Below are positions 1 through 64,000 of a stretch of DNA of 64,000 nt, piece by piece; position 1 is the stretch's first letter; each line of letters opens with the position of its first letter. The notes beneath the pieces are model-generated. The model worked only from the letters and a program-made list of their open reading frames with translations. It did not search any database and was not told the DNA's origin. The position numbers and the translations under genes were made by a program. Source of the stretch: Hyphomicrobiales bacterium. Lineage in GTDB: Bacteria; Pseudomonadota; Alphaproteobacteria; Rhizobiales; Rhizobiaceae. The stretch covers positions 62,001-126,000 of the forward strand of contig UICE01000008.1 of NCBI GenBank assembly GCA_900471815.1. Reading direction: 5' to 3'.

Positions 1-708
1 ACCTATGCAACTGATGCAAAGACTGTTGTCGGATATGACGTTGACCTCGCACAACTGGTTGCCGACAGTCTTGGACGCCAGCTCGTGCTTGTTCCCGTCG
101 CTTGGGCCGATTGGCCGCTTGGTCTTCAATCTGGAAAGTTCGATGCAGTCATTTCCAATGTGACGGTGACGGAACAGCGCAAGGAGAAGTTTGATTTCTC
201 CACCTATCGCAAGGATGAACTCGGGTTTTACGTAAAATCATCCGGATTAATCACTTCGATCAAGGAGCCGAAGGACATTGCCGGTCTAAAAATTATAACC
301 GATCCGGGCACCAATCAGGAGAAAATCCTGTTGGCTTGGGATAAGCAGAATGTCGATAACGGGTTGAAGCCTATCGAGGTTCAGTATTACGATGACGAGG
401 CGGTAAAATATCTCGCCATTGAATCGGGACGGGCTGATGCTGTATTCAGCGTGAATGCAACGCAGGCTTATAAGGCCAAGGTCAATGGAAAAACCAAACT
501 TGTGGGTACTGTAAGCGGAGGCTGGCCTATTACCGCTGAAGTTGCCGTAACAACGCGCAAAGGAAGCGGGGCAGCTGAAGGTATCACACAGGCGCTAAAT
601 GACTTGATTGCGAACGGCAAATATAAACAAGTTCTTGATCGCTGGAATCTCGGTTCAGAAGCCATCGATAAAGCGGCAACAAATCCTCCCGGACTGCCTA
701 ATAGCTGA
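1..708 (+). CDS. Amino-acid-type ABC transporter substrate-binding protein (5' truncated by window)
   Basis: Periplasmic binding protein of the polar amino acid family (SBP_bac_3). The frame is open from base 1, so only the C-terminal 235 residues are seen and the signal peptide is outside the window. Visible family features are the strand 'VGYDVDLAQLVA', the 'VTVTEQRKEKFDFS' segment that follows the ligand pocket, and the late 'VAVTTRKGSG' strand with a helical tail. The ligand cannot be named from sequence. It is convergent with the sulfonate-type operon and is followed by a strong hairpin. No permease or ATPase for it lies in the window, so those genes, if present, are to the left. Confidence 0.85.
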   Translation, partial: TYATDAKTVVGYDVDLAQLVADSLGRQLVLVPVAWADWPLGLQSGKFDAVISNVTVTEQRKEKFDFSTYRKDELGFYVKSSGLITSIKEPKDIAGLKIITDPGTNQEKILLAWDKQNVDNGLKPIEVQYYDDEAVKYLAIESGRADAVFSVNATQAYKAKVNGKTKLVGTVSGGWPITAEVAVTTRKGSGAAEGITQALNDLIANGKYKQVLDRWNLGSEAIDKAATNPPGLPNS

Positions 709-734
709 ACGAAAAATTTAAACCCAATACTCTT

Positions 735-767
735 TGCGTCGAAGGCACGGGATGTTCCTTCGACGCA
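735..767. terminator. Bidirectional hairpin between convergent genes
   Basis: Perfect 11-bp stem TGCGTCGAAGG (735-745) / CCTTCGACGCA (757-767) with an 11-base loop. It lies between the plus-strand binding protein ending at 708 and the minus-strand monooxygenase ending at 866, where a terminator serving both is expected. T-runs on either side are short (TCTTT on the left), so its efficiency is uncertain. Confidence 0.6.
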
Positions 768-865
768 TTGTATCAAGACCCTTGAGAGCTCTGCTTAGCG
801 AACACGGAAGGTCTATTGCGCGCGCAGCCGTGATCGGAAAGCATAGTTCTGCTTCTGGAGAGTTT

Positions 866-1936
866 TTACGGTAGAAGAAGAGGCAGTAGCTGACTCCCCT
901 GTCGTTGTATTTCCGTGAGATAAGGCGTGTCTGAAAGCACGAAGTGAGTGATGCCAAGCTCTTCATACCTGCGCAGTGAGCGCGCAACATCCGCGGCTGA
1001 TCCAACCAGCCATGTAGTTCCCGCACCACCGCCACCAAATTTTCCTGGCGCTGTATAGAGATTGTCATCCAGCACATCACCTTGCTTTGCCAGATCCAGA
1101 AGGCGTTGTTGGCCGACAGCAACCCCATGTCTGTGATCCTGCCAGCTTCCTGCGGCCCCTTCGGCCATTTTAGCGACCTTCGCTTCGGCGTCCGCCCAAG
1201 CCTGTTCAGTTGTATCACGGACAAGGGTCGTGACCCTCAGTCCGAATTTCAATGGCTGTAAGTCGCGATCAAGGGTTTTACTCAGGGCCTTCAGGCGCTC
1301 GATCCGTTGACGTACGCCATCCAATGGTTCACCCCAGAAAAGTTGCACATCGGCTTCGGTTGCCGCGACGCGTTCAGCCGCCTCTGAAGCGCCTCCAAAA
1401 TAGAGCTGGGGGTGAAGGCGATCACCGACTGGCACGAGCCGCGGCGCAACAGTTGAATTTGCGACCTGGAAATGCTCGCCACTGAAGGTGACGTCTTCTT
1501 CTGTCCACAGTCTGCGGATCAGCCGCATGAATTCTTTGGTTCGGGCATAACGCTGCACCTGATTACCTTCCTGATCGCCATAGGCAGCAAGCTGATCTGG
1601 TCCGGAAACGACATTGACGCGTAGGCGCCCACCGCTCAAGTGATCGAGCGTGGCTGCAGCGGAGGCGAAATTTGCAGGTTTCCAGTAGCCAGGCCGAACC
1701 GCAATCAGTGGTTCAAAGGAAGTCGTGCGGGCGACAAGCGCGGTCGCGATGGTAAAAGTATCGGGGCGGCCCCAACCAGTGCCGATCAGCGCCCCTTTCC
1801 AGCCATGCGCTTCCAGAGCTTTCGCCTGTGTCGTGAGTGTGTCCAGACTATTGTGATTTTCGCCAGCGGCGTCGCCGCGGTGACCAGCTTTGATGTCGTT
1901 TGGAATGTACCAGAGAAATTCGGAATGGCTGCTCAT
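866..1936 (-). CDS. LLM-class flavin-dependent monooxygenase (alkanesulfonate monooxygenase-like)
   Basis: FMNH2-dependent bacterial luciferase-like monooxygenase, 356 residues, closest in style to SsuD/MsuD, which oxidise C1-C10 alkanesulfonates to aldehyde and sulfite in the cytoplasm. Seen: 'GWKGALIGTGWGRPDTFTIA', the 'AVRPGYWKPANFASAAATLD' strand typical of the SsuD group, 'SGGRLRVNVVSG' and the C-terminal 'YEELGITHFVLSDTPYLTE'. It is the last gene of a minus-strand operon and its ATG overlaps the dehydrogenase stop by 4 bases (ATGA), which implies translational coupling. SsuD needs a separate flavin reductase; an MsuE/SsuE-like one is encoded at 39957. The sulfonate substrate is inferred from the family and the transporter; other organosulfur or dialkylsulfone substrates are possible. 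Confidence 0.85.
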   Translation of the reverse strand: MSSHSEFLWYIPNDIKAGHRGDAAGENHNSLDTLTTQAKALEAHGWKGALIGTGWGRPDTFTIATALVARTTSFEPLIAVRPGYWKPANFASAAATLDHLSGGRLRVNVVSGPDQLAAYGDQEGNQVQRYARTKEFMRLIRRLWTEEDVTFSGEHFQVANSTVAPRLVPVGDRLHPQLYFGGASEAAERVAATEADVQLFWGEPLDGVRQRIERLKALSKTLDRDLQPLKFGLRVTTLVRDTTEQAWADAEAKVAKMAEGAAGSWQDHRHGVAVGQQRLLDLAKQGDVLDDNLYTAPGKFGGGGAGTTWLVGSAADVARSLRRYEELGITHFVLSDTPYLTEIQRQGSQLLPLLLP

Positions 1937-2943
1937 GATTTGTCTGCTACCTGATTTCGAAGTTTGCCCTCATCGAGGAGTATTCTAACCGTTCTGGCTG
2001 CATTGCGGCGCATCTCAGCGGCTGCATGATCGGAATAAAAGGCATTGTGCGGGGTGATCACCAGCCGTCCCGCAAGCCAGTCCTCGCGATTACGCCATGC
2101 GGCCAGCAACGGATGGTCGCCGGGGGGCTCCTTGACCAGCGTATCGATTCCGGCGGCGGCGAGGTGCCCGCTCCGCAGAGCAGCCTCAAGCGCATCAAGA
2201 TCTTCGATCAGCTCACCGCGCGCGGTATTGACGATAATAGCTCCGGGCTTCAGCTTCGCCAGTCCATCGGCGTTCATCATGCCGCGCGTCTCTTTGTTTG
2301 CTGGACAATGCAAAGTGACAATATCCGATCGGGCAAGAAGCTCGTTTAATTCTTCTGTGCGCTCATAGCCTATTGCTTTTTCATGCCCTGGCGGCTGGAT
2401 AGGATCATAGCCGAGAATCCGAAAGCCGAAGGGTTTTAAGCGGTTGATCACTGCCGTGCCGATCCTGCCCACGCCGACGACACCGACCGTTGCCTGGTTC
2501 GAACGGGAAAGTGGCTTCAGGCTATGAATCTGCCATCCAGACCTATATCCGCGAGCGAGAGCATCATGTTGCCAAAGCCGGCGGTGCAGCGACAAAATCA
2601 TCGCCAGTGCATGATCGGCCACTTCTTCTGTGCCATAGTCTGGGTTGTTGGCGAATGGAATGCCAGCGCCGGCCAGAGCGGCAAGGTCGATCTTCTCATA
2701 GCCGACGCCATAGCGTACCACGCCCTTACAGCTGGACAGATGAACTATGGTTTTTGGTCCGATCCGGGCACCCCAAACCATGAGCGCGTCGAGTCTTTTT
2801 AGGCGATCAGGAGCGAATGCCGTCTCATCTGTGCTGGCGAAAAAGTCTATCTCGACATCATCGCCAAGCACTTCCGCTTCAAGATCGGGCATGCCGATCA
2901 TGTGGTCGGTTATTCCAACCATGTATTTCTTGCGATCTGCCAT
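1933..2943 (-). CDS. D-2-hydroxyacid dehydrogenase, NAD-dependent (CtBP/SerA-like)
   Basis: NAD-dependent D-isomer-specific 2-hydroxyacid dehydrogenase, 336 residues, interconverting a 2-hydroxyacid and a 2-oxoacid. The dinucleotide motif GVGRIG is at residues 157-162, the substrate arginine R242 sits in 'NTARGEL', the catalytic pair is E272 ('KEPP') and H299 ('TPHNAF'). The substrate is unknown. Its place between a sulfonate-type permease (15 bases upstream) and an SsuD-like monooxygenase (4-base overlap) suggests that it acts on a carbon product or a sulfonated hydroxyacid of the same pathway; this is inference. The ATG at 2943 is preceded by a GGGAC element. Confidence 0.85.
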   Translation of the reverse strand: MADRKKYMVGITDHMIGMPDLEAEVLGDDVEIDFFASTDETAFAPDRLKRLDALMVWGARIGPKTIVHLSSCKGVVRYGVGYEKIDLAALAGAGIPFANNPDYGTEEVADHALAMILSLHRRLWQHDALARGYRSGWQIHSLKPLSRSNQATVGVVGVGRIGTAVINRLKPFGFRILGYDPIQPPGHEKAIGYERTEELNELLARSDIVTLHCPANKETRGMMNADGLAKLKPGAIIVNTARGELIEDLDALEAALRSGHLAAAGIDTLVKEPPGDHPLLAAWRNREDWLAGRLVITPHNAFYSDHAAAEMRRNAARTVRILLDEGKLRNQVADKS

Positions 2944-2958
2944 TTTGTCCCGTTGGCA

Positions 2959-3864
2959 CTAGCGCGCCATTCCCCATTTTGTCACCGTACGTTGCTCGAG
3001 CTGGCGAAACAGGACGTTTTCGACCAGAAGGCCAAAAAGAATAACCGTAATCAGTCCGGCAAAGACACGGTCGGTGTAAAGTTCGTTGCGGTTCTGGAAA
3101 ATATACCACCCCAGCCCGCCCTTACCGGAGGATGCACCAAAGACCAACTCCGCTGCGATAAGGGTGCGCCAAGCGAAAGCCCAGCCGATTTTGAGTCCTG
3201 CAATGATGGATGGAAGAGCGGCTGGTACGAGGATCAAAAGCACATATCGCAAGCCACGCAGCCCATAATTGCGGCCGGTCATCCGCAAGGTTTCCGGCAC
3301 GCCGGTGAAGCCGGTATACATGTTAAGCGCCAGCGGCCAGAGCACCGAATGGATCAACACAAAGACGAGGCTTCCTTGGCCTAGTCCGAACCACAGCAGC
3401 GCCAATGGCAGCAAGGCTATCGGTGGTAATGGATTGAGCATGGAGGTGAGGGTAGACAGCAGGTCACGTCCGATCTGGGTGGAAACGGCAAGCGAGGTGA
3501 GCACGAAAGCCAGAACGACACCGATAGCATAGCCCTTGACCAGAACATCCAGTGAATTAAAAGCCCGGCTTGGAATGACGCCGCTGGCAACGTCATCGAC
3601 GAGCGCCTTGACCGCCGCGGAGAACGGCGGCAGCAGCAACTCGTTGCCCTGAAGTCTGGCAGCGATTTCCCATAGCAAGGCAAGACAAAACAGGATCAGG
3701 CCTTTCCTTATCCAGGTGTGTTGCCAAAGGCGGTTATATACGGGCAACCCTTCCCCGCTCGTGGCATGGGCAAGGGGCTCGAGCGGGAGCTCGTATTCCG
3801 GTCGAACCGGCGGGGTTATGCGCGGGTTTGTTTTGCTGCCGGAGCTCAGGATTTTACTCATCAT
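2959..3864 (-). CDS. ABC transporter permease, sulfonate/nitrate/taurine type
   Basis: Inner-membrane permease of the SsuC/TauC family with about six membrane segments. The BPD_transp_1 domain is clear: the EAA-like loop region near 'MTGRNYGLRGLRYVLLILVP', followed by 'AALPSIIAGLKIGWAFAWRT' and a C-terminal membrane helix. I place the start at 3864 because ATGATGAGTAA holds both this start and the ATPase stop, with GGAG five bases upstream; an upstream start at 3966 is possible but would read deep into the ATPase gene. Operon order is binding protein, ATPase, permease, dehydrogenase, monooxygenase. Confidence 0.85.
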   Translation of the reverse strand: MMSKILSSGSKTNPRITPPVRPEYELPLEPLAHATSGEGLPVYNRLWQHTWIRKGLILFCLALLWEIAARLQGNELLLPPFSAAVKALVDDVASGVIPSRAFNSLDVLVKGYAIGVVLAFVLTSLAVSTQIGRDLLSTLTSMLNPLPPIALLPLALLWFGLGQGSLVFVLIHSVLWPLALNMYTGFTGVPETLRMTGRNYGLRGLRYVLLILVPAALPSIIAGLKIGWAFAWRTLIAAELVFGASSGKGGLGWYIFQNRNELYTDRVFAGLITVILFGLLVENVLFRQLEQRTVTKWGMAR

Positions 3865-4696
3865 TTGCTCCATCGACGGCGACTGCCTCTTCGAAAAGAA
3901 GTCGGTGAATATGATTTGCGGCTGCCTGAAATTGCGAGCTTCCACCGCTGCTGAGATCCCATTCATGGCTGTTGATCTCGGCTCTCATCCGCCCAGGATG
4001 TGGCGACAAAAGCGCGATCCGATTTCCAACTACCAAGGCTTCTTCGATGGAATGCGTCACAAAGAGCAGTGTGAAGCGAACTTCTTCCCATAACGCCAGA
4101 AGTTCCTCCTGCATCTTTCGCCGGGTGAGCGCATCCAGTGCTGCGAATGGTTCGTCCATCAGTAGGACACGCGGCTCCATGGCGAGCGCCCGGGCAATGG
4201 CTACTCGCTGTTTCATGCCACCCGAAAGTGTATTGGGATAGGCATCAGCGAAACGGCTCAGGCCTACTTTTTCGATATAGTGCTCGGCGCGCTCGGCAGC
4301 TTCCTTGCGACCGACCCGCCCCGACGCTCGCATCGGGAACGCAACGTTCTCGCGGACGGTTTTCCATGGAGGCAATTGATCAAACTCCTGGAAAACAACA
4401 ACACGGTCTGGGCCCGGACCCTGGATCGTGCGTCCATCCAACACTATCCGACCCTTGCGCGGCGCAATGAACCCGCCAACAGCCTTTAAAAGGGTGGATT
4501 TTCCACAACCGGAGGCTCCAAGCAGGATAAAACGGTCTGCTTCCCACACGTCGAAGCTGACATTTTGCGTTGCACGCACCACACGACCCGGCGTCTTATA
4601 CTCGAGGGTGACGTTCTCGACCGAAAGAAGGGGCGGAGCGGGCGGCCCGAAATTCTCGGGAGCAAATTCAGTCATGCCGTCCATTCTCAATTCCAT
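3854..4696 (-). CDS. ABC transporter ATP-binding protein, sulfonate/nitrate/taurine type
   Basis: Cytoplasmic ATPase of an SsuB/TauB-type importer, 280 residues. Walker A GASGCGKST is near residues 60-68, the Q-loop is in 'VVFQEFDQLPPW', the signature is LSGGMKQR, Walker B is VLLMDEPFAALD and the switch histidine is in 'LFVTHSIEEA'. The C-terminal extension after the ATPase core is as in taurine and sulfonate systems. It overlaps the permease start by 11 bases. It is separated from the binding-protein gene by a strong stem-loop. Methionines at residues 5 and 8 are alternative starts. Confidence 0.9.
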   Translation of the reverse strand: MELRMDGMTEFAPENFGPPAPPLLSVENVTLEYKTPGRVVRATQNVSFDVWEADRFILLGASGCGKSTLLKAVGGFIAPRKGRIVLDGRTIQGPGPDRVVVFQEFDQLPPWKTVRENVAFPMRASGRVGRKEAAERAEHYIEKVGLSRFADAYPNTLSGGMKQRVAIARALAMEPRVLLMDEPFAALDALTRRKMQEELLALWEEVRFTLLFVTHSIEEALVVGNRIALLSPHPGRMRAEINSHEWDLSSGGSSQFQAAANHIHRLLFEEAVAVDGANDE

Positions 4697-4710
4697 CTGA
4701 TTGACGACTC

Positions 4711-4740
4711 AAAAGCAGATCGCTTGAGCGATCTGCTTTT
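4711..4740. terminator. Symmetric stem-loop after the binding-protein gene
   Basis: Perfect 13-bp stem AAAAGCAGATCGC (4711-4723) / GCGATCTGCTTTT (4728-4740) with a 4-base loop, U-rich on both strands. It lies inside the minus-strand operon, between the binding protein (stop 4763) and the ATPase (start 4696), so it should act as a partial terminator or as a 3' end stabiliser for the binding-protein mRNA. Confidence 0.7.
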
Positions 4741-4762
4741 TGCGCCGGGATGTTAAGCTCAC

Positions 4763-5803
4763 TCAACTGCCATTCTCACCAGAGGCCTCTGGGAAGAAAT
4801 AATCTTGCCAGGAATTAGCTTTGTTTTTCAGGACGCCAAGCTTATGAAGCTCCGTCGCATAAACGAAGGTGTTCTGGGGGACGATGGTGAAATCATTTTC
4901 AGGATCGTTGATGATTTCTAAAATCAATTCAGGGGAGAGCTTGGAACCCTGCTGACGGATAAACGTCTGTGCAGCCTCTTGCTTGTTTGCATTGATCCAG
5001 TCCGACGCTTCGCGCAGAGCGGCATAGAAGGCAGCATAGGTTTTGGGATTGTCGTTATGGAATGCTGAACTGGCATAAAGCACGTTGAAGGTCGCTGATC
5101 CGCCTAAAATGTCGTAGGAACTAATGACCTTATGTACCACTTTATTTGCCTGCAAGGCTTGATAATAAAACGGTGCAGAGGAAAAATGAGAATTCACTTC
5201 GGTGCCGCCCGAGATTAGCGCTGCGGTCGCGTCGGGGTGCGGCAAGCTGACGGAAATTTCATCAAGCTTTTGGAAATTGTCGGCGCCGAAGATCTTGGCT
5301 GCCTCGATTTGTAGCGTTCGCGACTGAAAACCCGTGCCGGCAGCAGGCACGGCTATCCTATCCTTATCGCTGAAATCCTTGAGTTCGTGGACATCCGGGT
5401 TAGTCGTTAGCAAGTAGTTCGGTAATGAGCCGAGCGCGGCGACCAGCTTGACGTCCTGCTTACCCTTGGTCCGGTCCCACATTGTCAATGCCGGTGGAAC
5501 TCCTGCTGACACAATATCCAGATTGTTGGCGAGCAGTGCCTCATTCATTGCGGTTGCACCAGAAATGCTTGCCCATTCAACCTTGATATCAACACCAGCT
5601 TGCTTTCCGTGCTTTTCAATCAAAGCCTGGTCGCGAACGACATCCAGGATCAGATAGGCTATTCCGAACTGCTGGGCGATCCTGATGGAGCCTTCGGCAG
5701 CAGCCTGCCCCGCCAACAGCATGGCAACAATACCGAATGCCGCACCGAGAGCTCTTTGACGCTTAAATTGGTTGCTCAATGTCGCAAAGCTAAGGGCCTT
5801 CAT
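4763..5803 (-). CDS. ABC transporter substrate-binding protein, aliphatic sulfonate/nitrate type
   Basis: Periplasmic binding protein of the NMT1/SsuA-like group, 346 residues from the ATG at 5803, which is preceded by GGAGAA five bases away. The signal peptide is clear: 'FKRQRALGAAFGIVAMLLAG' then QAAA cleavage. Mature features are 'IRIAQQFGIAYLILDVVRDQ', 'WASISGATAMNEALLANNLD' and 'DIVSAGVPPALTMWDRT', typical of the fold that binds sulfonates, taurine or nitrate. It is the first gene of the operon, so the promoter should be in 5804-6093. The exact ligand is not decided by sequence. Confidence 0.87.
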   Translation of the reverse strand: MKALSFATLSNQFKRQRALGAAFGIVAMLLAGQAAAEGSIRIAQQFGIAYLILDVVRDQALIEKHGKQAGVDIKVEWASISGATAMNEALLANNLDIVSAGVPPALTMWDRTKGKQDVKLVAALGSLPNYLLTTNPDVHELKDFSDKDRIAVPAAGTGFQSRTLQIEAAKIFGADNFQKLDEISVSLPHPDATAALISGGTEVNSHFSSAPFYYQALQANKVVHKVISSYDILGGSATFNVLYASSAFHNDNPKTYAAFYAALREASDWINANKQEAAQTFIRQQGSKLSPELILEIINDPENDFTIVPQNTFVYATELHKLGVLKNKANSWQDYFFPEASGENGS

Positions 5804-6093
5804 GAATTCTCCATCGAGCGAAGTGACTGCGGTGAAGCTTTCTGCTTCTCTTGCATGATGGGGACAGGCTAAGGACAACCACCAAATCGATCAACACAAC
5901 TGCGTTCTATTCTGGCGCGCAAAAAGAGATCAGAATCGCTCGGCACCGTCGAAAATTCGAAGAATGTACTTGCCGCGCCGTACAAAGGCACATTGCTGAC
6001 CACTGCAACCTTGATGTGGTCATGCTATTGAGCACCGTTTAGGAGCGCTATGGTGACTCTACATCTTATATTGGACCCACCGCCTTCTAACGG
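5804..6093. other. Intergenic region upstream of the sulfonate-type operon
   Basis: About 290 bases between the binding-protein start (minus) and the end of the quinone-oxidoreductase-like gene (minus). The promoter of the sulfonate-type operon must lie here. I see no convincing palindrome, riboswitch or small gene. Confidence 0.5.
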
Positions 6094-7095
6094 TCACTTC
6101 ATAGCAATAATTACCTTGCCCTTTGCCCGGCCTGTCTCGACATAAGCCAGTGCCTCGTTGGTTTTCTCAAACGGGAAGACTTGATCCACAACAGGGCGAA
6201 TGACATTTGCCTCAATCAATGCGGTAATCTGACTGAGTTGCTCGCCATTGGCGGTCATGAAAAGGAAAGAATAGCTTATGTTTCGACGTTTCGCTTTCCT
6301 GCGAATGCCGAAACTCAGGAGGCGCGTGATTTGTTGAAGCGGCCAGCTGAGCCCATTTTGTTTTGCGAAATTTGGATCAGGCGGACCCGAAATCGAGATC
6401 AGTTTTCCTCCTGGTTTCAATACTCGGAGGGAGTTTTCCAGCGTGTCTTTACCAAGACTGTTTAGGGCGACGTCAAATCCGTGCAACACTTCCTCGAATT
6501 TATCCTTCTTATAATCGACCACGGCATCCGCGCCGAGACTTTTGACGAGATCAATGTTTGCCGTGCTTGTGGTTGTTGCCACATATGCTCCGAGATGTTT
6601 GGCAAGTTGAATGGCGATCGTACCTACGCCGCCGGAGCCTGCATGGATCAGGACTTTCTGACCCTTTTGTAAATTAGCGCGCTCGACAAGCACCTGCCAT
6701 GCCGTCAAGGCGACGAGTGGAACGGACGCAGCCTCCTCCATTGTCAGATTATTCGGCTTTATTGCCAAATCTAACTCATTGACGGCAATATATTGCGCAA
6801 ATGTTCCGATGCGATCCTGTGCTGGTCGTGCATAGACCTCATCTCCAGGCTTGAAGTGGCGAACTTTCGGCCCTACTCGGGTTACCACGCCCGCCACATC
6901 GTTGCCTAAGATCAGCGGGAGGCGATATGGCAAAATAAGCTTGAACTCGCCCTCACGAATTTTATTATCAAGAACATTCACACTGGCGGCATGGATTTCC
7001 ACCATCACATCATTGTCCCGCAGTTCCGGTATCGGACTATCGGTTAACCGTAGGGCGCCGCCCTTTGAGTATTGATCGACAACAAACGATTTCAT
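6094..7095 (-). CDS. NADP-dependent zinc-free oxidoreductase (quinone oxidoreductase-like MDR)
   Basis: Medium-chain dehydrogenase/reductase of the quinone oxidoreductase group, 333 residues, cytoplasmic. Seen: GroES-like N-terminus with 'AASVNVLDNKIREGEF' and 'PLILGNDVAGVVTRVG', which lacks the catalytic zinc cysteine; NADP-binding 'HAGSGGVGTIAIQLAKHLGA' at residues 151-170; C-terminal 'AKGKVIIAMK'. Such enzymes reduce quinones or alpha,beta-unsaturated carbonyls. It is 31 bases downstream of an SDR gene in one minus-strand unit that is divergent from an HxlR regulator, which fits an electrophile or quinone stress role (inference). Confidence 0.85.
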   Translation of the reverse strand: MKSFVVDQYSKGGALRLTDSPIPELRDNDVMVEIHAASVNVLDNKIREGEFKLILPYRLPLILGNDVAGVVTRVGPKVRHFKPGDEVYARPAQDRIGTFAQYIAVNELDLAIKPNNLTMEEAASVPLVALTAWQVLVERANLQKGQKVLIHAGSGGVGTIAIQLAKHLGAYVATTTSTANIDLVKSLGADAVVDYKKDKFEEVLHGFDVALNSLGKDTLENSLRVLKPGGKLISISGPPDPNFAKQNGLSWPLQQITRLLSFGIRRKAKRRNISYSFLFMTANGEQLSQITALIEANVIRPVVDQVFPFEKTNEALAYVETGRAKGKVIIAMK

Positions 7096-7126
7096 AGAAA
7101 ATAGCTTTCTTCAGTGCGGCTGAAAT

Positions 7127-7942
7127 TCAAGCTGGAAGTCGATTGAATTTCCGCAAGTTTTTGTCAACGAACGACTCCGGCAGGAAGCGGCGTATAAAGC
7201 GAACCTGTCGCGCAGCCTTACCAACAGTATAGCGTCTTTTGGGCGATACGGCATTGGCGGCGCTCACAACTGCTGCTGCGACGCTCTCTGGTGCATCACC
7301 CTTCTCGATGATTTCGCGCATCAATTTTTCGGCGTAAGCACGGATAGTATCATAAACGGGAAGTGGCTGGTCTGGCCGGGTAAGGTTTTCTTCGAAAGAC
7401 GTGCGAGTGACCCCCGGCTCCACAAGAACAACGCGGATACCTTGTGTTCGAATTTCGTGATCGAGCGATTCCGAATAGCCCTCAATAGCGTGTTTGGTGG
7501 ATGAATAAAGAGCATTATAGGGCGCTGGAATAAGTCCAAGTATAGAGCTCAGATTGATAATCCGCCCTTTGCCCTGGCGTCGCATAATGGGCAGAACGGC
7601 ATTTGTCATACGTAGCACGCCGAACACGTTCACATCGAACACAGACTTTGCCTGAGTGACAGAAGATTCTTCAGCACCACCGAGCAATCCGATCCCGGCA
7701 TTGTTGACCAGGAGGTCAATCTGACCAGTGCGACTGAGAACCTCGTCTACGAGTGTCTGCACCGATGCATCATCCGTTACATCGCAAATCAGCATTGTAA
7801 TGCCATCCGGCGTGTTCGGCATGGGTTTTCGACTGGTCCCGAACACGTGATAGCCATCGCGCCGTAGCGCTTGGGCTGTCACCAGGCCAATGCCGGAGGA
7901 AGCACCTGTAACAAGGGCAACCCGGTGCTCTATTTTGCTCAT
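7127..7942 (-). CDS. SDR family oxidoreductase
   Basis: Classical short-chain dehydrogenase/reductase, 271 residues. The cofactor motif TGASSGIG is at residues 12-19, NNAG at 80-83, the catalytic serine region 'NLSS' at 130-133 and the YxxxK pair at Y146 and K150. The tail 'VSPKRRYTVGKAARQVRFIR' is like that of SDRs acting on lipophilic carbonyls, but the substrate is unknown. An arginine after the first strand ('GTSRKP') favours NADPH. It is the first gene of the unit divergent from hxlR; its ATG at 7942 follows a GAAG-rich ribosome site. Confidence 0.87.
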   Translation of the reverse strand: MSKIEHRVALVTGASSGIGLVTAQALRRDGYHVFGTSRKPMPNTPDGITMLICDVTDDASVQTLVDEVLSRTGQIDLLVNNAGIGLLGGAEESSVTQAKSVFDVNVFGVLRMTNAVLPIMRRQGKGRIINLSSILGLIPAPYNALYSSTKHAIEGYSESLDHEIRTQGIRVVLVEPGVTRTSFEENLTRPDQPLPVYDTIRAYAEKLMREIIEKGDAPESVAAAVVSAANAVSPKRRYTVGKAARQVRFIRRFLPESFVDKNLRKFNRLPA

Positions 7943-7987
7943 TTTCTTCAGCCTTCATTTTGCTATGGAACATCAATGAGCATTCAG

Positions 7988-8008
7988 TTACTATGAATTT
8001 AGTAGTAA
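7988..8008. promoter_or_regulatory. Candidate HxlR-family operator
   Basis: Inverted repeat TTACTA (7988-7993) / TAGTAA (8003-8008), which also contains TACT-N8-AGTA (7989-8004). Known operators of the HxlR/YodB family have a TACT-N7-AGTA pattern. It sits midway between the divergent SDR (start 7942) and HxlR (start 8032) genes, where an autoregulatory site is expected. The match is by eye; the spacing differs by one base. Confidence 0.5.
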
Positions 8009-8031
8009 GTCACTATCAAAAAGATACTAAC

Positions 8032-8466
8032 ATGAAAAAACTTTCAGACCAGCCATGTCTTATAGCTCGCAGCCTCGCCCTTGTGGGGGATGCCTGGAGT
8101 ATGCTCATCCTGCGGGATGCTCATATTGGCCTCACGCGCTTCGACGAGTTTCGCAAGAGTCTTGGCATCGCTCCAACGATGCTGACTGCACGGCTTTCAG
8201 CCCTCACCGACGAAGGATTGCTAGAAAAACGCCGCTACCTGGAACGACCGCCACGAGACGAATATGTGCTGACGGAAGCCGGGCGTGACTTTCTTCCGGT
8301 GCTGTTCGCAATTGGTGCATGGGGCCGCAAATACCGCGGCGGGGGCGAGGTGACCCGCTTCTTCGATGCGGAGACAGGGACAGAAATTGATCCCCTCACT
8401 ATTGATCGAGGAACAGGTGCTCCGCTCGGTACACGCCCTATCCGGATCGAGCTTCCGGGGAAATGA
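8032..8466 (+). CDS. HxlR-family winged-helix transcriptional regulator
   Basis: DNA-binding regulator of the HxlR/YodB family, 144 residues from the ATG at 8032. The family start is 'CLIARSLALVGDAWSMLILR', with the conserved cysteine C9 that senses diamide or quinones in YodB-type members, then 'RFDEFRKSLGIAPTMLTARL' (recognition helix) and the wing 'DEYVLTEAGRDFLPVL'. An in-frame start 24 codons upstream exists but would add a tail absent in the family and would cover the operator. It is divergent from the SDR and oxidoreductase genes, which are its likely targets. C9 makes redox sensing plausible but not shown. Confidence 0.88.
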   Translation: MKKLSDQPCLIARSLALVGDAWSMLILRDAHIGLTRFDEFRKSLGIAPTMLTARLSALTDEGLLEKRRYLERPPRDEYVLTEAGRDFLPVLFAIGAWGRKYRGGGEVTRFFDAETGTEIDPLTIDRGTGAPLGTRPIRIELPGK

Positions 8467-8544
8467 TTGTAGGCGGATAAAGCAGTCTCCAGACATCGTC
8501 CAGTTTGCATGGAGTGGCTGTATGCGTCCGTGGACTGCAAATAG

Positions 8545-8580
8545 TAATACAAGGCAGCATTCGTCTGCTGCCTTGTATTA
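8545..8580. terminator. Bidirectional terminator hairpin
   Basis: Perfect 15-bp stem TAATACAAGGCAGCA (8545-8559) / TGCTGCCTTGTATTA (8566-8580) with a 6-base loop, between convergent hxlR-family and MFS genes. The stem has A/T-rich ends on both sides, as in shared terminators. Confidence 0.75.
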
Positions 8581-8613
8581 TATCAGTTTGTTCCTGCCAC
8601 CCCGGTGCAAGGA

Positions 8614-9822
8614 TCAGTCGCGGGGCTGCAATAGCGCCAGCAGAACGGTCGAAGCGGCTAGAATGGCGGTAAGGGTCAACGGGCCGGTTGCGCCATAGGT
8701 GTCCACGACATAGCCGCCGGCAACAGCGCCAATAGTGATGGCGACCTGGAACGAGGTAACCATCAGACTGCCTGCTGCCTCCAACGCGTCGGGTGCTGCG
8801 CGAGATAGATTGGTTGGCAACACCACTGGCGCCATGCCGAAGGCCAAGCCCCAAAGCGTAGCAAAGCCAAAGGCAACACCGATATGCACACCCCAAAGCA
8901 CCAAAGCGAGTGCCGCAAACGCCATTAATGCGGCAGTGACGACGAGCGCCATGCGGATATTGGTATCTGCCAGGCGACCGCCAACAATGTTACCGACAAC
9001 AGCGGCGATGCCAAATCCAAGTAGTGCCAGGGCGATCGGACCGGTTGCAAGGAGGGTTACCTGCTCAAGGAAGGGGCGCACATAGACCGAGCCAGCAAAA
9101 TGTCCTGTCATGAGCAGCAGGATAGCAAGCATGCCGAGTTGAATGCCGCGTCGCCGTGTCAACCGAAAGACATCCGCAAGACTGTTGCTTGTGCTGGCAG
9201 GCAGGGTTGGCAGGCTTAGAAACTGCATCAACATGGCAATCGCGGCAAGCCCCGCTGTCATGGCCATGGCGCTGCGCCAGCCTATCCAATCGCTGATTAT
9301 CGCCCCCATTGACGGTGCGGCAATCGTAGCGAGCGACACGCCGAGGGTGACAATAGCCATACCTCGACCTGTTGCATTGGCCCCCACCAATCTGGCAACA
9401 ACAGCAACTGAAAGCGCCCAGAACGCGCTAAGGGCGATGCCTAGGCCAGCTCGGCCGAGCAATAGGAGCCAAAAATCGGTTGCTGCCGCTGCAAGGATAT
9501 TGGAGCCAATTGCAAGGGCGCTAAGGCCCACCAAGACGGTCTTGCGATTCAGGCGTCCAATGAGAACATTGCTCAACAAGGCAGTCACAGCGCCAACGGA
9601 AGCAGTTGCTGTAACGACCTGACCGGCAGTCCCCTCACTGATGCCAAGATCGCGCGCCATCGGCGTCAAAAGACCCGCTGGCAGAAACTCAGCTGACACC
9701 AATGCAAAGCTGGTTGCCGCCATGGAAAGAACCGCAAACCAAGTTGCTGGGGTCCAGGCAGTGGGCGCAGCGCTATCAATATCTATCGCTGTGCGTTCAA
9801 ACTGTAATGTTGTGTCTGTCAT
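8614..9822 (-). CDS. MFS transporter, DHA1-type drug/metabolite exporter
   Basis: Twelve-helix major facilitator protein of 402 residues in the inner membrane. The start of the membrane region is 'TWFAVLSMAATSFALVSAEF', the DHA1 motif is in 'LSNVLIGRLNRKTVLVGLSA' between helices 2 and 3, and the second-half repeat is 'GNIVGGRLADTNIRMALVVT'. Helix 1 with 'AEFLPAGLLTPMARDLG' is typical of sugar or drug efflux members such as AraJ/YdhP. It lies just downstream of an AraC-type gene on the same strand, and its ribosome site is inside a perfect stem-loop (9826-9850). Substrate unknown. Confidence 0.87.
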   Translation of the reverse strand: MTDTTLQFERTAIDIDSAAPTAWTPATWFAVLSMAATSFALVSAEFLPAGLLTPMARDLGISEGTAGQVVTATASVGAVTALLSNVLIGRLNRKTVLVGLSALAIGSNILAAAATDFWLLLLGRAGLGIALSAFWALSVAVVARLVGANATGRGMAIVTLGVSLATIAAPSMGAIISDWIGWRSAMAMTAGLAAIAMLMQFLSLPTLPASTSNSLADVFRLTRRRGIQLGMLAILLLMTGHFAGSVYVRPFLEQVTLLATGPIALALLGFGIAAVVGNIVGGRLADTNIRMALVVTAALMAFAALALVLWGVHIGVAFGFATLWGLAFGMAPVVLPTNLSRAAPDALEAAGSLMVTSFQVAITIGAVAGGYVVDTYGATGPLTLTAILAASTVLLALLQPRD

Positions 9823-9825
9823 TAA

Positions 9826-9850
9826 AGTATCTCCAATGTTTGGAGATACT
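9826..9850 (-). promoter_or_regulatory. Perfect palindrome covering the MFS ribosome-binding site
   Basis: 11-bp inverted repeat AGTATCTCCAA (9826-9836) / TTGGAGATACT (9840-9850) with a 3-base loop. On the minus strand the second arm contains GGAG, eight bases before the MFS ATG at 9822. It may be an operator for the neighbouring AraC-type regulator or a hairpin that hides the ribosome site. Confidence 0.65.
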
Positions 9851-9881
9851 AATAGCCAATTTCTTTCGGATGATATGTATC

Positions 9882-10871
9882 CTAAAATCCGAAATCCATG
9901 TCCATTCGTCCGGAAATTGTGCGACGCACAATGCCGGGTGAGACATTGGTGATGCGCTTGAACGCGCGAGCAAAGGAGGCTTCTGATTCGTAGCCCAAGC
10001 GAGTAGCGACCTCGGCAACCGACATACCATTTTGCGCCAGTAATTCGCCGGCAAGCTGCATGCGCAGGCGAGCGAGATAATGCGCGGCGCCTTCGCCCAA
10101 GACAGCGCTGAAGCGCTCAGCGAATATTGAACGTGATTGCCCCGCCAGGCCTGCGAGACTCTCCAACGTCCAGTTATGACCGGGGTTTCTGTGCATCGCC
10201 GCCAGAACGCGGCCAATGTGGGGGTCGCGAATGGCGGCAAGCCAACCCGTTGTCGATGCACCCGTACAGTTGACCCAGCAGCGAATAAGTCTAGCAGTTA
10301 ACAAGTCTGCCATGCGCGATAAGATGGTGGCGCTACCCATCTGTGGTTGTGTGGCCTCCACTGTCATAGCTGCGAGTAAAGGACCGACAATAGGGTCATT
10401 GCCGGCCACGTCGCACCCCTTGATGATTGGTGGCATCAAACTGATCAAGGGACTAAGTGCACAGGCGCCCAAAGTCATGGACCCGCAAAAAAGGGTACTC
10501 GTCGCGCCTGTTCCTTCCCGCACCACTTCGCAGACATTGCTGCCCAACTTGGTTACCTGACAACCCTTAAGCGAGTCACCCATCACATTTGGCGCGCTGG
10601 CCAGCCGATGGGCGATGCCTTGTGGCAGCAGCACCAGATCGCCATCGTGCAACTCCTGCCAGCCTTGCTCTTCCGTGTGGATCCAGCACGGACCTTGGCT
10701 GACAAAGTGAAAGCGGAGCAGGGGCTGCTGCGGAAAAGCGATGCTCCATGGGTGCCGTAGTTCACAGCGACCGTAGTTTACGCCACTCAAGCGGAAATCC
10801 TGCAAGACTTCGCTCAGCGCATCCATAGGGATATGCGATGGTGAAGGTGGTCGGGACGGATAATCAAGCAT
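9882..10871 (-). CDS. AraC-family transcriptional regulator with cupin N-terminus
   Basis: 329-residue regulator. The N-terminal half is a cupin_6-type sensor ('RCELRHPWSIAFPQQPLLRF', 'HDGDLVLLPQGIAHRLAS'). The C-terminal half has the double helix-turn-helix: 'WTLESLAGLAGQSRSIFAER' and 'MSVAEVATRLGYESEASFAR' then 'AFKRITNVSPG'. This type of AraC protein usually sits beside an MFS or oxidoreductase target, and here the MFS gene is 59 bases downstream on the same strand. The effector is unknown. Confidence 0.88.
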   Translation of the reverse strand: MLDYPSRPPSPSHIPMDALSEVLQDFRLSGVNYGRCELRHPWSIAFPQQPLLRFHFVSQGPCWIHTEEQGWQELHDGDLVLLPQGIAHRLASAPNVMGDSLKGCQVTKLGSNVCEVVREGTGATSTLFCGSMTLGACALSPLISLMPPIIKGCDVAGNDPIVGPLLAAMTVEATQPQMGSATILSRMADLLTARLIRCWVNCTGASTTGWLAAIRDPHIGRVLAAMHRNPGHNWTLESLAGLAGQSRSIFAERFSAVLGEGAAHYLARLRMQLAGELLAQNGMSVAEVATRLGYESEASFARAFKRITNVSPGIVRRTISGRMDMDFGF

Positions 10872-10983
10872 TCAGTTGATATATATGCCGAACGTCCGGA
10901 AGACAAGTGGGCTTGCGAGCACACTCCGTTGACCCACTTCGCCATTAAGTGCTGTGTACCAACTTATTTGTCTAATCCGCCTA

Positions 10984-11862
10984 TCATAGAGATACGCGCG
11001 AAAGAAAGTCACGGACAAGTGGAATCGCTTCATCCAAATGTGTCTCGAGCAGCCAGTGACCGGCGTTGTCGATGAGATGCAGTTCAGCGTTCGGTAAATC
11101 GCGTTGATAGGCCAGGCAAGACTCCTTGGGCATGTATCCGTCCTGTGGTCCCCAGACAATCAGGGTAGGGGGTTGGTATTCACGCAGATAAGCTTGGTAA
11201 CGTGGAAACCACTCCAGATTATGCTCCAGCTTCTCCATAAGCGCGACCGACACAGCCCTGCGAACGGGCGTGTCCATTAACGGCCAGTGCAGTTTCCAAA
11301 GGTCCGGCGGCACTTTCGCGCCTACCTCCTTTGGCACTTCGCCAATAAACTCTTTTTGAAAGCCTTCTTCGCTGACGGCTTCTTCGAGTGCGCGGTGGTT
11401 TTCGGCAGATTTGTCATTCCACCAGGCTTTTATTGTCGAATATTTTGGTCCCAAAACGTCTTCGTAAATGTCGCCGTTTTGAATGATAAGGGCTGCTATC
11501 CTTTCGGGATGCGCGATCGCGTGTCGTAGGCCGATCTGCGATCCGTAATCGTGGAGCCACAAGACGTAGCGGCGGAGGTTGAGAACATCGGCTACCTGTT
11601 TAAGAACCTCGGCATATGCATCGAAATCATACCCAAATGAAGAAGGTTCCGGTGTATGGCTATAACCGAATCCGGGCCAGTCGAAAGCTATCGTTCGCCA
11701 CTGATCGGACAGGGCTGGCATCAGTCGTCGAAACTGATAGGACGAACAAGGATAACCGTGCGGGAGCAGCAAGGCTGGAGCATCTGCCGGTCCCGCTTCA
11801 CGCAAGAAAATTCTGTGCCCGCCAATTTCGGCATATCGGTGTATAACTGCGTTATGCTGCAT
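10984..11862 (-). CDS. Alpha/beta hydrolase, epoxide hydrolase or haloalkane dehalogenase type
   Basis: 292 residues from the ATG at 11862, which has GGGG eight bases upstream; a TTG start 12 codons earlier is less likely. The oxyanion motif HGYP is at residues 35-38. The nucleophile elbow is 'LHDYGS', with an aspartate (about D105) in place of serine, so the enzyme should work through an alkyl-ester intermediate as epoxide hydrolases and haloalkane dehalogenases do. The catalytic histidine is in 'NAGHWLLE' and a lid domain lies between. 'WGPQDGYMP' is the late acid region. It stands alone, 112 bases upstream of the AraC-type gene on the same strand. Which of the two activities applies cannot be read from sequence. 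Confidence 0.85.
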   Translation of the reverse strand: MQHNAVIHRYAEIGGHRIFLREAGPADAPALLLPHGYPCSSYQFRRLMPALSDQWRTIAFDWPGFGYSHTPEPSSFGYDFDAYAEVLKQVADVLNLRRYVLWLHDYGSQIGLRHAIAHPERIAALIIQNGDIYEDVLGPKYSTIKAWWNDKSAENHRALEEAVSEEGFQKEFIGEVPKEVGAKVPPDLWKLHWPLMDTPVRRAVSVALMEKLEHNLEWFPRYQAYLREYQPPTLIVWGPQDGYMPKESCLAYQRDLPNAELHLIDNAGHWLLETHLDEAIPLVRDFLSRVSL

Positions 11863-12184
11863 ATCAATTACCCCAAACCTGGACCATTTAAACGTCAATA
11901 AATGGTTGGGGTTCCGTTAAGTACCGTGCAACACGTCAGATCGCTGATTTAATACCCGTATAGTTGGCATCCGCGGGAGCTGTCTTATGAGACATTAAGC
12001 TCAATGTGCCCAGTAAATTGCCACCGCAATGTAAACGGGACCAAGACCAACTTTTCCACCCACAAACCGATGATCGATGGTGCCAGCAAAAGAGTAAGGC
12101 AAAGTGCTTCTTAGGCCTTCCGGATATCGTTCGTCGGCGCTATTGAGTTAGCTTAAATTTGTTTTCGGAACGGGATGGTTAAAC
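11863..12184. other. Intergenic region between divergent hydrolase and LacI-type genes
   Basis: About 320 bases that must hold two divergent promoters. I see no clear gene, palindrome or hairpin with a T-run. Confidence 0.5.
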
Positions 12185-13210
12185 GTGCGACCTACAGTGC
12201 AGGATGTGGCGAGACAGGCCGGTGTCAGCCTTGCTTCAGTTGATAGAGTGCTTAATCAACGCCCTGGGGTGCGCGAGAAAACGATTGCGAAAGTTGAAGC
12301 TGCGATTTCGAAGCTCGGTTATATCAGAGACGTCTCTGCTGCGAACTTGGCAAAGCGGCAGATTTATCGCTTCGCGTTTGTAATACCAGAGGGAGCTAAC
12401 AGCTTCATGCGGGGATTGGAGGCCGAAATCGAAGCAGTAAAGCAACATTCAGCAAATGATCGTACGGAGATTTCGATTTATAAAGTCCCCCCTTTTGATG
12501 GGCGGGCACTGGCGGCTACGCTGGATGGCCTGGACCCCGCTCGTTACTCCGGCGTGGCGGTTGTTGCAACGGAAGCTGTGGCTGTAAGAGATGCGCTGGC
12601 CCGGTTGCGCCGGAACAACGTTCCAGTCGTTACACTTGTTTCAGATGTACCTTCTTTCCAGTGTGATGCGTATGTTGGCATTGACAATGTTGCGGCTGGA
12701 CGCACTGCTGCCAGACTCATGGGCAATTTTTTAGGTGAAAAGTCGGGAAAGATTGCGCTGGTTGCGGGGTCAATGCTGGTTCGGGATCACGTGGAACGCC
12801 GCATGGGATTTGAGCAGGTCATTCGTAGCGATTATACGCGTTTGGAATGCTTGCCGGTAATCGAGGGCAAGGATGACAGCCAACTGGTCCAAAAATATCT
12901 TAGTGAATGCCTGAGGATGCATAGTGATGTCGTCGGCGTATATAATATGGGCGCGGGCAATCGCGGTCTCATTGAGGTTTTGTCAAAGAACGGGGCTAGC
13001 AAGGAGCGCGTGGTTGTTGCCCATGAATTGACGGAGCACACACGACGTGCTCTTAATGCTGGCATTGTCGATGCCATCATTCATCAAGATGCCGGTCATG
13101 AGGTGCGCAGCGCTCTACGTATATTGAAAGCACGAATTGATAAAACACCTTTGCTTGCCGGCCAGGAAACCATTCGAATTGAAATTTACCTAAATGAAAA
13201 TTTGTCCTGA
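12185..13210 (+). CDS. LacI-family transcriptional regulator
   Basis: 341-residue repressor-type protein with a GTG start at 12185. The LacI DNA-binding start is 'TVQDVARQAGVSLASVDRVL', with hinge 'LAKRQIYRFAFVIP', and the rest is a periplasmic-binding-protein fold ('YVGIDNVAAGRTAARLMGNF', 'GVYNMGAGNRGLIEVLSKNG'). The serine-aspartate variant 'SLASVDRVLN' is seen in sugar-pathway members of alphaproteobacteria. Its likely targets are the isomerase, mutarotase and phosphatase genes downstream; palindrome 13502-13515 is a candidate operator. The effector is probably a sugar or sugar acid. Confidence 0.88.
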   Translation: MRPTVQDVARQAGVSLASVDRVLNQRPGVREKTIAKVEAAISKLGYIRDVSAANLAKRQIYRFAFVIPEGANSFMRGLEAEIEAVKQHSANDRTEISIYKVPPFDGRALAATLDGLDPARYSGVAVVATEAVAVRDALARLRRNNVPVVTLVSDVPSFQCDAYVGIDNVAAGRTAARLMGNFLGEKSGKIALVAGSMLVRDHVERRMGFEQVIRSDYTRLECLPVIEGKDDSQLVQKYLSECLRMHSDVVGVYNMGAGNRGLIEVLSKNGASKERVVVAHELTEHTRRALNAGIVDAIIHQDAGHEVRSALRILKARIDKTPLLAGQETIRIEIYLNENLS

Positions 13211-13888
13211 ACGGTATCGCCAAGAAACCGCTTGAGGAAGTAGCCGAACGAAGCTCGCATTCTTCGAACAGCGATGGGCGTATTACGTCATGTGTCCTCT
13301 AAAGCTAAGACTAGCGTACCTCAAATAGCGCCGGTCTTATCTTCCGCAGCCTACGATCAGTTGAGGGTATTTTCATTGCCCCACGCAAATAATCCCCAGG
13401 TTGAGTAAATAGATATTAAAAAACAATGTAATCGTCAGCCGTGCGAGGCATTTACATAAAACGACTTTCTGCCTCTAAGGGATTGACGCGTTAAATATAA
13501 AGAGGTACGTACCTCAATATGGTGCCGTTCGGTTGATTTTGCTGGACGTGTCAGGGAGGATAGAGCGCATTCTGAGGAGAGAGTGTGACTTCCGGCATGT
13601 TGCTGCTGTGAGATAATCGATCAGGCTTCTTGGGAGTCAGATGCACAAAGCCGTGTCTCTGAAATCCGTACCGGGCTGTAGGAGGGCCGGCGGTTGGTGC
13701 GGTTAGCGAAATTATCATTTTGTGGATTGAAAAAACAACGGACCGGCGCAATCAGGTTTTCCACTTGCTCGTCTTGGTGATGAGCGTGCAACGTCCAGTG
13801 TGGGTTCGAAAGTAAGCTTTGTTTGCGTTCAGTGATTGTCGCACCAGCTCTCTAAAATCATGCAATTTGTATATCGTGGGAGGAAGTG
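13211..13888. other. Long gene-poor region downstream of the LacI-type gene
   Basis: About 680 bases with no convincing gene on either strand. It holds the 14-bp palindrome at 13502-13515 and a repeat of its half with flank, CGTACCTCAA, at 13315-13324 and 13508-13517. With the orphan 28-codon ORF that follows, it looks like a place where genes were lost or where a long regulatory leader lies. Confidence 0.5.
13502..13515. promoter_or_regulatory. Candidate LacI-type operator
   Basis: Perfect 14-bp palindrome GAGGTACGTACCTC. LacI-family operators are palindromes with a central CG, as here. It is about 630 bases upstream of the isomerase gene. A 10-base copy of the right arm (CGTACCTCAA) occurs at 13315-13324. 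Confidence 0.4.
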
Positions 13889-13975
13889 ATGGTTAAGATA
13901 ATTGCAATGCTGACGAACAACAATCTGACTGTTGAAAACGCTAGGGAAACGTTCGGACGCCGTCCTGGGATGTGA
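13889..13975 (+). CDS. Orphan 28-codon ORF with strong ribosome site (gene remnant or leader peptide)
   Basis: ATG at 13889 is preceded by GGGAGGAAGTG, an excellent Shine-Dalgarno sequence. The peptide begins MVKIIAMLTNNNLTVENA and stops at TGA 13973-13975. The beginning looks like the start of a normal soluble protein (a short beta strand then a helix) rather than a leader, so I favour the 5' end of a gene whose body has been deleted. A regulatory leader upstream of the isomerase (start 14131) is the alternative. I do not recognise the family with confidence. Confidence 0.35.
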   Translation: MVKIIAMLTNNNLTVENARETFGRRPGM

Positions 13976-14130
13976 GCCGGAGACAATCTTAAATGTTTAA
14001 AGGCGGTCACCGAGCGAGGTGAGTGACGGATTCTCCCGCACTCACATGCCGCTGACAGTCATTCGAACTGCGCACCAGTACCCAATATGAATTGCTAATG
14101 CGCATGAAAACCAGGAAGGTAGCAGAAGTA

Positions 14131-15534
14131 ATGTCAATGACGTTTGGTATTGTAGTTGGAAGCCGGGGATTTTTCCCAGGTCACCTTGCGGCTACAGGTC
14201 GTGATCATATGATCAGTGCTGTTGAAAAGGCTGGCCATAAGAGCATCGTCCTTGGCCTCGAAGACACCCAGCATGGTGCCGTGCAGTCATTTGAAGATGC
14301 TAGAAAATGCGCAGCTTTGTTCAAGAAGCATGGTGATGATATTGATGGAATAATCGTCACGCTTCCGAACTTCGGGGAAGAGCGGCCAATCGCCGACACC
14401 ATCCGCCTGTCGGGACTGAAGGTTCCTACCTTAATCCAGGCGACCCCAGATGATCCGCAAAAAATGTCGATCCAGTGGCGCCGCGACAGCTTTTGCGGAA
14501 AGATGTCGGCCTGTAATAATCTGCGACAGTACGGCATTCGCTATTCTCTCACCAAATCCCACTGTGTTGACCCGCTCAGCGATGAGTTTCAAGATGATCT
14601 TGCGCGTTTTTCGGCGACCTGCCGCATTGTTGGTGGTTTGCGGGGCTTGCGAATAGGCGCAATCGGCGCACGGCCACAAGCCTTCAATACAGTTCGTTAC
14701 AGTGAAAAACTTCTTGAGGCGGCCGGAATTTCGGTCATCACGCTCGATCTTTCAGAGATTTTAGGGCGGGTTTCCCGCCTCGATGATGGCGCTTCGATCG
14801 TCACAGACAAGGTCAAGGCGATCAAAAATTATATTACAGTTGAAGGTGTGCCTCATCCGGCCATCCTCAGACAAGCCAAGCTTGCGGCGGTGACGGAGGA
14901 ATGGATGCGGGAAGTCGATGTTTCGATCAGCGCAATTCAATGTTGGACGTCATTGGAAGAAAACTATGGTGTCGTACCTTGCACAATGATGAGCATGATG
15001 AGTTCCAAATTGATGTCCAGTGCTTGTGAAGTCGACGTCTGTGGGCTCATAGGCATGCATATGTTGGCACTTGCCTCTGGAACGCCGAGCGCGCTTCTCG
15101 ATTGGAACAACAACTATGGAACGAACGCTAATAAAGCCGTGTGTTTCCATTGCAGCAACCTGCCGAAAGAATTCTTTAAAAACTACAAAATGGACTTTCA
15201 GGAAATCATTGCCGGGACGGTTGGCAAAGACAATACTTATGGAACGGTGGATGGTTCAATAAAGTCGGGGCACATGACCTATATTCGTGTGAGCACGGAT
15301 GACACATCCGGGCGCATTTGTGGTTACGTCGGAGAAGGAAAGTTCACCGACGATCCGCTGGAAACGTTTGGTGGCGCGGGCGTTGTTGAAATTCCCAACA
15401 TGCAAAAGTTGCTGCGTTATATTTGCGAAAACGGCTTTGAGCATCATGTGGCGGCGAATTTTTCTTCCGTCAGTGAGGCCATAATCGACGCTTCACGTCA
15501 GTATCTGGGTTGGGATTTCCATCTCCACGAATGA
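14131..15534 (+). CDS. L-fucose/L-arabinose isomerase-family protein
   Basis: 467 residues from ATG 14131 (MSMTFGIVVG); in-frame starts at 14092-14104 are possible but add a tail with no family likeness. The N-terminal strand 'FGIVVGSRGFFPGHLAATGR', the middle 'GGLRGLRIGAIGARPQAFNT' and the late 'CEVDVCGLIGMHMLALASGT' with 'LLDWNNNYG' follow the L-fucose isomerase C-terminal-related fold, which has three domains and a Mn-dependent aldose-ketose isomerase site. The LacI regulator upstream and mutarotase downstream support a sugar pathway. The actual sugar is unknown, and members of this wider group include enzymes of uncharacterised function. Confidence 0.8.
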   Translation: MSMTFGIVVGSRGFFPGHLAATGRDHMISAVEKAGHKSIVLGLEDTQHGAVQSFEDARKCAALFKKHGDDIDGIIVTLPNFGEERPIADTIRLSGLKVPTLIQATPDDPQKMSIQWRRDSFCGKMSACNNLRQYGIRYSLTKSHCVDPLSDEFQDDLARFSATCRIVGGLRGLRIGAIGARPQAFNTVRYSEKLLEAAGISVITLDLSEILGRVSRLDDGASIVTDKVKAIKNYITVEGVPHPAILRQAKLAAVTEEWMREVDVSISAIQCWTSLEENYGVVPCTMMSMMSSKLMSSACEVDVCGLIGMHMLALASGTPSALLDWNNNYGTNANKAVCFHCSNLPKEFFKNYKMDFQEIIAGTVGKDNTYGTVDGSIKSGHMTYIRVSTDDTSGRICGYVGEGKFTDDPLETFGGAGVVEIPNMQKLLRYICENGFEHHVAANFSSVSEAIIDASRQYLGWDFHLHE

Positions 15535-15646
15535 AAAAATTGAAAACCACGCAGGTGGTTGGGAGACGGCGCCAGTCCACCCGTCCGGTTTCTTCTTAAA
15601 AGTGTTGAGCGCCAATATCGGAATGTTCTTGATAATGGAGGGTAGC

Positions 15647-15862
15647 ATGACAGCAACGATCCACAAGCCGACGGAGTCGGCAAGATGGTTTTTGCACGTT
15701 GGCGTTGCAGAGCCGGGCGTATGGGACGAGTTCATTGACGATGCCGATGCGATTGCCGCAGCCTCGATTCAAGCTTTGGTGCTGCATGAACTGGAAGCAA
15801 CTTCGTTCGATGGTAGCTGGCTACCGAAAAGCGATGCAGACACCAACAAATACTTGAGCTGA
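15647..15862 (+). CDS. Small hypothetical protein
   Basis: 71 residues from ATG 15647, which has GGAGGGTAGC directly upstream and so fixes the start. It has no signal peptide or membrane segment; the sequence is acidic and aromatic in parts ('ESARWFLHVGVAEPGVWDEF', 'DADAIAAASIQALVLHELEA'). It lies between the isomerase-family gene (112 bases upstream) and the mutarotase (70 bases downstream), in the same direction, so it probably belongs to that operon. I do not recognise it. Confidence 0.6.
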   Translation: MTATIHKPTESARWFLHVGVAEPGVWDEFIDDADAIAAASIQALVLHELEATSFDGSWLPKSDADTNKYLS

Positions 15863-15932
15863 GCCCATGTTCAAATCAGCACTTCCTGCGGCTCGGCGAG
15901 ACTCTTCGAACACAAATTAGATGGTAGAATAG

Positions 15933-16979
15933 ATGCAAGATCGTATTTTTGGGCAAGTCAACGGTGTCGATATCCATGAGGTCACTTTACGTTCGGATGC
16001 GGGTGTGGAGGCAAAGATCCTGACGTGGGGGGCTGCGGTGCGTGATTTGCTCATCCCCACGCCTCTGGGAAAACAACGGGTTGTCATCGGCTTTGATAAA
16101 ATTGACGACTATACCGCCGATACTGCTCATGCCGGCACAATCGCTGGTCGTTTTGCCAACAGGATTGCCCAAGGCCGTTTTGAACTGGATGGCAAAGATT
16201 ATCAACTGCCACTTAATCAAGATGGAAAGCATACGCTACACGGCGGTGGCGACGGTCAAGGCTTTAGCCGGAGACCTTGGAGGCTCGAGGCATACGACGC
16301 GTCATCAGTGACGATGTCACTTCAATCTCCGGACGGCGATGCCGGTTTCCCCGGCAACCTGGATGTTCAGTGCGTTTATCGATTGTTGGACCCCGCGACC
16401 TTGGCGGTCGAGTTGACCGCCACAACTGACGCACCAACGCTCTGTAATCTCGCCAGCCATGGTTACTTTAATCTTGAGTTGCCAGTTGGATTCAAAAACG
16501 CTCCCGTACCAAGCGCAATTGATCATGAGTTTTTAGCAGAAGCTGACTTTTATACTCCAGTCGATAGCGATCTAATTCCAACAGGCGAGATACGCTCGGT
16601 TTATGGAACGCCCTTTGATTTTCAAAAGCCAAGGCCTTTACGAAACCAACAGGAGGTAAACTATGACCTGGGGTTCGTTCTACGAGAGAAAGCCTCTGCA
16701 GATATAAAACTGATACATGCAGGAACGCTGTTCGGACCCAAGACACGAATGGCCATGGATGTTTATACGACCGAGCCACACCTGCAATTATATGATGGCG
16801 GAGCGTTCAATGGCCCGGCCGTGGGTCTCGATGGAGTTCGGTATGGAAAGCATTGCGGTATCTGCCTGGAACCGCAGCGTTACCCCGATAGCCCTAATCG
16901 GAGTCATTTCGTCGGTGCAGTGTTGCGACCGAATGAAACCTATCGACAGGTAACGGAGTACAGATTTCGCACATTTTAA
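15933..16979 (+). CDS. galM: Aldose 1-epimerase (galactose mutarotase type)
   Basis: 348-residue cytoplasmic aldose 1-epimerase that interconverts alpha and beta anomers of free hexoses. Family motifs are 'LTWGAAVRDLLIPTPLGKQR', 'AGTIAGRFANRIAQGRFELD', 'LHGGGDGQGF', the catalytic histidine in 'LASHGYFNL' and the catalytic glutamate in 'GICLEPQRYPDSPN'. Length is normal. It lies in the LacI/isomerase cluster and likely feeds the isomerase with the right anomer. The substrate sugar need not be galactose. Confidence 0.9.
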   Translation: MQDRIFGQVNGVDIHEVTLRSDAGVEAKILTWGAAVRDLLIPTPLGKQRVVIGFDKIDDYTADTAHAGTIAGRFANRIAQGRFELDGKDYQLPLNQDGKHTLHGGGDGQGFSRRPWRLEAYDASSVTMSLQSPDGDAGFPGNLDVQCVYRLLDPATLAVELTATTDAPTLCNLASHGYFNLELPVGFKNAPVPSAIDHEFLAEADFYTPVDSDLIPTGEIRSVYGTPFDFQKPRPLRNQQEVNYDLGFVLREKASADIKLIHAGTLFGPKTRMAMDVYTTEPHLQLYDGGAFNGPAVGLDGVRYGKHCGICLEPQRYPDSPNRSHFVGAVLRPNETYRQVTEYRFRTF

Positions 16980-17049
16980 CCGCCGATGAAGTGACGTTCG
17001 ACCAAGCCATGAGACGCTGGGTTGTGAAAGCAAATGAAGGGACGGAACA

Positions 17050-17691
17050 GTGGCAAACGAAGACAATAACTTGGTGATGATGCAAGCTGTAGCCGAAGCG
17101 ACGGCACTGGCGGCTGGACGGCTGGCTGTGTCATATTTGACGCAGAATAAACCCTTGGAAATTGAAACCAAAGGACCGCAAGACTTTGTGACAGCGGTTG
17201 ATAAAGCAGTCGAATTGCTGATCCGGAATAGGTTGCATCAAGCATTTCCGCATCACGCCATTTTGGGCGAGGAATTCGGACTGGACAAAGAGGGTGCACG
17301 TGTAGTCTGGGTTCTGGATCCGATCGACGGCACTTCCAACTTTATGCGCGATCGTCCGAGCTGGTGTGTGTCGATCGGAGCTACCGTTGAGGGTAAGCCA
17401 ATACTTGGCGTCATCTTCGACCCTATTAAAGATGAATTATATAGTGCCGTCGCAGGACGAGGTGCAACTCGTAACGGTGATCCGATAGCGGTCAACAAAG
17501 ATGCGACCCTCAACAAATCAGTGTTCGGCGTGGGCTTCACATCAGGCAAGAGCGGAACAGCGCATGCCCAGCAGATCAGCCATATTCTGGATCATGGCTG
17601 TGAGTACCGTCGCTTTGGCCCTTCAGCCATGATGCTTGCTCATGTCGCCGATGGTCGGCTGGCCGATTGGCAGACTAGAATTCTGTTGTGA
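17050..17691 (+). pseudogene. Inositol monophosphatase-family protein, C-terminally truncated
   Basis: Mg-dependent phosphatase of the IMPase/FBPase/CysQ superfamily, GTG start at 17050 with GGGACGG upstream. Metal-site motifs are present: 'DFVTAVDKAVE', 'ILGEEFG' and 'DPIDGTSNF'. The family continues after 'FGPSAMMLAHVADGRLADW' with a WDxAAG metal-binding motif and about 50 more residues, but here the frame ends in 'QTRILL' at residue 213. The missing motif supplies a metal ligand, so the product should be inactive. The break is 36 bases from the next gene, which suggests a deletion or recombination joint there. A real short variant is less likely. Confidence 0.65.
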
Positions 17692-17726
17692 TTTTCTGAC
17701 TGTTAATAGGTGAAGCGCTTTCGGCT

Positions 17727-18674
17727 CTACTGATTGCGTATCCCTATGGTTGTCGCCGGTGTGATCATTGATCTAGCTCTGATCCTTGCCGCCTTTCGAT
17801 AAGATCGTGGAGTGAGGCCGGTTTCCATTCTGAAATAACGGTTGAAATTCGACAGATTGTTGAAGCCCGCTTCGAAGCAGATATCCGTGATCGACATTCC
17901 AGTTTCCGCCAGCAATGTACGGGCGCGCCAAACGCGCACCGAGCGGCTATAGGTGGAGAAGTTCATACCTGTCAGCCGACCGAAAGCGCGGGAGAAAGCG
18001 GAAGGCTCGAGACCTACACGCTCGGCTACCTCGTGCATCTTCGCGCTAGGGCTGGATTGCATGATCTGGATGGCTTGATCGATCCTGCGATGACGCCTGT
18101 CCGACAATTGGTTATAAAATGAGATAAAATGCTCACTGGCAAGAAGCCGCTTTTGTGGGGCGGTCTCAATGCTGTTCAGTATCTCGATGAAGAGTCCGAG
18201 CCCTCCTGCATTTTCATGTTCGTGAAGGTCAAGTATTCTTCTACCGATTTCCAGAGCAGTAGGCCCCATGATTTCGATACCGCGTGCGGCAAGTGGTTTC
18301 AGACGGTGGAGAACATCAAACTCCGGACAGACCGCGCGTATGTTCATTAGCGCTTCTGCATCGAATTGCAGCACCAGATCGCGTCCCGGCAGATGCGGCG
18401 CGCCCGGTGTGATCCAGTTGTGCGGAAGGTTCGTACCAGTCAGCATCAGGTGCCCCGGTTTAAAAGGGCCGATATAGTCACCGACATAGGCAAAGCCCGA
18501 AGCGTCAGGGATATAGTGGATTTCCCATTCAGGATGATAATTCCAAATGCAGATCGGATTTGGATAGTCATCTCGGCGGATGAGGTAGGACATGCCACCA
18601 GGCAGAGTGATTTGCTCTCGGGTGGCAGTGAACGTATCCGAAACGGAATGTGGGAAATCTGATGCAATTGGCAT
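17727..18674 (-). CDS. AraC-family transcriptional regulator of the polyol operon
   Basis: 315 residues with an N-terminal cupin-like sensor ('WNYHPEWEIHYIPDASGFAY', 'VGDYIGPFKPGHLMLTGTNL') and a C-terminal AraC domain: 'AKMHEVAERVGLEPSAFSRA' and 'MSITDICFEAGFNNLSNFNR' then 'YFRMETGLTPRSYRKAA'. It is divergent from the polyol-type ABC operon starting at 18814, which it very likely controls in response to the imported sugar alcohol. The shared promoter region is 18675-18813. Confidence 0.88.
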   Translation of the reverse strand: MPIASDFPHSVSDTFTATREQITLPGGMSYLIRRDDYPNPICIWNYHPEWEIHYIPDASGFAYVGDYIGPFKPGHLMLTGTNLPHNWITPGAPHLPGRDLVLQFDAEALMNIRAVCPEFDVLHRLKPLAARGIEIMGPTALEIGRRILDLHEHENAGGLGLFIEILNSIETAPQKRLLASEHFISFYNQLSDRRHRRIDQAIQIMQSSPSAKMHEVAERVGLEPSAFSRAFGRLTGMNFSTYSRSVRVWRARTLLAETGMSITDICFEAGFNNLSNFNRYFRMETGLTPRSYRKAARIRARSMITPATTIGIRNQ

Positions 18675-18813
18675 TCACCAAGTCACCTTATATGCGAAGA
18701 ATGTCAAAATAGTATTAGTTCTCAGTCAAAAAGCAAACTAGTTCCGATGACAAGTCCAGTCACAATGGGTCCCGTAGACGGCGAGGGAGTTTTGCCGTTC
18801 GAGGGAGGATACT

Positions 18814-20064
18814 ATGACATTCAACAGGCTCCGCGCTGGCTGCGCGGCAATTGCAATCTTTACGGCGTCCAACGCCTTTGCCGCTGCTCAGTGCAGCGAC
18901 GATGTGCGCGTCCTCGCCCAGCCACGCGATGGACTAACGCTGCTGGAAGAGCATGTGGACGAATTCGAGAAATTGTCCGGCGCAGGATTTGAAATCAGCT
19001 ACCTTAACGAAAACGACCGTCGCGCAAAGTCGCAGGCTGACGCATCCACCGTCGGTAGCTTTGACGTCTACTATGTCGATGAGGCAAATCTCGCCCTATT
19101 CGCCTCTTCTGGCTGGATCGTGCCGCTTGATGGCTATTATCCCGCCGACTACAACTATGATGATTTCGATGCGGGTATGCGAGCAGCCGCGACCTATGAA
19201 GGAAAGCAATGGTTCGCACCCATACAGGGCGGTGGCGACCTGATGGTCTATCGGACGGATCTTCTGGAAAAAGCTGGTATCGCGCCACCAAAAACGTGGG
19301 AAGAGTATCTGGCTGCCGTCAAAAAACTGCACGACCCCGACAATGGCGTGTACGGAACGGCTCTGCGGGGACAGCGGGGCTCGGGTGCCAATGTCTGGCG
19401 CTGGATGCCATTGTTTAAGGCATATGGCGGGGAGTGGTTCAAAGACGGAAAGCCGGCATTTAACTCAGAGGCCGCACTGAAAGCTACACAGGCTTATTTG
19501 GACCTTTTCAAATATTCCGCTCCCGGAACGCAGACCGGATCCTGGGACGAATCGACTGGTGCATTCCGCGCTGGCAAGGTCGCCATTATCATTGAATCCG
19601 CCCCCCTTGGCGGCATGTCGGTAGACAAGGCGCAAAGTCAGGTGGCTGATAAAGTAGCCTTCTCTGTGCCCCCAACGCCGCTACCAGGTGGCGGTTATGC
19701 CCATGGCTTTGCCATCGCCGCAAAAGCCAATGCAACCGAGGAGAAAAAAGCCTGCGCCGGTCTGTTCATTGCTTGGGCGACCTCCAAAGAGCAGGAAGCG
19801 CGCCGTCTGGCGGCGGGGCAACCGGGTGAGTTGACGCGCACCAGCACCTACCAGAGTCCGGAATATGCCGCGACCTTTGGTCAGAATCTTGCTGACGCGA
19901 TGGCTCAAACGGGAAGCCGAACACAGGTAACCTTCTGGCAAGATCCGCGCTGGCAAGAACTGGGTAATCAATGGGGGATCATGCTCGAAGAGCTCATCAC
20001 CGGTAGCCGCAAGGATATCAAGGCAACCCTCAACGAGCTTGAGGCTTTCGCCACCAAGCTTTGA
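18814..20064 (+). CDS. Sugar/polyol ABC transporter substrate-binding protein
   Basis: Periplasmic binding protein of extracellular SBP family 1, 416 residues, with GGGAGG 6 bases before the ATG. The signal peptide 'LRAGCAAIAIFTASNAFAA' is followed by a mature domain with 'VGSFDVYYVDEANLALFASS', 'GDLMVYRTDLLEKAGIAPPK' and 'TWEEYLAAVKKLHDPDNGVY', typical of the MalE/polyol group. The dehydrogenase in the same operon suggests that the ligand is a sugar alcohol such as xylitol, sorbitol or similar. It is followed by an imperfect stem-loop before the permease genes. Confidence 0.9.
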   Translation: MTFNRLRAGCAAIAIFTASNAFAAAQCSDDVRVLAQPRDGLTLLEEHVDEFEKLSGAGFEISYLNENDRRAKSQADASTVGSFDVYYVDEANLALFASSGWIVPLDGYYPADYNYDDFDAGMRAAATYEGKQWFAPIQGGGDLMVYRTDLLEKAGIAPPKTWEEYLAAVKKLHDPDNGVYGTALRGQRGSGANVWRWMPLFKAYGGEWFKDGKPAFNSEAALKATQAYLDLFKYSAPGTQTGSWDESTGAFRAGKVAIIIESAPLGGMSVDKAQSQVADKVAFSVPPTPLPGGGYAHGFAIAAKANATEEKKACAGLFIAWATSKEQEARRLAAGQPGELTRTSTYQSPEYAATFGQNLADAMAQTGSRTQVTFWQDPRWQELGNQWGIMLEELITGSRKDIKATLNELEAFATKL

Positions 20065-20084
20065 TACCCGTCAGCCTTTACCAA

Positions 20085-20108
20085 GGGCGCGCCGTAAACG
20101 ACGCGCCC
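20085..20108 (+). terminator. Attenuating stem-loop after the polyol binding-protein gene
   Basis: GGGCGCG (20085-20091) / CGCGCCC (20102-20108), with an inner CGT/ACG pair. No T-run follows, so it is more likely a 3' end stabiliser or weak attenuator than a full terminator. It lies between the binding protein (stop 20064) and the first permease (start 20135). Confidence 0.55.
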
Positions 20109-20134
20109 GACCCTGTTAGTTGAGGATTTTTGCC

Positions 20135-20998
20135 ATGCGCCGCAGGCGTTCGCTGCCTTACGTTTTTCTCGGCCCAACGTTGGTCATACTGATTGTTCTG
20201 GCGCTCGTGCCGACGATCTATGCAATCAATATTTCATTGCAGAACAGAACCTTGGCACAGCCGCAGGCCGATTACGTTTGGTTCGCCAATTATATAGCCT
20301 TGTTTTCCGATGCCCGTTTTCTCAATGCTTTGTGGGTGTCGCTCAAATGGGAAGTTGTAAGTGTCACAGCAACTATGTTGACGGGCATCGCGCTCAGTAT
20401 CGCCATGTTTGAGGCGACTGGTCCGCGGGTGCGGAATATCCTGTGTGTCTTGTTTATAATTCCGGTCCTCTTGCCGCGCGTCTGCGCTGCCTTTGTTTGG
20501 AAATTCTCTTTTCATCCTTTGTATGGCGCTTTGACCTGGCCTGTACGCGAACTCACGGGCAGTACACCAGATATCCTTTCCACGCCGCTCGGGGCACTGT
20601 TTGCAGTTGCATTCGTCGACGTCTGGCAATGGGGGCTTTTCTTTGCGGTAATTATTCTCAAGCTTCTGGAATCGCTTCCTCCGCAGCCTCTGGAAGCCGC
20701 ACGCATCGATCGCGCGACGCGCTGGGAAGTCCATCGCTACGTCACACTTCCGATGCTGAAGGCTCCGCTTATCAGCCTGCTTCTGGTCAAGGCGATCGAA
20801 AGCCTGCGCTCCTTCGATCTGGTTTATGTCATGACACGGGGCGGCCCAGGCATCTCGACGGAAACACTCGATATGTATGCCTATTCCCAGGGTTTCATTG
20901 AATCCGGCAAAATCTCATATGCCTCATCAATGGCAGTCATCATGATGGTACTGACCATCGTCACCTTCACCTTTACCTGGAAGAGGCTGAACCGATGA
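20135..20998 (+). CDS. Sugar/polyol ABC transporter permease (MalF-like)
   Basis: 287 residues from ATG 20135 (GAGG nine bases upstream); a TTG five codons earlier is less likely. Six membrane segments, starting 'PYVFLGPTLVILIVLALVPT', and the EAA loop 'LEAARIDRATRWEVHRYVTL' with 'PMLKAPLISLLLVKAIESLR' after it. The 'FDLVYVMTRGGPGISTETLD' tail is diagnostic of the MalF-like carbohydrate group. It overlaps the next permease by 4 bases (ATGA). Confidence 0.9.
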   Translation: MRRRRSLPYVFLGPTLVILIVLALVPTIYAINISLQNRTLAQPQADYVWFANYIALFSDARFLNALWVSLKWEVVSVTATMLTGIALSIAMFEATGPRVRNILCVLFIIPVLLPRVCAAFVWKFSFHPLYGALTWPVRELTGSTPDILSTPLGALFAVAFVDVWQWGLFFAVIILKLLESLPPQPLEAARIDRATRWEVHRYVTLPMLKAPLISLLLVKAIESLRSFDLVYVMTRGGPGISTETLDMYAYSQGFIESGKISYASSMAVIMMVLTIVTFTFTWKRLNR

Positions 20999-21813
20999 AA
21001 CTGTCCACATTGCTCCTCAGGCTGATGCTGATATTAGCGGCTGCCTTCGTGGTCCTGCCGTTACTATGGACTTTGCTCAACGCTTTTAAAACCAATGCCG
21101 ACCTGCTGGTCAGCACGCCAAAACTCTTTTTTCAGCCGGTCTGGGATAATATGAGCTACGTGCTGAACCGGCGCTCGGTCGCTCGCGCGCTCACCAATTC
21201 ACTCATCATCTGCACGAGCGCCGTCGTGCTTGGGGCCGTCCTTGGCATTCCTGCCGCCTATGTTATTGCAAGATTCAAAAACCGCCTGACAGCTGAGGCG
21301 CAGTTTTTTGTTCTGTCGCTGCGCTTTCTGCCACCGGTGGCGATTGCAATTCCGATGCTGGTTATCTGGCTGGGCCTCGATCTCTACGATACCCGCTTGT
21401 CCCTGATCGTCACCTATTTGATTGTCACGACTTCAATCACTATCTGGTTGTCGATTCCGGCTTTTGAAGGTGTCAGCCTGCATGTCGAAGAGGCCGCCAG
21501 AGTCGATGGATTAGGCCCCTACGCCACTTTCTTCCGCATCGCTCTTCCGATTGTCCGCTTTCAGGTTTTCGGTGCCGTTGCCTTTTCCTTTGTGCTTGTT
21601 TGGAACGAGTTTCTTCTCGCCATGATGCTCACTACATCCAAGGCAAAGACTCTACCAATCATTGCATCTGAAATGTCACAGCTCGGCATGAATGTACCTT
21701 GGGGCATTCTCAACGCGGCCGTCGTTCTCTTGTCCTTGCCACCTCTCATTTTGCTTGGGGTAATGGCGAGCGGGCTCAATGCCGCATTTTCCAAAAAAAC
21801 TGATCAAGGTTGA
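20995..21813 (+). CDS. Sugar/polyol ABC transporter permease (MalG-like)
   Basis: 272-residue second inner-membrane permease. The N-terminal '[20 protein letters not shown]' helix, '[20 protein letters not shown]' and the EAA loop '[20 protein letters not shown]' followed by '[20 protein letters not shown]' place it in the MalG family. It is coupled to the upstream permease by an ATGA overlap and is followed after 5 bases by the dehydrogenase start. Confidence 0.9.
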
Positions 21814-21818
21814 ATCTC

Positions 21819-22865
21819 ATGAAAGCACTTGTCCTCGAGCGCGTTGGTGAACTTACTCTGCGCGATATCGATCTGGCCCGAACGATGGGACCAGATGATG
21901 TGCGCGTCCGTCTCCATACCGTCGGAGTTTGCGGCAGCGACGTACATTATTACACCCACGGCCGCATCGGTAATTTCGTGCTCAATGAACCTATGGTTCT
22001 GGGCCACGAGGCCGCAGGTACCGTGACTGAAGTCGGTGCCAACGTCACGCATCTTAAGGCCGGTGACCGGGTGTGCATGGAGCCGGGAATTCCCGATCCC
22101 TCATCGCGTGCTTCGCGTCTCGGGCTCTACAATGTCGATCCCGCCGTAACTTTCTGGGCAACACCGCCGGTGCATGGTGTGCTTTGCCCGGAAACCATTC
22201 ATCCAGCCGGATTTACCTACAAGCTGCCAGACAACGTCTCTTTTGCTGAAGGGGCGATGGTCGAGCCCTTCGCCGTCGGCATGCAAGCCGCAGCACGCGC
22301 CCGCATTACGCCTGGCGACACGGCAGTTGTAACAGGTTGCGGCACAATAGGGATCATGGTTGCACTGGCCGCACTGGCCGGCGGCTGCTCGCGGGTGCTG
22401 ATTTCGGATGTTTCCCCGATCAAATTGAAACTTGCGGAAACTTATGACGGCATCAGTGGCATCAACGTACGAGAAACGAACCTCGTCGATGCAGTTGACA
22501 CTGCCACAGGTGGCTGGGGTGCCGATATAGTATTCGAATGCTCCGGTGCGTCGGCCGCTATCGCCGATCTTTTCAAAATCGTGAGACCTGGTGGAACCGT
22601 GGTCCTCGTGGGCTTGCCAGTTGAGCCCGTCCCGATGGATATTGCTGCTGCATGCTCACGCGAGTGTCGGATAGAAACCGTGTTTCGCTATGCTAACGTC
22701 TTTGATCGCGCCTTGGCTCTCATCGCCGCCGGAAAGGTCGATTTGAAGCCGCTCGTCTCGGGCACGTTCGCATTTGATGACTCTATTGCGGCCTTCAAGC
22801 GCGCTGCCGAAGGGCGTCCGGAAGATGTGAAGCTGCAGATCACCCTGGACGGGGAGGGGAACTGA
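21819..22865 (+). CDS. Zinc-dependent polyol dehydrogenase (xylitol/sorbitol dehydrogenase type)
   Basis: 348 residues from ATG 21819 (a TTG three codons earlier is unlikely). Medium-chain zinc dehydrogenase that oxidises a polyol to a ketose with NAD. Catalytic zinc ligands are in '[17 protein letters not shown]' and 'LGHEAAGTV'. The usual four structural-zinc cysteines are replaced by '[18 protein letters not shown]', which is characteristic of xylitol-dehydrogenase-like members. The cofactor motif is '[19 protein letters not shown]'. Being inside the ABC operon (1-base overlap with the ATPase gene) it is the first catabolic step of the imported polyol. Xylitol or D-sorbitol is the best guess. 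Confidence 0.88.
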
Positions 22866-23929
22866 TGGCGACCGTTGAATGCCGTGGAATCCGCAAAGTC
22901 TATGGTTCGGTGGAAGTCATGCACGATTTCAACCTTAAGATAGATGACCATGAATTCGTCGTCTTTCTCGGGCCATCAGGTTGTGGCAAGTCAACGATGC
23001 TGCGCATGATCGCCGGTCTCGAAGAAATATCGAGCGGTGACCTTCTAATTGGTGGTCAACGTATGAACGACCGCGACCCTGGAGATCGCGGTATCGCTAT
23101 GGTTTTTCAAAATTACGCGCTCTATCCACATATGAGCGTACGGGAAAATATTGTATTCGGTCTGGAACGTGCCGGCATTGCAAAAGGCGCGATCAACGAA
23201 CGCCTTGCTCCGGTTGTCGAGGCACTCGGTCTTGGCATCTACCTGTCCCGCAAACCAACGGAACTGTCGGGCGGCCAGCAACAGCGCGTGGCGATCGCGC
23301 GTGCTATGATCAAAACTCCGGAGGTGTTTCTCTTCGACGAGCCGTTATCTAATCTAGACGCAAAGCTTCGCGGTAGCTTGCGTGTCGAGATTGCGCGCCT
23401 GCACCGGGACCTAAAGACGACGAGCATTTACGTTACACATGACCAGCTCGAAGCGATGACACTTGCTGACAAGATCGTTTTGATGAAGGACGGGCGTATA
23501 GAGCAGATGGGCACGCCTGAAGAAATCTACCAATCTCCAGCCACCCTGTTTGCCGCCGGCTTCATCGGAACGCCAAACATGAACTTCATGCAATTACAGG
23601 CGCTTAATGGTGAGATTGGCGATTCTGGTGCCAGGTTCAAGGCTCCTTTTGCGATCAGGCCTGGCCCTGTTACCGTAGGTATCCGACCAGGCGCATTTCA
23701 ACTGACTGATGAAGGGGGTGGGTTACGCGGCCGAGTCGAGCGTAACGAGTTTCACGGAGAGACGAGACTTGTGACATTGCGCAACAATAGCCATGAGATC
23801 AGCATTGCTGTACCCGCGGCTACCGCCATCAAGGAAGGTGATGTTGTGGGCATAGATGTTGCCGCTCACGAACTGCACCTTTTTGACCCCGAAACAGAAA
23901 AACGATTAGAAGTGCACAAAGTCGCGTGA
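22865..23929 (+). CDS. Sugar ABC transporter ATP-binding protein (MalK/UgpC type)
   Basis: 354-residue ATPase. Walker A GPSGCGKST, Q-loop 'MVFQNYALYPHMSVRENIVF', signature LSGGQQQR, Walker B 'VFLFDEPLSNLDAKLR' and H-loop 'YVTHDQLEAM' are all intact. The C-terminal 110 residues form the OB-like TOBE domain ('VTVGIRPGAFQLTDEGGG'), the MalK regulatory region. The start TGATG overlaps the dehydrogenase stop. Last gene of the operon. Confidence 0.92.
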   Translation: MATVECRGIRKVYGSVEVMHDFNLKIDDHEFVVFLGPSGCGKSTMLRMIAGLEEISSGDLLIGGQRMNDRDPGDRGIAMVFQNYALYPHMSVRENIVFGLERAGIAKGAINERLAPVVEALGLGIYLSRKPTELSGGQQQRVAIARAMIKTPEVFLFDEPLSNLDAKLRGSLRVEIARLHRDLKTTSIYVTHDQLEAMTLADKIVLMKDGRIEQMGTPEEIYQSPATLFAAGFIGTPNMNFMQLQALNGEIGDSGARFKAPFAIRPGPVTVGIRPGAFQLTDEGGGLRGRVERNEFHGETRLVTLRNNSHEISIAVPAATAIKEGDVVGIDVAAHELHLFDPETEKRLEVHKVA

Positions 23930-24136
23930 TGAAAAGACTAACGTTTGAAGCTTTGGCCTGACAGCTAATAATTTCCCGTCGACAAGCTTCGGTGGTTCGT
24001 ATCTTCAATAATATTATAGAAGCCAATGCAGGCCGACGGCCACAATAATCGCAGCTATCGCATTTGCCATAATATTTGGCTCTGAGCATAGGTATTGTGC
24101 AGTCGAAAAACACAACGCAAGAATGAAAGAAAGTTT

Positions 24137-24283
24137 ATGCCTGTTCTGGTGCTCCTTCCGATTATTGTCATTCTTAATTATGCATTGGCATGGCATGCCA
24201 CAGGCGGTTTAAGAATAGGCAACGTCCTCGCGGGCACAACATGTCTGCTAATCTGGCTATGGTATGCGGGCGAAATGTTTTGA
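24137..24283 (+). CDS. Small two-helix membrane protein, hypothetical
   Basis: 48 residues, ATG at 24137 with a GAAAGAAAG stretch upstream. Almost all hydrophobic: 'PVLVLLPIIVILNYALAW' and 'VLAGTTCLLIWLWYAGEMF' are two likely membrane helices joined by a short polar turn. It stands alone between the polyol ATPase and the TonB receptor. The coding signal is modest, but the hydrophobic pattern is not expected by chance. Function unknown. Confidence 0.4.
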   Translation: MPVLVLLPIIVILNYALAWHATGGLRIGNVLAGTTCLLIWLWYAGEMF

Positions 24284-24586
24284 TGGATTTTTAGTCTTCG
24301 AGCACTCTTTTTAGTATGCTATTAAGGTACTTAGCCGTGCCACAAGTCGCTTTGGCTTTGCTTGATCTCCACATTTTTTAAGCGTGATGCCGCAACGGTA
24401 CGCTTTAGCGTCCGAGTAATGCGCGAAGTCCCGGCACCGTTACCCAGAGTTCTCAAAACGACACAACTTTTGCCCAGAATCCTACTCAACTTAAGGTTGA
24501 CTGGGAAAGATGAGTATCTTAGTCAAGAAAAGTCGGCGGGGGATTCGCTGGCAGACGCGTAGTGTCAAAGGCTGGGGATTTTTCAC
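24284..24586. other. Intergenic region upstream of the TonB receptor
   Basis: About 300 bases that should hold the receptor promoter. A direct repeat TTTTTAGT occurs at 24288-24295 and 24308-24315, two helical turns apart. I could not identify a Fur, Irr or RirA-type site with confidence. Confidence 0.4.
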
Positions 24587-26824
24587 GTGGATGTTTTCGC
24601 GAGTTTCGATGCTGATCGTCGCAAGGATCGGCGCGCATGCGTAACCTTTTCTGTTTCTCATCTAAGTCCGATTAAACGACGGTTACTATACCTATCCCGG
24701 GCGATGTTGGGATCGGGGATTGTTGCCATCTCCTCTGCACAGGCGCAAGAAAGTGATACCATTCTCCTTGACCCTATCACGCTGCGCGTCGAAAATGCCT
24801 GGGGGCCCGTCGACGGTTATGTTGCTAACCGCAGTGCGACTGGTTCCAAAAGCGATACGCCACTGATCGAAAACCCGCAGTCGATCTCGATCGTTACGGC
24901 GGATCAGATGAAGGCACAGCGGGTGGAGAGCCTGGGCAATGCGCTTCGTTACACGGCCGGTGTCGCAGGAGAATTGTGGGGTAATGACACGCGTGGTTAT
25001 GGTCTGCAAATTCGTGGATTCGGTGTATCGGACGAGGCTTTTTATAAGGATGGCTTGCGGCTGAAGGGAACGGATTTTGCCACCTTCCTGTCACTTGATC
25101 CCTATGGTGCCGAACGCCTGGAAATACTGCATGGCCCGGCCTCTGTCCTTTATGGCCAGAACAGTCCCGGCGGCATTATCAACTATGTAAGCAAGCGCCC
25201 AACTGGCGAAACGTTCCGGGAAATCGAAGTCAGTGCCGGTAGCTTCAACCGCTATCAGACCCAGTTTGATATGGGAGGTGTCTTCGACAAGGACGGCGTG
25301 CTGAGTTATCGGGTGACAGGCTTGTTTCGTGATGGTGAAACCGGTGTAGATTTTGTCAACGACGACCGCATCTTTATAGCGCCCTCGCTGAAGTGGCAGC
25401 CAGATGCCGACACCAGCCTGACGCTGCTTGCCACCTACCAACGTGACAAAACAGGCTGGGGTATCCAATTTCTACCCGCCGATGGCACTGTCTTTCCGGG
25501 GCTGAACGGCAAGCGTTTGCCGAACAGCCGCTTTGTTGGCGAACCGGGTTTCGATGAGTTTTCTCCAACACTTGCCATGGCCGGTTATGAGTTCGAGCAT
25601 CGGATGAATGACACATGGCTCGTTCGGCAGAACCTTCGCTATTCTTATCTTAGCAATGATAAGCAGCTTGGCGTGTTCGGCGGCGGGGCCAATCCCAATC
25701 CTGATCTTTCTCCTGGCCTTGATCCGGACGGCCATACCTACCACCGCTATGTCGACGCCGGGAGCTCAACGCTCGGCAATTTTTCGGTCGACAATCAGGC
25801 TCAGGCTGAGTTCGACACGGGGCCGCTTGCACACACGCTGCTGATGGGATTCGACTACCAGTACACTGATTACAAGGATTGGGGTGGCTCGGGAACAGTT
25901 GCACCGCTTGATGATATCTTTAATCCCGTCTACGGCGCCCCGGTGTCGGATATCATTTCTTACAAGGATACCAACACTCGCCAGTGGCAGGCCGGTCTCT
26001 ACGCGCAAGATCAGATCAAGTATGATAATTGGGCGCTTACATTCGGCGGTCGACAGGATTGGACAAAAAGCACAATACTCGACAAGCTTTCGCACAGCGA
26101 AAGCGAGCAGTCTGATAGTGCATTCACGGGCCGGGTTGGCCTCGTTTATCTCTCCGACACCGGCCTTGCGCCCTATGTCAGTTATTCAACATCATTTTAT
26201 CCGACATTGGGCACGGGAAGCGGCGGTGAAACCTTCAAGCCAGGGACCGGTGAGCAGTACGAGGTCGGTATCAAATATCAGCCAAAAGGCTGGAACAGCT
26301 TCGTAACCGTTGCTGCCTTTGATCTTACCCGTGAGAATGTCTCTCGCACTATTGGCAATGAGCGCTTCCAGACAGGAGAAATTCGCTCGCGGGGTATTGA
26401 GGTCGAAGGCGTTGCCAGCCTCGATTCCGGTTGGGATATAAAACTTGCCTACGCCTATACAGATATGGAGATTCGCGATGATGGCGAAGGCACAGGTGGC
26501 AATATGCCTTCCGGCGTGCCGCGCCACCGAATTTCGCTGTGGGGCGACTATACGTTCAAAACTGGCGTGCTCGAAGGTTTCGGCGCCGGTGTTGGCGCCC
26601 GCTATATCGGATCAAGCTTTGGCGATGATGACAACTCTTTCAAGGTGCCGTCGGCAACACTGGTCGATGCCGCCATCCACTATGACTGGAAGAACATGAA
26701 ATTCCAGCTCAATGCCAGCAATCTTTTCGATAAGCAATATGTTGCCTCCTGCTTCAATCGCACCTCCGGTTGCTTCTATGGAGAGGGCCGCAAGATTACG
26801 GGCTCGGTGAAGTATCGCTGGTGA
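24587..26824 (+). CDS. TonB-dependent siderophore receptor (FhuA-like)
   Basis: Outer-membrane beta-barrel receptor of 745 residues with a GTG start. A long N-terminus ends in a signal region 'AMLGSGIVAISSAQAQ'. A likely TonB box lies in 'DTILLDPITLRV'. The plug domain has 'NPQSISIVTADQMKAQRVES', 'RYTAGVAGELWGNDTRGYGL' and 'EILHGPASVLYGQNSPGGII'. The barrel ends in the aromatic 'SVKYRW', as required for assembly. The subfamily takes hydroxamate siderophores such as ferrichrome, which the FhuD- and FhuB-like genes downstream support. Its stop overlaps the next gene by 4 bases (GTGA). Confidence 0.9.
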   Translation: MDVFASFDADRRKDRRACVTFSVSHLSPIKRRLLYLSRAMLGSGIVAISSAQAQESDTILLDPITLRVENAWGPVDGYVANRSATGSKSDTPLIENPQSISIVTADQMKAQRVESLGNALRYTAGVAGELWGNDTRGYGLQIRGFGVSDEAFYKDGLRLKGTDFATFLSLDPYGAERLEILHGPASVLYGQNSPGGIINYVSKRPTGETFREIEVSAGSFNRYQTQFDMGGVFDKDGVLSYRVTGLFRDGETGVDFVNDDRIFIAPSLKWQPDADTSLTLLATYQRDKTGWGIQFLPADGTVFPGLNGKRLPNSRFVGEPGFDEFSPTLAMAGYEFEHRMNDTWLVRQNLRYSYLSNDKQLGVFGGGANPNPDLSPGLDPDGHTYHRYVDAGSSTLGNFSVDNQAQAEFDTGPLAHTLLMGFDYQYTDYKDWGGSGTVAPLDDIFNPVYGAPVSDIISYKDTNTRQWQAGLYAQDQIKYDNWALTFGGRQDWTKSTILDKLSHSESEQSDSAFTGRVGLVYLSDTGLAPYVSYSTSFYPTLGTGSGGETFKPGTGEQYEVGIKYQPKGWNSFVTVAAFDLTRENVSRTIGNERFQTGEIRSRGIEVEGVASLDSGWDIKLAYAYTDMEIRDDGEGTGGNMPSGVPRHRISLWGDYTFKTGVLEGFGAGVGARYIGSSFGDDDNSFKVPSATLVDAAIHYDWKNMKFQLNASNLFDKQYVASCFNRTSGCFYGEGRKITGSVKYRW

Positions 26825-27723
26825 ACGGGACACGAACATATAACAAACGATCCATTTGCCTCAAATACCCAACACGGCGGCAATGTATGGGAGGGCTTGC
26901 GGCAATGTTGGTTGCCCAAATTCCGGTCGCGCGTGCGGCAAATATGCCGCGAGTGGCTTGTCTTGAATGGGCCTCGGCCGAGCTTGTCGTCTCGCTGGGT
27001 ATCCAGCCTGTAGCGGTAGCCGATCTTAAAGGTTACCGTGACTGGGTTGTGGCACCCCGGCTGTCTGATGACTGTCTTGATTTAGGCTCCCGTGGTGAGC
27101 CCAATCTTGAGGTCTTGCTCAAGCTCAATCCTGATATGATCGTCAGCGCTCATGGCTACGGACTCGAGGGAGGTCCATTTGCAAAGATTGCACCGCTGCA
27201 TACGGTAGCACTTTACGACGGCACCGGCGGGACACCATATGGTCAGGCCGAGAGCGAGACGCTGAGATTGGCCGAGAGGCTTGGCCGGGAAACGCAAGCG
27301 CATGAGGTGATTGAAAGCACGGCGGCTACGATTTCTAGGACCAAAAAGATGCTGGCGGACCAAGGCGGTAGTCCCCTCGCTGTGGTCAGCATGTTCGACG
27401 ATCGGCATGTGCGTGTCTATGGCAGGTCGAGTCTTTTCCAGGACGTGCTGGATAGGCTTGGGCTTATCAATGCGTGGACCGGAGAAACCGGAAGTTGGGG
27501 GTTTTCGACGATGGGTATCGAGGAACTTGTGGCGATCGGTAACGCGCGGCTGATCTCGCTCGACCCGATTCCGCCGCATGTGAAGATCAGAATCGAACAA
27601 AGTACGCTGTGGAAGAGCCTCCCTTGCGTCAGGGCAGGCAATGTTACAACAATTCCTCCTGTCTGGCCGTTCGGCGGGCTGGCCGCGGCCGCCCGTTTCG
27701 CCACGCTGCTTGCGCAAACATGA
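26821..27723 (+). CDS. Iron-siderophore ABC transporter substrate-binding protein (FhuD-like)
   Basis: 300 residues from GTG 26821, which overlaps the receptor stop as GTGA. The N-terminus 'TRRQCMGGLAAMLVAQIPVA' has a twin-arginine-like motif followed by a hydrophobic stretch, so export may be by Tat, as for E. coli FhuD. The mature part has the class III two-lobe pattern: 'PRVACLEWASAELVVSLGIQ', 'NLEVLLKLNPDMIVSAHGYG' and 'LFQDVLDRLGLINAWTGETG'. It hands ferric hydroxamates to the FhuB-like permease, whose ATG overlaps its stop. Confidence 0.87.
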   Translation: MNGTRTYNKRSICLKYPTRRQCMGGLAAMLVAQIPVARAANMPRVACLEWASAELVVSLGIQPVAVADLKGYRDWVVAPRLSDDCLDLGSRGEPNLEVLLKLNPDMIVSAHGYGLEGGPFAKIAPLHTVALYDGTGGTPYGQAESETLRLAERLGRETQAHEVIESTAATISRTKKMLADQGGSPLAVVSMFDDRHVRVYGRSSLFQDVLDRLGLINAWTGETGSWGFSTMGIEELVAIGNARLISLDPIPPHVKIRIEQSTLWKSLPCVRAGNVTTIPPVWPFGGLAAAARFATLLAQT

Positions 27724-29726
27724 CGGTCATGCAACTGACAAAAACGACAACGCGGCGGAACACTGGAATATGGCTTCTTCCTTTGCTCGTTGGCATTCCC
27801 GCGTTCATCGCCGCATCCCTCACCATATCCGACCTTCTGCGACTGCTGCCCACCGAGTTCTGGTGGCGTGCGATCAGCAATGCCGACTTTACTGATCCCC
27901 GGCAGCTGCTTTACCGCCATGCTTTCCTGCCACGTCTTGCAATCAGCCTGTTGGTTGGGGCTGCACTCGGGCTTGCTGGCACGCTGTTCCAGCAAATCCT
28001 GCGCAATCCTCTTGCCGAACCGACAACAATTGGCACCAATGCAGGTGCCAGTGTCGCTTTAACTCTTGCGACCCTCTATGCGCCGTGGATGTTGGAACAT
28101 GGACGGGAGTGGGTGGCTATCGCCGGTGGCACAATAAGTACACTTATCGTTTTCGCCTTGGCGTCGGGACGCGGTTTTTCTCCAATAAGGATCATTATCG
28201 GGGGGCTGATCGTCAGCCTCACCTTCAGTTCTGCAAGTGCCTTCTTGATGGCTGCCAATCGCGAATATTCCCAGGAATTGTACATTTGGCAGAGTGGATC
28301 ACTTATACAGAATGGCGATGCCACGGCTTTTGCGCTGACACCCTGGTTGTTGGCGGGCGCGGCAGCGGCCTTCCTGCTGGTACGCCCATTACAAATCCTT
28401 GATCTGGCTGACGAGGGAGCGTCGAGCCTGGGCAACAACCCGACTTTGACGCGGATGACGGGATTGGTGGTTGCAGTGATTCTTAGCGCTATCGCCACAG
28501 CGGCTGTTGGTGTCATCAGCTTTGTGGCCTTGGCAGCGCCGGTTCTGACTCGGCTTGCCGGTGCGCGAACGCTGCATCAACGCATGATCTGGGCACCGCT
28601 TTTAGGCGCTTCCCTGCTTTGGCTGACTGATCGGGTTGTGCAGATATTGCCATTTTTGTCGGAAATTCCTGCCGGTACTGCAACAGCGTTTCTTGGTGCG
28701 CCGTTGCTGTTGCTGCTGCTACCGAAGTTGCGCATCGCACCACACAAAAACGGAGATGCGTCATCAGTGTTCCGCCGGCGCAATGCTTTGCCCTGGTTGT
28801 TGGCCGGCCTTTTAGTACTCGGGTTTTTCCTCTGTCTGACCCTTGCCGCCGGGCGTGATATTAATGGCTGGTATTGGGCTACATCCGATGAACTTGGCTA
28901 TCTCTTGCCCCTCAGGGCGCCACGGGTTGTTGTGGCACTGTCGGCGGGTATTATGTTGGCGTTTGCAGGTGTACTCATCCAGCGCATGACCGGTAATCCA
29001 ATGGCGGCACCTGAGGTGCTGGGCATTTCAGGCGGCGCTGCCCTCGGCGTGCTTTTGCTGTTTATTTCAATGGCGAGTTTTAGTCGTCCGGCAATGTTCC
29101 TGGCTGGATTGGCGGGGGCGCTTGTTAGCCTGCTGCTGATTGCACCGATGGGTTATCGAAAGGCGTTAGCCCCCGAGCGACTGCTGCTCAGCGGTGTTGC
29201 CGTGGCAACTATGGCATCGGCGGCATCGGCGATCGTTTTGGCCAGCGGAGATCCGCGACTGGGTATATTGTTAGCCTGGTTATCCGGTTCGACCTACACG
29301 GCGACAACAGATGATGCCATCATCGCGGGGATCATCACGGTTATTCTTGTGGGGATTGCACCGCTGACCGCGCGCTGGCTGGAGATATTGCCGCTAGGCA
29401 TAGCCGCTGCGCGAGGAGTAGGTCTTGGCGCTAACCGGGTACGAATCATCCTGCTCGTTTTGATCGCAACATCAACAGCGGCGTCGACTTTGATTATTGG
29501 ACCGCTGAGCTTTGTTGGTTTGATGGCACCGCACATGGCGCGTGTCCTCGGGTTTCAAAGGGCCTTGCCTCAGCTTGCCGCAGCGGGGCTCCTTGGCGGA
29601 ATCATGCTGATGCTTGCGGACTGGGCCGGCCGAATGCTTATCTTCCCGTGGCAGATTCCTGCCGGGCTTCTAGCTGCACTTGTGGGTGGTCCCTATTTTG
29701 TTGTGCTAATGAGAACGCGTCGTTAG
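27720..29726 (+). CDS. fhuB: Iron-siderophore ABC permease, fused double domain (FhuB-like)
   Basis: 668 residues from the ATG at 27720, which overlaps the FhuD-like stop (ATGA). Two FecCD domains in tandem, each with about ten helices: the first has 'RLAISLLVGAALGLAGTLFQ' and 'NPLAEPTTIGTNAGASVALT', the second 'RVVVALSAGIMLAFAGVLIQ' and 'NPMAAPEVLGISGGAALGVL'. Only FhuB is fused in this way, which makes hydroxamate uptake likely. No ATPase gene follows; the next 430 bases hold no large gene and then a regulator on the other strand. Confidence 0.9.
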   Translation: MTVMQLTKTTTRRNTGIWLLPLLVGIPAFIAASLTISDLLRLLPTEFWWRAISNADFTDPRQLLYRHAFLPRLAISLLVGAALGLAGTLFQQILRNPLAEPTTIGTNAGASVALTLATLYAPWMLEHGREWVAIAGGTISTLIVFALASGRGFSPIRIIIGGLIVSLTFSSASAFLMAANREYSQELYIWQSGSLIQNGDATAFALTPWLLAGAAAAFLLVRPLQILDLADEGASSLGNNPTLTRMTGLVVAVILSAIATAAVGVISFVALAAPVLTRLAGARTLHQRMIWAPLLGASLLWLTDRVVQILPFLSEIPAGTATAFLGAPLLLLLLPKLRIAPHKNGDASSVFRRRNALPWLLAGLLVLGFFLCLTLAAGRDINGWYWATSDELGYLLPLRAPRVVVALSAGIMLAFAGVLIQRMTGNPMAAPEVLGISGGAALGVLLLFISMASFSRPAMFLAGLAGALVSLLLIAPMGYRKALAPERLLLSGVAVATMASAASAIVLASGDPRLGILLAWLSGSTYTATTDDAIIAGIITVILVGIAPLTARWLEILPLGIAAARGVGLGANRVRIILLVLIATSTAASTLIIGPLSFVGLMAPHMARVLGFQRALPQLAAAGLLGGIMLMLADWAGRMLIFPWQIPAGLLAALVGGPYFVVLMRTRR

Positions 29727-30162
29727 TGATATTGCACGGCCCCGACTGAAAATGTTTAGCCAATGACTTACAATTGGATATCGTTACATTTTACAGCGGT
29801 ATATTATTGAGCGAAGTCGCTGATAGTGGCACGGGGCTTTAACAGCCCCGATCGATGACATATAGATCGATATGCATCCGCGAATATCTTCGACAACACT
29901 GGGGTGGTTTTTATCGTTCTTGTTGTGACATGATCGTGGGGGGTGAGGTGTATAACTGGCATAAATTACTATTGGCTGCTTGCATCGCTGTTTTGATAGG
30001 ATTTGGCTATTTGGCCGGCTCCGACTACGAAACATCGGATATTAGCGGCAGGGCTTTTTCCACGGCACAGGAAGCGGCTCGTAGCGTTAAGTAATGTTGA
30101 AGTCTACGTAGGATTGGCGAATGGGTTTGTAAGTTGAACCCGCAATTATTCTGCGTCAATGG
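29727..30162. other. Intergenic region after the fhuB-like gene
   Basis: About 430 bases. It contains the hairpin CGGGGCT (29832-29838) / AGCCCCG (29844-29850), a possible terminator without a T-run. A weak ORF at 29930-30094 encodes about 54 residues with one hydrophobic segment ('LLLAACIAVLIGFGYLAGSD'); it has no good ribosome site and I give it low weight. No FhuC-type ATPase is present. Confidence 0.4.
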
Positions 30163-30882
30163 TCAATCAGCATCGAGCCATTCGTTCAATTCAACCTCCG
30201 AACGCTCCAGTCCATTGTAATTGATCAGCTTGCGCATAAAGGCAACGGCAACTGCGCGCGCGCGCAGATTGAATCGCCCATCACGGCCGTCTCCGGATGT
30301 TTGATAAACCCCAAGCTTCTCGTAAAGTTGCTGAAGCCGGTTTTGCACGCTACGCAGTGAAATATTGCGACGAGCGGCTATTGCCCGGTCAGTCAGTCCT
30401 AAGGCGACATCAATGAGAATTTCGTACTCGATATCATTTACGCCTTTAGCCTGACCAAGGCTTTTTTGCTGCATTCCGCGCACCTCGCGATCAATGACAC
30501 ATTGGGCCTCGATAAAAATGCTGCGAAGTGCCAGCTTCAGGCGTTCCTCCGACGCAGATTTGAGCACATAGCCAAAGGCAGCGCCGTCCGGAACTATGCG
30601 AGCAACACCGCGCACATAGGCTTCATCTGAATAATTGGACCAGAAAAGAATCCGCGTGTCGGGCCGTTCTTTCCAAATAGTGCGGGCTGCTTCGATGCCG
30701 TTTCTGGTCTGCATTTGAAGATCCATGACAATATGAGCTGACTTATGGTCGCGTGCCATTCTCTCGCCGATCATGCCGTTGTCAGCCTCAAAGATGGCTT
30801 TGCATTCCGGAAGGGCAGCATTGACCGCATCTCGCAGATAAGATCGATGGAGTGAGTCATCCTCAACGATTAGTATTTGCAT
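30163..30882 (-). CDS. Two-component response regulator, NarL/LuxR type
   Basis: 239 residues from ATG 30882, preceded by AAGGAG at seven bases; a longer start inside the kinase gene is less likely. Receiver domain: acidic pocket 'ILIVEDDS', phospho-aspartate in 'AHIVMDLQMQTRNGIEA', lysine in 'YVLKSAS'. Output: LuxR-like helix-turn-helix in 'YEILIDVALGLTDRAIAARR' and 'ISLRSVQNRLQQLYEKLGVY'. It is 10 bases downstream of its kinase. The pair is divergent from the ribose-type ABC operon, the likely target. Confidence 0.88.
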   Translation of the reverse strand: MQILIVEDDSLHRSYLRDAVNAALPECKAIFEADNGMIGERMARDHKSAHIVMDLQMQTRNGIEAARTIWKERPDTRILFWSNYSDEAYVRGVARIVPDGAAFGYVLKSASEERLKLALRSIFIEAQCVIDREVRGMQQKSLGQAKGVNDIEYEILIDVALGLTDRAIAARRNISLRSVQNRLQQLYEKLGVYQTSGDGRDGRFNLRARAVAVAFMRKLINYNGLERSEVELNEWLDAD

Positions 30883-30892
30883 CCCATTCTCC

Positions 30893-32122
30893 TTAAAATT
30901 CGCGATCAGGTACAGCGGCGGTTGGCAGATGAACGACGACTCGCGTTCCCACATTGTCCTGGTTGGGTCCGATCGAGAACTTTGCGGAAATCAGCCGGGC
31001 TCTTGTCTTCATGTTGTTGATACCACCGCCCGCCCGACGGCGCGTTTTTAGACCGCAGCCGTCATCCACGACTTCTATTGAGACGCCGTCGACCTGTTCC
31101 AGCAAGCGTACGACAATGTTATTCGCACGAGCGTGGCGAATAACATTGTTGATCGCTTCCTGGGTGATGCGGAAGAGAGCGATAGAAACGGTCTGATCCA
31201 GCTGATCGATAACACCATTCGTCTCGTCGACCAGTTGCTGCCGAAGCCCGGAGCCACTGTCACGGATGGAGCGGTCCAGATGATTTTCTATAGCTTGGCT
31301 GAAACCAAAAAGCTGAAGAACCGAGGGTTTTGCCTCTTCTATAATTTGCCGCAGATCCTGCATGCTGTGCTGCAAACTTCGCGCAACCGATTCAAGTTCG
31401 TCACCGGACACGACCTGTTCGCCAGCCAGACGCTCTAACCAGCGCGCCAAGCGGGTGAGATCGGCCAATGTCTGATCATGCAAGTCCATGCCAATGCGTT
31501 GGCGCTCGCGCTCCAATGCCTCCGTAAGGTTCAGAGCACCGAGACGCAGGGCCTCTTCCCGGACCCTTGCTTCAGCCTCCACGATCGCTGATTTTTGCGC
31601 TTGATCGGCAGCACGCAACGCAAAGAAATAGGCAGATAAAAGATCGGCGATGGATCGCGCATTGTCGACGTCTTCCATTGTATAGAAGTGTTTTTGATGG
31701 GAAGAACAGCTCAACGCTCCGATAATATCCCCTTCAACTTTGAGAGGGAGGTGGATGCGACTTCGTAACCCCTGTTCGAAGGCGGGTTGAATGAATGCGC
31801 CCTTGAAATTAAATCGTGCATCCGTCAGTGCGTCGTCGGTCAGCATAAAGGGCACCTCACCCCACAAGAGGGCGCGGATAGGGCTTTGGGAGACAAGTGC
31901 AGGCGGATGAGTTCCCCATGCCGTTTCCAGTCCGGTCTCATAGGCTGTGTGGTATTTTCCTCCATGCATAATAATGCAGACATCAAGATGATCGTGCGGG
32001 ATGATATGAGCGATCTCTACTGCCACCGCGCGAATCGCGGAATGAAACTCCAGCTGACCCGCCAGCAACCGCGAAATTCCGATATAGTGATCAAGCAGTG
32101 CCGCTGGTGCCATCTTCAACAT
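30893..32122 (-). CDS. Sensor histidine kinase with GAF domain, HisKA_3 type
   Basis: 409 residues from ATG 32122, with GGGAGGG about ten bases upstream. No membrane segments are seen, so it is probably cytoplasmic. Residues about 15-170 look like a GAF sensor ('HYIGISRLLAGQLEFHSAIR', 'GLRSRIHLPLKVEGDIIGAL'). The phospho-histidine is in 'RQRIGMDLHDQTLADLTRLA', and the HATPase has 'ITQEAINNVIRHARANNIVV' and 'EVVDDGCGL'. The signal is unknown. It forms an operon with the NarL-type regulator and is divergent from the sugar ABC operon starting at 32406. Confidence 0.87.
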   Translation of the reverse strand: MLKMAPAALLDHYIGISRLLAGQLEFHSAIRAVAVEIAHIIPHDHLDVCIIMHGGKYHTAYETGLETAWGTHPPALVSQSPIRALLWGEVPFMLTDDALTDARFNFKGAFIQPAFEQGLRSRIHLPLKVEGDIIGALSCSSHQKHFYTMEDVDNARSIADLLSAYFFALRAADQAQKSAIVEAEARVREEALRLGALNLTEALERERQRIGMDLHDQTLADLTRLARWLERLAGEQVVSGDELESVARSLQHSMQDLRQIIEEAKPSVLQLFGFSQAIENHLDRSIRDSGSGLRQQLVDETNGVIDQLDQTVSIALFRITQEAINNVIRHARANNIVVRLLEQVDGVSIEVVDDGCGLKTRRRAGGGINNMKTRARLISAKFSIGPNQDNVGTRVVVHLPTAAVPDREF

Positions 32123-32343
32123 TCTGCATTCCCTCCCGAAAATGTATTCCTCCGTGGCCCACCGGCTATAGCGAACACCATATTCACTTACATAAAGCGC
32201 CAAGTCATATGAACTCGTCTTGCGTGATCCCGCATCTTTTTCAGCATATCCCGCAAAATGCCTGCCGTAAAACGCCTATACAAGCCCGACAACGTAACTC
32301 ATCTTGCAGGATCAAAGGGAGAAGAATTCGACAGGAGGAGTTT

Positions 32344-32365
32344 CGATCAGAAGAAACGCTGATCG
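32344..32365 (+). promoter_or_regulatory. Inverted repeat in the leader of the ribose-type ABC operon
   Basis: CGATCAG (32344-32350) / CTGATCG (32359-32365), perfect 7-bp arms with an 8-base spacer, about 40 bases before the binding-protein ATG. It could be a binding site for the divergent response regulator or a hairpin in the mRNA leader. Confidence 0.4.
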
Positions 32366-32405
32366 GGATCTGTTCGAAGAACTAGCTTAATCTGGGGAGA
32401 GAGAA

Positions 32406-33422
32406 ATGAAAACTACCAATGTTCTTTTGGCGACGATAGCGCTCGTATGTACTGCAGTGCCAAATCTGGCAATTGCAGATACCTCGGCCAAGAAAATTGC
32501 CTTGTCAAACAATTATGCCGGCAATTCCTGGCGGCAGGCCATGCTGACGAGCTGGGCGAAAGTTGCTGGTGACGCGGCCAAAAGCGGTGTTGTTGCTGCA
32601 GCTGATCCATTCACGACTGCCGAAAATCAGGCGACGGAGCAAGCAGCACAAATTCAAAACATGATTTTGCAGGGCTACGATGCCATCGTCATCAATGCAG
32701 CATCGCCCACGGCACTAAATGGTGCCGTCAAGGAGGCATGTGATGCTGGCATCACGGTGGTTTCCTTTGATGGTATCGTAACGGAGCCGTGCGCCTGGCG
32801 CATTGCGGTAGACTTCAAGGAAATGGGTCGCAAGCAGGTCGAGTATCTTGCCAGTAAAATACCCAATGGCGGCAATCTCCTGGAAATTCGTGGTCTCGCC
32901 GGGGTTTCTGTCGATGATGAAATTTCAGCCGGGATTCACGAGGGTGTCAAACAATTCCCGCAATTCAAAATCGTTGGATCGGTGCATGGAGACTGGGCGC
33001 AGGATGTAGCCCAGCGTGCTGTTGCCGGTATTCTTCCAAGCCTGCCTGAGATCGTCGGTGTTGTCACACAAGGTGGCGACGGTTATGGAGCGGCACAGGC
33101 ATTCGAGGCCGCTAAACGCCCTACGCCTGTGATTGTCATGGGCAATCGCCAGGATGAGCTTGTCTGGTGGAAAAAACAAAAGGATGCTGGCAATTATGAA
33201 ACCATGTCGGTGTCGATTGCGCCCGGTGTGTCGACATTGGCATTCTGGGTCGCGCAGCAGATACTCGATGGTAAAGAAGTCAAGAAGGAATTGACCGTAC
33301 CGTTCCTCCAGATAGATCAAGACGATCTGGAAGCCAGCTTGAAAACGACCCAAGAGGGCGGTGTCGCCAATGTGGAGTATTCGCTTGAGGACGCGCAAAA
33401 GGTAATTGCGTCAACCAAATAG
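32406..33422 (+). CDS. Sugar ABC transporter substrate-binding protein (ribose/CUT2 type)
   Basis: 338 residues with a signal peptide 'VLLATIALVCTAVPNLAIA' and GGGGAGAG upstream of the ATG. It belongs to the Peripla_BP_4 group: 'QAAQIQNMILQGYDAIVINA', 'ACDAGITVVSFDGIV', 'GNLLEIRGLAGVSVDDEISA' and 'GVVTQGGDGYGAAQAFEAAK'. The ligand is probably a pentose, another aldose or a related compound. A stem-loop follows before the ATPase gene. Confidence 0.88.
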   Translation: MKTTNVLLATIALVCTAVPNLAIADTSAKKIALSNNYAGNSWRQAMLTSWAKVAGDAAKSGVVAAADPFTTAENQATEQAAQIQNMILQGYDAIVINAASPTALNGAVKEACDAGITVVSFDGIVTEPCAWRIAVDFKEMGRKQVEYLASKIPNGGNLLEIRGLAGVSVDDEISAGIHEGVKQFPQFKIVGSVHGDWAQDVAQRAVAGILPSLPEIVGVVTQGGDGYGAAQAFEAAKRPTPVIVMGNRQDELVWWKKQKDAGNYETMSVSIAPGVSTLAFWVAQQILDGKEVKKELTVPFLQIDQDDLEASLKTTQEGGVANVEYSLEDAQKVIASTK

Positions 33423-33443
33423 ATTTCGTCATACGATAAAACC

Positions 33444-33475
33444 GGCTCTGCCTGATTTTTATATCAGGCCGAGCC
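33444..33475 (+). terminator. Attenuator hairpin after the ribose-type binding-protein gene
   Basis: GGCTC-T-GCCTGAT (33444-33456) / ATCAGGC-C-GAGCC (33463-33475), a 12-bp stem with one mismatch, a 6-base loop and TTT after it. It lies between the binding protein (stop 33422) and the ATPase start (33502) and should partly reduce downstream transcription. Confidence 0.7.
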
Positions 33476-33501
33476 TTTCGCAGTATTGAGGATTTTGCCG
33501 C

Positions 33502-34965
33502 GTGACGAATATTAGACCGCAAGACGCTGTGATAGAAGTGAGGGATGCCAGAGTAAGCTTTGGTGCAGTCAAAGCCCTTGATGGTGTAACGCTTGCAATT
33601 CAGCCCGGTGAATGCGTTGGGCTGGTCGGCCATAACGGCGCGGGAAAATCCACCATCGTCAATGTCATTAATGGCGGTCTCACACCGCATGAAGGACGCG
33701 TTGCGCTTGGCGGTAAGTTGATTGAAAAATATAATGTCAAGGTGGCCCGAGACCACGGGGTACGTTGCGTCTTTCAGGAACTGTCGCTTTGCCCCAACTT
33801 AACAGTTACCGAAAATACCCGCATCATGCATCGGAGCCTTGCAGGTTGGGGCTGGCGGAAAAAAGCAAGTGCTGTCGTTCGCGCAAAGCTTGATGAGATT
33901 TTCCCCGGCCACCGCATTCCCGTTGGGGCGCTTGTTGGCGATTTGACCATTGCGGAAAGACAGATGGTGGAAATCGCTACGGCTTTTTCCGAAGTGATTC
34001 AAAAGGTAAGACTTATTATACTGGATGAACCCACGTCATCTCTTGACGCAGGGCTTGCCGCGCAATTGTTGGCATTCGTGCGCGCATTTGTCAAAACCGG
34101 TGGTTCGGTCATTTTCATATCGCATATCCTCGGCGAGATACTTTCAACCTGCGACCGGATCGTCGTTATGAAGGATGGCAAGGTGGTTGCAGCCAGACCG
34201 TCAGAAGGATGCACGGAACACAGTCTGGTCGAATCCATGGGCAGCGTGGTCAAAGGACCGTCCGCAAGGTCCATTCGAGAAATCAACACCGGCGAACCAG
34301 TGCTTTCAGCGGCAAGGCACGCAGGCAAAGGATTGCCACTCAAGGCGCATAGGGGCGAAATCATCGGATTGGCGGGCCTTGGCGGCCACGGCCAGACCGA
34401 AACTCTAATCGATATTTACCTCAAGGAGAGCGGCAATTGGGTGCGTGAGCGAGCACCAAAGGTCGCTTTTATCGCTGGGGACCGCCGCCTCAACGGTGTA
34501 TTTCCTTTATGGAGCATCATCAAGAATATGTCGATCGGTCATCTGTCAGACCTTTCAACAAAGGGTTTCATCCGACGGCAGGACGAAGCTAAGCTCGTCG
34601 AAAATTGGAAATCCAAGATCGAAATACGCACCAAAGATGTGGAAAACGGCATCCTGTCGTTATCGGGAGGTAACCAGCAAAAGGTGCTGTTTGCCCGTGC
34701 TCTCGCGACACGGGCGGATGCGGTGTTGATGGATGATCCGACTCGCGGTGTCGATATCGGGACCAAGCAGGAAGTCTATTCAATCTTGCGATCGGAAGCG
34801 GACAAGGGACGTACCTTCATATGGTATTCCACTGAGATGGATGAAATCTGTCTGTGTGACCGTGTTTACGTGTTCAACAGTGGTGTGATTGTTGCAGAAT
34901 TGACCGGAGATCAGGTAACGGAGAAGAATATTCTTGCTGCGTCATTCAGGAGCGCGGCAGCATGA
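33502..34965 (+). CDS. Sugar ABC transporter ATP-binding protein, two ATPase domains (RbsA-like)
   Basis: 487 residues with a GTG start. The first ATPase domain is complete: Walker A GHNGAGKST, 'VGDLTIAERQMVEIATAF' as its signature region and Walker B 'LIILDEPTSSLD'. The second domain has the changed Walker A typical of this family ('GEIIGLAGLGGHGQTE') but a good signature 'LSGGNQQKVLFARAL' and 'VLMDDPTRGVD'. It energises the two permeases that follow; its stop overlaps the next ATG. Confidence 0.92.
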   Translation: MTNIRPQDAVIEVRDARVSFGAVKALDGVTLAIQPGECVGLVGHNGAGKSTIVNVINGGLTPHEGRVALGGKLIEKYNVKVARDHGVRCVFQELSLCPNLTVTENTRIMHRSLAGWGWRKKASAVVRAKLDEIFPGHRIPVGALVGDLTIAERQMVEIATAFSEVIQKVRLIILDEPTSSLDAGLAAQLLAFVRAFVKTGGSVIFISHILGEILSTCDRIVVMKDGKVVAARPSEGCTEHSLVESMGSVVKGPSARSIREINTGEPVLSAARHAGKGLPLKAHRGEIIGLAGLGGHGQTETLIDIYLKESGNWVRERAPKVAFIAGDRRLNGVFPLWSIIKNMSIGHLSDLSTKGFIRRQDEAKLVENWKSKIEIRTKDVENGILSLSGGNQQKVLFARALATRADAVLMDDPTRGVDIGTKQEVYSILRSEADKGRTFIWYSTEMDEICLCDRVYVFNSGVIVAELTGDQVTEKNILAASFRSAAA

Positions 34966-35909
34966 CAAATTGGTTCACACGCGACGCCATTAGACTGCTG
35001 ATTCCCGCGCTGTCGCTTACCCTTCTTCTGCTTGTCATCTTTTACCTGCAGCCACGTGCAATGAGTTACAATGGATTAAATCTGTTGTTCAATCTTGCTG
35101 TGCCGATCGCGCTAGCCACGATTGCTCAGATGCTTATCATGACAGTCAACGACCTCGATCTTTCTATGGGCGCCTTTGTCAGTTTTGTGGCGTGCGTTGT
35201 GGCTACGTTTCTCAATACAAACCCTTTTCTCGGTATTGCCATCCTGGCCGCAGCGATTCTTGCCTATGCCGCTCTTGGTGTTCTCATTCATGTGAGAAAC
35301 CTTCCTTCTATCGTGGTTACGCTTGGCATGAGCTTTGTTTGGGGTGGGTTAGCAGTTCTAATTTTGCCTGCGCCTGGTGGACAGTCACCGGTTTGGTTGC
35401 GGGCATTGATGGTTTCCAAACCGCCTTTGGTGCCCTTGGCAATTATCGCCAGTATTCTCGTTGCTGTTTGCGCCCATTTTCTCATTATGCGCTCCTCACT
35501 CGGTGTGGTCTTGCGCGGGGTGGGCGGCAATTTTCGTTCGGTTGAAAGGGCTGGTTGGTCCATTGTACGCGCTCGCGCCATTATCTATGCGCTTGCAGCC
35601 TTCTTTGCCATTCTTGCCGGCTCGGCGCTCGTGGGTCTTACAACCTCAGCCGACGCCAATATTGCCCTGCGATATACATTGCTCTCAATCGCTGGCGTTA
35701 TTTTGGGTGGAGGCGAGTTCGTCGGTGGCAGGGTCTCTCCAATCGGGGCCGTTATTGGCGCGCTGACATTAACATTGGCCGGTTCATTCCTGTCTTTTCT
35801 CAGAATATCGCCGGACTGGCAGATTGGCGCGCAAGGCATGATCCTTATTATTGTTCTGGCCCTTCGATTGTTATTCAACCGGCTTGAACGGCGAGGAAAA
35901 TCCGCATGA
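34962..35909 (+). CDS. Sugar ABC transporter permease (RbsC-like), first
   Basis: 315-residue inner-membrane permease of the BPD_transp_2 family, with about eight to ten helices. The family motif is 'MTVNDLDLSMGAFVSFVACV', and the late glycine-rich segment is 'SIAGVILGGGEFVGGRVSPI' then 'GAVIGALTLTLAGSFLSFLR'. It is coupled to the ATPase by ATGA and to the second permease by another 4-base overlap. Confidence 0.9.
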   Translation: MTNWFTRDAIRLLIPALSLTLLLLVIFYLQPRAMSYNGLNLLFNLAVPIALATIAQMLIMTVNDLDLSMGAFVSFVACVVATFLNTNPFLGIAILAAAILAYAALGVLIHVRNLPSIVVTLGMSFVWGGLAVLILPAPGGQSPVWLRALMVSKPPLVPLAIIASILVAVCAHFLIMRSSLGVVLRGVGGNFRSVERAGWSIVRARAIIYALAAFFAILAGSALVGLTTSADANIALRYTLLSIAGVILGGGEFVGGRVSPIGAVIGALTLTLAGSFLSFLRISPDWQIGAQGMILIIVLALRLLFNRLERRGKSA

Positions 35910-36856
35910 TTTCGATTAAGCTCTTGCTGGAAAAGCCATGGATATGGTCCTTCGTCGCAGCGGCAATCGTCTGGTTTGTCACTATCATGTTCACTGGTGG
36001 AGCAAGCGCATATGGGCTCTCGCAAGCCGCGCTTACCTTCGCGGCATTTTCAATTATCGTCGGCATCGGCCAGATGTTTGTCATCACGCTCGGACCAGGC
36101 AATATTGATCTCAGCGTCCCGGCAACGATGACACTTTCAGGTACGATTGCATTAAAGCTCATGGGCGGCGCGGATTCCATGGTGGTGCCGGGTTTGCTCG
36201 TCGCCGTTGCAATCGGTGTCGCTGTTGGCGTGGGCAATTATGGTCTGATCAAATTACTGCGTATTCCACCAATCATTGCTACGCTGTCGATGAGTTTTAT
36301 TGTGCAGTCGACGGCAATCTGGGCCAATCGCGGACTGCGGATCAAACCACCAGCGATTCTTGCTGATTTTACCACATCCATGACGCTGGGTGTTCCTAAC
36401 GTTGCCTGGATTGCGCTCGGTCTTTCCATCGTTGCCTATTGGCTTTTGCAGAAGTTGATTTACGGCCGGTGGGTTTCTGCCATCGGACAGAATATACTGG
36501 CGGCCCGCATGACCGGGATCCCGGTCGACGGCGTGCGCATTGTTACCTATGTTCTGTGCGCGGTTCTGGCCTCGGTATGTGGCTTCCTGCTAGCAAATTT
36601 TTCGGGTGGAGCCGCGCTCAATATGGGGTCGGAATATCTGCTGATGTCCATCGCCGTCGTCGTTATTGGTGGAACAGCAGTTGCTGGCGGAAACTCCAAC
36701 GTTCCGGGCATATGGGGTGCCTCACTTTTCATGTTTCTCGTTGTTTCGATGCTCAACACCTACGGGTTTGACGCCGGCATTCGCCTGATCATGACCGGTA
36801 TTATCATCATCGGCGTTATCGTTCTTGCCGGTGGCCACAACTCTGAACAACGTTAA
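35906..36856 (+). CDS. Sugar ABC transporter permease (RbsC-like), second
   Basis: 316-residue permease, paralogous to the one before it. It has 'ITLGPGNIDLSVPATMTLSG', 'IATLSMSFIVQSTAIWANRG' and 'LLMSIAVVVIGGTAVAGGNS'. Two different permease genes suggest a heterodimeric channel, while classic RbsC is a homodimer; systems with two RbsC-type genes are common in rhizobia. Short N-terminus without a signal peptide. Confidence 0.9.
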   Translation: MISIKLLLEKPWIWSFVAAAIVWFVTIMFTGGASAYGLSQAALTFAAFSIIVGIGQMFVITLGPGNIDLSVPATMTLSGTIALKLMGGADSMVVPGLLVAVAIGVAVGVGNYGLIKLLRIPPIIATLSMSFIVQSTAIWANRGLRIKPPAILADFTTSMTLGVPNVAWIALGLSIVAYWLLQKLIYGRWVSAIGQNILAARMTGIPVDGVRIVTYVLCAVLASVCGFLLANFSGGAALNMGSEYLLMSIAVVVIGGTAVAGGNSNVPGIWGASLFMFLVVSMLNTYGFDAGIRLIMTGIIIIGVIVLAGGHNSEQR

Positions 36857-36872
36857 AACTGGTGTACCTGGA

Positions 36873-37787
36873 ATGATCAATACAGCGCTTTATGAAGTTC
36901 ATGATAAACGCTTTACCGGCCTTATTGTAGGTAGTGCGGTGCTTGAGGAACTGTACTCATCTTGCCGTTGGGCTGAAGGGCCAGTCTGGTTCAATGATAG
37001 CAACAGCCTTTTATGGAGCGACATCCCGAACCAACAAATGTTGCGGTGGATTCCTGACGGTGGCGTTTCGGTTTTCCGGTCACCGTCCAATTTTACCAAT
37101 GGCAATACACGGGACCGGGAAGGCCGCCTCATATCGTGCGAGCACGGCACGCGCCGTGTCACGCGCACGGAAGTGAACGGAACAATTACCGTTTTGGCCG
37201 ACCGCTATCTCGGCAAGTGCCTTAATTCTCCCAATGATGTCGTTGTTCATTCGAATGGCTCTATATGGTTCAGCGACCCGACTTACGGAATACTCTCAGA
37301 TTATGAGGGTTACAAATCTGAACCCGAACAATCGTCACGCAATGTTTATCGGCTCGATCCTGCGAGTGGTGACCTATCTGCCGTGGTGACAGATTTCCTC
37401 CAACCTAACGGTCTTGTTTTTTCGCCCGACGAAAGCTTGCTCTATGTGGCGGATTCCGGTGCAAGCCATACAGATGGCGCCCCAAGGCATATCCGCGTCT
37501 TCGATGTTGTGGACGGGAAGACCTTGAGCAACGGTCGCGTCTTTGCTCATATCGATAACGGCATTCCCGATGGCATCCGCGTTGATTTGAATGGGAATCT
37601 TTGGTCAAGCGCTGCTGATGGTGTTCACTGCTTTAGTAGTGACGGGACGCTGCTCGGCAAAATAAAGGTCCCACAGACAGTTTCAAACCTCACTTTCGGC
37701 GGGACGAGGCGTAATCGTTTGTTTATAACTGCAACGCAGTCGCTCTACTCAATCTATGTGACAACGACGGGCGCGCAACAGCCATAG
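36873..37787 (+). CDS. SMP-30/gluconolactonase/LRE-family lactonase
   Basis: 304 residues from ATG 36873; in-frame TTG and GTG codons upstream lie in the permease gene. Six-bladed propeller enzyme that hydrolyses sugar lactones with a divalent metal. Likely metal ligands are the glutamate in 'WAEGPVWF', the asparagine in 'LNSPNDVVV' and the aspartate in 'IPDGIRVDLNGNLW'. It ends the ribose-type operon, which suggests that the imported sugar is oxidised to a lactone (dehydrogenase not seen here). Confidence 0.87.
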   Translation: MINTALYEVHDKRFTGLIVGSAVLEELYSSCRWAEGPVWFNDSNSLLWSDIPNQQMLRWIPDGGVSVFRSPSNFTNGNTRDREGRLISCEHGTRRVTRTEVNGTITVLADRYLGKCLNSPNDVVVHSNGSIWFSDPTYGILSDYEGYKSEPEQSSRNVYRLDPASGDLSAVVTDFLQPNGLVFSPDESLLYVADSGASHTDGAPRHIRVFDVVDGKTLSNGRVFAHIDNGIPDGIRVDLNGNLWSSAADGVHCFSSDGTLLGKIKVPQTVSNLTFGGTRRNRLFITATQSLYSIYVTTTGAQQP

Positions 37788-37961
37788 CACGATTGAAATT
37801 GAAGATATTCAAACGGAGCTCTGTGCCGGATTTCGTTACTCCAAATCAGCAGGAGCGGTAGATCAATTTTACCGATCAACCGCACCTGACGTATGGATTC
37901 CCACTTGCTGCGTACCTCCTATTACAGGAGTAACTATCGCCGGTAGATATAGAAAATTCTG

Positions 37962-38795
37962 CTATTGATTCAGAATGGGGATACGATAGATCGCTCCATC
38001 ACCCCACGTGGCCGTGAGCAAGGATGTACCGTCAGGTGCCACGACCAACCCGACCGGACTTCTCAGTCCATCGGCAACGACGCGTAATTTCCCTTCGGGC
38101 GATATTTCCTGAACGGTTGTTCCTCCATAGTCGACCACAAAGACACGGCCGGTCTTCGTCATTGCGACGCCAGGACCGGGTGCGCCCAAAGCCTTACCTG
38201 TTTGAATGCGGGAACCGTCCGGGCGCACGAGCGTGATGTCACCGTCGATGTTGGAAACAACATAGCCGCCGTCCGGTGTTTGAACGGCCCCCACCGGCGT
38301 TCGCAAGCCCTCGATGATGGGCTCCGGTCGACGGTCGTCATTCACCGCGAGTATTTGATTGGTACGGCGATTGGCAATTAGAAGCTGTCCTGATCTGTCG
38401 AAGCCGATTCCGGCTGGTGTCGCAAGGCCTGTTACATATGTGCTTCGTTCTCCCGCTGGCGTGAAACGATAGATCTCGTTGCCGGAATATGATGCAACAT
38501 AGATAAATCCGTCGGGTGCGATCGTCAGCCCGGATGGACCGGAAATTCCATCAGCGAAGATTGTACGATTGCCGGCCGGGTCGACCCGGGAGACGCGTCC
38601 TGCTCCCCATTCTGCCACGAACAGGTTTCCTGTATCATCAAAAGCCATGCCGACCGGCGAACTGAACCCTTTCCAGAGCTTCACAGGTGCAGCTTTGTTT
38701 GCATAGGCGGAAGTTGCCGTTATCTGCAAAAGCAAAACAACTATGGCGAGAGGTGCCAAATAGCCAATTACAGAAGGGCGAATGAGCTTCATCAT
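37962..38795 (-). CDS. Secreted NHL/SMP-30-like beta-propeller protein
   Basis: 277 residues with a signal peptide 'LAPLAIVVLLLQITATSAYA'. The mature part is a repeat of about 45 residues of the form 'SGPSGLTIAPDGFIYVASYS', 'ATPAGIGFDRSGQLLIANRR' and 'RSPVGLVVAPDGTSLLTATW', so a six-bladed propeller resembling virginiamycin B lyase or NHL proteins. No catalytic residues can be assigned. Its ATG overlaps the carboxymuconolactone-decarboxylase-family gene by 4 bases, in a MerR-controlled operon. The role is unknown. Confidence 0.8.
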   Translation of the reverse strand: MMKLIRPSVIGYLAPLAIVVLLLQITATSAYANKAAPVKLWKGFSSPVGMAFDDTGNLFVAEWGAGRVSRVDPAGNRTIFADGISGPSGLTIAPDGFIYVASYSGNEIYRFTPAGERSTYVTGLATPAGIGFDRSGQLLIANRRTNQILAVNDDRRPEPIIEGLRTPVGAVQTPDGGYVVSNIDGDITLVRPDGSRIQTGKALGAPGPGVAMTKTGRVFVVDYGGTTVQEISPEGKLRVVADGLRSPVGLVVAPDGTSLLTATWGDGAIYRIPILNQ

Positions 38796-39211
38796 GCTGT
38801 GCGCTCCTGCGTTTTGGGGAAGCGTCGGGCGAATACTTCCTTGGCGGCGAACAACCCGTTAAGTGCTGCCGGGAAACCGGCATAGACGGCCATTTGCATG
38901 ATGATTTCGGTAATTTCATCTCGGCTCAGTCCGACATTTAATCCGGCCTCGATGTGAACCTTCAATTGTGGACTGGCATTGCCCAGCGCCGTTAACGCGC
39001 CAATGGTGGCAATTTCGCGAGCGCGCAGATCAAGGCCAGGGCGGCTATATATGTCCCCGAAAGGAAATTCGAGAATATAGCGCGCAAAATCGGGGGCTAT
39101 ATCCGCCAAGGCAGCGATGACATTGTTTCCGGCTTCACCGTCGATCTCAGCGAGTGCGCGCTGCCCGCGTTCCAGTCGGCTTTCGCCGGCGTTCTGGGAG
39201 TGCTGTATCAT
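38792..39211 (-). CDS. Carboxymuconolactone decarboxylase-family protein
   Basis: 139 residues, one CMD/AhpD-like helical domain: 'LDLRAREIATIGALTALGNA', 'PQLKVHIEAGLNVGLSRDEI' and 'TEIIMQMAVYAGFPAALNGL'. The AhpD redox CxxC pair is absent, so a peroxidase partner role is unlikely and the activity is unknown. GAAGGA precedes the ATG at 39211, which lies 65 bases inside the end of the MerR gene. Together with the propeller gene it forms the MerR target operon. Confidence 0.85.
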   Translation of the reverse strand: MIQHSQNAGESRLERGQRALAEIDGEAGNNVIAALADIAPDFARYILEFPFGDIYSRPGLDLRAREIATIGALTALGNASPQLKVHIEAGLNVGLSRDEITEIIMQMAVYAGFPAALNGLFAAKEVFARRFPKTQERTA

Positions 39212-39575
39212 GTTCCTTCATCCTCTGTTCCTTGCCGGCGTATCCGGCAATCTTGGTGTCGAGGATAAGAAGGCAGGCTTGGAGATCGGTAACGTGGACG
39301 CGAACGCGATCGCGATGCTGTTCCAACAGCTTGCAACGCTCCGCTTCTGTTTCGACACCCCGCTCCCGCAAAGCTGCGTAATGCAGCATGTCCCGGATCG
39401 TCATTCCAGTCATTTTCAAGCGACCAAGAAACTGAATCCAGATCAGGATTGTTGCGTCGTAGTCTCGTTGCTTCGATTGGTCTCTATCCGCATACGGAAG
39501 CAGCCCAATCCGCTCATAGTAACGGATAGTGTGGGCCGATAGTCCCGAACGCTTCGCCAGTTCGCCAATCTTCAT
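39147..39575 (-). CDS. MerR-family transcriptional regulator
   Basis: 142 residues from ATG 39575 with AAGG upstream. The MerR DNA-binding domain is complete: 'MKIGELAKRSGLSAHTIRYY' and 'ERIGLLP', then 'LGRLKMTGMTIRDMLHYAAL' and a long dimerisation helix with 'AERCKLLEQHRDRVRVHVTD'. No metal-binding cysteine cluster is seen at the C-terminus, so it is not a classical metal sensor; the effector is more likely organic. Its own promoter shows the MerR 19-base spacer (39604-39634). Confidence 0.88.
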   Translation of the reverse strand: MKIGELAKRSGLSAHTIRYYERIGLLPYADRDQSKQRDYDATILIWIQFLGRLKMTGMTIRDMLHYAALRERGVETEAERCKLLEQHRDRVRVHVTDLQACLLILDTKIAGYAGKEQRMKEHDTALPERRRKPTGTRAARTR

Positions 39576-39603
39576 TATTACCTTCTTCACCACGACGCAT
39601 TGG

Positions 39604-39634
39604 AGGGTAGGGGTTAGAGTATACTCTAAGTCAA
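39604..39634 (-). promoter_or_regulatory. MerR-type promoter with 19-bp spacer and palindromic operator
   Basis: On the minus strand TTGACT (39634-39629) and TACCCT (39609-39604) are separated by 19 bases, longer than the normal 17, and the perfect 16-bp palindrome TTAGAGTATACTCTAA (39614-39629) fills the spacer. This is the layout that MerR-family activators need in order to untwist the promoter. It is 29 bases before the MerR gene start, so it should drive the merR-CMD-propeller operon. Confidence 0.75.
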
Positions 39635-39956
39635 GCGACGAAATGACGATTTTAAAATATTGCATTCAAACAATGATTCCAGCGCGATGTGAGCTTAGTC
39701 TCCGCCCCCGAGTCCGGGGGTTGTCTTTGCACCGGAGAGATATCTTTGGCTGAGAGCAGACCTGAGCGCGCCGGTCGTACGCGTCGTCCCTTGAGGAGGG
39801 GCGACCACGCACATACTATCTTCCGGCAGCGATTGAGAAAGATTTACCAGTATCGGCGTTCAGTTCAGCCTCTACGTTCTTTTTAATCGCAATGCTTTTG
39901 GTAGTCTTGGAGTCATCAGCCATTCTTGCGGCGCGTACATATCAAGGATATCGCTC
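39635..39956. other. Intergenic region before the FMN reductase gene
   Basis: About 320 bases with no clear gene. It contains the hairpin CCCCCG (39705-39710) / CGGGGG (39715-39720) and an 8-bp stem with one G-T pair near 39783-39805. These may belong to the leader of the FMN reductase mRNA, but I cannot match them to a known riboswitch. Confidence 0.4.
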
Positions 39957-40523
39957 ATGCCCAATCCAATTGTTGTTGGTCTCTCCGGCAACTTCAACCG
40001 CCCTTCCAAAACAAGATTGCTCGTCACAAACACCGTCAATCGGATCAGTCGGCAATATGGCCTGGCGGCTGAAATTTACGACCTGATCGATCTGGGAGAC
40101 TCTCTTGGATCCGCCCGCCATGTCAGCGAGCTCAGTTCTGAAGCCGGAAAAATTCTCGACAGAATTATAGCGGCTGATATCCTTGTGGTAGGCACACCGA
40201 CCTATAAGGGCAGCTATGCCGGGCTCTTTAAACATTTCGTCGATTTACTCGAGCCGCTTGCCCTGAAAGGCAAGCCAGTAGTGCTTACGGCCACTGGTGG
40301 TAGCGATCGGCATGCGCTAATCGTCGAACACCAGCTGCGACCCTTGTTTGGTTTCTTTATGGCTCATACGCTTCCGACTGGCGTCTTTGCTGTCGATCGC
40401 GACTTCCTCAATCATGAGATCATTTCAGAACATATCCACGCGCGGATCGACCAAGCGGTTGAAGAAGCACGGCCTTTTATCGGCCAGTCAGTGGCCGTAA
40501 CAACTCTCAGTGCGACGGGGTAG
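39957..40523 (+). CDS. NADPH-dependent FMN reductase (MsuE/SsuE type)
   Basis: 188-residue flavodoxin-like FMN reductase. The flavin phosphate loop is 'GLSGNFNRPSKTRLL', and 'VVGTPTYKGSYAGLFKHFVD' with 'LLEPLALKGKPVVLTATGGS' is typical of MsuE/SsuE. These supply FMNH2 to two-component monooxygenases such as the SsuD-like enzyme at 866-1936, 38 kb away. It is alone here, so its partner cannot be assigned with certainty. Its last 36 bases overlap the convergent glycosyltransferase gene. Confidence 0.85.
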   Translation: MPNPIVVGLSGNFNRPSKTRLLVTNTVNRISRQYGLAAEIYDLIDLGDSLGSARHVSELSSEAGKILDRIIAADILVVGTPTYKGSYAGLFKHFVDLLEPLALKGKPVVLTATGGSDRHALIVEHQLRPLFGFFMAHTLPTGVFAVDRDFLNHEIISEHIHARIDQAVEEARPFIGQSVAVTTLSATG

Positions 40524-43211
40524 TTCTGAGCTTTCCCGTTTGAATGGAACACTGTATGGCGATCGTCGATCAATGGCTGTTCGAGTGCGGGCCGTACGGC
40601 CATTACATTTTGTGATCGGGGTGCAATCGCGCAACGCATAACCTACCCTGTAATAAAAGCTGCCAACAGAAACACCCTGTTTGACTAGATTTTGTTGTTG
40701 GATTTCAGTCAGTTTGTAAAATCGATTGCTCAGAGAATCTTGCTCCAGTTCATGCCGTTTCAAGCTGATGAGGATCGCATTATTTCCCTGGAAATCTTTC
40801 GGCCGAAACCAATAATTGTACATCAGGCTATTTTTACCCAGGACGCCGCTGCCAACCGAACTTTTTATCGGGTCTTTTGACAGGCGATTATAGAAGGCGA
40901 GTTGGCTGGCAAGAAAGTATCTGTCCATGCCAATAAGGAGCACGGGTTTGCCGCTCTGATATTCAACCGCGTTTTGAATCAGTCCAATTTCATGCCCCAA
41001 CTCCTGCCACGCTACGGGAAGGGTACGAATTGTCCCGATGGAATGGCTCATGGGCAATCCGATAGCCAGGTAATGCAGGCCCAACCCATAGATGACGAAT
41101 GTCGAAGCTATCGTGGGAGCCCACAATCGCCGTAGCGTCACTGCAAACCGAGATCCGTCAGTAGATGGTTTGACGATTGCAGCAGAGATTGCCGGCACGA
41201 TCGCGAGCCAGACTGGCCCTGTCCAGTTTAACTTGACGCTGTGAAAGAGGCTGAATGCAATGAAGACTGAAAGCGGAACCAGCGTATATGCTAAAACGAA
41301 GAAAGACCTGCGGATACTTATCAAACCCTTGCTTTTAAATCGAAATTCAAGATTTATGAGGGTGAAAATTGTCGCAACCAGCCCGAACGGAGTGAGCAGG
41401 ATTGCGACGCTGCCTATGAAGGCGGGAAATGAAAAATTATACGGGCTCTCCAGCCGCCGCGTGCTCTGGAAAGCGAAGGAAACCCATTCATTTGTCGCGT
41501 TCCAAATGATCACGGGTGAGAAGAGTAGCAAAGCAATAGCTGCCGCGATGTAGGGCTCCGGTCGTCGCATCCAATGCCGAGAGACAACGTCCAGGCACAG
41601 GAAGGCGAGGGTGGCAGGTCCGAGCAGAACAATCGTGTATTTGGAGAGCATTCCAAGACCAACACAGGCACCTACGCCAAACCATGCGCCACGTTTGTTA
41701 CCCAAAAAAGATCGCTCCAAGAAATAAAGCGCTCCAGCCCAGGCGGCCGTAAGAGGTGCGTCGGGCATCATCATGATGCCGGTTGAAAAGAAAAACGGTA
41801 GCGTTGATATGAGAAGTAAGCTGACGAGCGCGGCAGATTTTCCAAACAGATTTCGTGTCAATAGAAAGACAAAGGTAGCTGTTGCGATCCACGCAACATA
41901 AGCGCCGATGCGTACACCAAATTCGGTGTTGCCAAATAAACTCGTGCCCAACCAGATCAACCAGGCGACCATTGGAGGGTGATCGAGATATCCAATGTCT
42001 AGGTGTTGCGCATAATTCCAATAATAAGCTTCTTCCGGGATGAGATCCACAACTCCGAGGAACGTCAGTCGAAGCATAAGGGCGTATCCCACAATGCCAA
42101 TGGCGGCTACGCGCCATGAGATATCCGGCGCCAAACGGGATGTAGGGGATGGGTAAACAAAGAAAGCATTGCCGAGATAGTTTACAATTGCAGCAACTCC
42201 GATAGCGAGGATTAAACCGGCTAAAGGAGGCCAATCGAGGAGGTGAACGGCGCAGGCGATGATGCCGCCCCGTAGCGAGAAAGCCAGCAGGCAGATAGCC
42301 GCGAACCGGGCAAAGCGGGTCCAATCCTGCTTCACGCTTGGAGAAAAGGCCCAACGGGAATTGAGATTATAGTTGATAATTGCAGCGGCAGCGAAACTGA
42401 TCGCGTGAGACTGGCCAAGACTAAAGCCGTAGGCAATCAAAACTTGGAACAGCAAGATATCTGCTGCGAACCCGATCAGCCCTACGCCTGCAAAACGACC
42501 GGCGGTGCCAAACGAAATATTACCGCCTCCCAAGACCAGCAGACGGCGCATATAGCTGATCAAATGATTAAGGCCGATCTTCGATTGCCCTAAAGTTCGG
42601 TCATGGAAAATAATGGGTATCTCGCTAACGCGCAAAGTATGCCCGCCAGCTGCGATCACTTCCAGTCCGATTTTGAAACCCGTAGCGTCAGGATCTACCG
42701 CTAAAAGATGTTCCTTTCGAACCGCGAAAAATCCGGACATTGGATCGCTTAATTCGGTAATCGGCCAAGCTAATGCGCCGCCAAGACGTGATAAAAGCCG
42801 ACGTGATCCGGGCCAGCCCGGCGTGGCTCCGCCGGACACATAACGGCTGCCGACAACCATATCGCTCGTGCCTGCTACAATTGGACCGATCATATTGGCA
42901 ATCTGATCTGGCGGGTGACTGAGATCAGCATCCATTACTACAATGATACTACCATTGGCCTGGCGTGATGCTGCCAAAACGTCCCCCGCCAATCCTCGCA
43001 TACCATCTCCGCAGATGAGCTTGACCGGATAGTCGGGCTCCCAAGCACGAACGCGCTCCAATGTCCCGTCTGTTGACCCGCCATCGGCGACAAGAATTTC
43101 ATATATTGTATCAGCGGCAGGCTGGGAGGTAATCGCCGACAATATCAAGTCAATATTGTCGACTTCATTGAGTGTGGGAATGATAATAGAGACAGGTTGA
43201 ATATGCTTCAT
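40488..43211 (-). CDS. Three-domain fusion: GT2 polyprenyl glycosyltransferase, GtrA and GT39-like transferase
   Basis: 907-residue membrane protein. Residues 1-230 are a DPM1-like GT2 enzyme ('SIIIPTLNEVDNIDLILSAI', 'DGGSTDGT' at 43-50, metal motif DADLS at 94-98). Residues about 237-355 are a GtrA four-helix domain ('GRFAGVGLIGFAADILLFQV', 'NYNLNSRWAF'). Residues about 370-880 are a PMT/ArnT-like GT39 enzyme with 'EEAYYWNYAQHLDIGYLDHP' at 393-412, the acidic first periplasmic loop. One chain could thus make a polyprenyl-phosphate sugar, flip it and transfer it to an envelope acceptor. The acceptor is unknown. No good ribosome site is seen. Confidence 0.87.
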   Translation of the reverse strand: MKHIQPVSIIIPTLNEVDNIDLILSAITSQPAADTIYEILVADGGSTDGTLERVRAWEPDYPVKLICGDGMRGLAGDVLAASRQANGSIIVVMDADLSHPPDQIANMIGPIVAGTSDMVVGSRYVSGGATPGWPGSRRLLSRLGGALAWPITELSDPMSGFFAVRKEHLLAVDPDATGFKIGLEVIAAGGHTLRVSEIPIIFHDRTLGQSKIGLNHLISYMRRLLVLGGGNISFGTAGRFAGVGLIGFAADILLFQVLIAYGFSLGQSHAISFAAAAIINYNLNSRWAFSPSVKQDWTRFARFAAICLLAFSLRGGIIACAVHLLDWPPLAGLILAIGVAAIVNYLGNAFFVYPSPTSRLAPDISWRVAAIGIVGYALMLRLTFLGVVDLIPEEAYYWNYAQHLDIGYLDHPPMVAWLIWLGTSLFGNTEFGVRIGAYVAWIATATFVFLLTRNLFGKSAALVSLLLISTLPFFFSTGIMMMPDAPLTAAWAGALYFLERSFLGNKRGAWFGVGACVGLGMLSKYTIVLLGPATLAFLCLDVVSRHWMRRPEPYIAAAIALLLFSPVIIWNATNEWVSFAFQSTRRLESPYNFSFPAFIGSVAILLTPFGLVATIFTLINLEFRFKSKGLISIRRSFFVLAYTLVPLSVFIAFSLFHSVKLNWTGPVWLAIVPAISAAIVKPSTDGSRFAVTLRRLWAPTIASTFVIYGLGLHYLAIGLPMSHSIGTIRTLPVAWQELGHEIGLIQNAVEYQSGKPVLLIGMDRYFLASQLAFYNRLSKDPIKSSVGSGVLGKNSLMYNYWFRPKDFQGNNAILISLKRHELEQDSLSNRFYKLTEIQQQNLVKQGVSVGSFYYRVGYALRDCTPITKCNGRTARTRTAIDRRSPYSVPFKRESSELPRRTESCYGH

Positions 43212-43650
43212 GTTGTTTGGACTCAGTAAAGGACGGCAGACATGCTTCGTTGATCTTCCACTCCGTCACGGGAGCGATGCGAAACTTGGCGATGAGAATG
43301 ATTTGACGCGGCGCGCTATTTTGATCCGAGCGGTGGCGCTGGATCTGCGCTAGATCGAGATTGCCCCGTGAAGCGCTGATATCTGCTGCGAAGTGGCTGT
43401 CTGGGATTTGTCATTTTTACTCACCATTTTTAGTCGCCACAGGGTGGCCTTTTGATGAGTATCCGGCTGGAAGCAGGCTTCTTTCGCGAGATTTTATTTA
43501 GATATATTTCATGATGTAGGGATTTGTTTCGGCCCGCAGACAGGTTTTATAGCCGAACAGTAGTTTCGTAGTCGCCAATCAGGAGGCGCCGAAAACAATT
43601 GTGTGATACCAATATTATTTTAGCAGCAAGTGGCGACAAGTTGCTGGAAG
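43212..43650. other. Intergenic region between glycosyltransferase fusion and kinase gene
   Basis: About 440 bases between two minus-strand genes. It should hold the promoter of the glycosyltransferase fusion and the 3' end of the kinase transcript. I see no gene, strong hairpin or repeat. Confidence 0.5.
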
Positions 43651-45051
43651 CTACGAGAAGCTTGTGTCTGATACTGTCTGATACATCGCACGCAGGCGAC
43701 GTTGTTTTGAATCGAAAACATGGTTCTTTTCAAGTTTTCCCGGATCACATGGCAGACTTATGTGAGCGACCAAGCCAGACGTACTCTTGTTCTTCAGAAA
43801 AATGGAACCGCCATGACCTTTGACAATATCCTGCACAATTGAAAGGCCGAGACCAAACCCACTCGTAGAACGAGCGGGACTGACTTTGAAGAATGGTTCG
43901 AACACTGTGGTTTGAAGCTCCACCGGTAGCCCAGGACCATCATCCGAAACCTCGATTGCCAAAGCACCATCTCCTGATGACACAAGTGACACAACAACAT
44001 GCGTGCCAAACTTGGTCCCATTGTCTACCAGGTTGGTAATGGCGCGGCTTAAAGCGCGAGGCTTGCAGAGATAGGCCAGACGGTCTGGGCCTGAATAGCT
44101 TACATTGAAGCCCACATCTGCGAAATCAGAACAGACGGTACTGAGAAGGCTGGGCAAGTCTGAGCGCAACGGCGCTTCGGAAGATACTTCCTTGCTCAGA
44201 TAGGTGAGGGTTTCCCTCATCATCCCATTGATCGTAGCGATATCATTTAACATCAATTCACGCAAAGCGCCGTCTTTTGAGCGCTCGACGCGAAGCCGCA
44301 ACCGAGTGAGCGGGGTTCTGAGGTCATGGCCAATGGCGCGCAGCATCCGGGTTCGGTCATTCATCATGCTGCGCAACCGGCTACGCATGTCATTCAGAGC
44401 ACGGGCCAGTGCAACAACTTCTTGTGCACCGCGCTCTTCGAAAGGTCGATCAGGACCCTCTTCTGCGCTTAATACCAAAGCGGCCGCGGAAAAACGCGAC
44501 AATGGAGCGACGATCATACATCCGGCATAAAAAGCCAGAAGGATTACCGGCACCACAATTGCCAAAACTTTCAAAACAGAATTGAAACGCGTTTCCAGCG
44601 ACCAGAATTCTTTTGGTTCCGGGCGGATTGCAAAGGCTAAGGATTCAGTGGGAGTTATTTTGACCAGCAGGACATTGTCCACGTCTGACGATCTCAGCGC
44701 CGTGGGGAACTTGCCTGTCAGCGCGTCGCGGACTCGCGTGCCAAGACCGGTTGTCTGATCCATGTTTGAGGCTGCTTTTTCAAACTCAGCATTGCCAATT
44801 TTTTCGACCGGTATGTCGCTGTTGGCTGTCACCTGCAAAACTATATTGCGGTTCTCGGGAGTTTTGGCTGCCAGAAACTGATTTGCCACAGTTTCGATTC
44901 TGATAGCGGTTGAACGGTGATAAGGAACTGAATCATCAAACACCAGGGGCTCTGTAACGACACCCATCGCGCAAGCAATCAAAATAGGTGCAATTGCCAG
45001 CGCGATGATCTGTCCGCGAATGGTGTCGAGATTGGACGATTGCAGCATCAT
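43651..45051 (-). CDS. Sensor histidine kinase, EnvZ/OmpR-partner type
   Basis: 466 residues from ATG 45051, which overlaps the regulator stop by 4 bases. Membrane helix 1 is 'IIALAIAPILIACAMGVVTE', helix 2 is 'VLKVLAIVVPVILLAFYAGC', and the periplasmic loop between has about 140 residues. A HAMP segment ('APLSRFSAAALVLSAEEGPD') leads to the phospho-histidine box 'RAIGHDLRTPLTRLRLRVER'. The ATPase boxes are 'NLVDNGTKFG', 'DDGPGL' and 'GFGLGLSI'. The tail after 'ISLPCDPGKL' is longer than usual. The signal is unknown. Confidence 0.9.
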   Translation of the reverse strand: MMLQSSNLDTIRGQIIALAIAPILIACAMGVVTEPLVFDDSVPYHRSTAIRIETVANQFLAAKTPENRNIVLQVTANSDIPVEKIGNAEFEKAASNMDQTTGLGTRVRDALTGKFPTALRSSDVDNVLLVKITPTESLAFAIRPEPKEFWSLETRFNSVLKVLAIVVPVILLAFYAGCMIVAPLSRFSAAALVLSAEEGPDRPFEERGAQEVVALARALNDMRSRLRSMMNDRTRMLRAIGHDLRTPLTRLRLRVERSKDGALRELMLNDIATINGMMRETLTYLSKEVSSEAPLRSDLPSLLSTVCSDFADVGFNVSYSGPDRLAYLCKPRALSRAITNLVDNGTKFGTHVVVSLVSSGDGALAIEVSDDGPGLPVELQTTVFEPFFKVSPARSTSGFGLGLSIVQDIVKGHGGSIFLKNKSTSGLVAHISLPCDPGKLEKNHVFDSKQRRLRAMYQTVSDTSFS

Positions 45052-45788
45052 ACACGCTCCACTTTTGGCGTGAAAAGATAACCGGCAAGCCGGACCGTTT
45101 TGATGAGAGTAGGCTCTCGAACATTTGGCTCTATTTTTTGCCTCACCCTGCTGACATGAACGTCGATACTGCGCTCGACAGGGCCTGCGGCACCGGCATG
45201 CGTCAAACTCAAGAGTTGTTCGCGGGTAAGCACCTTGCCGGGATTCCGGCAAAATGCGAGCAGCACGTCAAATTCCGCTGTTGTCATTGAGATGTGGACC
45301 CCATTGGGATCACGTACCCGCCGCAATATCGGGTCAATCCGCCATCCTTCAAATTGCAAGGGGTCCTGTGTTTGGGGGCTGGCAGAAGTGTACGACGAGC
45401 GTCGAAGCAGGCTTTTAATCCGCGCCAGAAGTTCGCGCGAGTTGAATGGTTTGGTAATATAGTCGTCAGCGCCCAATTCAAGGCCAACGATACGATCAAT
45501 ATCATCACTGAGAGCCGTTAGCATTATGATGGGAGTTGTCGCCTGTGCACGCAGTCTGCGACAAATACTGAAACCGTCCTCACCGGGAAGCATGACATCC
45601 AGAATAATAAGATCGAATGATTGCTCGCGAAGCAAAACTTCCATTTCCGCCGCAGAACCCGTGGCAACAGCGTTAAAGCCATTGTCCAACAAGGTTTCTA
45701 TGACCATGTTCGCGATCTCGGGGTCATCTTCCACGAGAAGCACTCTTGCAGACTGATCCAAGACTGTCACACGCATGTGAATATTCAT
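45048..45788 (-). CDS. Two-component response regulator, OmpR/PhoB type
   Basis: 246 residues from ATG 45788; a later ATG at 45776 is also possible. Receiver: 'VLLVEDDPEIANMVIETLLD', phospho-aspartate in 'LIILDVMLPGEDGF', 'DDYITKPFNSRELLARIKSL'. The winged-helix output domain has 'VHISMTTAEFDVLLAFCRNP' and 'SIDVHVSRVRQKIEPNVREP'. It is coupled to the kinase by a 4-base overlap. The MipA/OmpV gene upstream is separated by about 170 bases and may be a target. Confidence 0.9.
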   Translation of the reverse strand: MNIHMRVTVLDQSARVLLVEDDPEIANMVIETLLDNGFNAVATGSAAEMEVLLREQSFDLIILDVMLPGEDGFSICRRLRAQATTPIIMLTALSDDIDRIVGLELGADDYITKPFNSRELLARIKSLLRRSSYTSASPQTQDPLQFEGWRIDPILRRVRDPNGVHISMTTAEFDVLLAFCRNPGKVLTREQLLSLTHAGAAGPVERSIDVHVSRVRQKIEPNVREPTLIKTVRLAGYLFTPKVERV

Positions 45789-45955
45789 TCCCCAGCCCCC
45801 CAAACCATAATTCGGTGTGAGGGTAAATAATGTCCCATGAATGGCGTTATGGTGTCATTCGGAGCCACATTTGGTTGCGTTGAAAATTAGGATGGAAATC
45901 ATGTCGACGCGCGAGCCTCGGAACCGTGACATTGAATAATTTTGTCATCTCTGGA

Positions 45956-46798
45956 CTAGAATTTATAGCCAAGCATCAGCATCGCTGACGGTTGGAATGC
46001 ATCTTGTACGATTGGACTGTCTGCCGCGTCACCGACTAGATAACCCACGCCTATCTGCCCTTGGATGAGCCAACTTTTCTCCGTGACATAAGTAACGGAG
46101 GCTTCAAAGTCGACACGTTTGAAACCTGCGCCTGCATCATATGCGGCAAGACCCGATCGGGCTGACTGCGCTGAGGTCACCCCGAAATATGATTCCATAT
46201 GATTGGCATCAGCCCAGGTCGCTGAGGCGCCAGCCGAGAAAAGAAATTGCTTGTAGGAGTGCGAGACACTTGCGCCAACTGTTCCTACCAGACCATCGCT
46301 ACCTCCGATTGTTTTATCGAAAGATGTAAACAGTTCAACAGGCCCTAGCTCGTATGCCAACTTTCCGCCAATTACGGCTCCGGCATCGACGTCGCCCAGC
46401 CCTTTCAGATGATCACTGTCATCTTCCTGTCGGCCTGCCTCATATCCGATCTTTGCCGTGAAGTTAAAGTTTTGATAGCGGTAAATGTCGATGGAAATTC
46501 CGCGGGGATCGACGGTCACATGCTCGCCAAAGGTTGCTGAAAACATTGGAAAGGGCTGAACTTCAAACTCATCCGACCCTTCAAATTTCGGCGCATAGAT
46601 ACCAACTGCGCCGATTACAACATTCCATTTGTTAAGGCGATCCTTGACTTTCTCGAAGCGACTTGGATTGATACGTTCCGGGCTGACTTCGTCGAAGATT
46701 TCGGCTGCTGCCTGCAACGGACACAAGCTGATAATACCCATCACGGCGACCGAGAGTGTCAGTCGAATATCAGAATAAACTTCTTTGGTGATTGGCAT
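45956..46798 (-). CDS. MipA/OmpV-family outer-membrane protein
   Basis: 280 residues from ATG 46798 (AGGAG ten bases upstream). Signal peptide 'LTLSVAVMGIISLCPLQAAA'. The mature sequence is a beta-barrel with MipA features: 'VVIGAVGIYAPKFEGSDEFE', 'QPFPMFSATFGEHVTVDPRG', and the end 'QPSAMLMLGYKF' with a C-terminal phenylalanine. E. coli MipA is a scaffold for murein synthesis and has been linked with drug entry; the role here is unknown. It is next to a two-component system of the kind that often controls outer-membrane proteins. Confidence 0.87.
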   Translation of the reverse strand: MPITKEVYSDIRLTLSVAVMGIISLCPLQAAAEIFDEVSPERINPSRFEKVKDRLNKWNVVIGAVGIYAPKFEGSDEFEVQPFPMFSATFGEHVTVDPRGISIDIYRYQNFNFTAKIGYEAGRQEDDSDHLKGLGDVDAGAVIGGKLAYELGPVELFTSFDKTIGGSDGLVGTVGASVSHSYKQFLFSAGASATWADANHMESYFGVTSAQSARSGLAAYDAGAGFKRVDFEASVTYVTEKSWLIQGQIGVGYLVGDAADSPIVQDAFQPSAMLMLGYKF

Positions 46799-47066
46799 AC
46801 AAAACTGCTCCTGAGATTTCAGAGGGGTATTGCCCAACTCGCGGCCGTCTGCCCTCATTCATCAGGAATACCCCATTTGGTATTTTCAGGGATTTTGTAA
46901 TGTTAAGAAATGTTGCGCAAATATGGGCTTCATGTGGCAACTTTTGCAGCTCTTGAAGCCATCTTGGTGAAATGCGACGGTAGCACAAACGGTAAAGCGC
47001 GTGCGACAGTCGCCTTCATCAGTGCAGCCATTGCGGAACTGGTGATTATCGCAATGGTCGGTTATA

Positions 47067-47249
47067 TTACTGTGAGAGCCCGGATTTATCGTGATCCATA
47101 CTGCCTGACTTGCACTGGTAATATCCCGATGCGCATGATTTGGCGGCGGGGTCGAGATTAACCTTCCTGGGAGTCCAGGAATTGTAAGTTCCGCATCCCG
47201 CAGCGATCAATGCACCTAAAATCGCTGTGGCTGTAATTAATTTTCTCAT
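47067..47249 (-). CDS. Small lipoprotein, hypothetical
   Basis: 60 residues from ATG 47249, with GGGAG seven bases upstream. The signal peptide is 'RKLITATAILGALIAAGCGT' with a clear lipobox LIAAGC, so the mature lipoprotein begins at that cysteine and has about 40 residues, including a second cysteine pair ('KSCASGYYQCKSG'). Such short lipoproteins are easily missed in annotation. Function unknown. Confidence 0.65.
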   Translation of the reverse strand: MRKLITATAILGALIAAGCGTYNSWTPRKVNLDPAAKSCASGYYQCKSGSMDHDKSGLSQ

Positions 47250-47628
47250 AATTGTCTCCCGATTGGCCCGCTGCCGCGATCCCGCATAACAATAGATTTG
47301 TTTGTAGTCGAGTCCGGACTTCAAGGTTGGAAGGCAAGCCTGAACCTCTCAGGCTCCTGGGAGGCAAACTTGTCAGCGAGGTTTTGGCTAATGCTGACAA
47401 GATGTGTCGGCGAATGTTTACTAGGCGATGCTCCGACGTGTGGCTACTGTTATGGGGTACTCAGCCATGCGGCTACATAGATCGGGTCGAAAAGGAGCAG
47501 CAAAGGCGTGGTTGTATTGAAGATATTCAGAGAATTGTTCAGTTCCTTCATTAGACAAGCGAAAGTTTGATCACGGAACTGGTCATTGCTTGAATCATTG
47601 GAAAGAACGGAAACCCCGTGAGGCAGTC
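47250..47628. other. Intergenic region between lipoprotein and pcm
   Basis: About 380 bases between divergent genes. A 7-bp hairpin AGCCTGA (47337-47343) / TCAGGCT (47349-47355) and the palindrome AGTCCGGACT near 47311 are the only structures noted. No gene is convincing. Confidence 0.4.
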
Positions 47629-48285
47629 ATGTTTGATTTTGTACGTGCCCGTAAGCGGATGGTCGATGCGGATATCGCGGGCCGAGATATAAGTTCACAT
47701 CATGTGTTGCAGGCCATGCAAAAAGTCCCACGCGAGGAATTCGTAGACGCTTGGCTTAAGGAAAGCGCCTATGAAGATAGGCCGTTACCGATTGCGGAGG
47801 GACAAACGATCTCGCAGCCATACATCGTTGCTTTGATGCTTGAGGCTGCCAACATCAAGCCGGAAAGCCGCGTGCTCGAGATTGGCGCCGGCTCAGGATA
47901 TGCTGCCGCAGTTATGAGTAGAATTGCAGAACAGGTCTACACAATCGAACGGCATGCGGTGTTGGGAGAGGCAGCCCGAAAGTGCTTCGAAAAACTTGGC
48001 TATAGCAATATTCAGCTCAGAATTGATGATGGGACGAAAGGGTGGCCAGAAGCTAGGCCGTTCGATGCGATAATTGTTGCAGCCAGCGGACAGAGAGCGC
48101 CACAAGCCTTGAAAGAACAATTGAAGATAGGCGGCAGACTCATCATTCCGCTCGGCGGCGAATTTCAGCCTCAGGAGCTTGTTAGGATGACCCGTATCAG
48201 CTTCGATCAATTCGAAGAAGAGTCTCTTGGGGCTGTCAGGTTCGTGCCGCTATTGGGAGAGCAGGATAGACCGAAAGCACCGTGA
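47629..48285 (+). CDS. pcm: Protein-L-isoaspartate O-methyltransferase
   Basis: 218 residues from ATG 47629, with GAGG five bases upstream. It methylates damaged L-isoaspartyl residues with S-adenosylmethionine to start their repair. Family motifs are 'EDRPLPIAEGQTISQPYIVA', the SAM-binding 'VLEIGAGSGYAAAVMSRIA', 'QVYTIERHAVLGEAARKCFE' and the late 'LKEQLKIGGRLIIPLGG'. No surE or nlpD neighbour is seen, so this is probably a second, unlinked copy. Confidence 0.88.
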   Translation: MFDFVRARKRMVDADIAGRDISSHHVLQAMQKVPREEFVDAWLKESAYEDRPLPIAEGQTISQPYIVALMLEAANIKPESRVLEIGAGSGYAAAVMSRIAEQVYTIERHAVLGEAARKCFEKLGYSNIQLRIDDGTKGWPEARPFDAIIVAASGQRAPQALKEQLKIGGRLIIPLGGEFQPQELVRMTRISFDQFEEESLGAVRFVPLLGEQDRPKAP

Positions 48286-48441
48286 CGTGAAGCAGACCCG
48301 TGCATGCGCGCATCCTTGGGAATTCTATAATGCAAGTGAACGGCCCGAATTAGGAATACCGGGAATGAATCGAACGCGTCGCGGGAACTTGTTAGAACCG
48401 GTCAACGTTCACATATCACTTCCATTGTATGCGAGCGCCGA

Positions 48442-49506
48442 ATGTCGAAACCTGATGATAGTCCCCTTAAACAATCCCATATGCCCCTCAAACATGGCGC
48501 GAGTATATTACCCTCAGTAAAAATCGACAGTTACAATCTTCGCATCCGCGATAAAGACGGATTTATTGGCGACAAAGCAAACAAGGCGGCGTTTCTGGAG
48601 AAAGTTGATTACTGGCGCAAACAGGTTGACGGTCATGCTGCCGCAAAGCGGCTCAAAATGTCGGTCATCTCCAAAACCGATATCGATAAGATACTCGCCG
48701 GTGACGACAAATTAGCTCAGGCGATCATCTGGTCGGCCATTCATGATTTCGCAATCGACTTGTCCGATGTAATCAACCGGTTTCTCAAGGAGAAAAAATG
48801 GGAAAAAACCGAACGGATTGCCGTTGGAGGGGGGCTTAGCGAAAGTGCAGCCGGACAATTTGCCATTGCCGAAGCGATGCTGCGACTAAATTCCTTGGGT
48901 AGGAAAATCGAATTGAGACCGATCGAACATCTGCCTGACGAGGCGGGCCTGATTGGTGCCGTCCATCTCGTGCCTGCGTGGATGCTGAAGGGTCACGACG
49001 CCATGGTTGGTGTCGACATAGGAGGTACAAATATCAGAGCAGGAATAGTCACATGGGAGACGCGAAAGAAAAGCCCGAACATCGCGAAAGCAGAGGTTTG
49101 GAAGATGGACCTCTGGCGGCATGGTGACGAAGAACCATCCCGTGGCAAAGCACTAAAGCGTTTGGTTAAAATGATAAAGGCTTTACTGGAGGATGCTGAA
49201 AAAGAGAAAATTATTGTCGCTCCCATTATTGGAATTGCTTGCCCTGGACTCATCGAAAGCGATGGGTCCATCACCTCGGGCGGTCAAAATCTGCCGGGTA
49301 ACTGGGAGGGAGAATCTTTCAACTTGGCGCGGGAAATTACCAGTTCGATTCCAGCAATCCAGGGCAAGGACACGTTCGTGGTAATCCATAATGATGCAGT
49401 CGTTCAGGGGCTTTCCCAGATACCGTTCATGAAGGATGTCCGCCATTGGGGAATCCTGACGATTGGAACGGGGCTTGGCAATGCAAAATTCACGCACAAC
49501 CCATGA
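48442..49506 (+). CDS. ROK-family protein with circularly permuted motif order
   Basis: 354 residues. The N-terminal half (about 75-180) looks like the end of a ROK sugar kinase: a helix-rich 'LAQAIIWSAIHDFAIDLSDV' then 'RIAVGGGLSESAAGQFAIAE', the adenosine-site glycine motif. After residue 180 come the motifs that normally start a ROK protein: 'MVGVDIGGTNIRAGIV' (phosphate 1), 'IGIACPGLIESDGSI', 'VVIHNDAVVQGL' and finally 'LTIGTGLGNAKF' (phosphate 2) at the very C-terminus. The ROK zinc motif CxCGxxGC is absent. So the fold appears permuted. Sugar kinase activity is possible but not shown. It is alone in its transcript direction. Confidence 0.75.
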   Translation: MSKPDDSPLKQSHMPLKHGASILPSVKIDSYNLRIRDKDGFIGDKANKAAFLEKVDYWRKQVDGHAAAKRLKMSVISKTDIDKILAGDDKLAQAIIWSAIHDFAIDLSDVINRFLKEKKWEKTERIAVGGGLSESAAGQFAIAEAMLRLNSLGRKIELRPIEHLPDEAGLIGAVHLVPAWMLKGHDAMVGVDIGGTNIRAGIVTWETRKKSPNIAKAEVWKMDLWRHGDEEPSRGKALKRLVKMIKALLEDAEKEKIIVAPIIGIACPGLIESDGSITSGGQNLPGNWEGESFNLAREITSSIPAIQGKDTFVVIHNDAVVQGLSQIPFMKDVRHWGILTIGTGLGNAKFTHNP

Positions 49507-49511
49507 TCAGT

Positions 49512-49820
49512 TCAAGTTCGGTTTGCCTGCAAAAGCTTGGCCTGGATTTCATGCCCAAGGGAGAGCTCTTCGGAAGATAAGGCTGCCGGTGTTGCAGCAA
49601 GATGCCAACCTAGTGCCAGGTCGACCACCATCGCCATGCTCTCGAGATCGGAGCGACTGAGTGGGATGGAGCGCTCAGCAGTGCCGTCACCGATTATGGG
49701 CAGCAGCTTAAGCGCTCGAATATGTCGAGGATCGTCGCTGCTGGCGAGCCGTTGTGCTGCTTCAGTATATAATCTTTTGAGCAAGACGTACTGCGCTTGG
49801 TCCAAATTCAATACAGGCAT
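49512..49820 (-). CDS. Conserved hypothetical protein
   Basis: 102 residues from ATG 49820, with GGAGG six bases upstream. No signal peptide or membrane helix; mainly helical ('AQYVLLKRLYTEAAQRLASS', 'DLESMAMVVDLALGWHLAAT'). It ends convergently 5 bases from the ROK gene. I do not recognise the family. Confidence 0.6.
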   Translation of the reverse strand: MPVLNLDQAQYVLLKRLYTEAAQRLASSDDPRHIRALKLLPIIGDGTAERSIPLSRSDLESMAMVVDLALGWHLAATPAALSSEELSLGHEIQAKLLQANRT

Positions 49821-50055
49821 GAAGTCCTCCACTTCATCCAACGAACAAGACATTCTAATGTTCCATACTCGCTGTCGCTGGCTATTGCAGTGGTAAGTCC
49901 GATCTATCGTAGTGGTCGTTTACGGGCGTTGATGCTTCAGCCTCGTAGATGTTATCCCGCTGTGTCTATGGCTGAAAGCCCGTCACGCTCCTGTGTCAGT
50001 ATCACTTGCTGAAACCGGTTTGGATTCGGGCGATTATATGTGGGAACTGCGAGTT

Positions 50056-50340
50056 CTAATTCATCCAGAGCCTTCCATATAGAGCAGCTTCATCGGACTT
50101 ATCGCAAATCAGTACCAGCGGCGTGCCGCGGGAAAACACAAGCCTCTCGTTGCGAAAAGGGGAGGATCGGCGCTGTTTGGGTTGCGCTGACACCCAATGG
50201 AGATTGTCTGCTTTAACCCAACTGAGAACAGCGAGTGCACTTCCGGTTGTACGACGGCACATGTGGCAGTGGGTGCGTTCGATTGCAACAACGCGATATC
50301 CCGCCGAGGCGGCCGCCGTGTAAATTTCCCGCTTGGCCGG
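50056..50340 (-). pseudogene. Decayed GFA/CENP-V-family zinc enzyme gene
   Basis: Remains of a glutathione-dependent formaldehyde-activating-type (GFA) domain. One frame gives 'THCHMCRRTTGSALAVLSWV', with the family's CHC-x2-C-like zinc motif, and 'NLHWVSAQPKQRRSSP'. The next part of the domain, 'FATRGLC', is in another frame, and 'SRGTPLVLICDKSDEA' returns to the first frame, with arginine in place of the zinc cysteine normally found before GTPL. The N-terminal GGCxCG motif is also broken. At least two frameshifts and lost zinc ligands make this a pseudogene. Boundaries are approximate. Confidence 0.65.
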
Positions 50341-50358
50341 TCATATGCCTATCCTATC

Positions 50359-50392
50359 AAGAGGCGCCCATGCAGTTGAATGGGCGCCTCTT
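50359..50392. terminator. Strong hairpin after the DUF1236 gene
   Basis: 13-bp perfect stem AAGAGGCGCCCAT (50359-50371) / ATGGGCGCCTCTT (50380-50392) with an 8-base loop, just after the minus-strand stop at 50396. The T-rich run (TTATTTT) is on the plus-strand side, so it may also end plus-strand read-through. Confidence 0.7.
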
Positions 50393-50395
50393 ATT

Positions 50396-50686
50396 TTACT
50401 GCGATATGTAGACAACTTTGCGATCTTTGGTCGATACGATTATCGGCCGTTTATCGACATAGACGTAACTATAGTCTGGGGCATCCGGAATGGGTACAAG
50501 CTCGACATCCTCTGGAATAGCGGCGCCCATAGTCAGGTCTTCTTCAACCACGATGGGGTCGGTCGGATGTGCGATCACATAATCACGCGCAGTCTGGGGC
50601 ACTTCCACAATAACCGTATCTTGCGCAAATAGCGGACTGGTACTCAACAGCAGGGCAGAAATCGTTACTATAATTATGCGTTTCAT
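50396..50686 (-). CDS. DUF1236-family secreted protein
   Basis: 96 residues from ATG 50686, with a near-perfect AAGGAGG eight bases upstream. Signal peptide 'MKRIIIVTISALLLSTSPLF' ending at AQ. The mature part is one DUF1236 unit: 'RDYVIAHPTDPIVVEEDLTM', 'GAAIPEDVELVPIPDAPDYS' and 'YVYVDKRPIIVSTKDRKVVY'. The domain is widespread in rhizobia as a periplasmic or surface protein of unknown role. Confidence 0.82.
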   Translation of the reverse strand: MKRIIIVTISALLLSTSPLFAQDTVIVEVPQTARDYVIAHPTDPIVVEEDLTMGAAIPEDVELVPIPDAPDYSYVYVDKRPIIVSTKDRKVVYISQ

Positions 50687-50806
50687 GGTCTTCCTCCTTT
50701 TGCTCTCCCTTCGAATTGGAAAACAACCCACGTGAGGGAAGGTTCCACCTGTCGGAACGCGGCAGGAGGTTGACGTCGTACGACTATGAAAGCTCAGTAA
50801 GAGCCG

Positions 50807-51724
50807 TTAGGTGCTGTGCAATATTCGGGCGGCTTTGACGGCAGCAGTGGCACGGTTTTCGACACCCATCTTGATATAGACTTGTTCCAGGTGTTTGTTG
50901 ACAGTCCTGGCGCTCAATCCGAGAATATCACCAATGTCTCGATTTGATTTGCCCTTTGCAATCCATAAAAGAACCTCAGCTTCCCGTGCAGTCAATCCGA
51001 AGTGCTGGCGCAGCAGTTCCTCTGGGCTGGCCTGATTGGCGAGGGTTAGTCGGAACAAATATTCATCAGAGGTGAGGGCACCAAGATAGCTCAACTGCAG
51101 TCCCCCTTGCTCTCCAGGGATTGTAATGGGGTTGCCGTCTTTGTGACTTTGTTGCCTGGTCAGCCATGCCGCGACGCTCACCGAAAGTGCCTTATAACCG
51201 GCTTGTGTGCTGCCCATGGTCAGCTCTATCAGGTGGTTTGCCTGCGGAGTGGACCAGCGCAGTTGGCCATCTTTTCCAATTGCAAGAAGGTGGCGACCCG
51301 CGGCATCCAGCGCTATGCGCGCATTTTGGGCGGCGCGAGCATTGGCAAGGTGAACTCTGATCCTTGCCTGTAGTTCATCAATATTGATCGGCTTTGTCAG
51401 ATAGTCCACGCCACCGGACTCAAGTGCATGGACGATGTGCTGGGTCTCGGAAAGACCTGTCATGAAAATAACCGGCACCTGGGTAACCGAAGCTGTGGTT
51501 TTGATTCGGGTGCAGGTTTCAAATCCGTCCATCTCCGGCATTATCGCATCCATCAAGATGATATCGGGTGTTATACGTTCGACAACATTGAGTGCGGCGT
51601 GGCCCGACGTTGCAATCAAAACAGAAAAACCCGATTGCTCCAGCGCGTCCGTCAGAAACCCAAGGGTTTGCGGCGAGTCGTCGACAATCAGGACAATATC
51701 GCGCGGATTGGTTGGCTCACTCAC
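50807..51724 (-). CDS. Response regulator with LuxR-type output
   Basis: 305 residues from GTG 51724, which overlaps the kinase stop by 8 bases (GTGAGTGA). The receiver domain has 'VLIVDDSPQTLGFLTDALEQ', phospho-aspartate in 'IILMDAIMPEMDGF' and 'VDYLTKPINIDELQARIRVH'. A middle region of about 100 residues has a PAS-like feel ('LLAIGKDGQLRWSTPQANHL'). The C-terminal LuxR helix-turn-helix is 'LTAREAEVLLWIAKGKSNRD' and 'ILGLSARTVNKHLEQVYIKM'. It is the partner of the transporter-kinase and, by position, the likely regulator of the divergent urt-ure operon. Confidence 0.87.
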   Translation of the reverse strand: MSEPTNPRDIVLIVDDSPQTLGFLTDALEQSGFSVLIATSGHAALNVVERITPDIILMDAIMPEMDGFETCTRIKTTASVTQVPVIFMTGLSETQHIVHALESGGVDYLTKPINIDELQARIRVHLANARAAQNARIALDAAGRHLLAIGKDGQLRWSTPQANHLIELTMGSTQAGYKALSVSVAAWLTRQQSHKDGNPITIPGEQGGLQLSYLGALTSDEYLFRLTLANQASPEELLRQHFGLTAREAEVLLWIAKGKSNRDIGDILGLSARTVNKHLEQVYIKMGVENRATAAVKAARILHST

Positions 51725-54700
51725 CTCTGATCGCCTCTTCCTGATTTTCGAATGTGCGAAGGAAACGGTCATATCCTGCCAGATCGAACATCTGAACGAA
51801 TTGCCCCAGTGCCTCGGTAAACGCCCGGTTGTCTTCGATTTTCGCCAACTCGGCAATCTTTGTCTCAATGCCGCGGATGTACCCAATCTCGCCAAGATTG
51901 ATCAATTCACGCACATGCGTTTCACCGGGACTGACCAGTTTACGCGGTATGAGCGATGGGGGCGATGTCGCATCAGCGTAAACCCACTCCAGGCCCAGAA
52001 GCTGTGCGATCTTGTTTTGAAGCTGCCGAAGGTCAAAAGGTTTTGCGAGTGTGTCATTGTGGCCAGTTGGCCCGCCTGTGGGCGCTGCATCGCCTATATT
52101 GGCTGAAAGCATAATAATTGGCGAAAGCTCGCCAGCTTCACGCAGTCGTCTTACCAATTGCCACCCATCCATTTGCGGCATGGAAATATCAATCAGGAAC
52201 AGGTCAGGAACGACCCCCTCGATAAGGGTAAGGCATTCTGGTCCGCTGGCGGCAGTTAACACGATGAAATCGAGGGGAACGAGAATCTCTCGCACCAATT
52301 CGCGATGATCTTCATTATCGTCGACAACAACGATGGTGCGCCGCTGCCCGGCGTAGCTGCGAATTTTTCGCGGCAAGGGCTGCTGTTGATGCGAGGGTGT
52401 TATGGCAGAAAGCATTAGCCTGATCTTGAACGTAGATCCTTGCCCATAGGTACTGGAAACCAAAATCTCGCCGCCCAACGTTTCGGTTAACAGACGGGTG
52501 ATTGTGAGCCCAAGGCCGAGGCCTGGCATTGGTTGAATGTTCTCGGCTTCTCCTCGCTGAAAAGGCTCGAAGATACGCGGAAGATCTGAATCTGAAATTC
52601 CTCGACCGGTATCCAAAATCGTAAATGTTGCGACCTGACTGCGGTAGGTCACATCGAATAGGACACTGCCGCTTGTCGTAAATTTGATCGCATTGGACAA
52701 GAGATTAACGAGGATTTGCCGAAGGCGCTTTTCGTCCGTCCGGACATAGGGCGGCAAATTGCTTGAACGTTTATGCTTGAAGATGAGTTGTTTGGCATCG
52801 GCCTGTGGTTGAAACATCTGCACGATCTGGTCCAGAAAGTCGCTAAGATTGATCTCGTTGGAAAAGACCTGCAACCGGCCGGCTTCGATGCGTGAGATGT
52901 CGAGTAGTCCGTCAATGAGGCCTGACAAATGATCGGCGCTTCGCTTGATAACGCGAATTGCGGACTGGCGTGGAGCAGGGATTGTTTCGTCTCGTTCCAG
53001 TATTTGTGCGTAGCCAAGCACGGCGTTCAAGGGGGTGCGCAGTTCGTGACTCAGACCGATCACATACCTGCTTTTTGCGCGATTGGCGGCCTCGGCCGCG
53101 TCCTTTGCGTCCTGAAGAGCGGCGTCCGTTTTCTTATGAGCGGCTATTTCCTTTAACAGAAGGGTATTCTGACGCGAAGACTCTTCCTCAGCAACAACAC
53201 GGCTGTCATGTGCCAGCACATAGAACCAACAGGCAATTCCTGTTACGACTGCAAATACAAAAAATACGATCAACAGCGTTCGGTCTACAACGCCCGACGT
53301 TTCAGATGGCCCTCCTGCCTGATGGGCTATCATGGTTAGAATTATGCCGATTGCCGTTAGAGCGATGATAACAGAGATTCCGTACCGTCCCAGTCGCGAT
53401 GCAAGTGCCTGGATGATGCGTTGCGGCAAAAAAGAGCGAGCCACGATAGCGACCTGTGCGTTGAAATTTGCGTTAGGTTTGCACATGTCGTGGCAGCGGC
53501 TGTCGAGGGAGCAGCAAAGCGAGCAGATCGGAGCGCTATAGGCGGGACACCAAGCCATGTCCTCGGGTTCAAAATCGTGCTCGCAAATCGAGCATTTGAG
53601 TGTCTGCAGTGTTTTCCAAGCCCGCCGAGGCTTCCGCACCAGATAGTATTTTCCCTTGGTCTGCCACGCGAGCAGTGGCGAGACAATGAAAGCTACAACA
53701 AGCGCTATGAATGGTGCGAGCGCGGAGGCCATCTCACCGAAGAAACCGAAATGCGCGATCAGCGATATCATTGTCGCCGCAGCCATCGTTCCGAGGCCCA
53801 CCGGGTTAATATCGTAAAGATGAGCACGCTTGAATTCTATGCCGGGCGGGGCCAGTCCTAGTCTTTTATTGACAAAAAGGTCAGCAGATATGGCGCAAAG
53901 CCAAGCCATGGCAATAAGCGAAAAAATACCTAAGGTTTCTTCGAGCAATCTGTAGATGCCAAGTTCCATCAGCAAAAGCGCAATTGCAACATTGAACAGC
54001 AACCAAACCACGCGACCGGGATGACTATGCGTGAGCCGGGAAAAGAAATTCGACCAGGCCAATGAACCCGCATAGGCGTTCATCACGTTGATTTTAAGCT
54101 GCGATACCACCACAAAACCAACCATCAGCATCAACGCTAAAGTATCGGAATGCGTGACGTAACCGAATGCAGTCAGATACATTTGTGAAGGGTCTGACGC
54201 GCGATCGACCGACACGCCGCTGCTAAGTGTGAGCACCACGAGAAACGATCCGGCGAGAAGTTTCGGGGCACCGACTAGGACCCAGCCCGGACCGGCAAGA
54301 AATACCGCAATGCGATGTCGCAGTTTTCGCTGCCCTTTGGGCGGCAAAAAGCGCAGAAAGTCAACTTGCTCGCCGATTTGAGCCATCAGAGCCAAGATTA
54401 CTGCACTGGCTGCACCGAACTGCGCCAGCACAAAAGGGGCGCTTGTTCCAGGAATTGCGACCGGCACATCGACACCTGAAAAAGCCCGCCAAAGATCAAA
54501 TTTTTCCCAATCCACGAAAGCAATTACGACGAAAGGGAGGATGTTCAAAATGATCCAGAAAGGTTGTGTAATCAGCTGAAACTTGCTGATCATCCGAACG
54601 CCGTAGGTGACCAGAGGAACCACAACCACGGCGCTGATAATATACCCAATCCACAAAGGAATTCCGAAAGCCAACTCCAGAGCACCGGACATGATCGACG

Positions 54701-55100
54701 CTTCGATAGCAAAGAGCAGGAAGGTGAACGTTGCATATATCAAAGAGGTGATTGTTGATCCGATGTAACCAAAGCTTGCCCCACGGGTCAGAAGGTCGAT
54801 ATCGACACCGTGGCGGATGGCGTAACGGCTTATTGGTAGCCCCACACAAAGCATGACGAGGCAGGCAACAGCGATCGCAGCTACAGCATTGGTGGTGCCG
54901 TAGGATAACGTGACGGCGCCGCCGATAGCCTCCAGCGCGAGAAATGAAATTGCGCCAATTGCTGTTTGGGCAATGCGTTGCGATGAATAACGGCGAGCGC
55001 TCTTCGCAGTAAAGCGAAGGGCGTAATCTTCCAAGGTCTGATCCGCTACCCAGCGATTATAGTCGCGTCTGATAGGAACGATGCGTTGGCGCGCAACCAT
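51717..55100 (-). CDS. NCS1-transporter-domain hybrid sensor histidine kinase/response regulator
   Basis: 1127 residues. Residues about 20-480 are a full NCS1-type (cytosine/purine/hydantoin permease) membrane domain with about 12 helices ('LSYGTTNAVAAIAVACLVML', 'LTRGASFGYIGSTITSLIYA'). A cysteine cluster follows at 503-540 (C503, C506, C518, C526, C529, C530, C536, C540), then two helices (about 573-630). The HisKA box SHELRTPLN has H685, the HATPase has NLLSNAIKF, DTGRGI and GLGLGL, and a receiver at 922-1035 has D971 in 'LIDISMPQMDGW'. The C-terminus (1040-1127) has no clear domain. Thus a transporter-like sensor feeds a phosphorelay, as SLC5-kinase fusions such as CbrA do. The ligand is probably a nucleobase, hydantoin, allantoin or urea-related compound (inference). 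Confidence 0.88.
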   Translation of the reverse strand: MVARQRIVPIRRDYNRWVADQTLEDYALRFTAKSARRYSSQRIAQTAIGAISFLALEAIGGAVTLSYGTTNAVAAIAVACLVMLCVGLPISRYAIRHGVDIDLLTRGASFGYIGSTITSLIYATFTFLLFAIEASIMSGALELAFGIPLWIGYIISAVVVVPLVTYGVRMISKFQLITQPFWIILNILPFVVIAFVDWEKFDLWRAFSGVDVPVAIPGTSAPFVLAQFGAASAVILALMAQIGEQVDFLRFLPPKGQRKLRHRIAVFLAGPGWVLVGAPKLLAGSFLVVLTLSSGVSVDRASDPSQMYLTAFGYVTHSDTLALMLMVGFVVVSQLKINVMNAYAGSLAWSNFFSRLTHSHPGRVVWLLFNVAIALLLMELGIYRLLEETLGIFSLIAMAWLCAISADLFVNKRLGLAPPGIEFKRAHLYDINPVGLGTMAAATMISLIAHFGFFGEMASALAPFIALVVAFIVSPLLAWQTKGKYYLVRKPRRAWKTLQTLKCSICEHDFEPEDMAWCPAYSAPICSLCCSLDSRCHDMCKPNANFNAQVAIVARSFLPQRIIQALASRLGRYGISVIIALTAIGIILTMIAHQAGGPSETSGVVDRTLLIVFFVFAVVTGIACWFYVLAHDSRVVAEEESSRQNTLLLKEIAAHKKTDAALQDAKDAAEAANRAKSRYVIGLSHELRTPLNAVLGYAQILERDETIPAPRQSAIRVIKRSADHLSGLIDGLLDISRIEAGRLQVFSNEINLSDFLDQIVQMFQPQADAKQLIFKHKRSSNLPPYVRTDEKRLRQILVNLLSNAIKFTTSGSVLFDVTYRSQVATFTILDTGRGISDSDLPRIFEPFQRGEAENIQPMPGLGLGLTITRLLTETLGGEILVSSTYGQGSTFKIRLMLSAITPSHQQQPLPRKIRSYAGQRRTIVVVDDNEDHRELVREILVPLDFIVLTAASGPECLTLIEGVVPDLFLIDISMPQMDGWQLVRRLREAGELSPIIMLSANIGDAAPTGGPTGHNDTLAKPFDLRQLQNKIAQLLGLEWVYADATSPPSLIPRKLVSPGETHVRELINLGEIGYIRGIETKIAELAKIEDNRAFTEALGQFVQMFDLAGYDRFLRTFENQEEAIRGE

Positions 55101-55156
55101 TCGCCCTGTTTTCCCCGTGCAATGGTCCGACGTGTAAATCCTAGCGCCGACCGGAT

Positions 55157-55179
55157 GGTGTTTTTCTTACTTAAACACC
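55157..55179. promoter_or_regulatory. Inverted repeat between transporter-kinase and urtA
   Basis: GGTGTTT (55157-55163) / AAACACC (55173-55179) with a 9-base spacer; CCGGATG is also repeated directly at 55151-55157 and 55178-55184. It lies in the 252-base divergent region, 57 bases from the kinase start and 174 from urtA. A binding site for the LuxR-type regulator is plausible. I found no clear sigma-54 (-24/-12) element. Confidence 0.4.
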
Positions 55180-55352
55180 GGATGCGATACGGAAGAAAGC
55201 ACTGATCTGCCAACTTAGGTCATCGTCTCTACGTCGTTTAACGTATGTGGGATCGTTGTTGGCTAGCAGATAGTCCCTAAACGCAGCGGATTTGTTCTGC
55301 CGCACATGGATAACAAGGCGCAATCAGCGTCGTTCAAAACAGTGGGGACATA

Positions 55353-56648
55353 ATGATGAATATTAAAGCACAGGTTAAAGGCGCTCTGTTAGCCGCCATG
55401 CTTTCTGCAACAGCGCTTCAGGGCGCGTTTGCCGCAGAAGATACGATCAAAGTCGGCATACTTCATTCCCTTTCGGGAACAATGGCCATCTCTGAAACCA
55501 CGCTTAAGGACGCCATGTTGATGCTCATTGATGAGCAAAACAAAAAAGGCGGGATTCTTGGCAAGAAAATTGAGGCTGTTGTTGTTGATCCGGCTTCAGA
55601 TTGGCCGCTTTTTGCTGAGAAAGCCCGCGACCTCATCGAAAAGGACAAGGTTGCTGCCGTCTTCGGCTGCTGGACTTCCGTATCACGCAAATCGGTGCTG
55701 CCCGTTTTCAAAGAGTTGGACAATTTGCTCTTCTATCCTGTCCAGTATGAAGGTGAAGAGAGCGAGCGCAATGTGTTTTATACTGGCGCAGCACCCAACC
55801 AGCAGGCAATTCCTGCTGTCGACTATCTTGCTGAAAATGAAGGTGTCGAACGCTGGGTCCTTGCTGGCACCGATTATGTCTACCCGCGCACAACCAACAA
55901 GATACTCGAGGCCTATTTGAAGGCCAAGGGCGTTGCGGCTGAAGACATCATGGTGAGCTACACACCTTTCGGACATAAAGACTGGCAGACCATCGTTTCA
56001 GACATTAAGAAGTTCGGTTCCGCGGGTAAGAAGACGGCCGTTGTCTCAACCATCAACGGCGACGCAAACGTTCCGTTTTATAAAGAGCTCGGTAATCAAG
56101 GCATCAAGGCTGAAGATATTCCGGTTGTAGCATTTTCTGTCGGCGAGGAAGAGCTTGCCGGACTTGATACGACACCGCTCGTCGGTCACTTGGCGGCCTG
56201 GAACTACTTCCAATCGGTCAACACACCGGCCAACGCCGAATTCATCAAGACTTGGAAAGCCTATACCAAGGACGACAAGCGCGTAACAAACGATCCAATG
56301 GAGGCCCATTATATTGGTTTCAATATGTGGGTGAAAGCTGTCGAAGCCGCCGGAACCACAGATCCGGATAAGGTCATTGATTCCATTGTCGGCGTGTCGG
56401 TGCCCAATCTCTCCGGCGGCTACTCAACGATGATGCCAAACCATCACATCACAAAGCCTGTCCTCATTGGCGAAATTCAATCGGACGGCCAGTTTGAAAC
56501 CGTGTTCGAAACACCCGGATTGCTGGTAGGGGATGAATGGTCCGACTATCTGCCGGATTCCAAAGATCTTATCTCTGATTGGCGCAAGCCAATGTCATGC
56601 GGCAATTTTAATGTCGCAACCGGCAAATGTGGCGGCAAAGGCTCCTAA
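55353..56648 (+). CDS. urtA: Urea ABC transporter substrate-binding protein
   Basis: 431-residue periplasmic urea-binding protein of the branched-chain-type family. Signal peptide 'VKGALLAAMLSATALQGAFA'. UrtA features are 'TIKVGILHSLSGTMAISETT', 'GCWTSVSRKSVLPVFKELDN', 'LLFYPVQYEGEESERNVFYT' and 'AYTKDDKRVTNDPMEAHYIG', which separate it from LivJ. It is the first gene of urtABCDE-ureDAJBC. A second ATG three bases on (55356) is an alternative start. A terminator-like hairpin follows at 56660-56685. Confidence 0.95.
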   Translation: MMNIKAQVKGALLAAMLSATALQGAFAAEDTIKVGILHSLSGTMAISETTLKDAMLMLIDEQNKKGGILGKKIEAVVVDPASDWPLFAEKARDLIEKDKVAAVFGCWTSVSRKSVLPVFKELDNLLFYPVQYEGEESERNVFYTGAAPNQQAIPAVDYLAENEGVERWVLAGTDYVYPRTTNKILEAYLKAKGVAAEDIMVSYTPFGHKDWQTIVSDIKKFGSAGKKTAVVSTINGDANVPFYKELGNQGIKAEDIPVVAFSVGEEELAGLDTTPLVGHLAAWNYFQSVNTPANAEFIKTWKAYTKDDKRVTNDPMEAHYIGFNMWVKAVEAAGTTDPDKVIDSIVGVSVPNLSGGYSTMMPNHHITKPVLIGEIQSDGQFETVFETPGLLVGDEWSDYLPDSKDLISDWRKPMSCGNFNVATGKCGGKGS

Positions 56649-56659
56649 TGATTGAATTG

Positions 56660-56685
56660 AGTCACGGGCGCTCCAGCCCGTGACT
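56660..56685 (+). terminator. Attenuator hairpin between urtA and urtB
   Basis: Perfect 10-bp GC-rich stem AGTCACGGGC (56660-56669) / GCCCGTGACT (56676-56685) with a 6-base loop and a short TTT after. It lies 12 bases after the urtA stop, so it should lower downstream expression or protect urtA mRNA. Confidence 0.7.
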
Positions 56686-56734
56686 TTCCATTTGCTCGAC
56701 TAGAGGAGAGGGCCACAGAGCTCTTTCAAAATTC

Positions 56735-58351
56735 ATGTATCGCGCAATCAAAATACTTATGCTCATCATCTGTCTGATCATGCTTGTTCCGGTATCGGAA
56801 AGTTGGGCCGATCAGAATAACCGCTTGGGTATAAATGCCTTGGGTCAGGGTAACTTTTCACAGGTTGCCGATAAGATCGCCGAACTATCCCGTACTGGCG
56901 ATATTGCGCTTGTCCCAGTGTTTGAAGCGCTGGCAGCAGGTGACCTTTATGTGAGAAAAGCCGATAAGACCGTCTTTGTAGTCAAGGAAAATGGTAGTGA
57001 ACTGAACCTGTCTGATGCTGTAACCGGGGCGCCAGCGGGACAAGGGGCGAAAGCCGATTTCGAGCGCATCAAGGTTAATAATAGTCTGCGTCGCGCTGTC
57101 AAAACCGCCATTGGAGCGCTCACGCTGCTCAGCCCGGATAGGGAGATAAGACTTCGGGCGGCCAGTTCAGTTTTTTCCTCGCCGAGCACAGACGCGCTTG
57201 AGCTCATAGAGACGGCAATAACAAGCGAGAAAGACACCTATATCAAATCTGTCATGGAGCAGGCGAGGGCCGCTGCTATTTTAAAGTCAGATCGCTCGCT
57301 TGATGACAAGCGCGCCGCTGTAAAAACAATCGGAGAGCGTGGTGACAGAGATGCTCTTGGCATATTGAGTGCCGTTCAGGCAAACGCTGATGGCGAGCTT
57401 CGGACAGACATAGACAATACCATAAATGCGTTACAGTCAGCTCAGGCGCTTTGGGATGTCGGCCAGAATGTCTGGTACGGCTTGTCCCTTGGATCCGTCC
57501 TTTTGCTCGCTGCTATCGGCCTTGCCATTACTTTTGGTGTGATGGGCATCATCAATATGGCCCATGGTGAAATGGTGATGCTTGGCGCCTACACGACGTT
57601 CATGGTCCAAGAGATAATCAGGTCGTCCTATCCGCATCTTTTTGACTGGTCATTGATTATCGCACTCCCGGTTGCGTTCGCTATTACGGGTGTCATTGGT
57701 CTTATAATTGAACGTGGAATTATTCGTTTTCTCTATGGGCGACCGCTGGAGACATTGCTGGCAACGTGGGGCGTATCGCTTATTCTGCAGCAGGGCGTTC
57801 GTTCAATCTTCGGCCCCAGCAATCGTGAAGTCGGAAACCCGTCGTGGATGTCAGGCGGTTTCGAACTTGGTGGTATGACGCTGACCTATAACCGCATGTG
57901 GATTGTGGTGTTTGCTGCAGGCGTATTCCTGACGTTGCTGTTCGTGCTTAAGCGCTCGAGATTTGGGTTGCAAATGCGTGCTGTTACGCAAAACCGAAGG
58001 ATGGCATCATCAATGGGTATCAAGACCCCTTGGGTCGATGCTTTTACCTTTGCCCTTGGTTCAGGCATTGCTGGGATTGCCGGCGTTGCCCTTTCGCAAA
58101 TTGATAACGTCTCACCCAATCTTGGTCAAAGCTACATTATTGATAGTTTCATGGTTGTAGTTTTCGGCGGCGTTGGAAATCTCTGGGGCACGCTTGTGGG
58201 GGCACTTTCGCTTGGCGTCGTCAATAAGCTCCTTGAACCATATACCGGTGCCGTTCTTGGCAAAATTCTTATCCTGGTTCTCATCATTCTTTTTATTCAG
58301 AGGCGGCCACGCGGGCTCTTTGCACTCAAGGGAAGGGCGGTGGAAGCATGA
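56735..58351 (+). CDS. urtB: Urea ABC transporter permease
   Basis: 538-residue inner-membrane permease. As in other UrtB proteins, the LivH-like membrane domain (from about residue 250, 'NVWYGLSLGSVLLLAAIGLA') is preceded by a signal peptide and a periplasmic domain of about 220 residues rich in helix pairs. Motifs of the membrane part are 'ITFGVMGIINMAHGEMVMLG', 'ETLLATWGVSLILQQGVRSI' and 'VVVFGGVGNLWGTLVGALSL'. The stop overlaps urtC by 4 bases. Confidence 0.94.
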   Translation: MYRAIKILMLIICLIMLVPVSESWADQNNRLGINALGQGNFSQVADKIAELSRTGDIALVPVFEALAAGDLYVRKADKTVFVVKENGSELNLSDAVTGAPAGQGAKADFERIKVNNSLRRAVKTAIGALTLLSPDREIRLRAASSVFSSPSTDALELIETAITSEKDTYIKSVMEQARAAAILKSDRSLDDKRAAVKTIGERGDRDALGILSAVQANADGELRTDIDNTINALQSAQALWDVGQNVWYGLSLGSVLLLAAIGLAITFGVMGIINMAHGEMVMLGAYTTFMVQEIIRSSYPHLFDWSLIIALPVAFAITGVIGLIIERGIIRFLYGRPLETLLATWGVSLILQQGVRSIFGPSNREVGNPSWMSGGFELGGMTLTYNRMWIVVFAAGVFLTLLFVLKRSRFGLQMRAVTQNRRMASSMGIKTPWVDAFTFALGSGIAGIAGVALSQIDNVSPNLGQSYIIDSFMVVVFGGVGNLWGTLVGALSLGVVNKLLEPYTGAVLGKILILVLIILFIQRRPRGLFALKGRAVEA

Positions 58352-59535
58352 TCAGCGCGTTCGTTTTTAAATCGCTCGACAGGAATGTCTCCCTCTGCAT
58401 TGCAATCCTTCTGGCCATTGCATGCTTGGTACCCGCACTTAATCTTTTAGTGCCAGCCGACAATCTATTTCATATTCCAACCTACGCGATGTCGCTATTT
58501 GGAAAATATCTCACCTATGCATTGCTAGCCCTGGCGCTTGATCTTGTCTGGGGTTTTTGCGGGATATTGTCTCTTGGACATGCCGCATTCTTCGCCCTTG
58601 GCGGCTATGTCATGGGAATGTATCTGGTTCGCCAAATCGGCGCACGCGGCGTCTATGGAAACCCAAATCTGCCAGATTTCATGGTGTTTTTGAATTGGAA
58701 GGAAATGCCTTGGTATTGGTATGGCTTTGACTACTTCTGGTTCGCCGCCATTATGATATTCGCCGTTCCTGGTATTCTTGCTTTTGTGTTCGGCTGGCTG
58801 GCATTCCGCTCGCGTGTAACAGGCGTCTATCTGTCCATTATCACGCAGGCGATGACCTATGCCTTACTGCTTGCCTTTTTCCGCAATGAAATGGGATTTG
58901 GCGGTAATAATGGCCTTACCGATTTTAAAGACTTGCTAGGCTTCAACATTCAATCGCAAGGCATGAGGGCATCCCTGTTCGCCGCGTCTGCGTTCGCGCT
59001 GGCAGTCGCGCTGCTTATCAGTTCAGCTATCGTTCGATCAAAATTTGGGAAGGTTCTGGTTGGTCTGCGCGATGCTGAGAGCAGGACGCGCTTTCTCGGT
59101 TACCGGCCAGAAAATTACAAGCTCGTTACCTTTACCATTTCAGCAATGATGGCAGGTGTTGCCGGTGCGCTTTACGTTCCGCAGGTCGGGATTATCAATC
59201 CCGGTGAATTTGCACCAGCCAATTCGATCGAAGTCGTCATCTGGACCGCCGTTGGAGGACGTGGAACACTCATTGGTCCTATCATTGGGGCTACACTTGT
59301 AAATTTCGGCAAGAGTATTTTCACTGCACAGTTTCCGGAAATTTGGCTTTTTGCGCTGGGGGCACTTTTCGTTGCAACCACGTTGTTCTTGCCCAAAGGC
59401 ATCGTTGGGACCATTCAGCAAATATTGAAATCCAGAAACGATAAAAACAGAGCGATTTCCTTTAACCGCCTGCCTAAAGCCAAGAATGCCGAAAAGAACG
59501 CTGATATCCCTGCTGAACCACTGGCTGCGGAGTAG
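58348..59535 (+). CDS. urtC: Urea ABC transporter permease
   Basis: 395-residue LivM-like permease. 'LALDLVWGFCGILSLGHAAF', 'VYLSIITQAMTYALLLAFFR', 'NNGLTDFKDLLGFNIQSQGM' and 'IEVVIWTAVGGRGTLIGPII' follow UrtC. The C-terminal 35 residues are basic and polar and cytoplasmic. It is coupled to urtB by ATGA and to urtD by a 3-base gap. Confidence 0.94.
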   Translation: MISAFVFKSLDRNVSLCIAILLAIACLVPALNLLVPADNLFHIPTYAMSLFGKYLTYALLALALDLVWGFCGILSLGHAAFFALGGYVMGMYLVRQIGARGVYGNPNLPDFMVFLNWKEMPWYWYGFDYFWFAAIMIFAVPGILAFVFGWLAFRSRVTGVYLSIITQAMTYALLLAFFRNEMGFGGNNGLTDFKDLLGFNIQSQGMRASLFAASAFALAVALLISSAIVRSKFGKVLVGLRDAESRTRFLGYRPENYKLVTFTISAMMAGVAGALYVPQVGIINPGEFAPANSIEVVIWTAVGGRGTLIGPIIGATLVNFGKSIFTAQFPEIWLFALGALFVATTLFLPKGIVGTIQQILKSRNDKNRAISFNRLPKAKNAEKNADIPAEPLAAE

Positions 59536-59538
59536 ATC

Positions 59539-60291
59539 ATGTCTGACATCAAACCAAGGAGCCTGTTGTATCTAGACAATGTATCCGTATCATTCGACGG
59601 CTTTAGAGCACTGAACGCCTTGTCTTTTGTGATTGCTCCCGGTGAGTTAAGGGCAATTATTGGCCCAAACGGTGCCGGTAAAACGACAATGATGGATATT
59701 ATCACTGGAAAGACCCGGCCGGACGAGGGTGAGGTATTCTTCGAAGATAACATTGATCTTACGACCAGAGACGAGGCTGATATCGCTCAGCTTGGCATCG
59801 GCCGCAAATTCCAGAAGCCCACAGTGTTCGAAAGCCACACTGTCTGGGATAATCTCGAGCTGGCGCTTAATCGTAAGCGGGGAACCTTTGCGACGTTATT
59901 CTATAATCTATCGCCAGAGGATAGCGCTCGTATCGATGAAATTCTTGAAACCGTGCGACTGACCGCACGCAAGGATGAACTGGCGGCCAATCTTAGCCAT
60001 GGGCAAAAACAATGGCTGGAAATCGGTATGCTCCTGGCGCAAGAGCCCAAACTCTTGCTTGTTGATGAGCCAGTGGCGGGAATGACCGATGCGGAAACTT
60101 CTGAAACCGCCGCTCTGCTCAAAGAGATTGCGAAAACCCGGGCGGTCATCGTTGTTGAACACGATATGGGCTTCATCCGCGATCTTGGCGTGCGGGTCAC
60201 ATGCCTCGCTGAAGGCTCGGTACTTGCTGAAGGGTCACTTGATTTCGTCAGTAATGATCCCCGAGTCATAGAAAACTATTTGGGGAGGTGA
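59539..60291 (+). CDS. urtD: Urea ABC transporter ATP-binding protein
   Basis: 250-residue LivG-like ATPase. Walker A GPNGAGKTT, signature 'LSHGQKQWLEIGMLL' (the LSHGQ variant typical of UrtD), Walker B 'LLLVDEPVAGMTD', switch histidine in 'VVEHDMGFI'. It forms the ATPase pair with UrtE on the cytoplasmic face. Confidence 0.95.
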   Translation: MSDIKPRSLLYLDNVSVSFDGFRALNALSFVIAPGELRAIIGPNGAGKTTMMDIITGKTRPDEGEVFFEDNIDLTTRDEADIAQLGIGRKFQKPTVFESHTVWDNLELALNRKRGTFATLFYNLSPEDSARIDEILETVRLTARKDELAANLSHGQKQWLEIGMLLAQEPKLLLVDEPVAGMTDAETSETAALLKEIAKTRAVIVVEHDMGFIRDLGVRVTCLAEGSVLAEGSLDFVSNDPRVIENYLGR

Positions 60292-60294
60292 GCC

Positions 60295-60990
60295 ATGCTG
60301 TCTGTTGAACAAGTCAATTTGCATTATGGCGCGGCGCAAGCCTTGCGGGGGATTACGCTGGACGCCAACGCTGGAAAGATCACCTGCGTGCTCGGTAGAA
60401 ACGGTGTTGGTAAAACAAGCTTATTGAGAGCGATTACCGGTCAGCACAATATCAGCGCGGGTAAAGTGATGTTCGATGGTGTTGAACTCAATGGTATGGC
60501 CCCATACACGCGGGCGAAATATGGCATTGGTTATGTACCGCAAGGCCGTGAAATTTTTCCGCTTTTGAGCGTTAAGGAGAACCTTGAAACCGGTTATGCG
60601 CAGCTTCCCCGCTCCGAACGAAATATCCCCTCGGATGTTTACAACCTGTTTCCCGTCCTGAAATCCATGTTGTCGCGTCGTGGCGGTGATCTTTCCGGTG
60701 GTCAGCAACAGCAACTCGCCATCGGGCGCGCATTGGTCATGCGCCCCAAAATTCTGGTTCTTGATGAGCCCACCGAAGGAATCCAGCCGTCGATAATCAA
60801 GGATATCGGTCGCGCCATCGTTTACCTGCGAGATTCTTTCGGAATGACGATACTTCTTGTCGAACAGTATCTCGACTTTTGTCGCGAACTCGCGGACCAT
60901 GTTTACATCATGGATCGAGGTGAGATCGTCGCCGAGGGCGCTGCGGAAATTCTCGACACGACTGAAGCGCGCCGGCATCTGACGGTCTGA
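60295..60990 (+). CDS. urtE: Urea ABC transporter ATP-binding protein
   Basis: 231-residue LivF-like ATPase. Walker A GRNGVGKTS, 'GYVPQGREIFPLLSVKENLE', signature LSGGQQQQ, Walker B 'ILVLDEPTEGIQPS', switch histidine replaced by glutamine in 'LLVEQYLDF', as usual for LivF/UrtE. It follows urtD after 3 bases and precedes ureD. Confidence 0.95.
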   Translation: MLSVEQVNLHYGAAQALRGITLDANAGKITCVLGRNGVGKTSLLRAITGQHNISAGKVMFDGVELNGMAPYTRAKYGIGYVPQGREIFPLLSVKENLETGYAQLPRSERNIPSDVYNLFPVLKSMLSRRGGDLSGGQQQQLAIGRALVMRPKILVLDEPTEGIQPSIIKDIGRAIVYLRDSFGMTILLVEQYLDFCRELADHVYIMDRGEIVAEGAAEILDTTEARRHLTV

Positions 60991-61014
60991 CCATTGGGGT
61001 TACAATTTTTGGAT

Positions 61015-61842
61015 ATGCTCGGCCAGACGACGATTGTTCAAAACCGGGCGCAGCGCGCATCCGGGGCAGGACGATTATCGGCACGGCGGGTAGAGGGAAA
61101 AACGCGGATTTCCACATTGTTTCAGGAGGGGTGTGCGAAACTGCGCTTTCCAGTCAGTTCTGGAAACCATCTGGAAGCAGTCATGATCAACAGTGCAGGT
61201 GGTCTTACAGGCGGCGATGCGATGCAGTGGAGTTTTGCCCTCGGCGATCATTGCGCGGCTCAAATAACGACCCAGGCTTGCGAGAAAATCTATAAAGCTG
61301 TTTCAGGGACAGTCGCCACCGTCTCGACTCAAATTGACGTTGGACCTGATTCCTATGTTGCATGGCTACCGCAAGAAACCATTCTGTTCGAAAAAGCCGA
61401 TCTCAAGCGAACGCTAAATGTAAATCTTGCTGCGCGTGCGCGGGCTTTGCTGGTTGAATCCACCATATTTGGGCGAAAGGCCTTTGGCGAGACAATCGAA
61501 ACTGCGCAGTTTTCTGATCAGTGGCGTGTCCGGCAAGACGGCAGACTACTCCACGCCGAGAACTTCTCCATCGGCCCTCAGGCTGGGTTATCATTGAAAC
61601 GGCCAGCCCTGCTTGGAAGCTATCATGCGGTGGCAACGGTACTTTTAGTTTCTCCGGATTGCGAGCGGTTACTTGATTCGGCGCGCCTAATCATAGGTGA
61701 TCAAGGAGGCGCATCAGTATGGATGGGCAAGCTTGTGGCTCGCTTGGTAGATTTTGACGCTTACCACCTGCGCAAGCGCCTCATCCCGCTGCTCGGCCTG
61801 CTGAATGGCGGCGAAGATCTGCCGCGAATATGGACAACATAA
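61015..61842 (+). CDS. ureD: Urease accessory protein UreD
   Basis: 275 residues from ATG 61015; a TTG at 60994, 3 bases after urtE, would add seven residues and has no clearer ribosome site. UreD is the scaffold that, with UreF and UreG, opens apo-urease for nickel and CO2 loading. Family motifs are 'EGCAKLRFPVSS', 'NSAGGLTGGDAMQWSFALGD', 'AAQITTQACEKIYKA' and 'WLPQETILFEKADLKRTLNV'. The C-terminal 'RLIPLLGLLNGGEDLPRIWT' is normal. It joins the urea uptake and urease parts into one transcription unit. Confidence 0.92.
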   Translation: MLGQTTIVQNRAQRASGAGRLSARRVEGKTRISTLFQEGCAKLRFPVSSGNHLEAVMINSAGGLTGGDAMQWSFALGDHCAAQITTQACEKIYKAVSGTVATVSTQIDVGPDSYVAWLPQETILFEKADLKRTLNVNLAARARALLVESTIFGRKAFGETIETAQFSDQWRVRQDGRLLHAENFSIGPQAGLSLKRPALLGSYHAVATVLLVSPDCERLLDSARLIIGDQGGASVWMGKLVARLVDFDAYHLRKRLIPLLGLLNGGEDLPRIWTT

Positions 61843-61857
61843 AAGGAAAATCAAACG

Positions 61858-62160
61858 ATGAATTTACTGCCGCGCGAGAAGGACAAGCTGCTGATTTCCA
61901 TGGCAGCCATGGTGGCGAGGCGCCGTCTGGAGCGTGGTGTGAAACTCAATCATCCCGAAGCTATCGCTTTGATCACCGACTTTGTCGTTGAGGGTGCGCG
62001 TGATGGCCGATCTGTCGCGGATCTCATGGAAGCCGGCGCGCATGTGATCACACGTAGTCAGGTGATGGAGGGTATTGCCGAGATGATTCACGACGTTCAA
62101 GTCGAAGCAACCTTCCCCGATGGCACCAAGCTTGTCACAGTTCACGAACCGATCCGGTAG
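61858..62160 (+). CDS. ureA: Urease gamma subunit
   Basis: 100-residue structural subunit. '[20 protein letters not shown]' and '[20 protein letters not shown]' then '[20 protein letters not shown]' are diagnostic. It assembles with UreB and UreC. Separate gamma and beta genes are the normal bacterial arrangement. Confidence 0.96.
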
Positions 62161-62181
62161 TTGGTATTTAGAGAGAAACTC

Positions 62182-62760
62182 ATGAAGAAAATATTGTTAT
62201 TGACTTTGCCTCTGGCCTTGGCAGCGACCACTCCTGCCCTTGCTCATATCAACCCTGCGGAACACGGCTCGTTCGGTGCAGGTTTTTCCCATCCAATCTC
62301 TGGCGCGGACCACATGCTGGCGATGGTAGCCGTTGGGCTATGGGCCGTACTGCTTGGGGGACGCGCCATGTGGCTGATCCCGGCTGCATTCGTTGGCACA
62401 ATGATTGCAGGGTTCTTGTTGGCTATCGCCGGCGTGAAGCTACCATTTGCCGAGCCTGCAATTCTTGCTTCAGTTGTCGCTATCGGATTGTTTGCTGCCG
62501 TGGCACTCAAGGTTCCAACGTCGTTGGCAATGGCTCTCGTTGGTTTTTTCGCACTGTTTCATGGTTATGCCCACGGTAGTGAAATGGGCACGGCCACCGC
62601 TGGCAGCTATCTTCTTGGCTTTGCGCTTGCGACAACTTTGCTTCACGTTGCGGGGCTGGCTGCTGGTGCTTTATTGGGTGCCGGCATCGGGCGCACCATC
62701 ATCCGCGTAGCGGGTGCAAGCACAGCATTCATTGGTCTTTGGTTGGCGCTTGGAGCATGA
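62182..62760 (+). CDS. ureJ: HupE/UreJ-family nickel transporter or accessory protein
   Basis: 192 residues from ATG 62182, with AGAGAG upstream. Signal-like helix '[20 protein letters not shown]' followed by the HupE motif '[20 protein letters not shown]' and five or so further helices. HupE/UreJ proteins carry nickel across the inner membrane for hydrogenase or urease. The gene is inserted between ureA and ureB and its stop overlaps a possible ureB start. Nickel supply to urease is the likely role. Confidence 0.9.
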
Positions 62761-62762
62761 GT

Positions 62763-63068
62763 ATGATTCCTGGTCAAATTATAACGGTGGCAGGGGACAT
62801 CGAACTTAATGTCGGAGCCCCCGTCACTGTCTTGAAAGTCGCCAACACAGGTGACCGTCCAATCCAGGTCGGATCGCACTATCATTTTTATGAGACCAAT
62901 GAGGCATTGGTTTTTGATCGGCAACTGACCCGGGGCATGCGGCTGGATATTGCTGCCGGCACGGCTGTGCGTTTCGAGCCAGGTCAGGAACGCGATGTGA
63001 CATTGATACCGTTTGGCGGCGACCGCGTGGTTTATGGATTCCAACAGAAAATCATGGGGAAGCTCTGA
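62763..63068 (+). CDS. ureB: Urease beta subunit
   Basis: 101 residues from ATG 62763 (MIPGQI, the usual UreB start), with GGAG seven bases upstream inside the ureJ end; ATG 62757 would give two more residues. Features are '[20 protein letters not shown]', '[20 protein letters not shown]' and '[20 protein letters not shown]'. The next gene starts after one base. Confidence 0.95.
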
Positions 63069-63069
63069 G

Positions 63070-64000
63070 ATGCCAGCCAGAATAACACGATCTGCCTATG
63101 CCCAGATGTTTGGCCCAACAGTTGGAGACAAAATTAGGCTGGCCGACACCGAACTCTTTATCGAGGTCGAGAATGATTTCACAATCTATGGCGAAGAAGT
63201 AAAATTTGGCGGCGGTAAGGTCATTCGGGATGGCATGGGCCAAAGTCAGGTCACGCGAGCAGATGGCGCCGTAGACACGGTGATTACCAATGCTCTGGTG
63301 GTCGACGTGACGGGAATATTCAAGGCCGATATTGGTTTGCGCGATGGACAGATTGCCGGCATCGGCAAGGCTGGCAATCCGGACACGCAACCAGGTGTAA
63401 CGATCATTGTTGGGCCGGGAACCGAAGTTATTGCAGGCGAAGGAAAAATTCTCACTGCAGGTGGAATGGACGCGCATATTCACTTCATCTGTCCGCAACA
63501 GATTGATGAGGCTTTGATGTCGGGAGTAACCACCATGTTCGGTGGTGGTACGGGTCCGGCTCACGGAACCTTGGCTACGACATGTACACCCGGACCATGG
63601 CATATGGCGCGCATGATCCGTTCCTTTGATGCGATACCGATGAACATTGGTCTGTCCGGCAAAGGCAACGCATCACGTCCAGCAGCGCTGGAAGAGATGA
63701 TCCTCGGAGGCGCGTGCTCTTTGAAGCTGCACGAAGACTGGGGAACAACGCCTGCTGCGATAGACAATTGCCTCACTGTTGCTGACCAGTATGACGTGCA
63801 GGTGATGATCCATACCGACACACTGAACGAAAGCGGATTTGTCGAGGATACGGTTGCTGCCTTCAAAGGGCGCACCATTCATGCCTTTCATACTGAAGGG
63901 GCGGGCGGTGGACACGCGCCCGACATCATCAAGATTTGTGGGCTTCCCAATGTGATCCCCTCATCGACCAATCCGACACGCCCCTACACGAGAAATACCA
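63070..64000 (+). CDS. ureC: Urease alpha subunit (3' truncated by window)
   Basis: First 310 residues of the catalytic subunit, with the ATG at 63070 one base after ureB. Start '[20 protein letters not shown]' is standard. Nickel ligands visible are H136 and H138 ('DAHIHF'), the carbamylated lysine K219 ('SLKLHEDWG'), H248 ('IHTDTLNES') and H274 ('HTEGAGGGH'). The flap and the last aspartate ligand are beyond the window. All seen residues are intact, so an active urease is expected. Confidence 0.96.

Follow-up and report, generated by a model that had tools for sequence, protein, structure and literature searches.

Urea is a major nitrogen compound of soil and fertiliser, and to our knowledge no membrane protein that senses it has been described in bacteria. 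The locus analysed here, on a 64,000-nucleotide stretch of a Hyphomicrobiales genome (the window), encodes a histidine kinase with a transporter-like input domain next to genes for urea uptake and urease, and this raises the question of what such a protein senses and what it controls. Comparison with its relatives suggests an answer: a protein that is part transporter-like and part kinase appears to serve many Proteobacteria as a sensor of urea, or of small amides such as formamide, and as a switch for the genes of import and breakdown.

Architecture of the kinase and its neighbourhood

The features that had been predicted from the letters of the window, a chain of 1127 residues with HisKA (H685), HATPase and receiver (D971) domains and a cysteine cluster, are borne out by the open frame, by Pfam and by an alignment of homologous kinases (Table 1). 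H685, the histidine of the motif SHELRTP, is kept in all 114 kinase rows of the alignment, and D971 in all 104 rows of the long kinase form. Kinase homologues are matched within a single open frame, of about 890 to 1260 codons in most matched genomes and longer in a few, indicating that the transporter-like part and the kinase were not joined by chance.

The GTG start of a LuxR-type regulator (position 51724) overlaps the last codons of the kinase gene. Pfam identifies both HisKA-HATPase-REC in the kinase and REC-GerE in the adjoining regulator, and the pairing of a hybrid HisKA kinase with a LuxR-type partner, also predicted, holds on both grounds. A 362-residue frame was set aside as the extent of the regulator; 305 residues (50807-51724) are likelier. 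The kinase is indeed divergent from urea transport and urease genes, with urtABCDE, ureD, ureA and ureJ following from 55353 onward; ureG lies past the window end with ureE and ureF in between (by eye).

Table 1. Features of the locus, in window coordinates
Feature	Position	Strand	Basis
LuxR/GerE-type response regulator, likely 305 aa, GTG start	50807..51724	-	Pfam REC and GerE
Hybrid histidine kinase with NCS1-related transporter-like input domain, 1127 aa	51717..55100	-	open frame and Pfam
Receiver (Response_reg), residues 923-1031, D971	52008..52334	-	Pfam
HATPase_c, residues 788-897	52410..52739	-	Pfam
HisKA, residues 676-741, phospho-acceptor H685	52878..53075	-	Pfam
Two more hydrophobic segments, about residues 569-634	53199..53396	-	hydropathy alone
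Cysteine-rich linker, residues 503-540	53481..53594	-	alignment of kinase rows
NCS1-related membrane domain, about residues 1-490	53631..55100	-	identity to stand-alone permeases, hhalign to CodB; domain end by eye
Predicted operator for the LuxR-type regulator, TACGTCGTTTAACGTA, 16 bp	55230..55245	.	palindrome family TACGTC-N4-GACGTA
urtA, urea ABC transporter binding protein	55353..56648	+	TIGR03407
urtB, urtC, urtD, urtE	56735..60990	+	Pfam BPD_transp_2, ABC_tran; names from order and homology
ureD, ureA (61858-62160), ureJ	60994..62760	+	
ureB-like frame	62739-63068	+	by eye
ureC	63013 to window end	+	

Relationship of the membrane domain to NCS1 permeases

The original prediction described a complete NCS1-like membrane domain. 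Relatedness to NCS1 stands by way of relatives, and with it an NCS1-related transporter-kinase architecture, but the window protein itself has no direct Pfam or PDB sequence match to NCS1: its membrane domain matches no Pfam family at E ≤ 0.01 or 0.1 and no NCBIfam family at E ≤ 1, and a PDB profile search gave one weak, irrelevant match and no relevant one. The domain is 39-46% identical to seven stand-alone permeases. A permease of Klebsiella, 39.7% identical over residues 21-533, reaches 38.1 bits with the PF02133 model, for which the cut-off is 23.5; the homology between the window protein and this PF02133-matching protein is full-length. One of 24 clade members matches PF02133. In an hhalign comparison, residues 47-253 aligned to E. 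coli CodB with an E-value of 4.7e-4 and a probability of only 32.5%; the NCS1 member AllW gave only 0.14, and two unrelated controls gave 0.58 and 0.74; the alignment of the second half of the domain to CodB was not above shuffled controls. Kinship with NCS1 is thus moderately indicated by sequence and weakly by profile comparison.

The AlphaFold model of the window protein is poor (mean pLDDT 46.2, pTM 0.38), because the relatives used were close (77-91% identical), and it was too poor for the placement of residues. Most top Foldseek matches of this low-confidence model were LeuT-fold transporters, with CodB at ranks 2 and 3; none reached E ≤ 0.001 and TM-scores were below 0.4, so that the agreement is weak only.

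Two aromatic residues of CodB, W108 and F204, sandwich the base. With the register taken from hhalign and from the DxxRF motif, the 114 kinase rows have F (76) or L (38) at the position of W108, and L (113) or V (1) at that of F204. The aromatic pair is not kept as a pair in the kinases, and for this reason we call the domain NCS1-related rather than a canonical NCS1 member. The Na2 threonines are probably lost too (by eye). A register of TM8 that places K336 at CodB T278, also drawn by eye, was not confirmed by the CodB alignment of the second half and was set aside.

Conserved residues of the membrane domain and the linker

Two stand-alone permeases from urease loci share 67 of the 90 positions that are invariant in the kinases; the polar residues E133, Q241, E244, Q334, K336 and N338 belong to these 67. 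Position 57, in contrast, is E in all 113 kinase rows that have a residue there and F in the two stand-alone permeases compared, possibly reflecting a change of function. Residues that co-vary with urea versus amide linkage exist as candidates (for example position 236), but with only four independent pairs on supported branches the test cannot reach significance, and no specificity residue is claimed.

The linker, consisting of the cysteine cluster and the two hydrophobic segments, contains no domain that Pfam could find. Its eight cysteines, in a 4+4 pattern, are kept in all 114 kinase rows. At least four of them recur in six of the eight kinase-less, stand-alone permeases, and the set is missing from two actinobacterial ones. 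The linker would probably bind zinc.

Linkage to urea and amide genes

In all 80 named, closely related kinase loci, urtA lies at most 10 kb away on the other strand, and at 59 of them ure genes are also present in the stretch. Of 100 more diverse kinase loci, 96 adjoin urea genes or formamidase and/or amide-type ABC genes, at a median distance of 377 bp; at three loci with full flanks (L187, L189, L190) no urea or amide gene was found. The linked operons contain two unrelated formamidase families, FmdA (PF03069/NF045496) and a nitrilase-type enzyme (NF009803), indicating that what these operons have in common is a substrate rather than an enzyme. In seven of the eight records examined (out of 18 listed), a stand-alone permease of the clade has a urease, formamidase or amidase gene as its neighbour.

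In one lineage (L306), urt-ure, regulator and palindrome are kept while the kinase has no NCS1-type domain; control of urt is thus not strictly dependent on that domain. By its own terms, the original prediction would have been refuted if relatives had shown no conserved association with urea or purine genes; it was not, since linkage to urea or amide genes is near-universal among them. Together with the dedicated palindrome described below, this linkage supports control of urt-ure as the likely function of the system.

A conserved palindrome upstream of urtA

The divergent intergenic region of the window contains a palindrome of the family with consensus TACGTC-N4-GACGTA, 107 bp upstream of the urtA start codon; searched as TACGT-N6-ACGTA, this copy is the only match in its own genome. 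Scored as TACG-N8-CGTA, the palindrome occurs in 135 of the 162 divergent intergenic regions that separate a kinase gene from a transporter gene, including all 80 named loci. In 133 of these 135 it lies at most 250 bp from the transporter gene (median 92 bp), and where the intergenic gap is at least 800 bp it is at the transporter end in 40 of 44 cases. Where other DNA separates the two genes, this position is usually kept: the palindrome remains beside urtA in L300 and in L119 of S. meliloti, and it precedes a formamidase gene in Thioclava (L286, 18337) and an aliphatic amidase gene in Methylovirgula (L312, 11536). The recognition helix of the regulator, RTVNKHLEQ, is conserved together with it.

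The palindrome is missing from 27 of the 162 regions, 22 of which are amide-type, from all 10 loci of short kinases, and from four urease-adjacent loci that have no divergent urtA (L199, L201, L209, L214). In L188 and L193 the sole palindrome is beside the kinase and not beside urtA. Extra matches in L301, L302, L303 and L304 were linked to no sensible target and were set aside. The predicted operator, the amide-type branch, the clade of stand-alone permeases and the 4+4 cysteine pattern are all additions to the original prediction.

Proposed mechanism and alternatives

From these comparisons, we consider it likely that the protein is a transceptor for urea or short-chain amides that acts on urt-ure via the palindrome operator. 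Its membrane domain would come from a little-known branch of NCS1-related permeases serving urea and short-chain amides (formamide, acetamide), and would bind urea outside the cell or within the membrane. A conformational change would then be relayed via the cysteine-rich linker and the two hydrophobic segments that follow it, reaching the HisKA/HATPase core and altering phosphorylation of H685. The kinase would phosphorylate the co-translated regulator directly, with its own receiver (D971) serving as intramolecular modulator or phosphate sink; a relay from the receiver to an HPt was dropped, as the C-terminal tail, the sole candidate region, has no conserved phospho-acceptor histidine (by eye). 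The phosphorylated regulator dimer is predicted to bind the palindrome and to activate, rather than repress, urtABCDE-ure; across a short intergenic gap, the divergent promoter of the kinase may be tuned by this palindrome as well. Sister lineages would use the device to control an amide ABC transporter of Urt-like type together with formamidase or amidase.

The same operator could also serve a kinase that responds to ammonium or nitrogen status, membrane energy or pH, with the NCS1-type domain as mere membrane scaffold: urea and amide operons both need a nitrogen response, and the L306 lineage retains the control elements and urt-ure without that domain. This is unlikely, since a mere scaffold would not need the polar residues that are among the 67 positions shared with stand-alone permeases, and, in a count confined to urea and amide genes, those adjoining the kinase belong to two related substrates. 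That the domain is also a working permease and signalling follows flux instead of binding is possible but doubtful; it would be a variant of the transceptor reading and does not exclude it. The retention of stand-alone relatives beside catabolic genes fits such a permease, whereas the E57 difference, with its possible change of function, and the uptake already provided by the adjacent Urt ABC transporter do not.

The cysteine cluster, invariant in the kinases as it is, might itself sense a metal or the redox state (nickel for urease, zinc, oxidative state), leaving the membrane domain secondary. The recurrence of cysteines in kinase-less permeases makes them look more like a structural zinc tail, two actinobacterial permeases do without the set, and nickel leaves the formamidase operons unexplained; we regard this reading as very unlikely. 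Even less probable is a ligand from the purine-allantoin-hydantoin route (the original prediction had a nitrogen compound of the purine-allantoin-urea route). A protein that detects purine, allantoin, hydantoin or uracil could ready the cell for urea released from them, and characterised NCS1 permeases do carry such compounds (PMC11633122, PMC9379551). However, much of the family adjoins formamidase or amidase operons, which are on no purine route, and the stacking residues of CodB are not kept as a pair; on reading six annotated kinase loci (L119, L283, L286, L287, L312, L314), without a systematic count, no purine genes were noticed. The predicted link of the sensor to urea is supported by its linkage to urt-ure.

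For the transceptor reading in its wider form, we lean towards an unrecognised NCS1-related branch specific for urea and short-chain amides. Its stand-alone members, beside urease, formamidase or amidase, would be a new class of bacterial urea/amide carriers, and its kinase-fused members, in Alpha-, Beta- and Gammaproteobacteria, would make up a family of transceptors with an operator of its own, in which the pairing with urea or amide genes switched several times independently; at least four such changes, taken without direction, are forced by the starred branches of a quick tree. If true, this yields a sensor together with its regulator, its 16-bp operator and a candidate class of carriers, makes the substrate range of NCS1-related proteins testable and provides a biosensor module for urea or formamide.

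Comparison with known systems

Among the literature matches listed (titles and starts of abstracts, with subscription papers mostly outside), there was no NCS1-related histidine kinase and no two-component system for urt or fmd genes. The nearest parallels in design are CbrA/CbrB, CrbS/CrbR and RpuS/RpuR (SLC5-STAC), in which the histidine kinase likewise carries an entire secondary transporter as a domain. CrbR, the LuxR-type partner of an SLC5 kinase, depends on an inverted repeat located between -52 and -36 of acs (PMC5715377); in promoters of genes for uptake or utilisation, CrbR acts via an inverted and RpuR via a direct repeat (PMC5715377, PMC9100948, PMC13022988). The window protein differs in its NCS1-related input domain, which has no SLC5 (SSF) Pfam match, in its linker of cysteine cluster and two hydrophobic segments, and in linked genes that serve nitrogen sources (urea, amides).

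Amt-HK of Kuenenia, an ammonium transporter fused to a histidine kinase, is alike in that a transporter domain has turned into a sensor of a nitrogen source (PMC5764959). Different from Amt-HK, the window system has a paired regulator and a predicted operator beside its target operon. The membrane family of Amt-HK is not known to be related to the membrane domain of the window kinase, which would be another transporter family, besides SLC5 and Amt, turned into kinase input.

The window domain resembles the NCS1 permeases CodB, Mhp1 and MetT in the colinear, low-probability similarity of its first half to CodB and in that a clade member passes PF02133, but it does not keep the nucleobase-stacking aromatics as a pair and has a different genomic setting. 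MetT is described as an NCS1 protein able to take small guanidine compounds (PMC13390362). The linked operons resemble fmdCABDEF of Methylophilus, an amide and urea uptake system with formamidase that is induced by formamide and urea, and for whose control the passage of the review mentions only 'a putative positive regulator' (PMC10781810).

Architecture of the transporter-kinase

The original prediction of a single chain carrying HisKA (H685), HATPase and receiver (D971) domains is borne out by an open frame in which all three domains are found. H685 is conserved as phospho-acceptor position in all 114 aligned kinases and D971 in all 104 long-form sequences. Hydrophobic segments are abundant from residue 1 to about 490, and two more lie between the cysteine-rich linker and the kinase core. 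The regulator has REC and GerE domains; its start codon lies within the last codons of the kinase gene and gives it a length of 305 aa. The best NCBIfam matches of a second kinase and response regulator, left of the transporter-kinase, are EnvZ and OmpR, below the model cut-offs.

Coordinates of features in the window and at compared loci
Feature	Position	Strand	Description
Kinase ORF	window 51717-55100	minus	1127 aa, open frame; HisKA, HATPase_c, receiver
Cysteine-rich linker	kinase residues 503-540		after membrane domain
Regulator start	window 51724		GTG
Second kinase and response regulator	window 43651-45803		
repABC locus	L282 (right flank) 4188-7840		~3.2-6.8 kb right of window end, after ureG
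Klebsiella plasmid pJYC02A	L283 5909-15381		amide-type kinase, Urt-like transporter, formamidase
L306 locus	3718-6148		urt-linked kinase, no NCS1-type domain; single membrane segment (by eye)

Gene neighbourhood and distribution

Divergent from the kinase are urtABCDE, ureD, ureA, ureJ, a ureB-like frame and ureC, followed past the window end by frames for ureE and ureF (by eye), by ureG and then by a repABC locus in which NCBIfam identifies RepA and RepC; the replicon is therefore probably a repABC plasmid or chromid. On pSymB of S. meliloti, repA and repB likewise adjoin urt genes, and this neighbourhood may thus be an old chromid core.

With kinase residues 1-640 as query, matches were found in 63 of 199 genomes sampled at family level, 88 of 297 at order level (G228, G252, G316 and G441 only through weak matches), 14 of 240 at class level and 42 of 349 at phylum level; these counts include the own genome and the samples overlap. 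At E <= 1e-5, the membrane domain occurs only once in the own genome. At least 573 relatives were confirmed in named genomes and the best 80 retained; the closest among the matches listed is from Phyllobacterium sp. YR531 (91% over 640 aa). Of 526 matching plasmid records, 342 are from Klebsiella, and a few of the 526 are stand-alone permeases.

The predicted linkage to urea genes is present in relatives and extends to amide genes. A true urtA lies on the opposite strand within 10 kb of the kinase in all of the best 80 of at least 573 named loci, with ure genes also within the stretch in 59; as the 80 were chosen for similarity, they are not a random sample. For breadth, 100 further loci were examined by tblastn with about 9 kb of flank on each side where the contig was long enough: 13 non-own matches of the class sample, 22 kinase places from 19 'same phylum' genomes and 65 chosen family or order sequences. 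Family sequences with at least 63% identity, fragments of G050 and one of two sequences of G185 were excluded, as were order sequences, mainly extra members of genera already represented. An amide-type binding protein was found together with the formamidase FmdA in 52 loci and without it in one (L182, near a contig end), FmdA only in ten, urtA in 24, urtA with ure in five and ure only in four. The remaining four had no urea or amide gene: L215, a 4.8-kb contig, and L187, L189 and L190, which have full flanks. Across the 96 linked loci, the nearest linked gene lies a median of 377 bp from the kinase, and no more than 1 kb away in 81. Annotated amide-type examples are Klebsiella plasmid pJYC02A, Thioclava, Chelatococcus and Burkholderia vietnamiensis pBVIE02. 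In both Thioclava and Klebsiella, the annotated formamidase is a nitrilase-superfamily protein rather than FmdA, and that of Thioclava passes the formamidase model NF009803; thus, in the linked operons the enzyme family varies while the substrate stays constant.

On a quick IQ-TREE tree of 116 sequences, urea and amide linkage cluster: the urea label requires 6 changes versus a mean of 35.1 after shuffling, and none of 500 shuffles reached so low a count. Even so, starred branches imply a minimum of four linkage changes, counted without direction because the root was set on two long stand-alone branches. A comparison of residue changes with linkage had too little statistical power to single out positions.

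A palindrome between kinase and transporter genes

A palindrome, TACGTC-N4-GACGTA, lies between kinase and transporter genes in most loci. Among divergent intergenic regions below 500 bp, TACGT-N6-ACGTA is present in 49 of 64 urtA-type and 15 of 50 amide-type regions; in one shuffled set, the commonest 5-base dyad reached 2. The relaxed TACG-N8-CGTA was found in 104 of 109 urtA-type and 31 of 53 amide-type regions and in 80 of the 80 best-matching named loci. There are 138 sites in 131 kb of divergent regions (the window's included) and 155 in 3.28 Mb of 161 other loci, 18 of them outside divergent regions, an enrichment that is not independent because the motif was discovered on largely the same regions.

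Site position is better evidence. Of 135 regions with the site, 133 have it no farther than 250 bp from the transporter gene (median 92 bp, quartiles 90-96). Among the 44 gaps of at least 800 bp, 40 carry it at the transporter end and two only beside the kinase (L188, L193), and two lack it (L204, L236). The own genome has one TACGT-N6-ACGTA, at the kinase-urtA spot, versus six matches to the reversed control pattern. Among loci not used for discovery, the expected gap carries the site in Klebsiella (L283), Thioclava (L286), Chelatococcus (L287), Burkholderia (L314), Methylovirgula (L312) and S. meliloti (L119). L300 has one site before a distant urtA and another before the kinase, and extra sites are found upstream of the formamidase in Thioclava and the amidase in Methylovirgula. 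The pattern matched in 85 of 199 family genomes, where several extra matches look like chance. The recognition helix of the regulator is conserved where the site is present; 22 of the 27 regions that lack it go with a helix in which F replaces Y, and a shorter dyad, CGTCA-N2-TGACG, is present in 5 of the 25 site-less regions short enough to scan.

Kinship of the membrane domain

The membrane domain of the window kinase matched no family model and no PDB chain, and a 24-sequence profile found no relevant PDB chain. Its putative NCS1 kinship rests on a Klebsiella permease that matches PF02133 (38.1 bits, cut-off 23.5) and on an hhalign match to CodB (residues 47-253, E 4.7e-4, probability 32.5%); E values were 0.14 for the NCS1 permease AllW, 0.74 for an NCS2 protein and 0.58 for a dicarboxylate symporter. 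In CodB, W108 and F204 are described as a stacking aromatic pair conserved across the family (PMC9379551). The kinase position aligned with W108 (129) is F in 76 and L in 38 of 114 kinases (L in the window), and that aligned with F204 (238) is L in 113 of 114. Given this weak kinship and the unkept aromatic pair, we call the domain NCS1-related and would expect a small, non-aromatic ligand. Within residues 1-639, 90 positions are invariant in every kinase except the fragment L215, and 67 of these are also kept in both stand-alones of that alignment.

The closest kinase-free relatives are permeases 535-562 aa long, annotated as 'allantoin permease', 'cytosine permease' or 'hypothetical'; the seven that were aligned share 39-46% identity with the window domain. 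We inspected the neighbourhoods of 8 of the 18 records among the matches listed. Those of K. pneumoniae, A. ursingii and A. lwoffii lie within urease operons, a formamidase adjoins the permease in Moraxella and Tsukamurella (0.8 kb away in the latter), and an aliphatic amidase adjoins that of Arthrobacter. The Methylovirgula permease has an amide-type kinase-regulator pair on one side and an aliphatic amidase on the other; the Streptomyces record inspected has no adjoining urease, formamidase or amidase gene. A C-terminal CxxC...CxxC tail is present in six of the eight, absent from Arthrobacter and Tsukamurella, and in Methylovirgula kinase-like with eight cysteines. Because the stand-alones share the domain and mostly the tail, the kinase input domain and linker together resemble a permease from this clade with a more elaborate tail, in either direction of change.

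Proposed function and variant loci

The sequence data support the view that kinase and regulator form a pair devoted to genes for urea or short-chain amides, and that the palindrome is where the regulator acts. Linkage, conservation and stand-alone kin suggest that the regulator would bind the palindrome and the membrane domain urea. The regulator would act as activator, judging from the site position (in the window, 107 bp upstream of the urtA start codon) and the precedent of CrbR, the LuxR-type partner of an SLC5 kinase (PMC5715377). The transporter-kinase principle is not new, as SLC5-STAC kinases and Amt-HK are known; in the literature searched, we found no NCS1-related transporter-kinase, nor its urea/amide setting, predicted operator or related permease clade. 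A 2026 paper reasoned from gene order that formamide could be imported by a urtABCDE set located next to formamidase (PMC13209695); a term search of that paper turned up neither a histidine kinase nor a two-component system.

Ten FmdA-only loci (L260-L266, L219, L279, L280) encode short kinases of about 880-900 aa, and the TACG-N8-CGTA site was not found at any of them. The gene adjacent to the short kinase of L261 encodes a REC-HisKA-HATPase protein, and L279 has an OmpR-type regulator lying opposite; we regard short kinases beside FmdA as a differently wired version. The three full-flank loci without urea or amide genes within about 9 kb (L187, L189, L190) have kinase-regulator pairs, and two of them, L187 and L190, still have an operator-like site upstream of the kinase, which suggests autoregulation or distant targets. 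The L306 kinase, from a family member, is a natural domain deletion: its locus keeps the palindrome, urt, ure and a regulator 47% identical.
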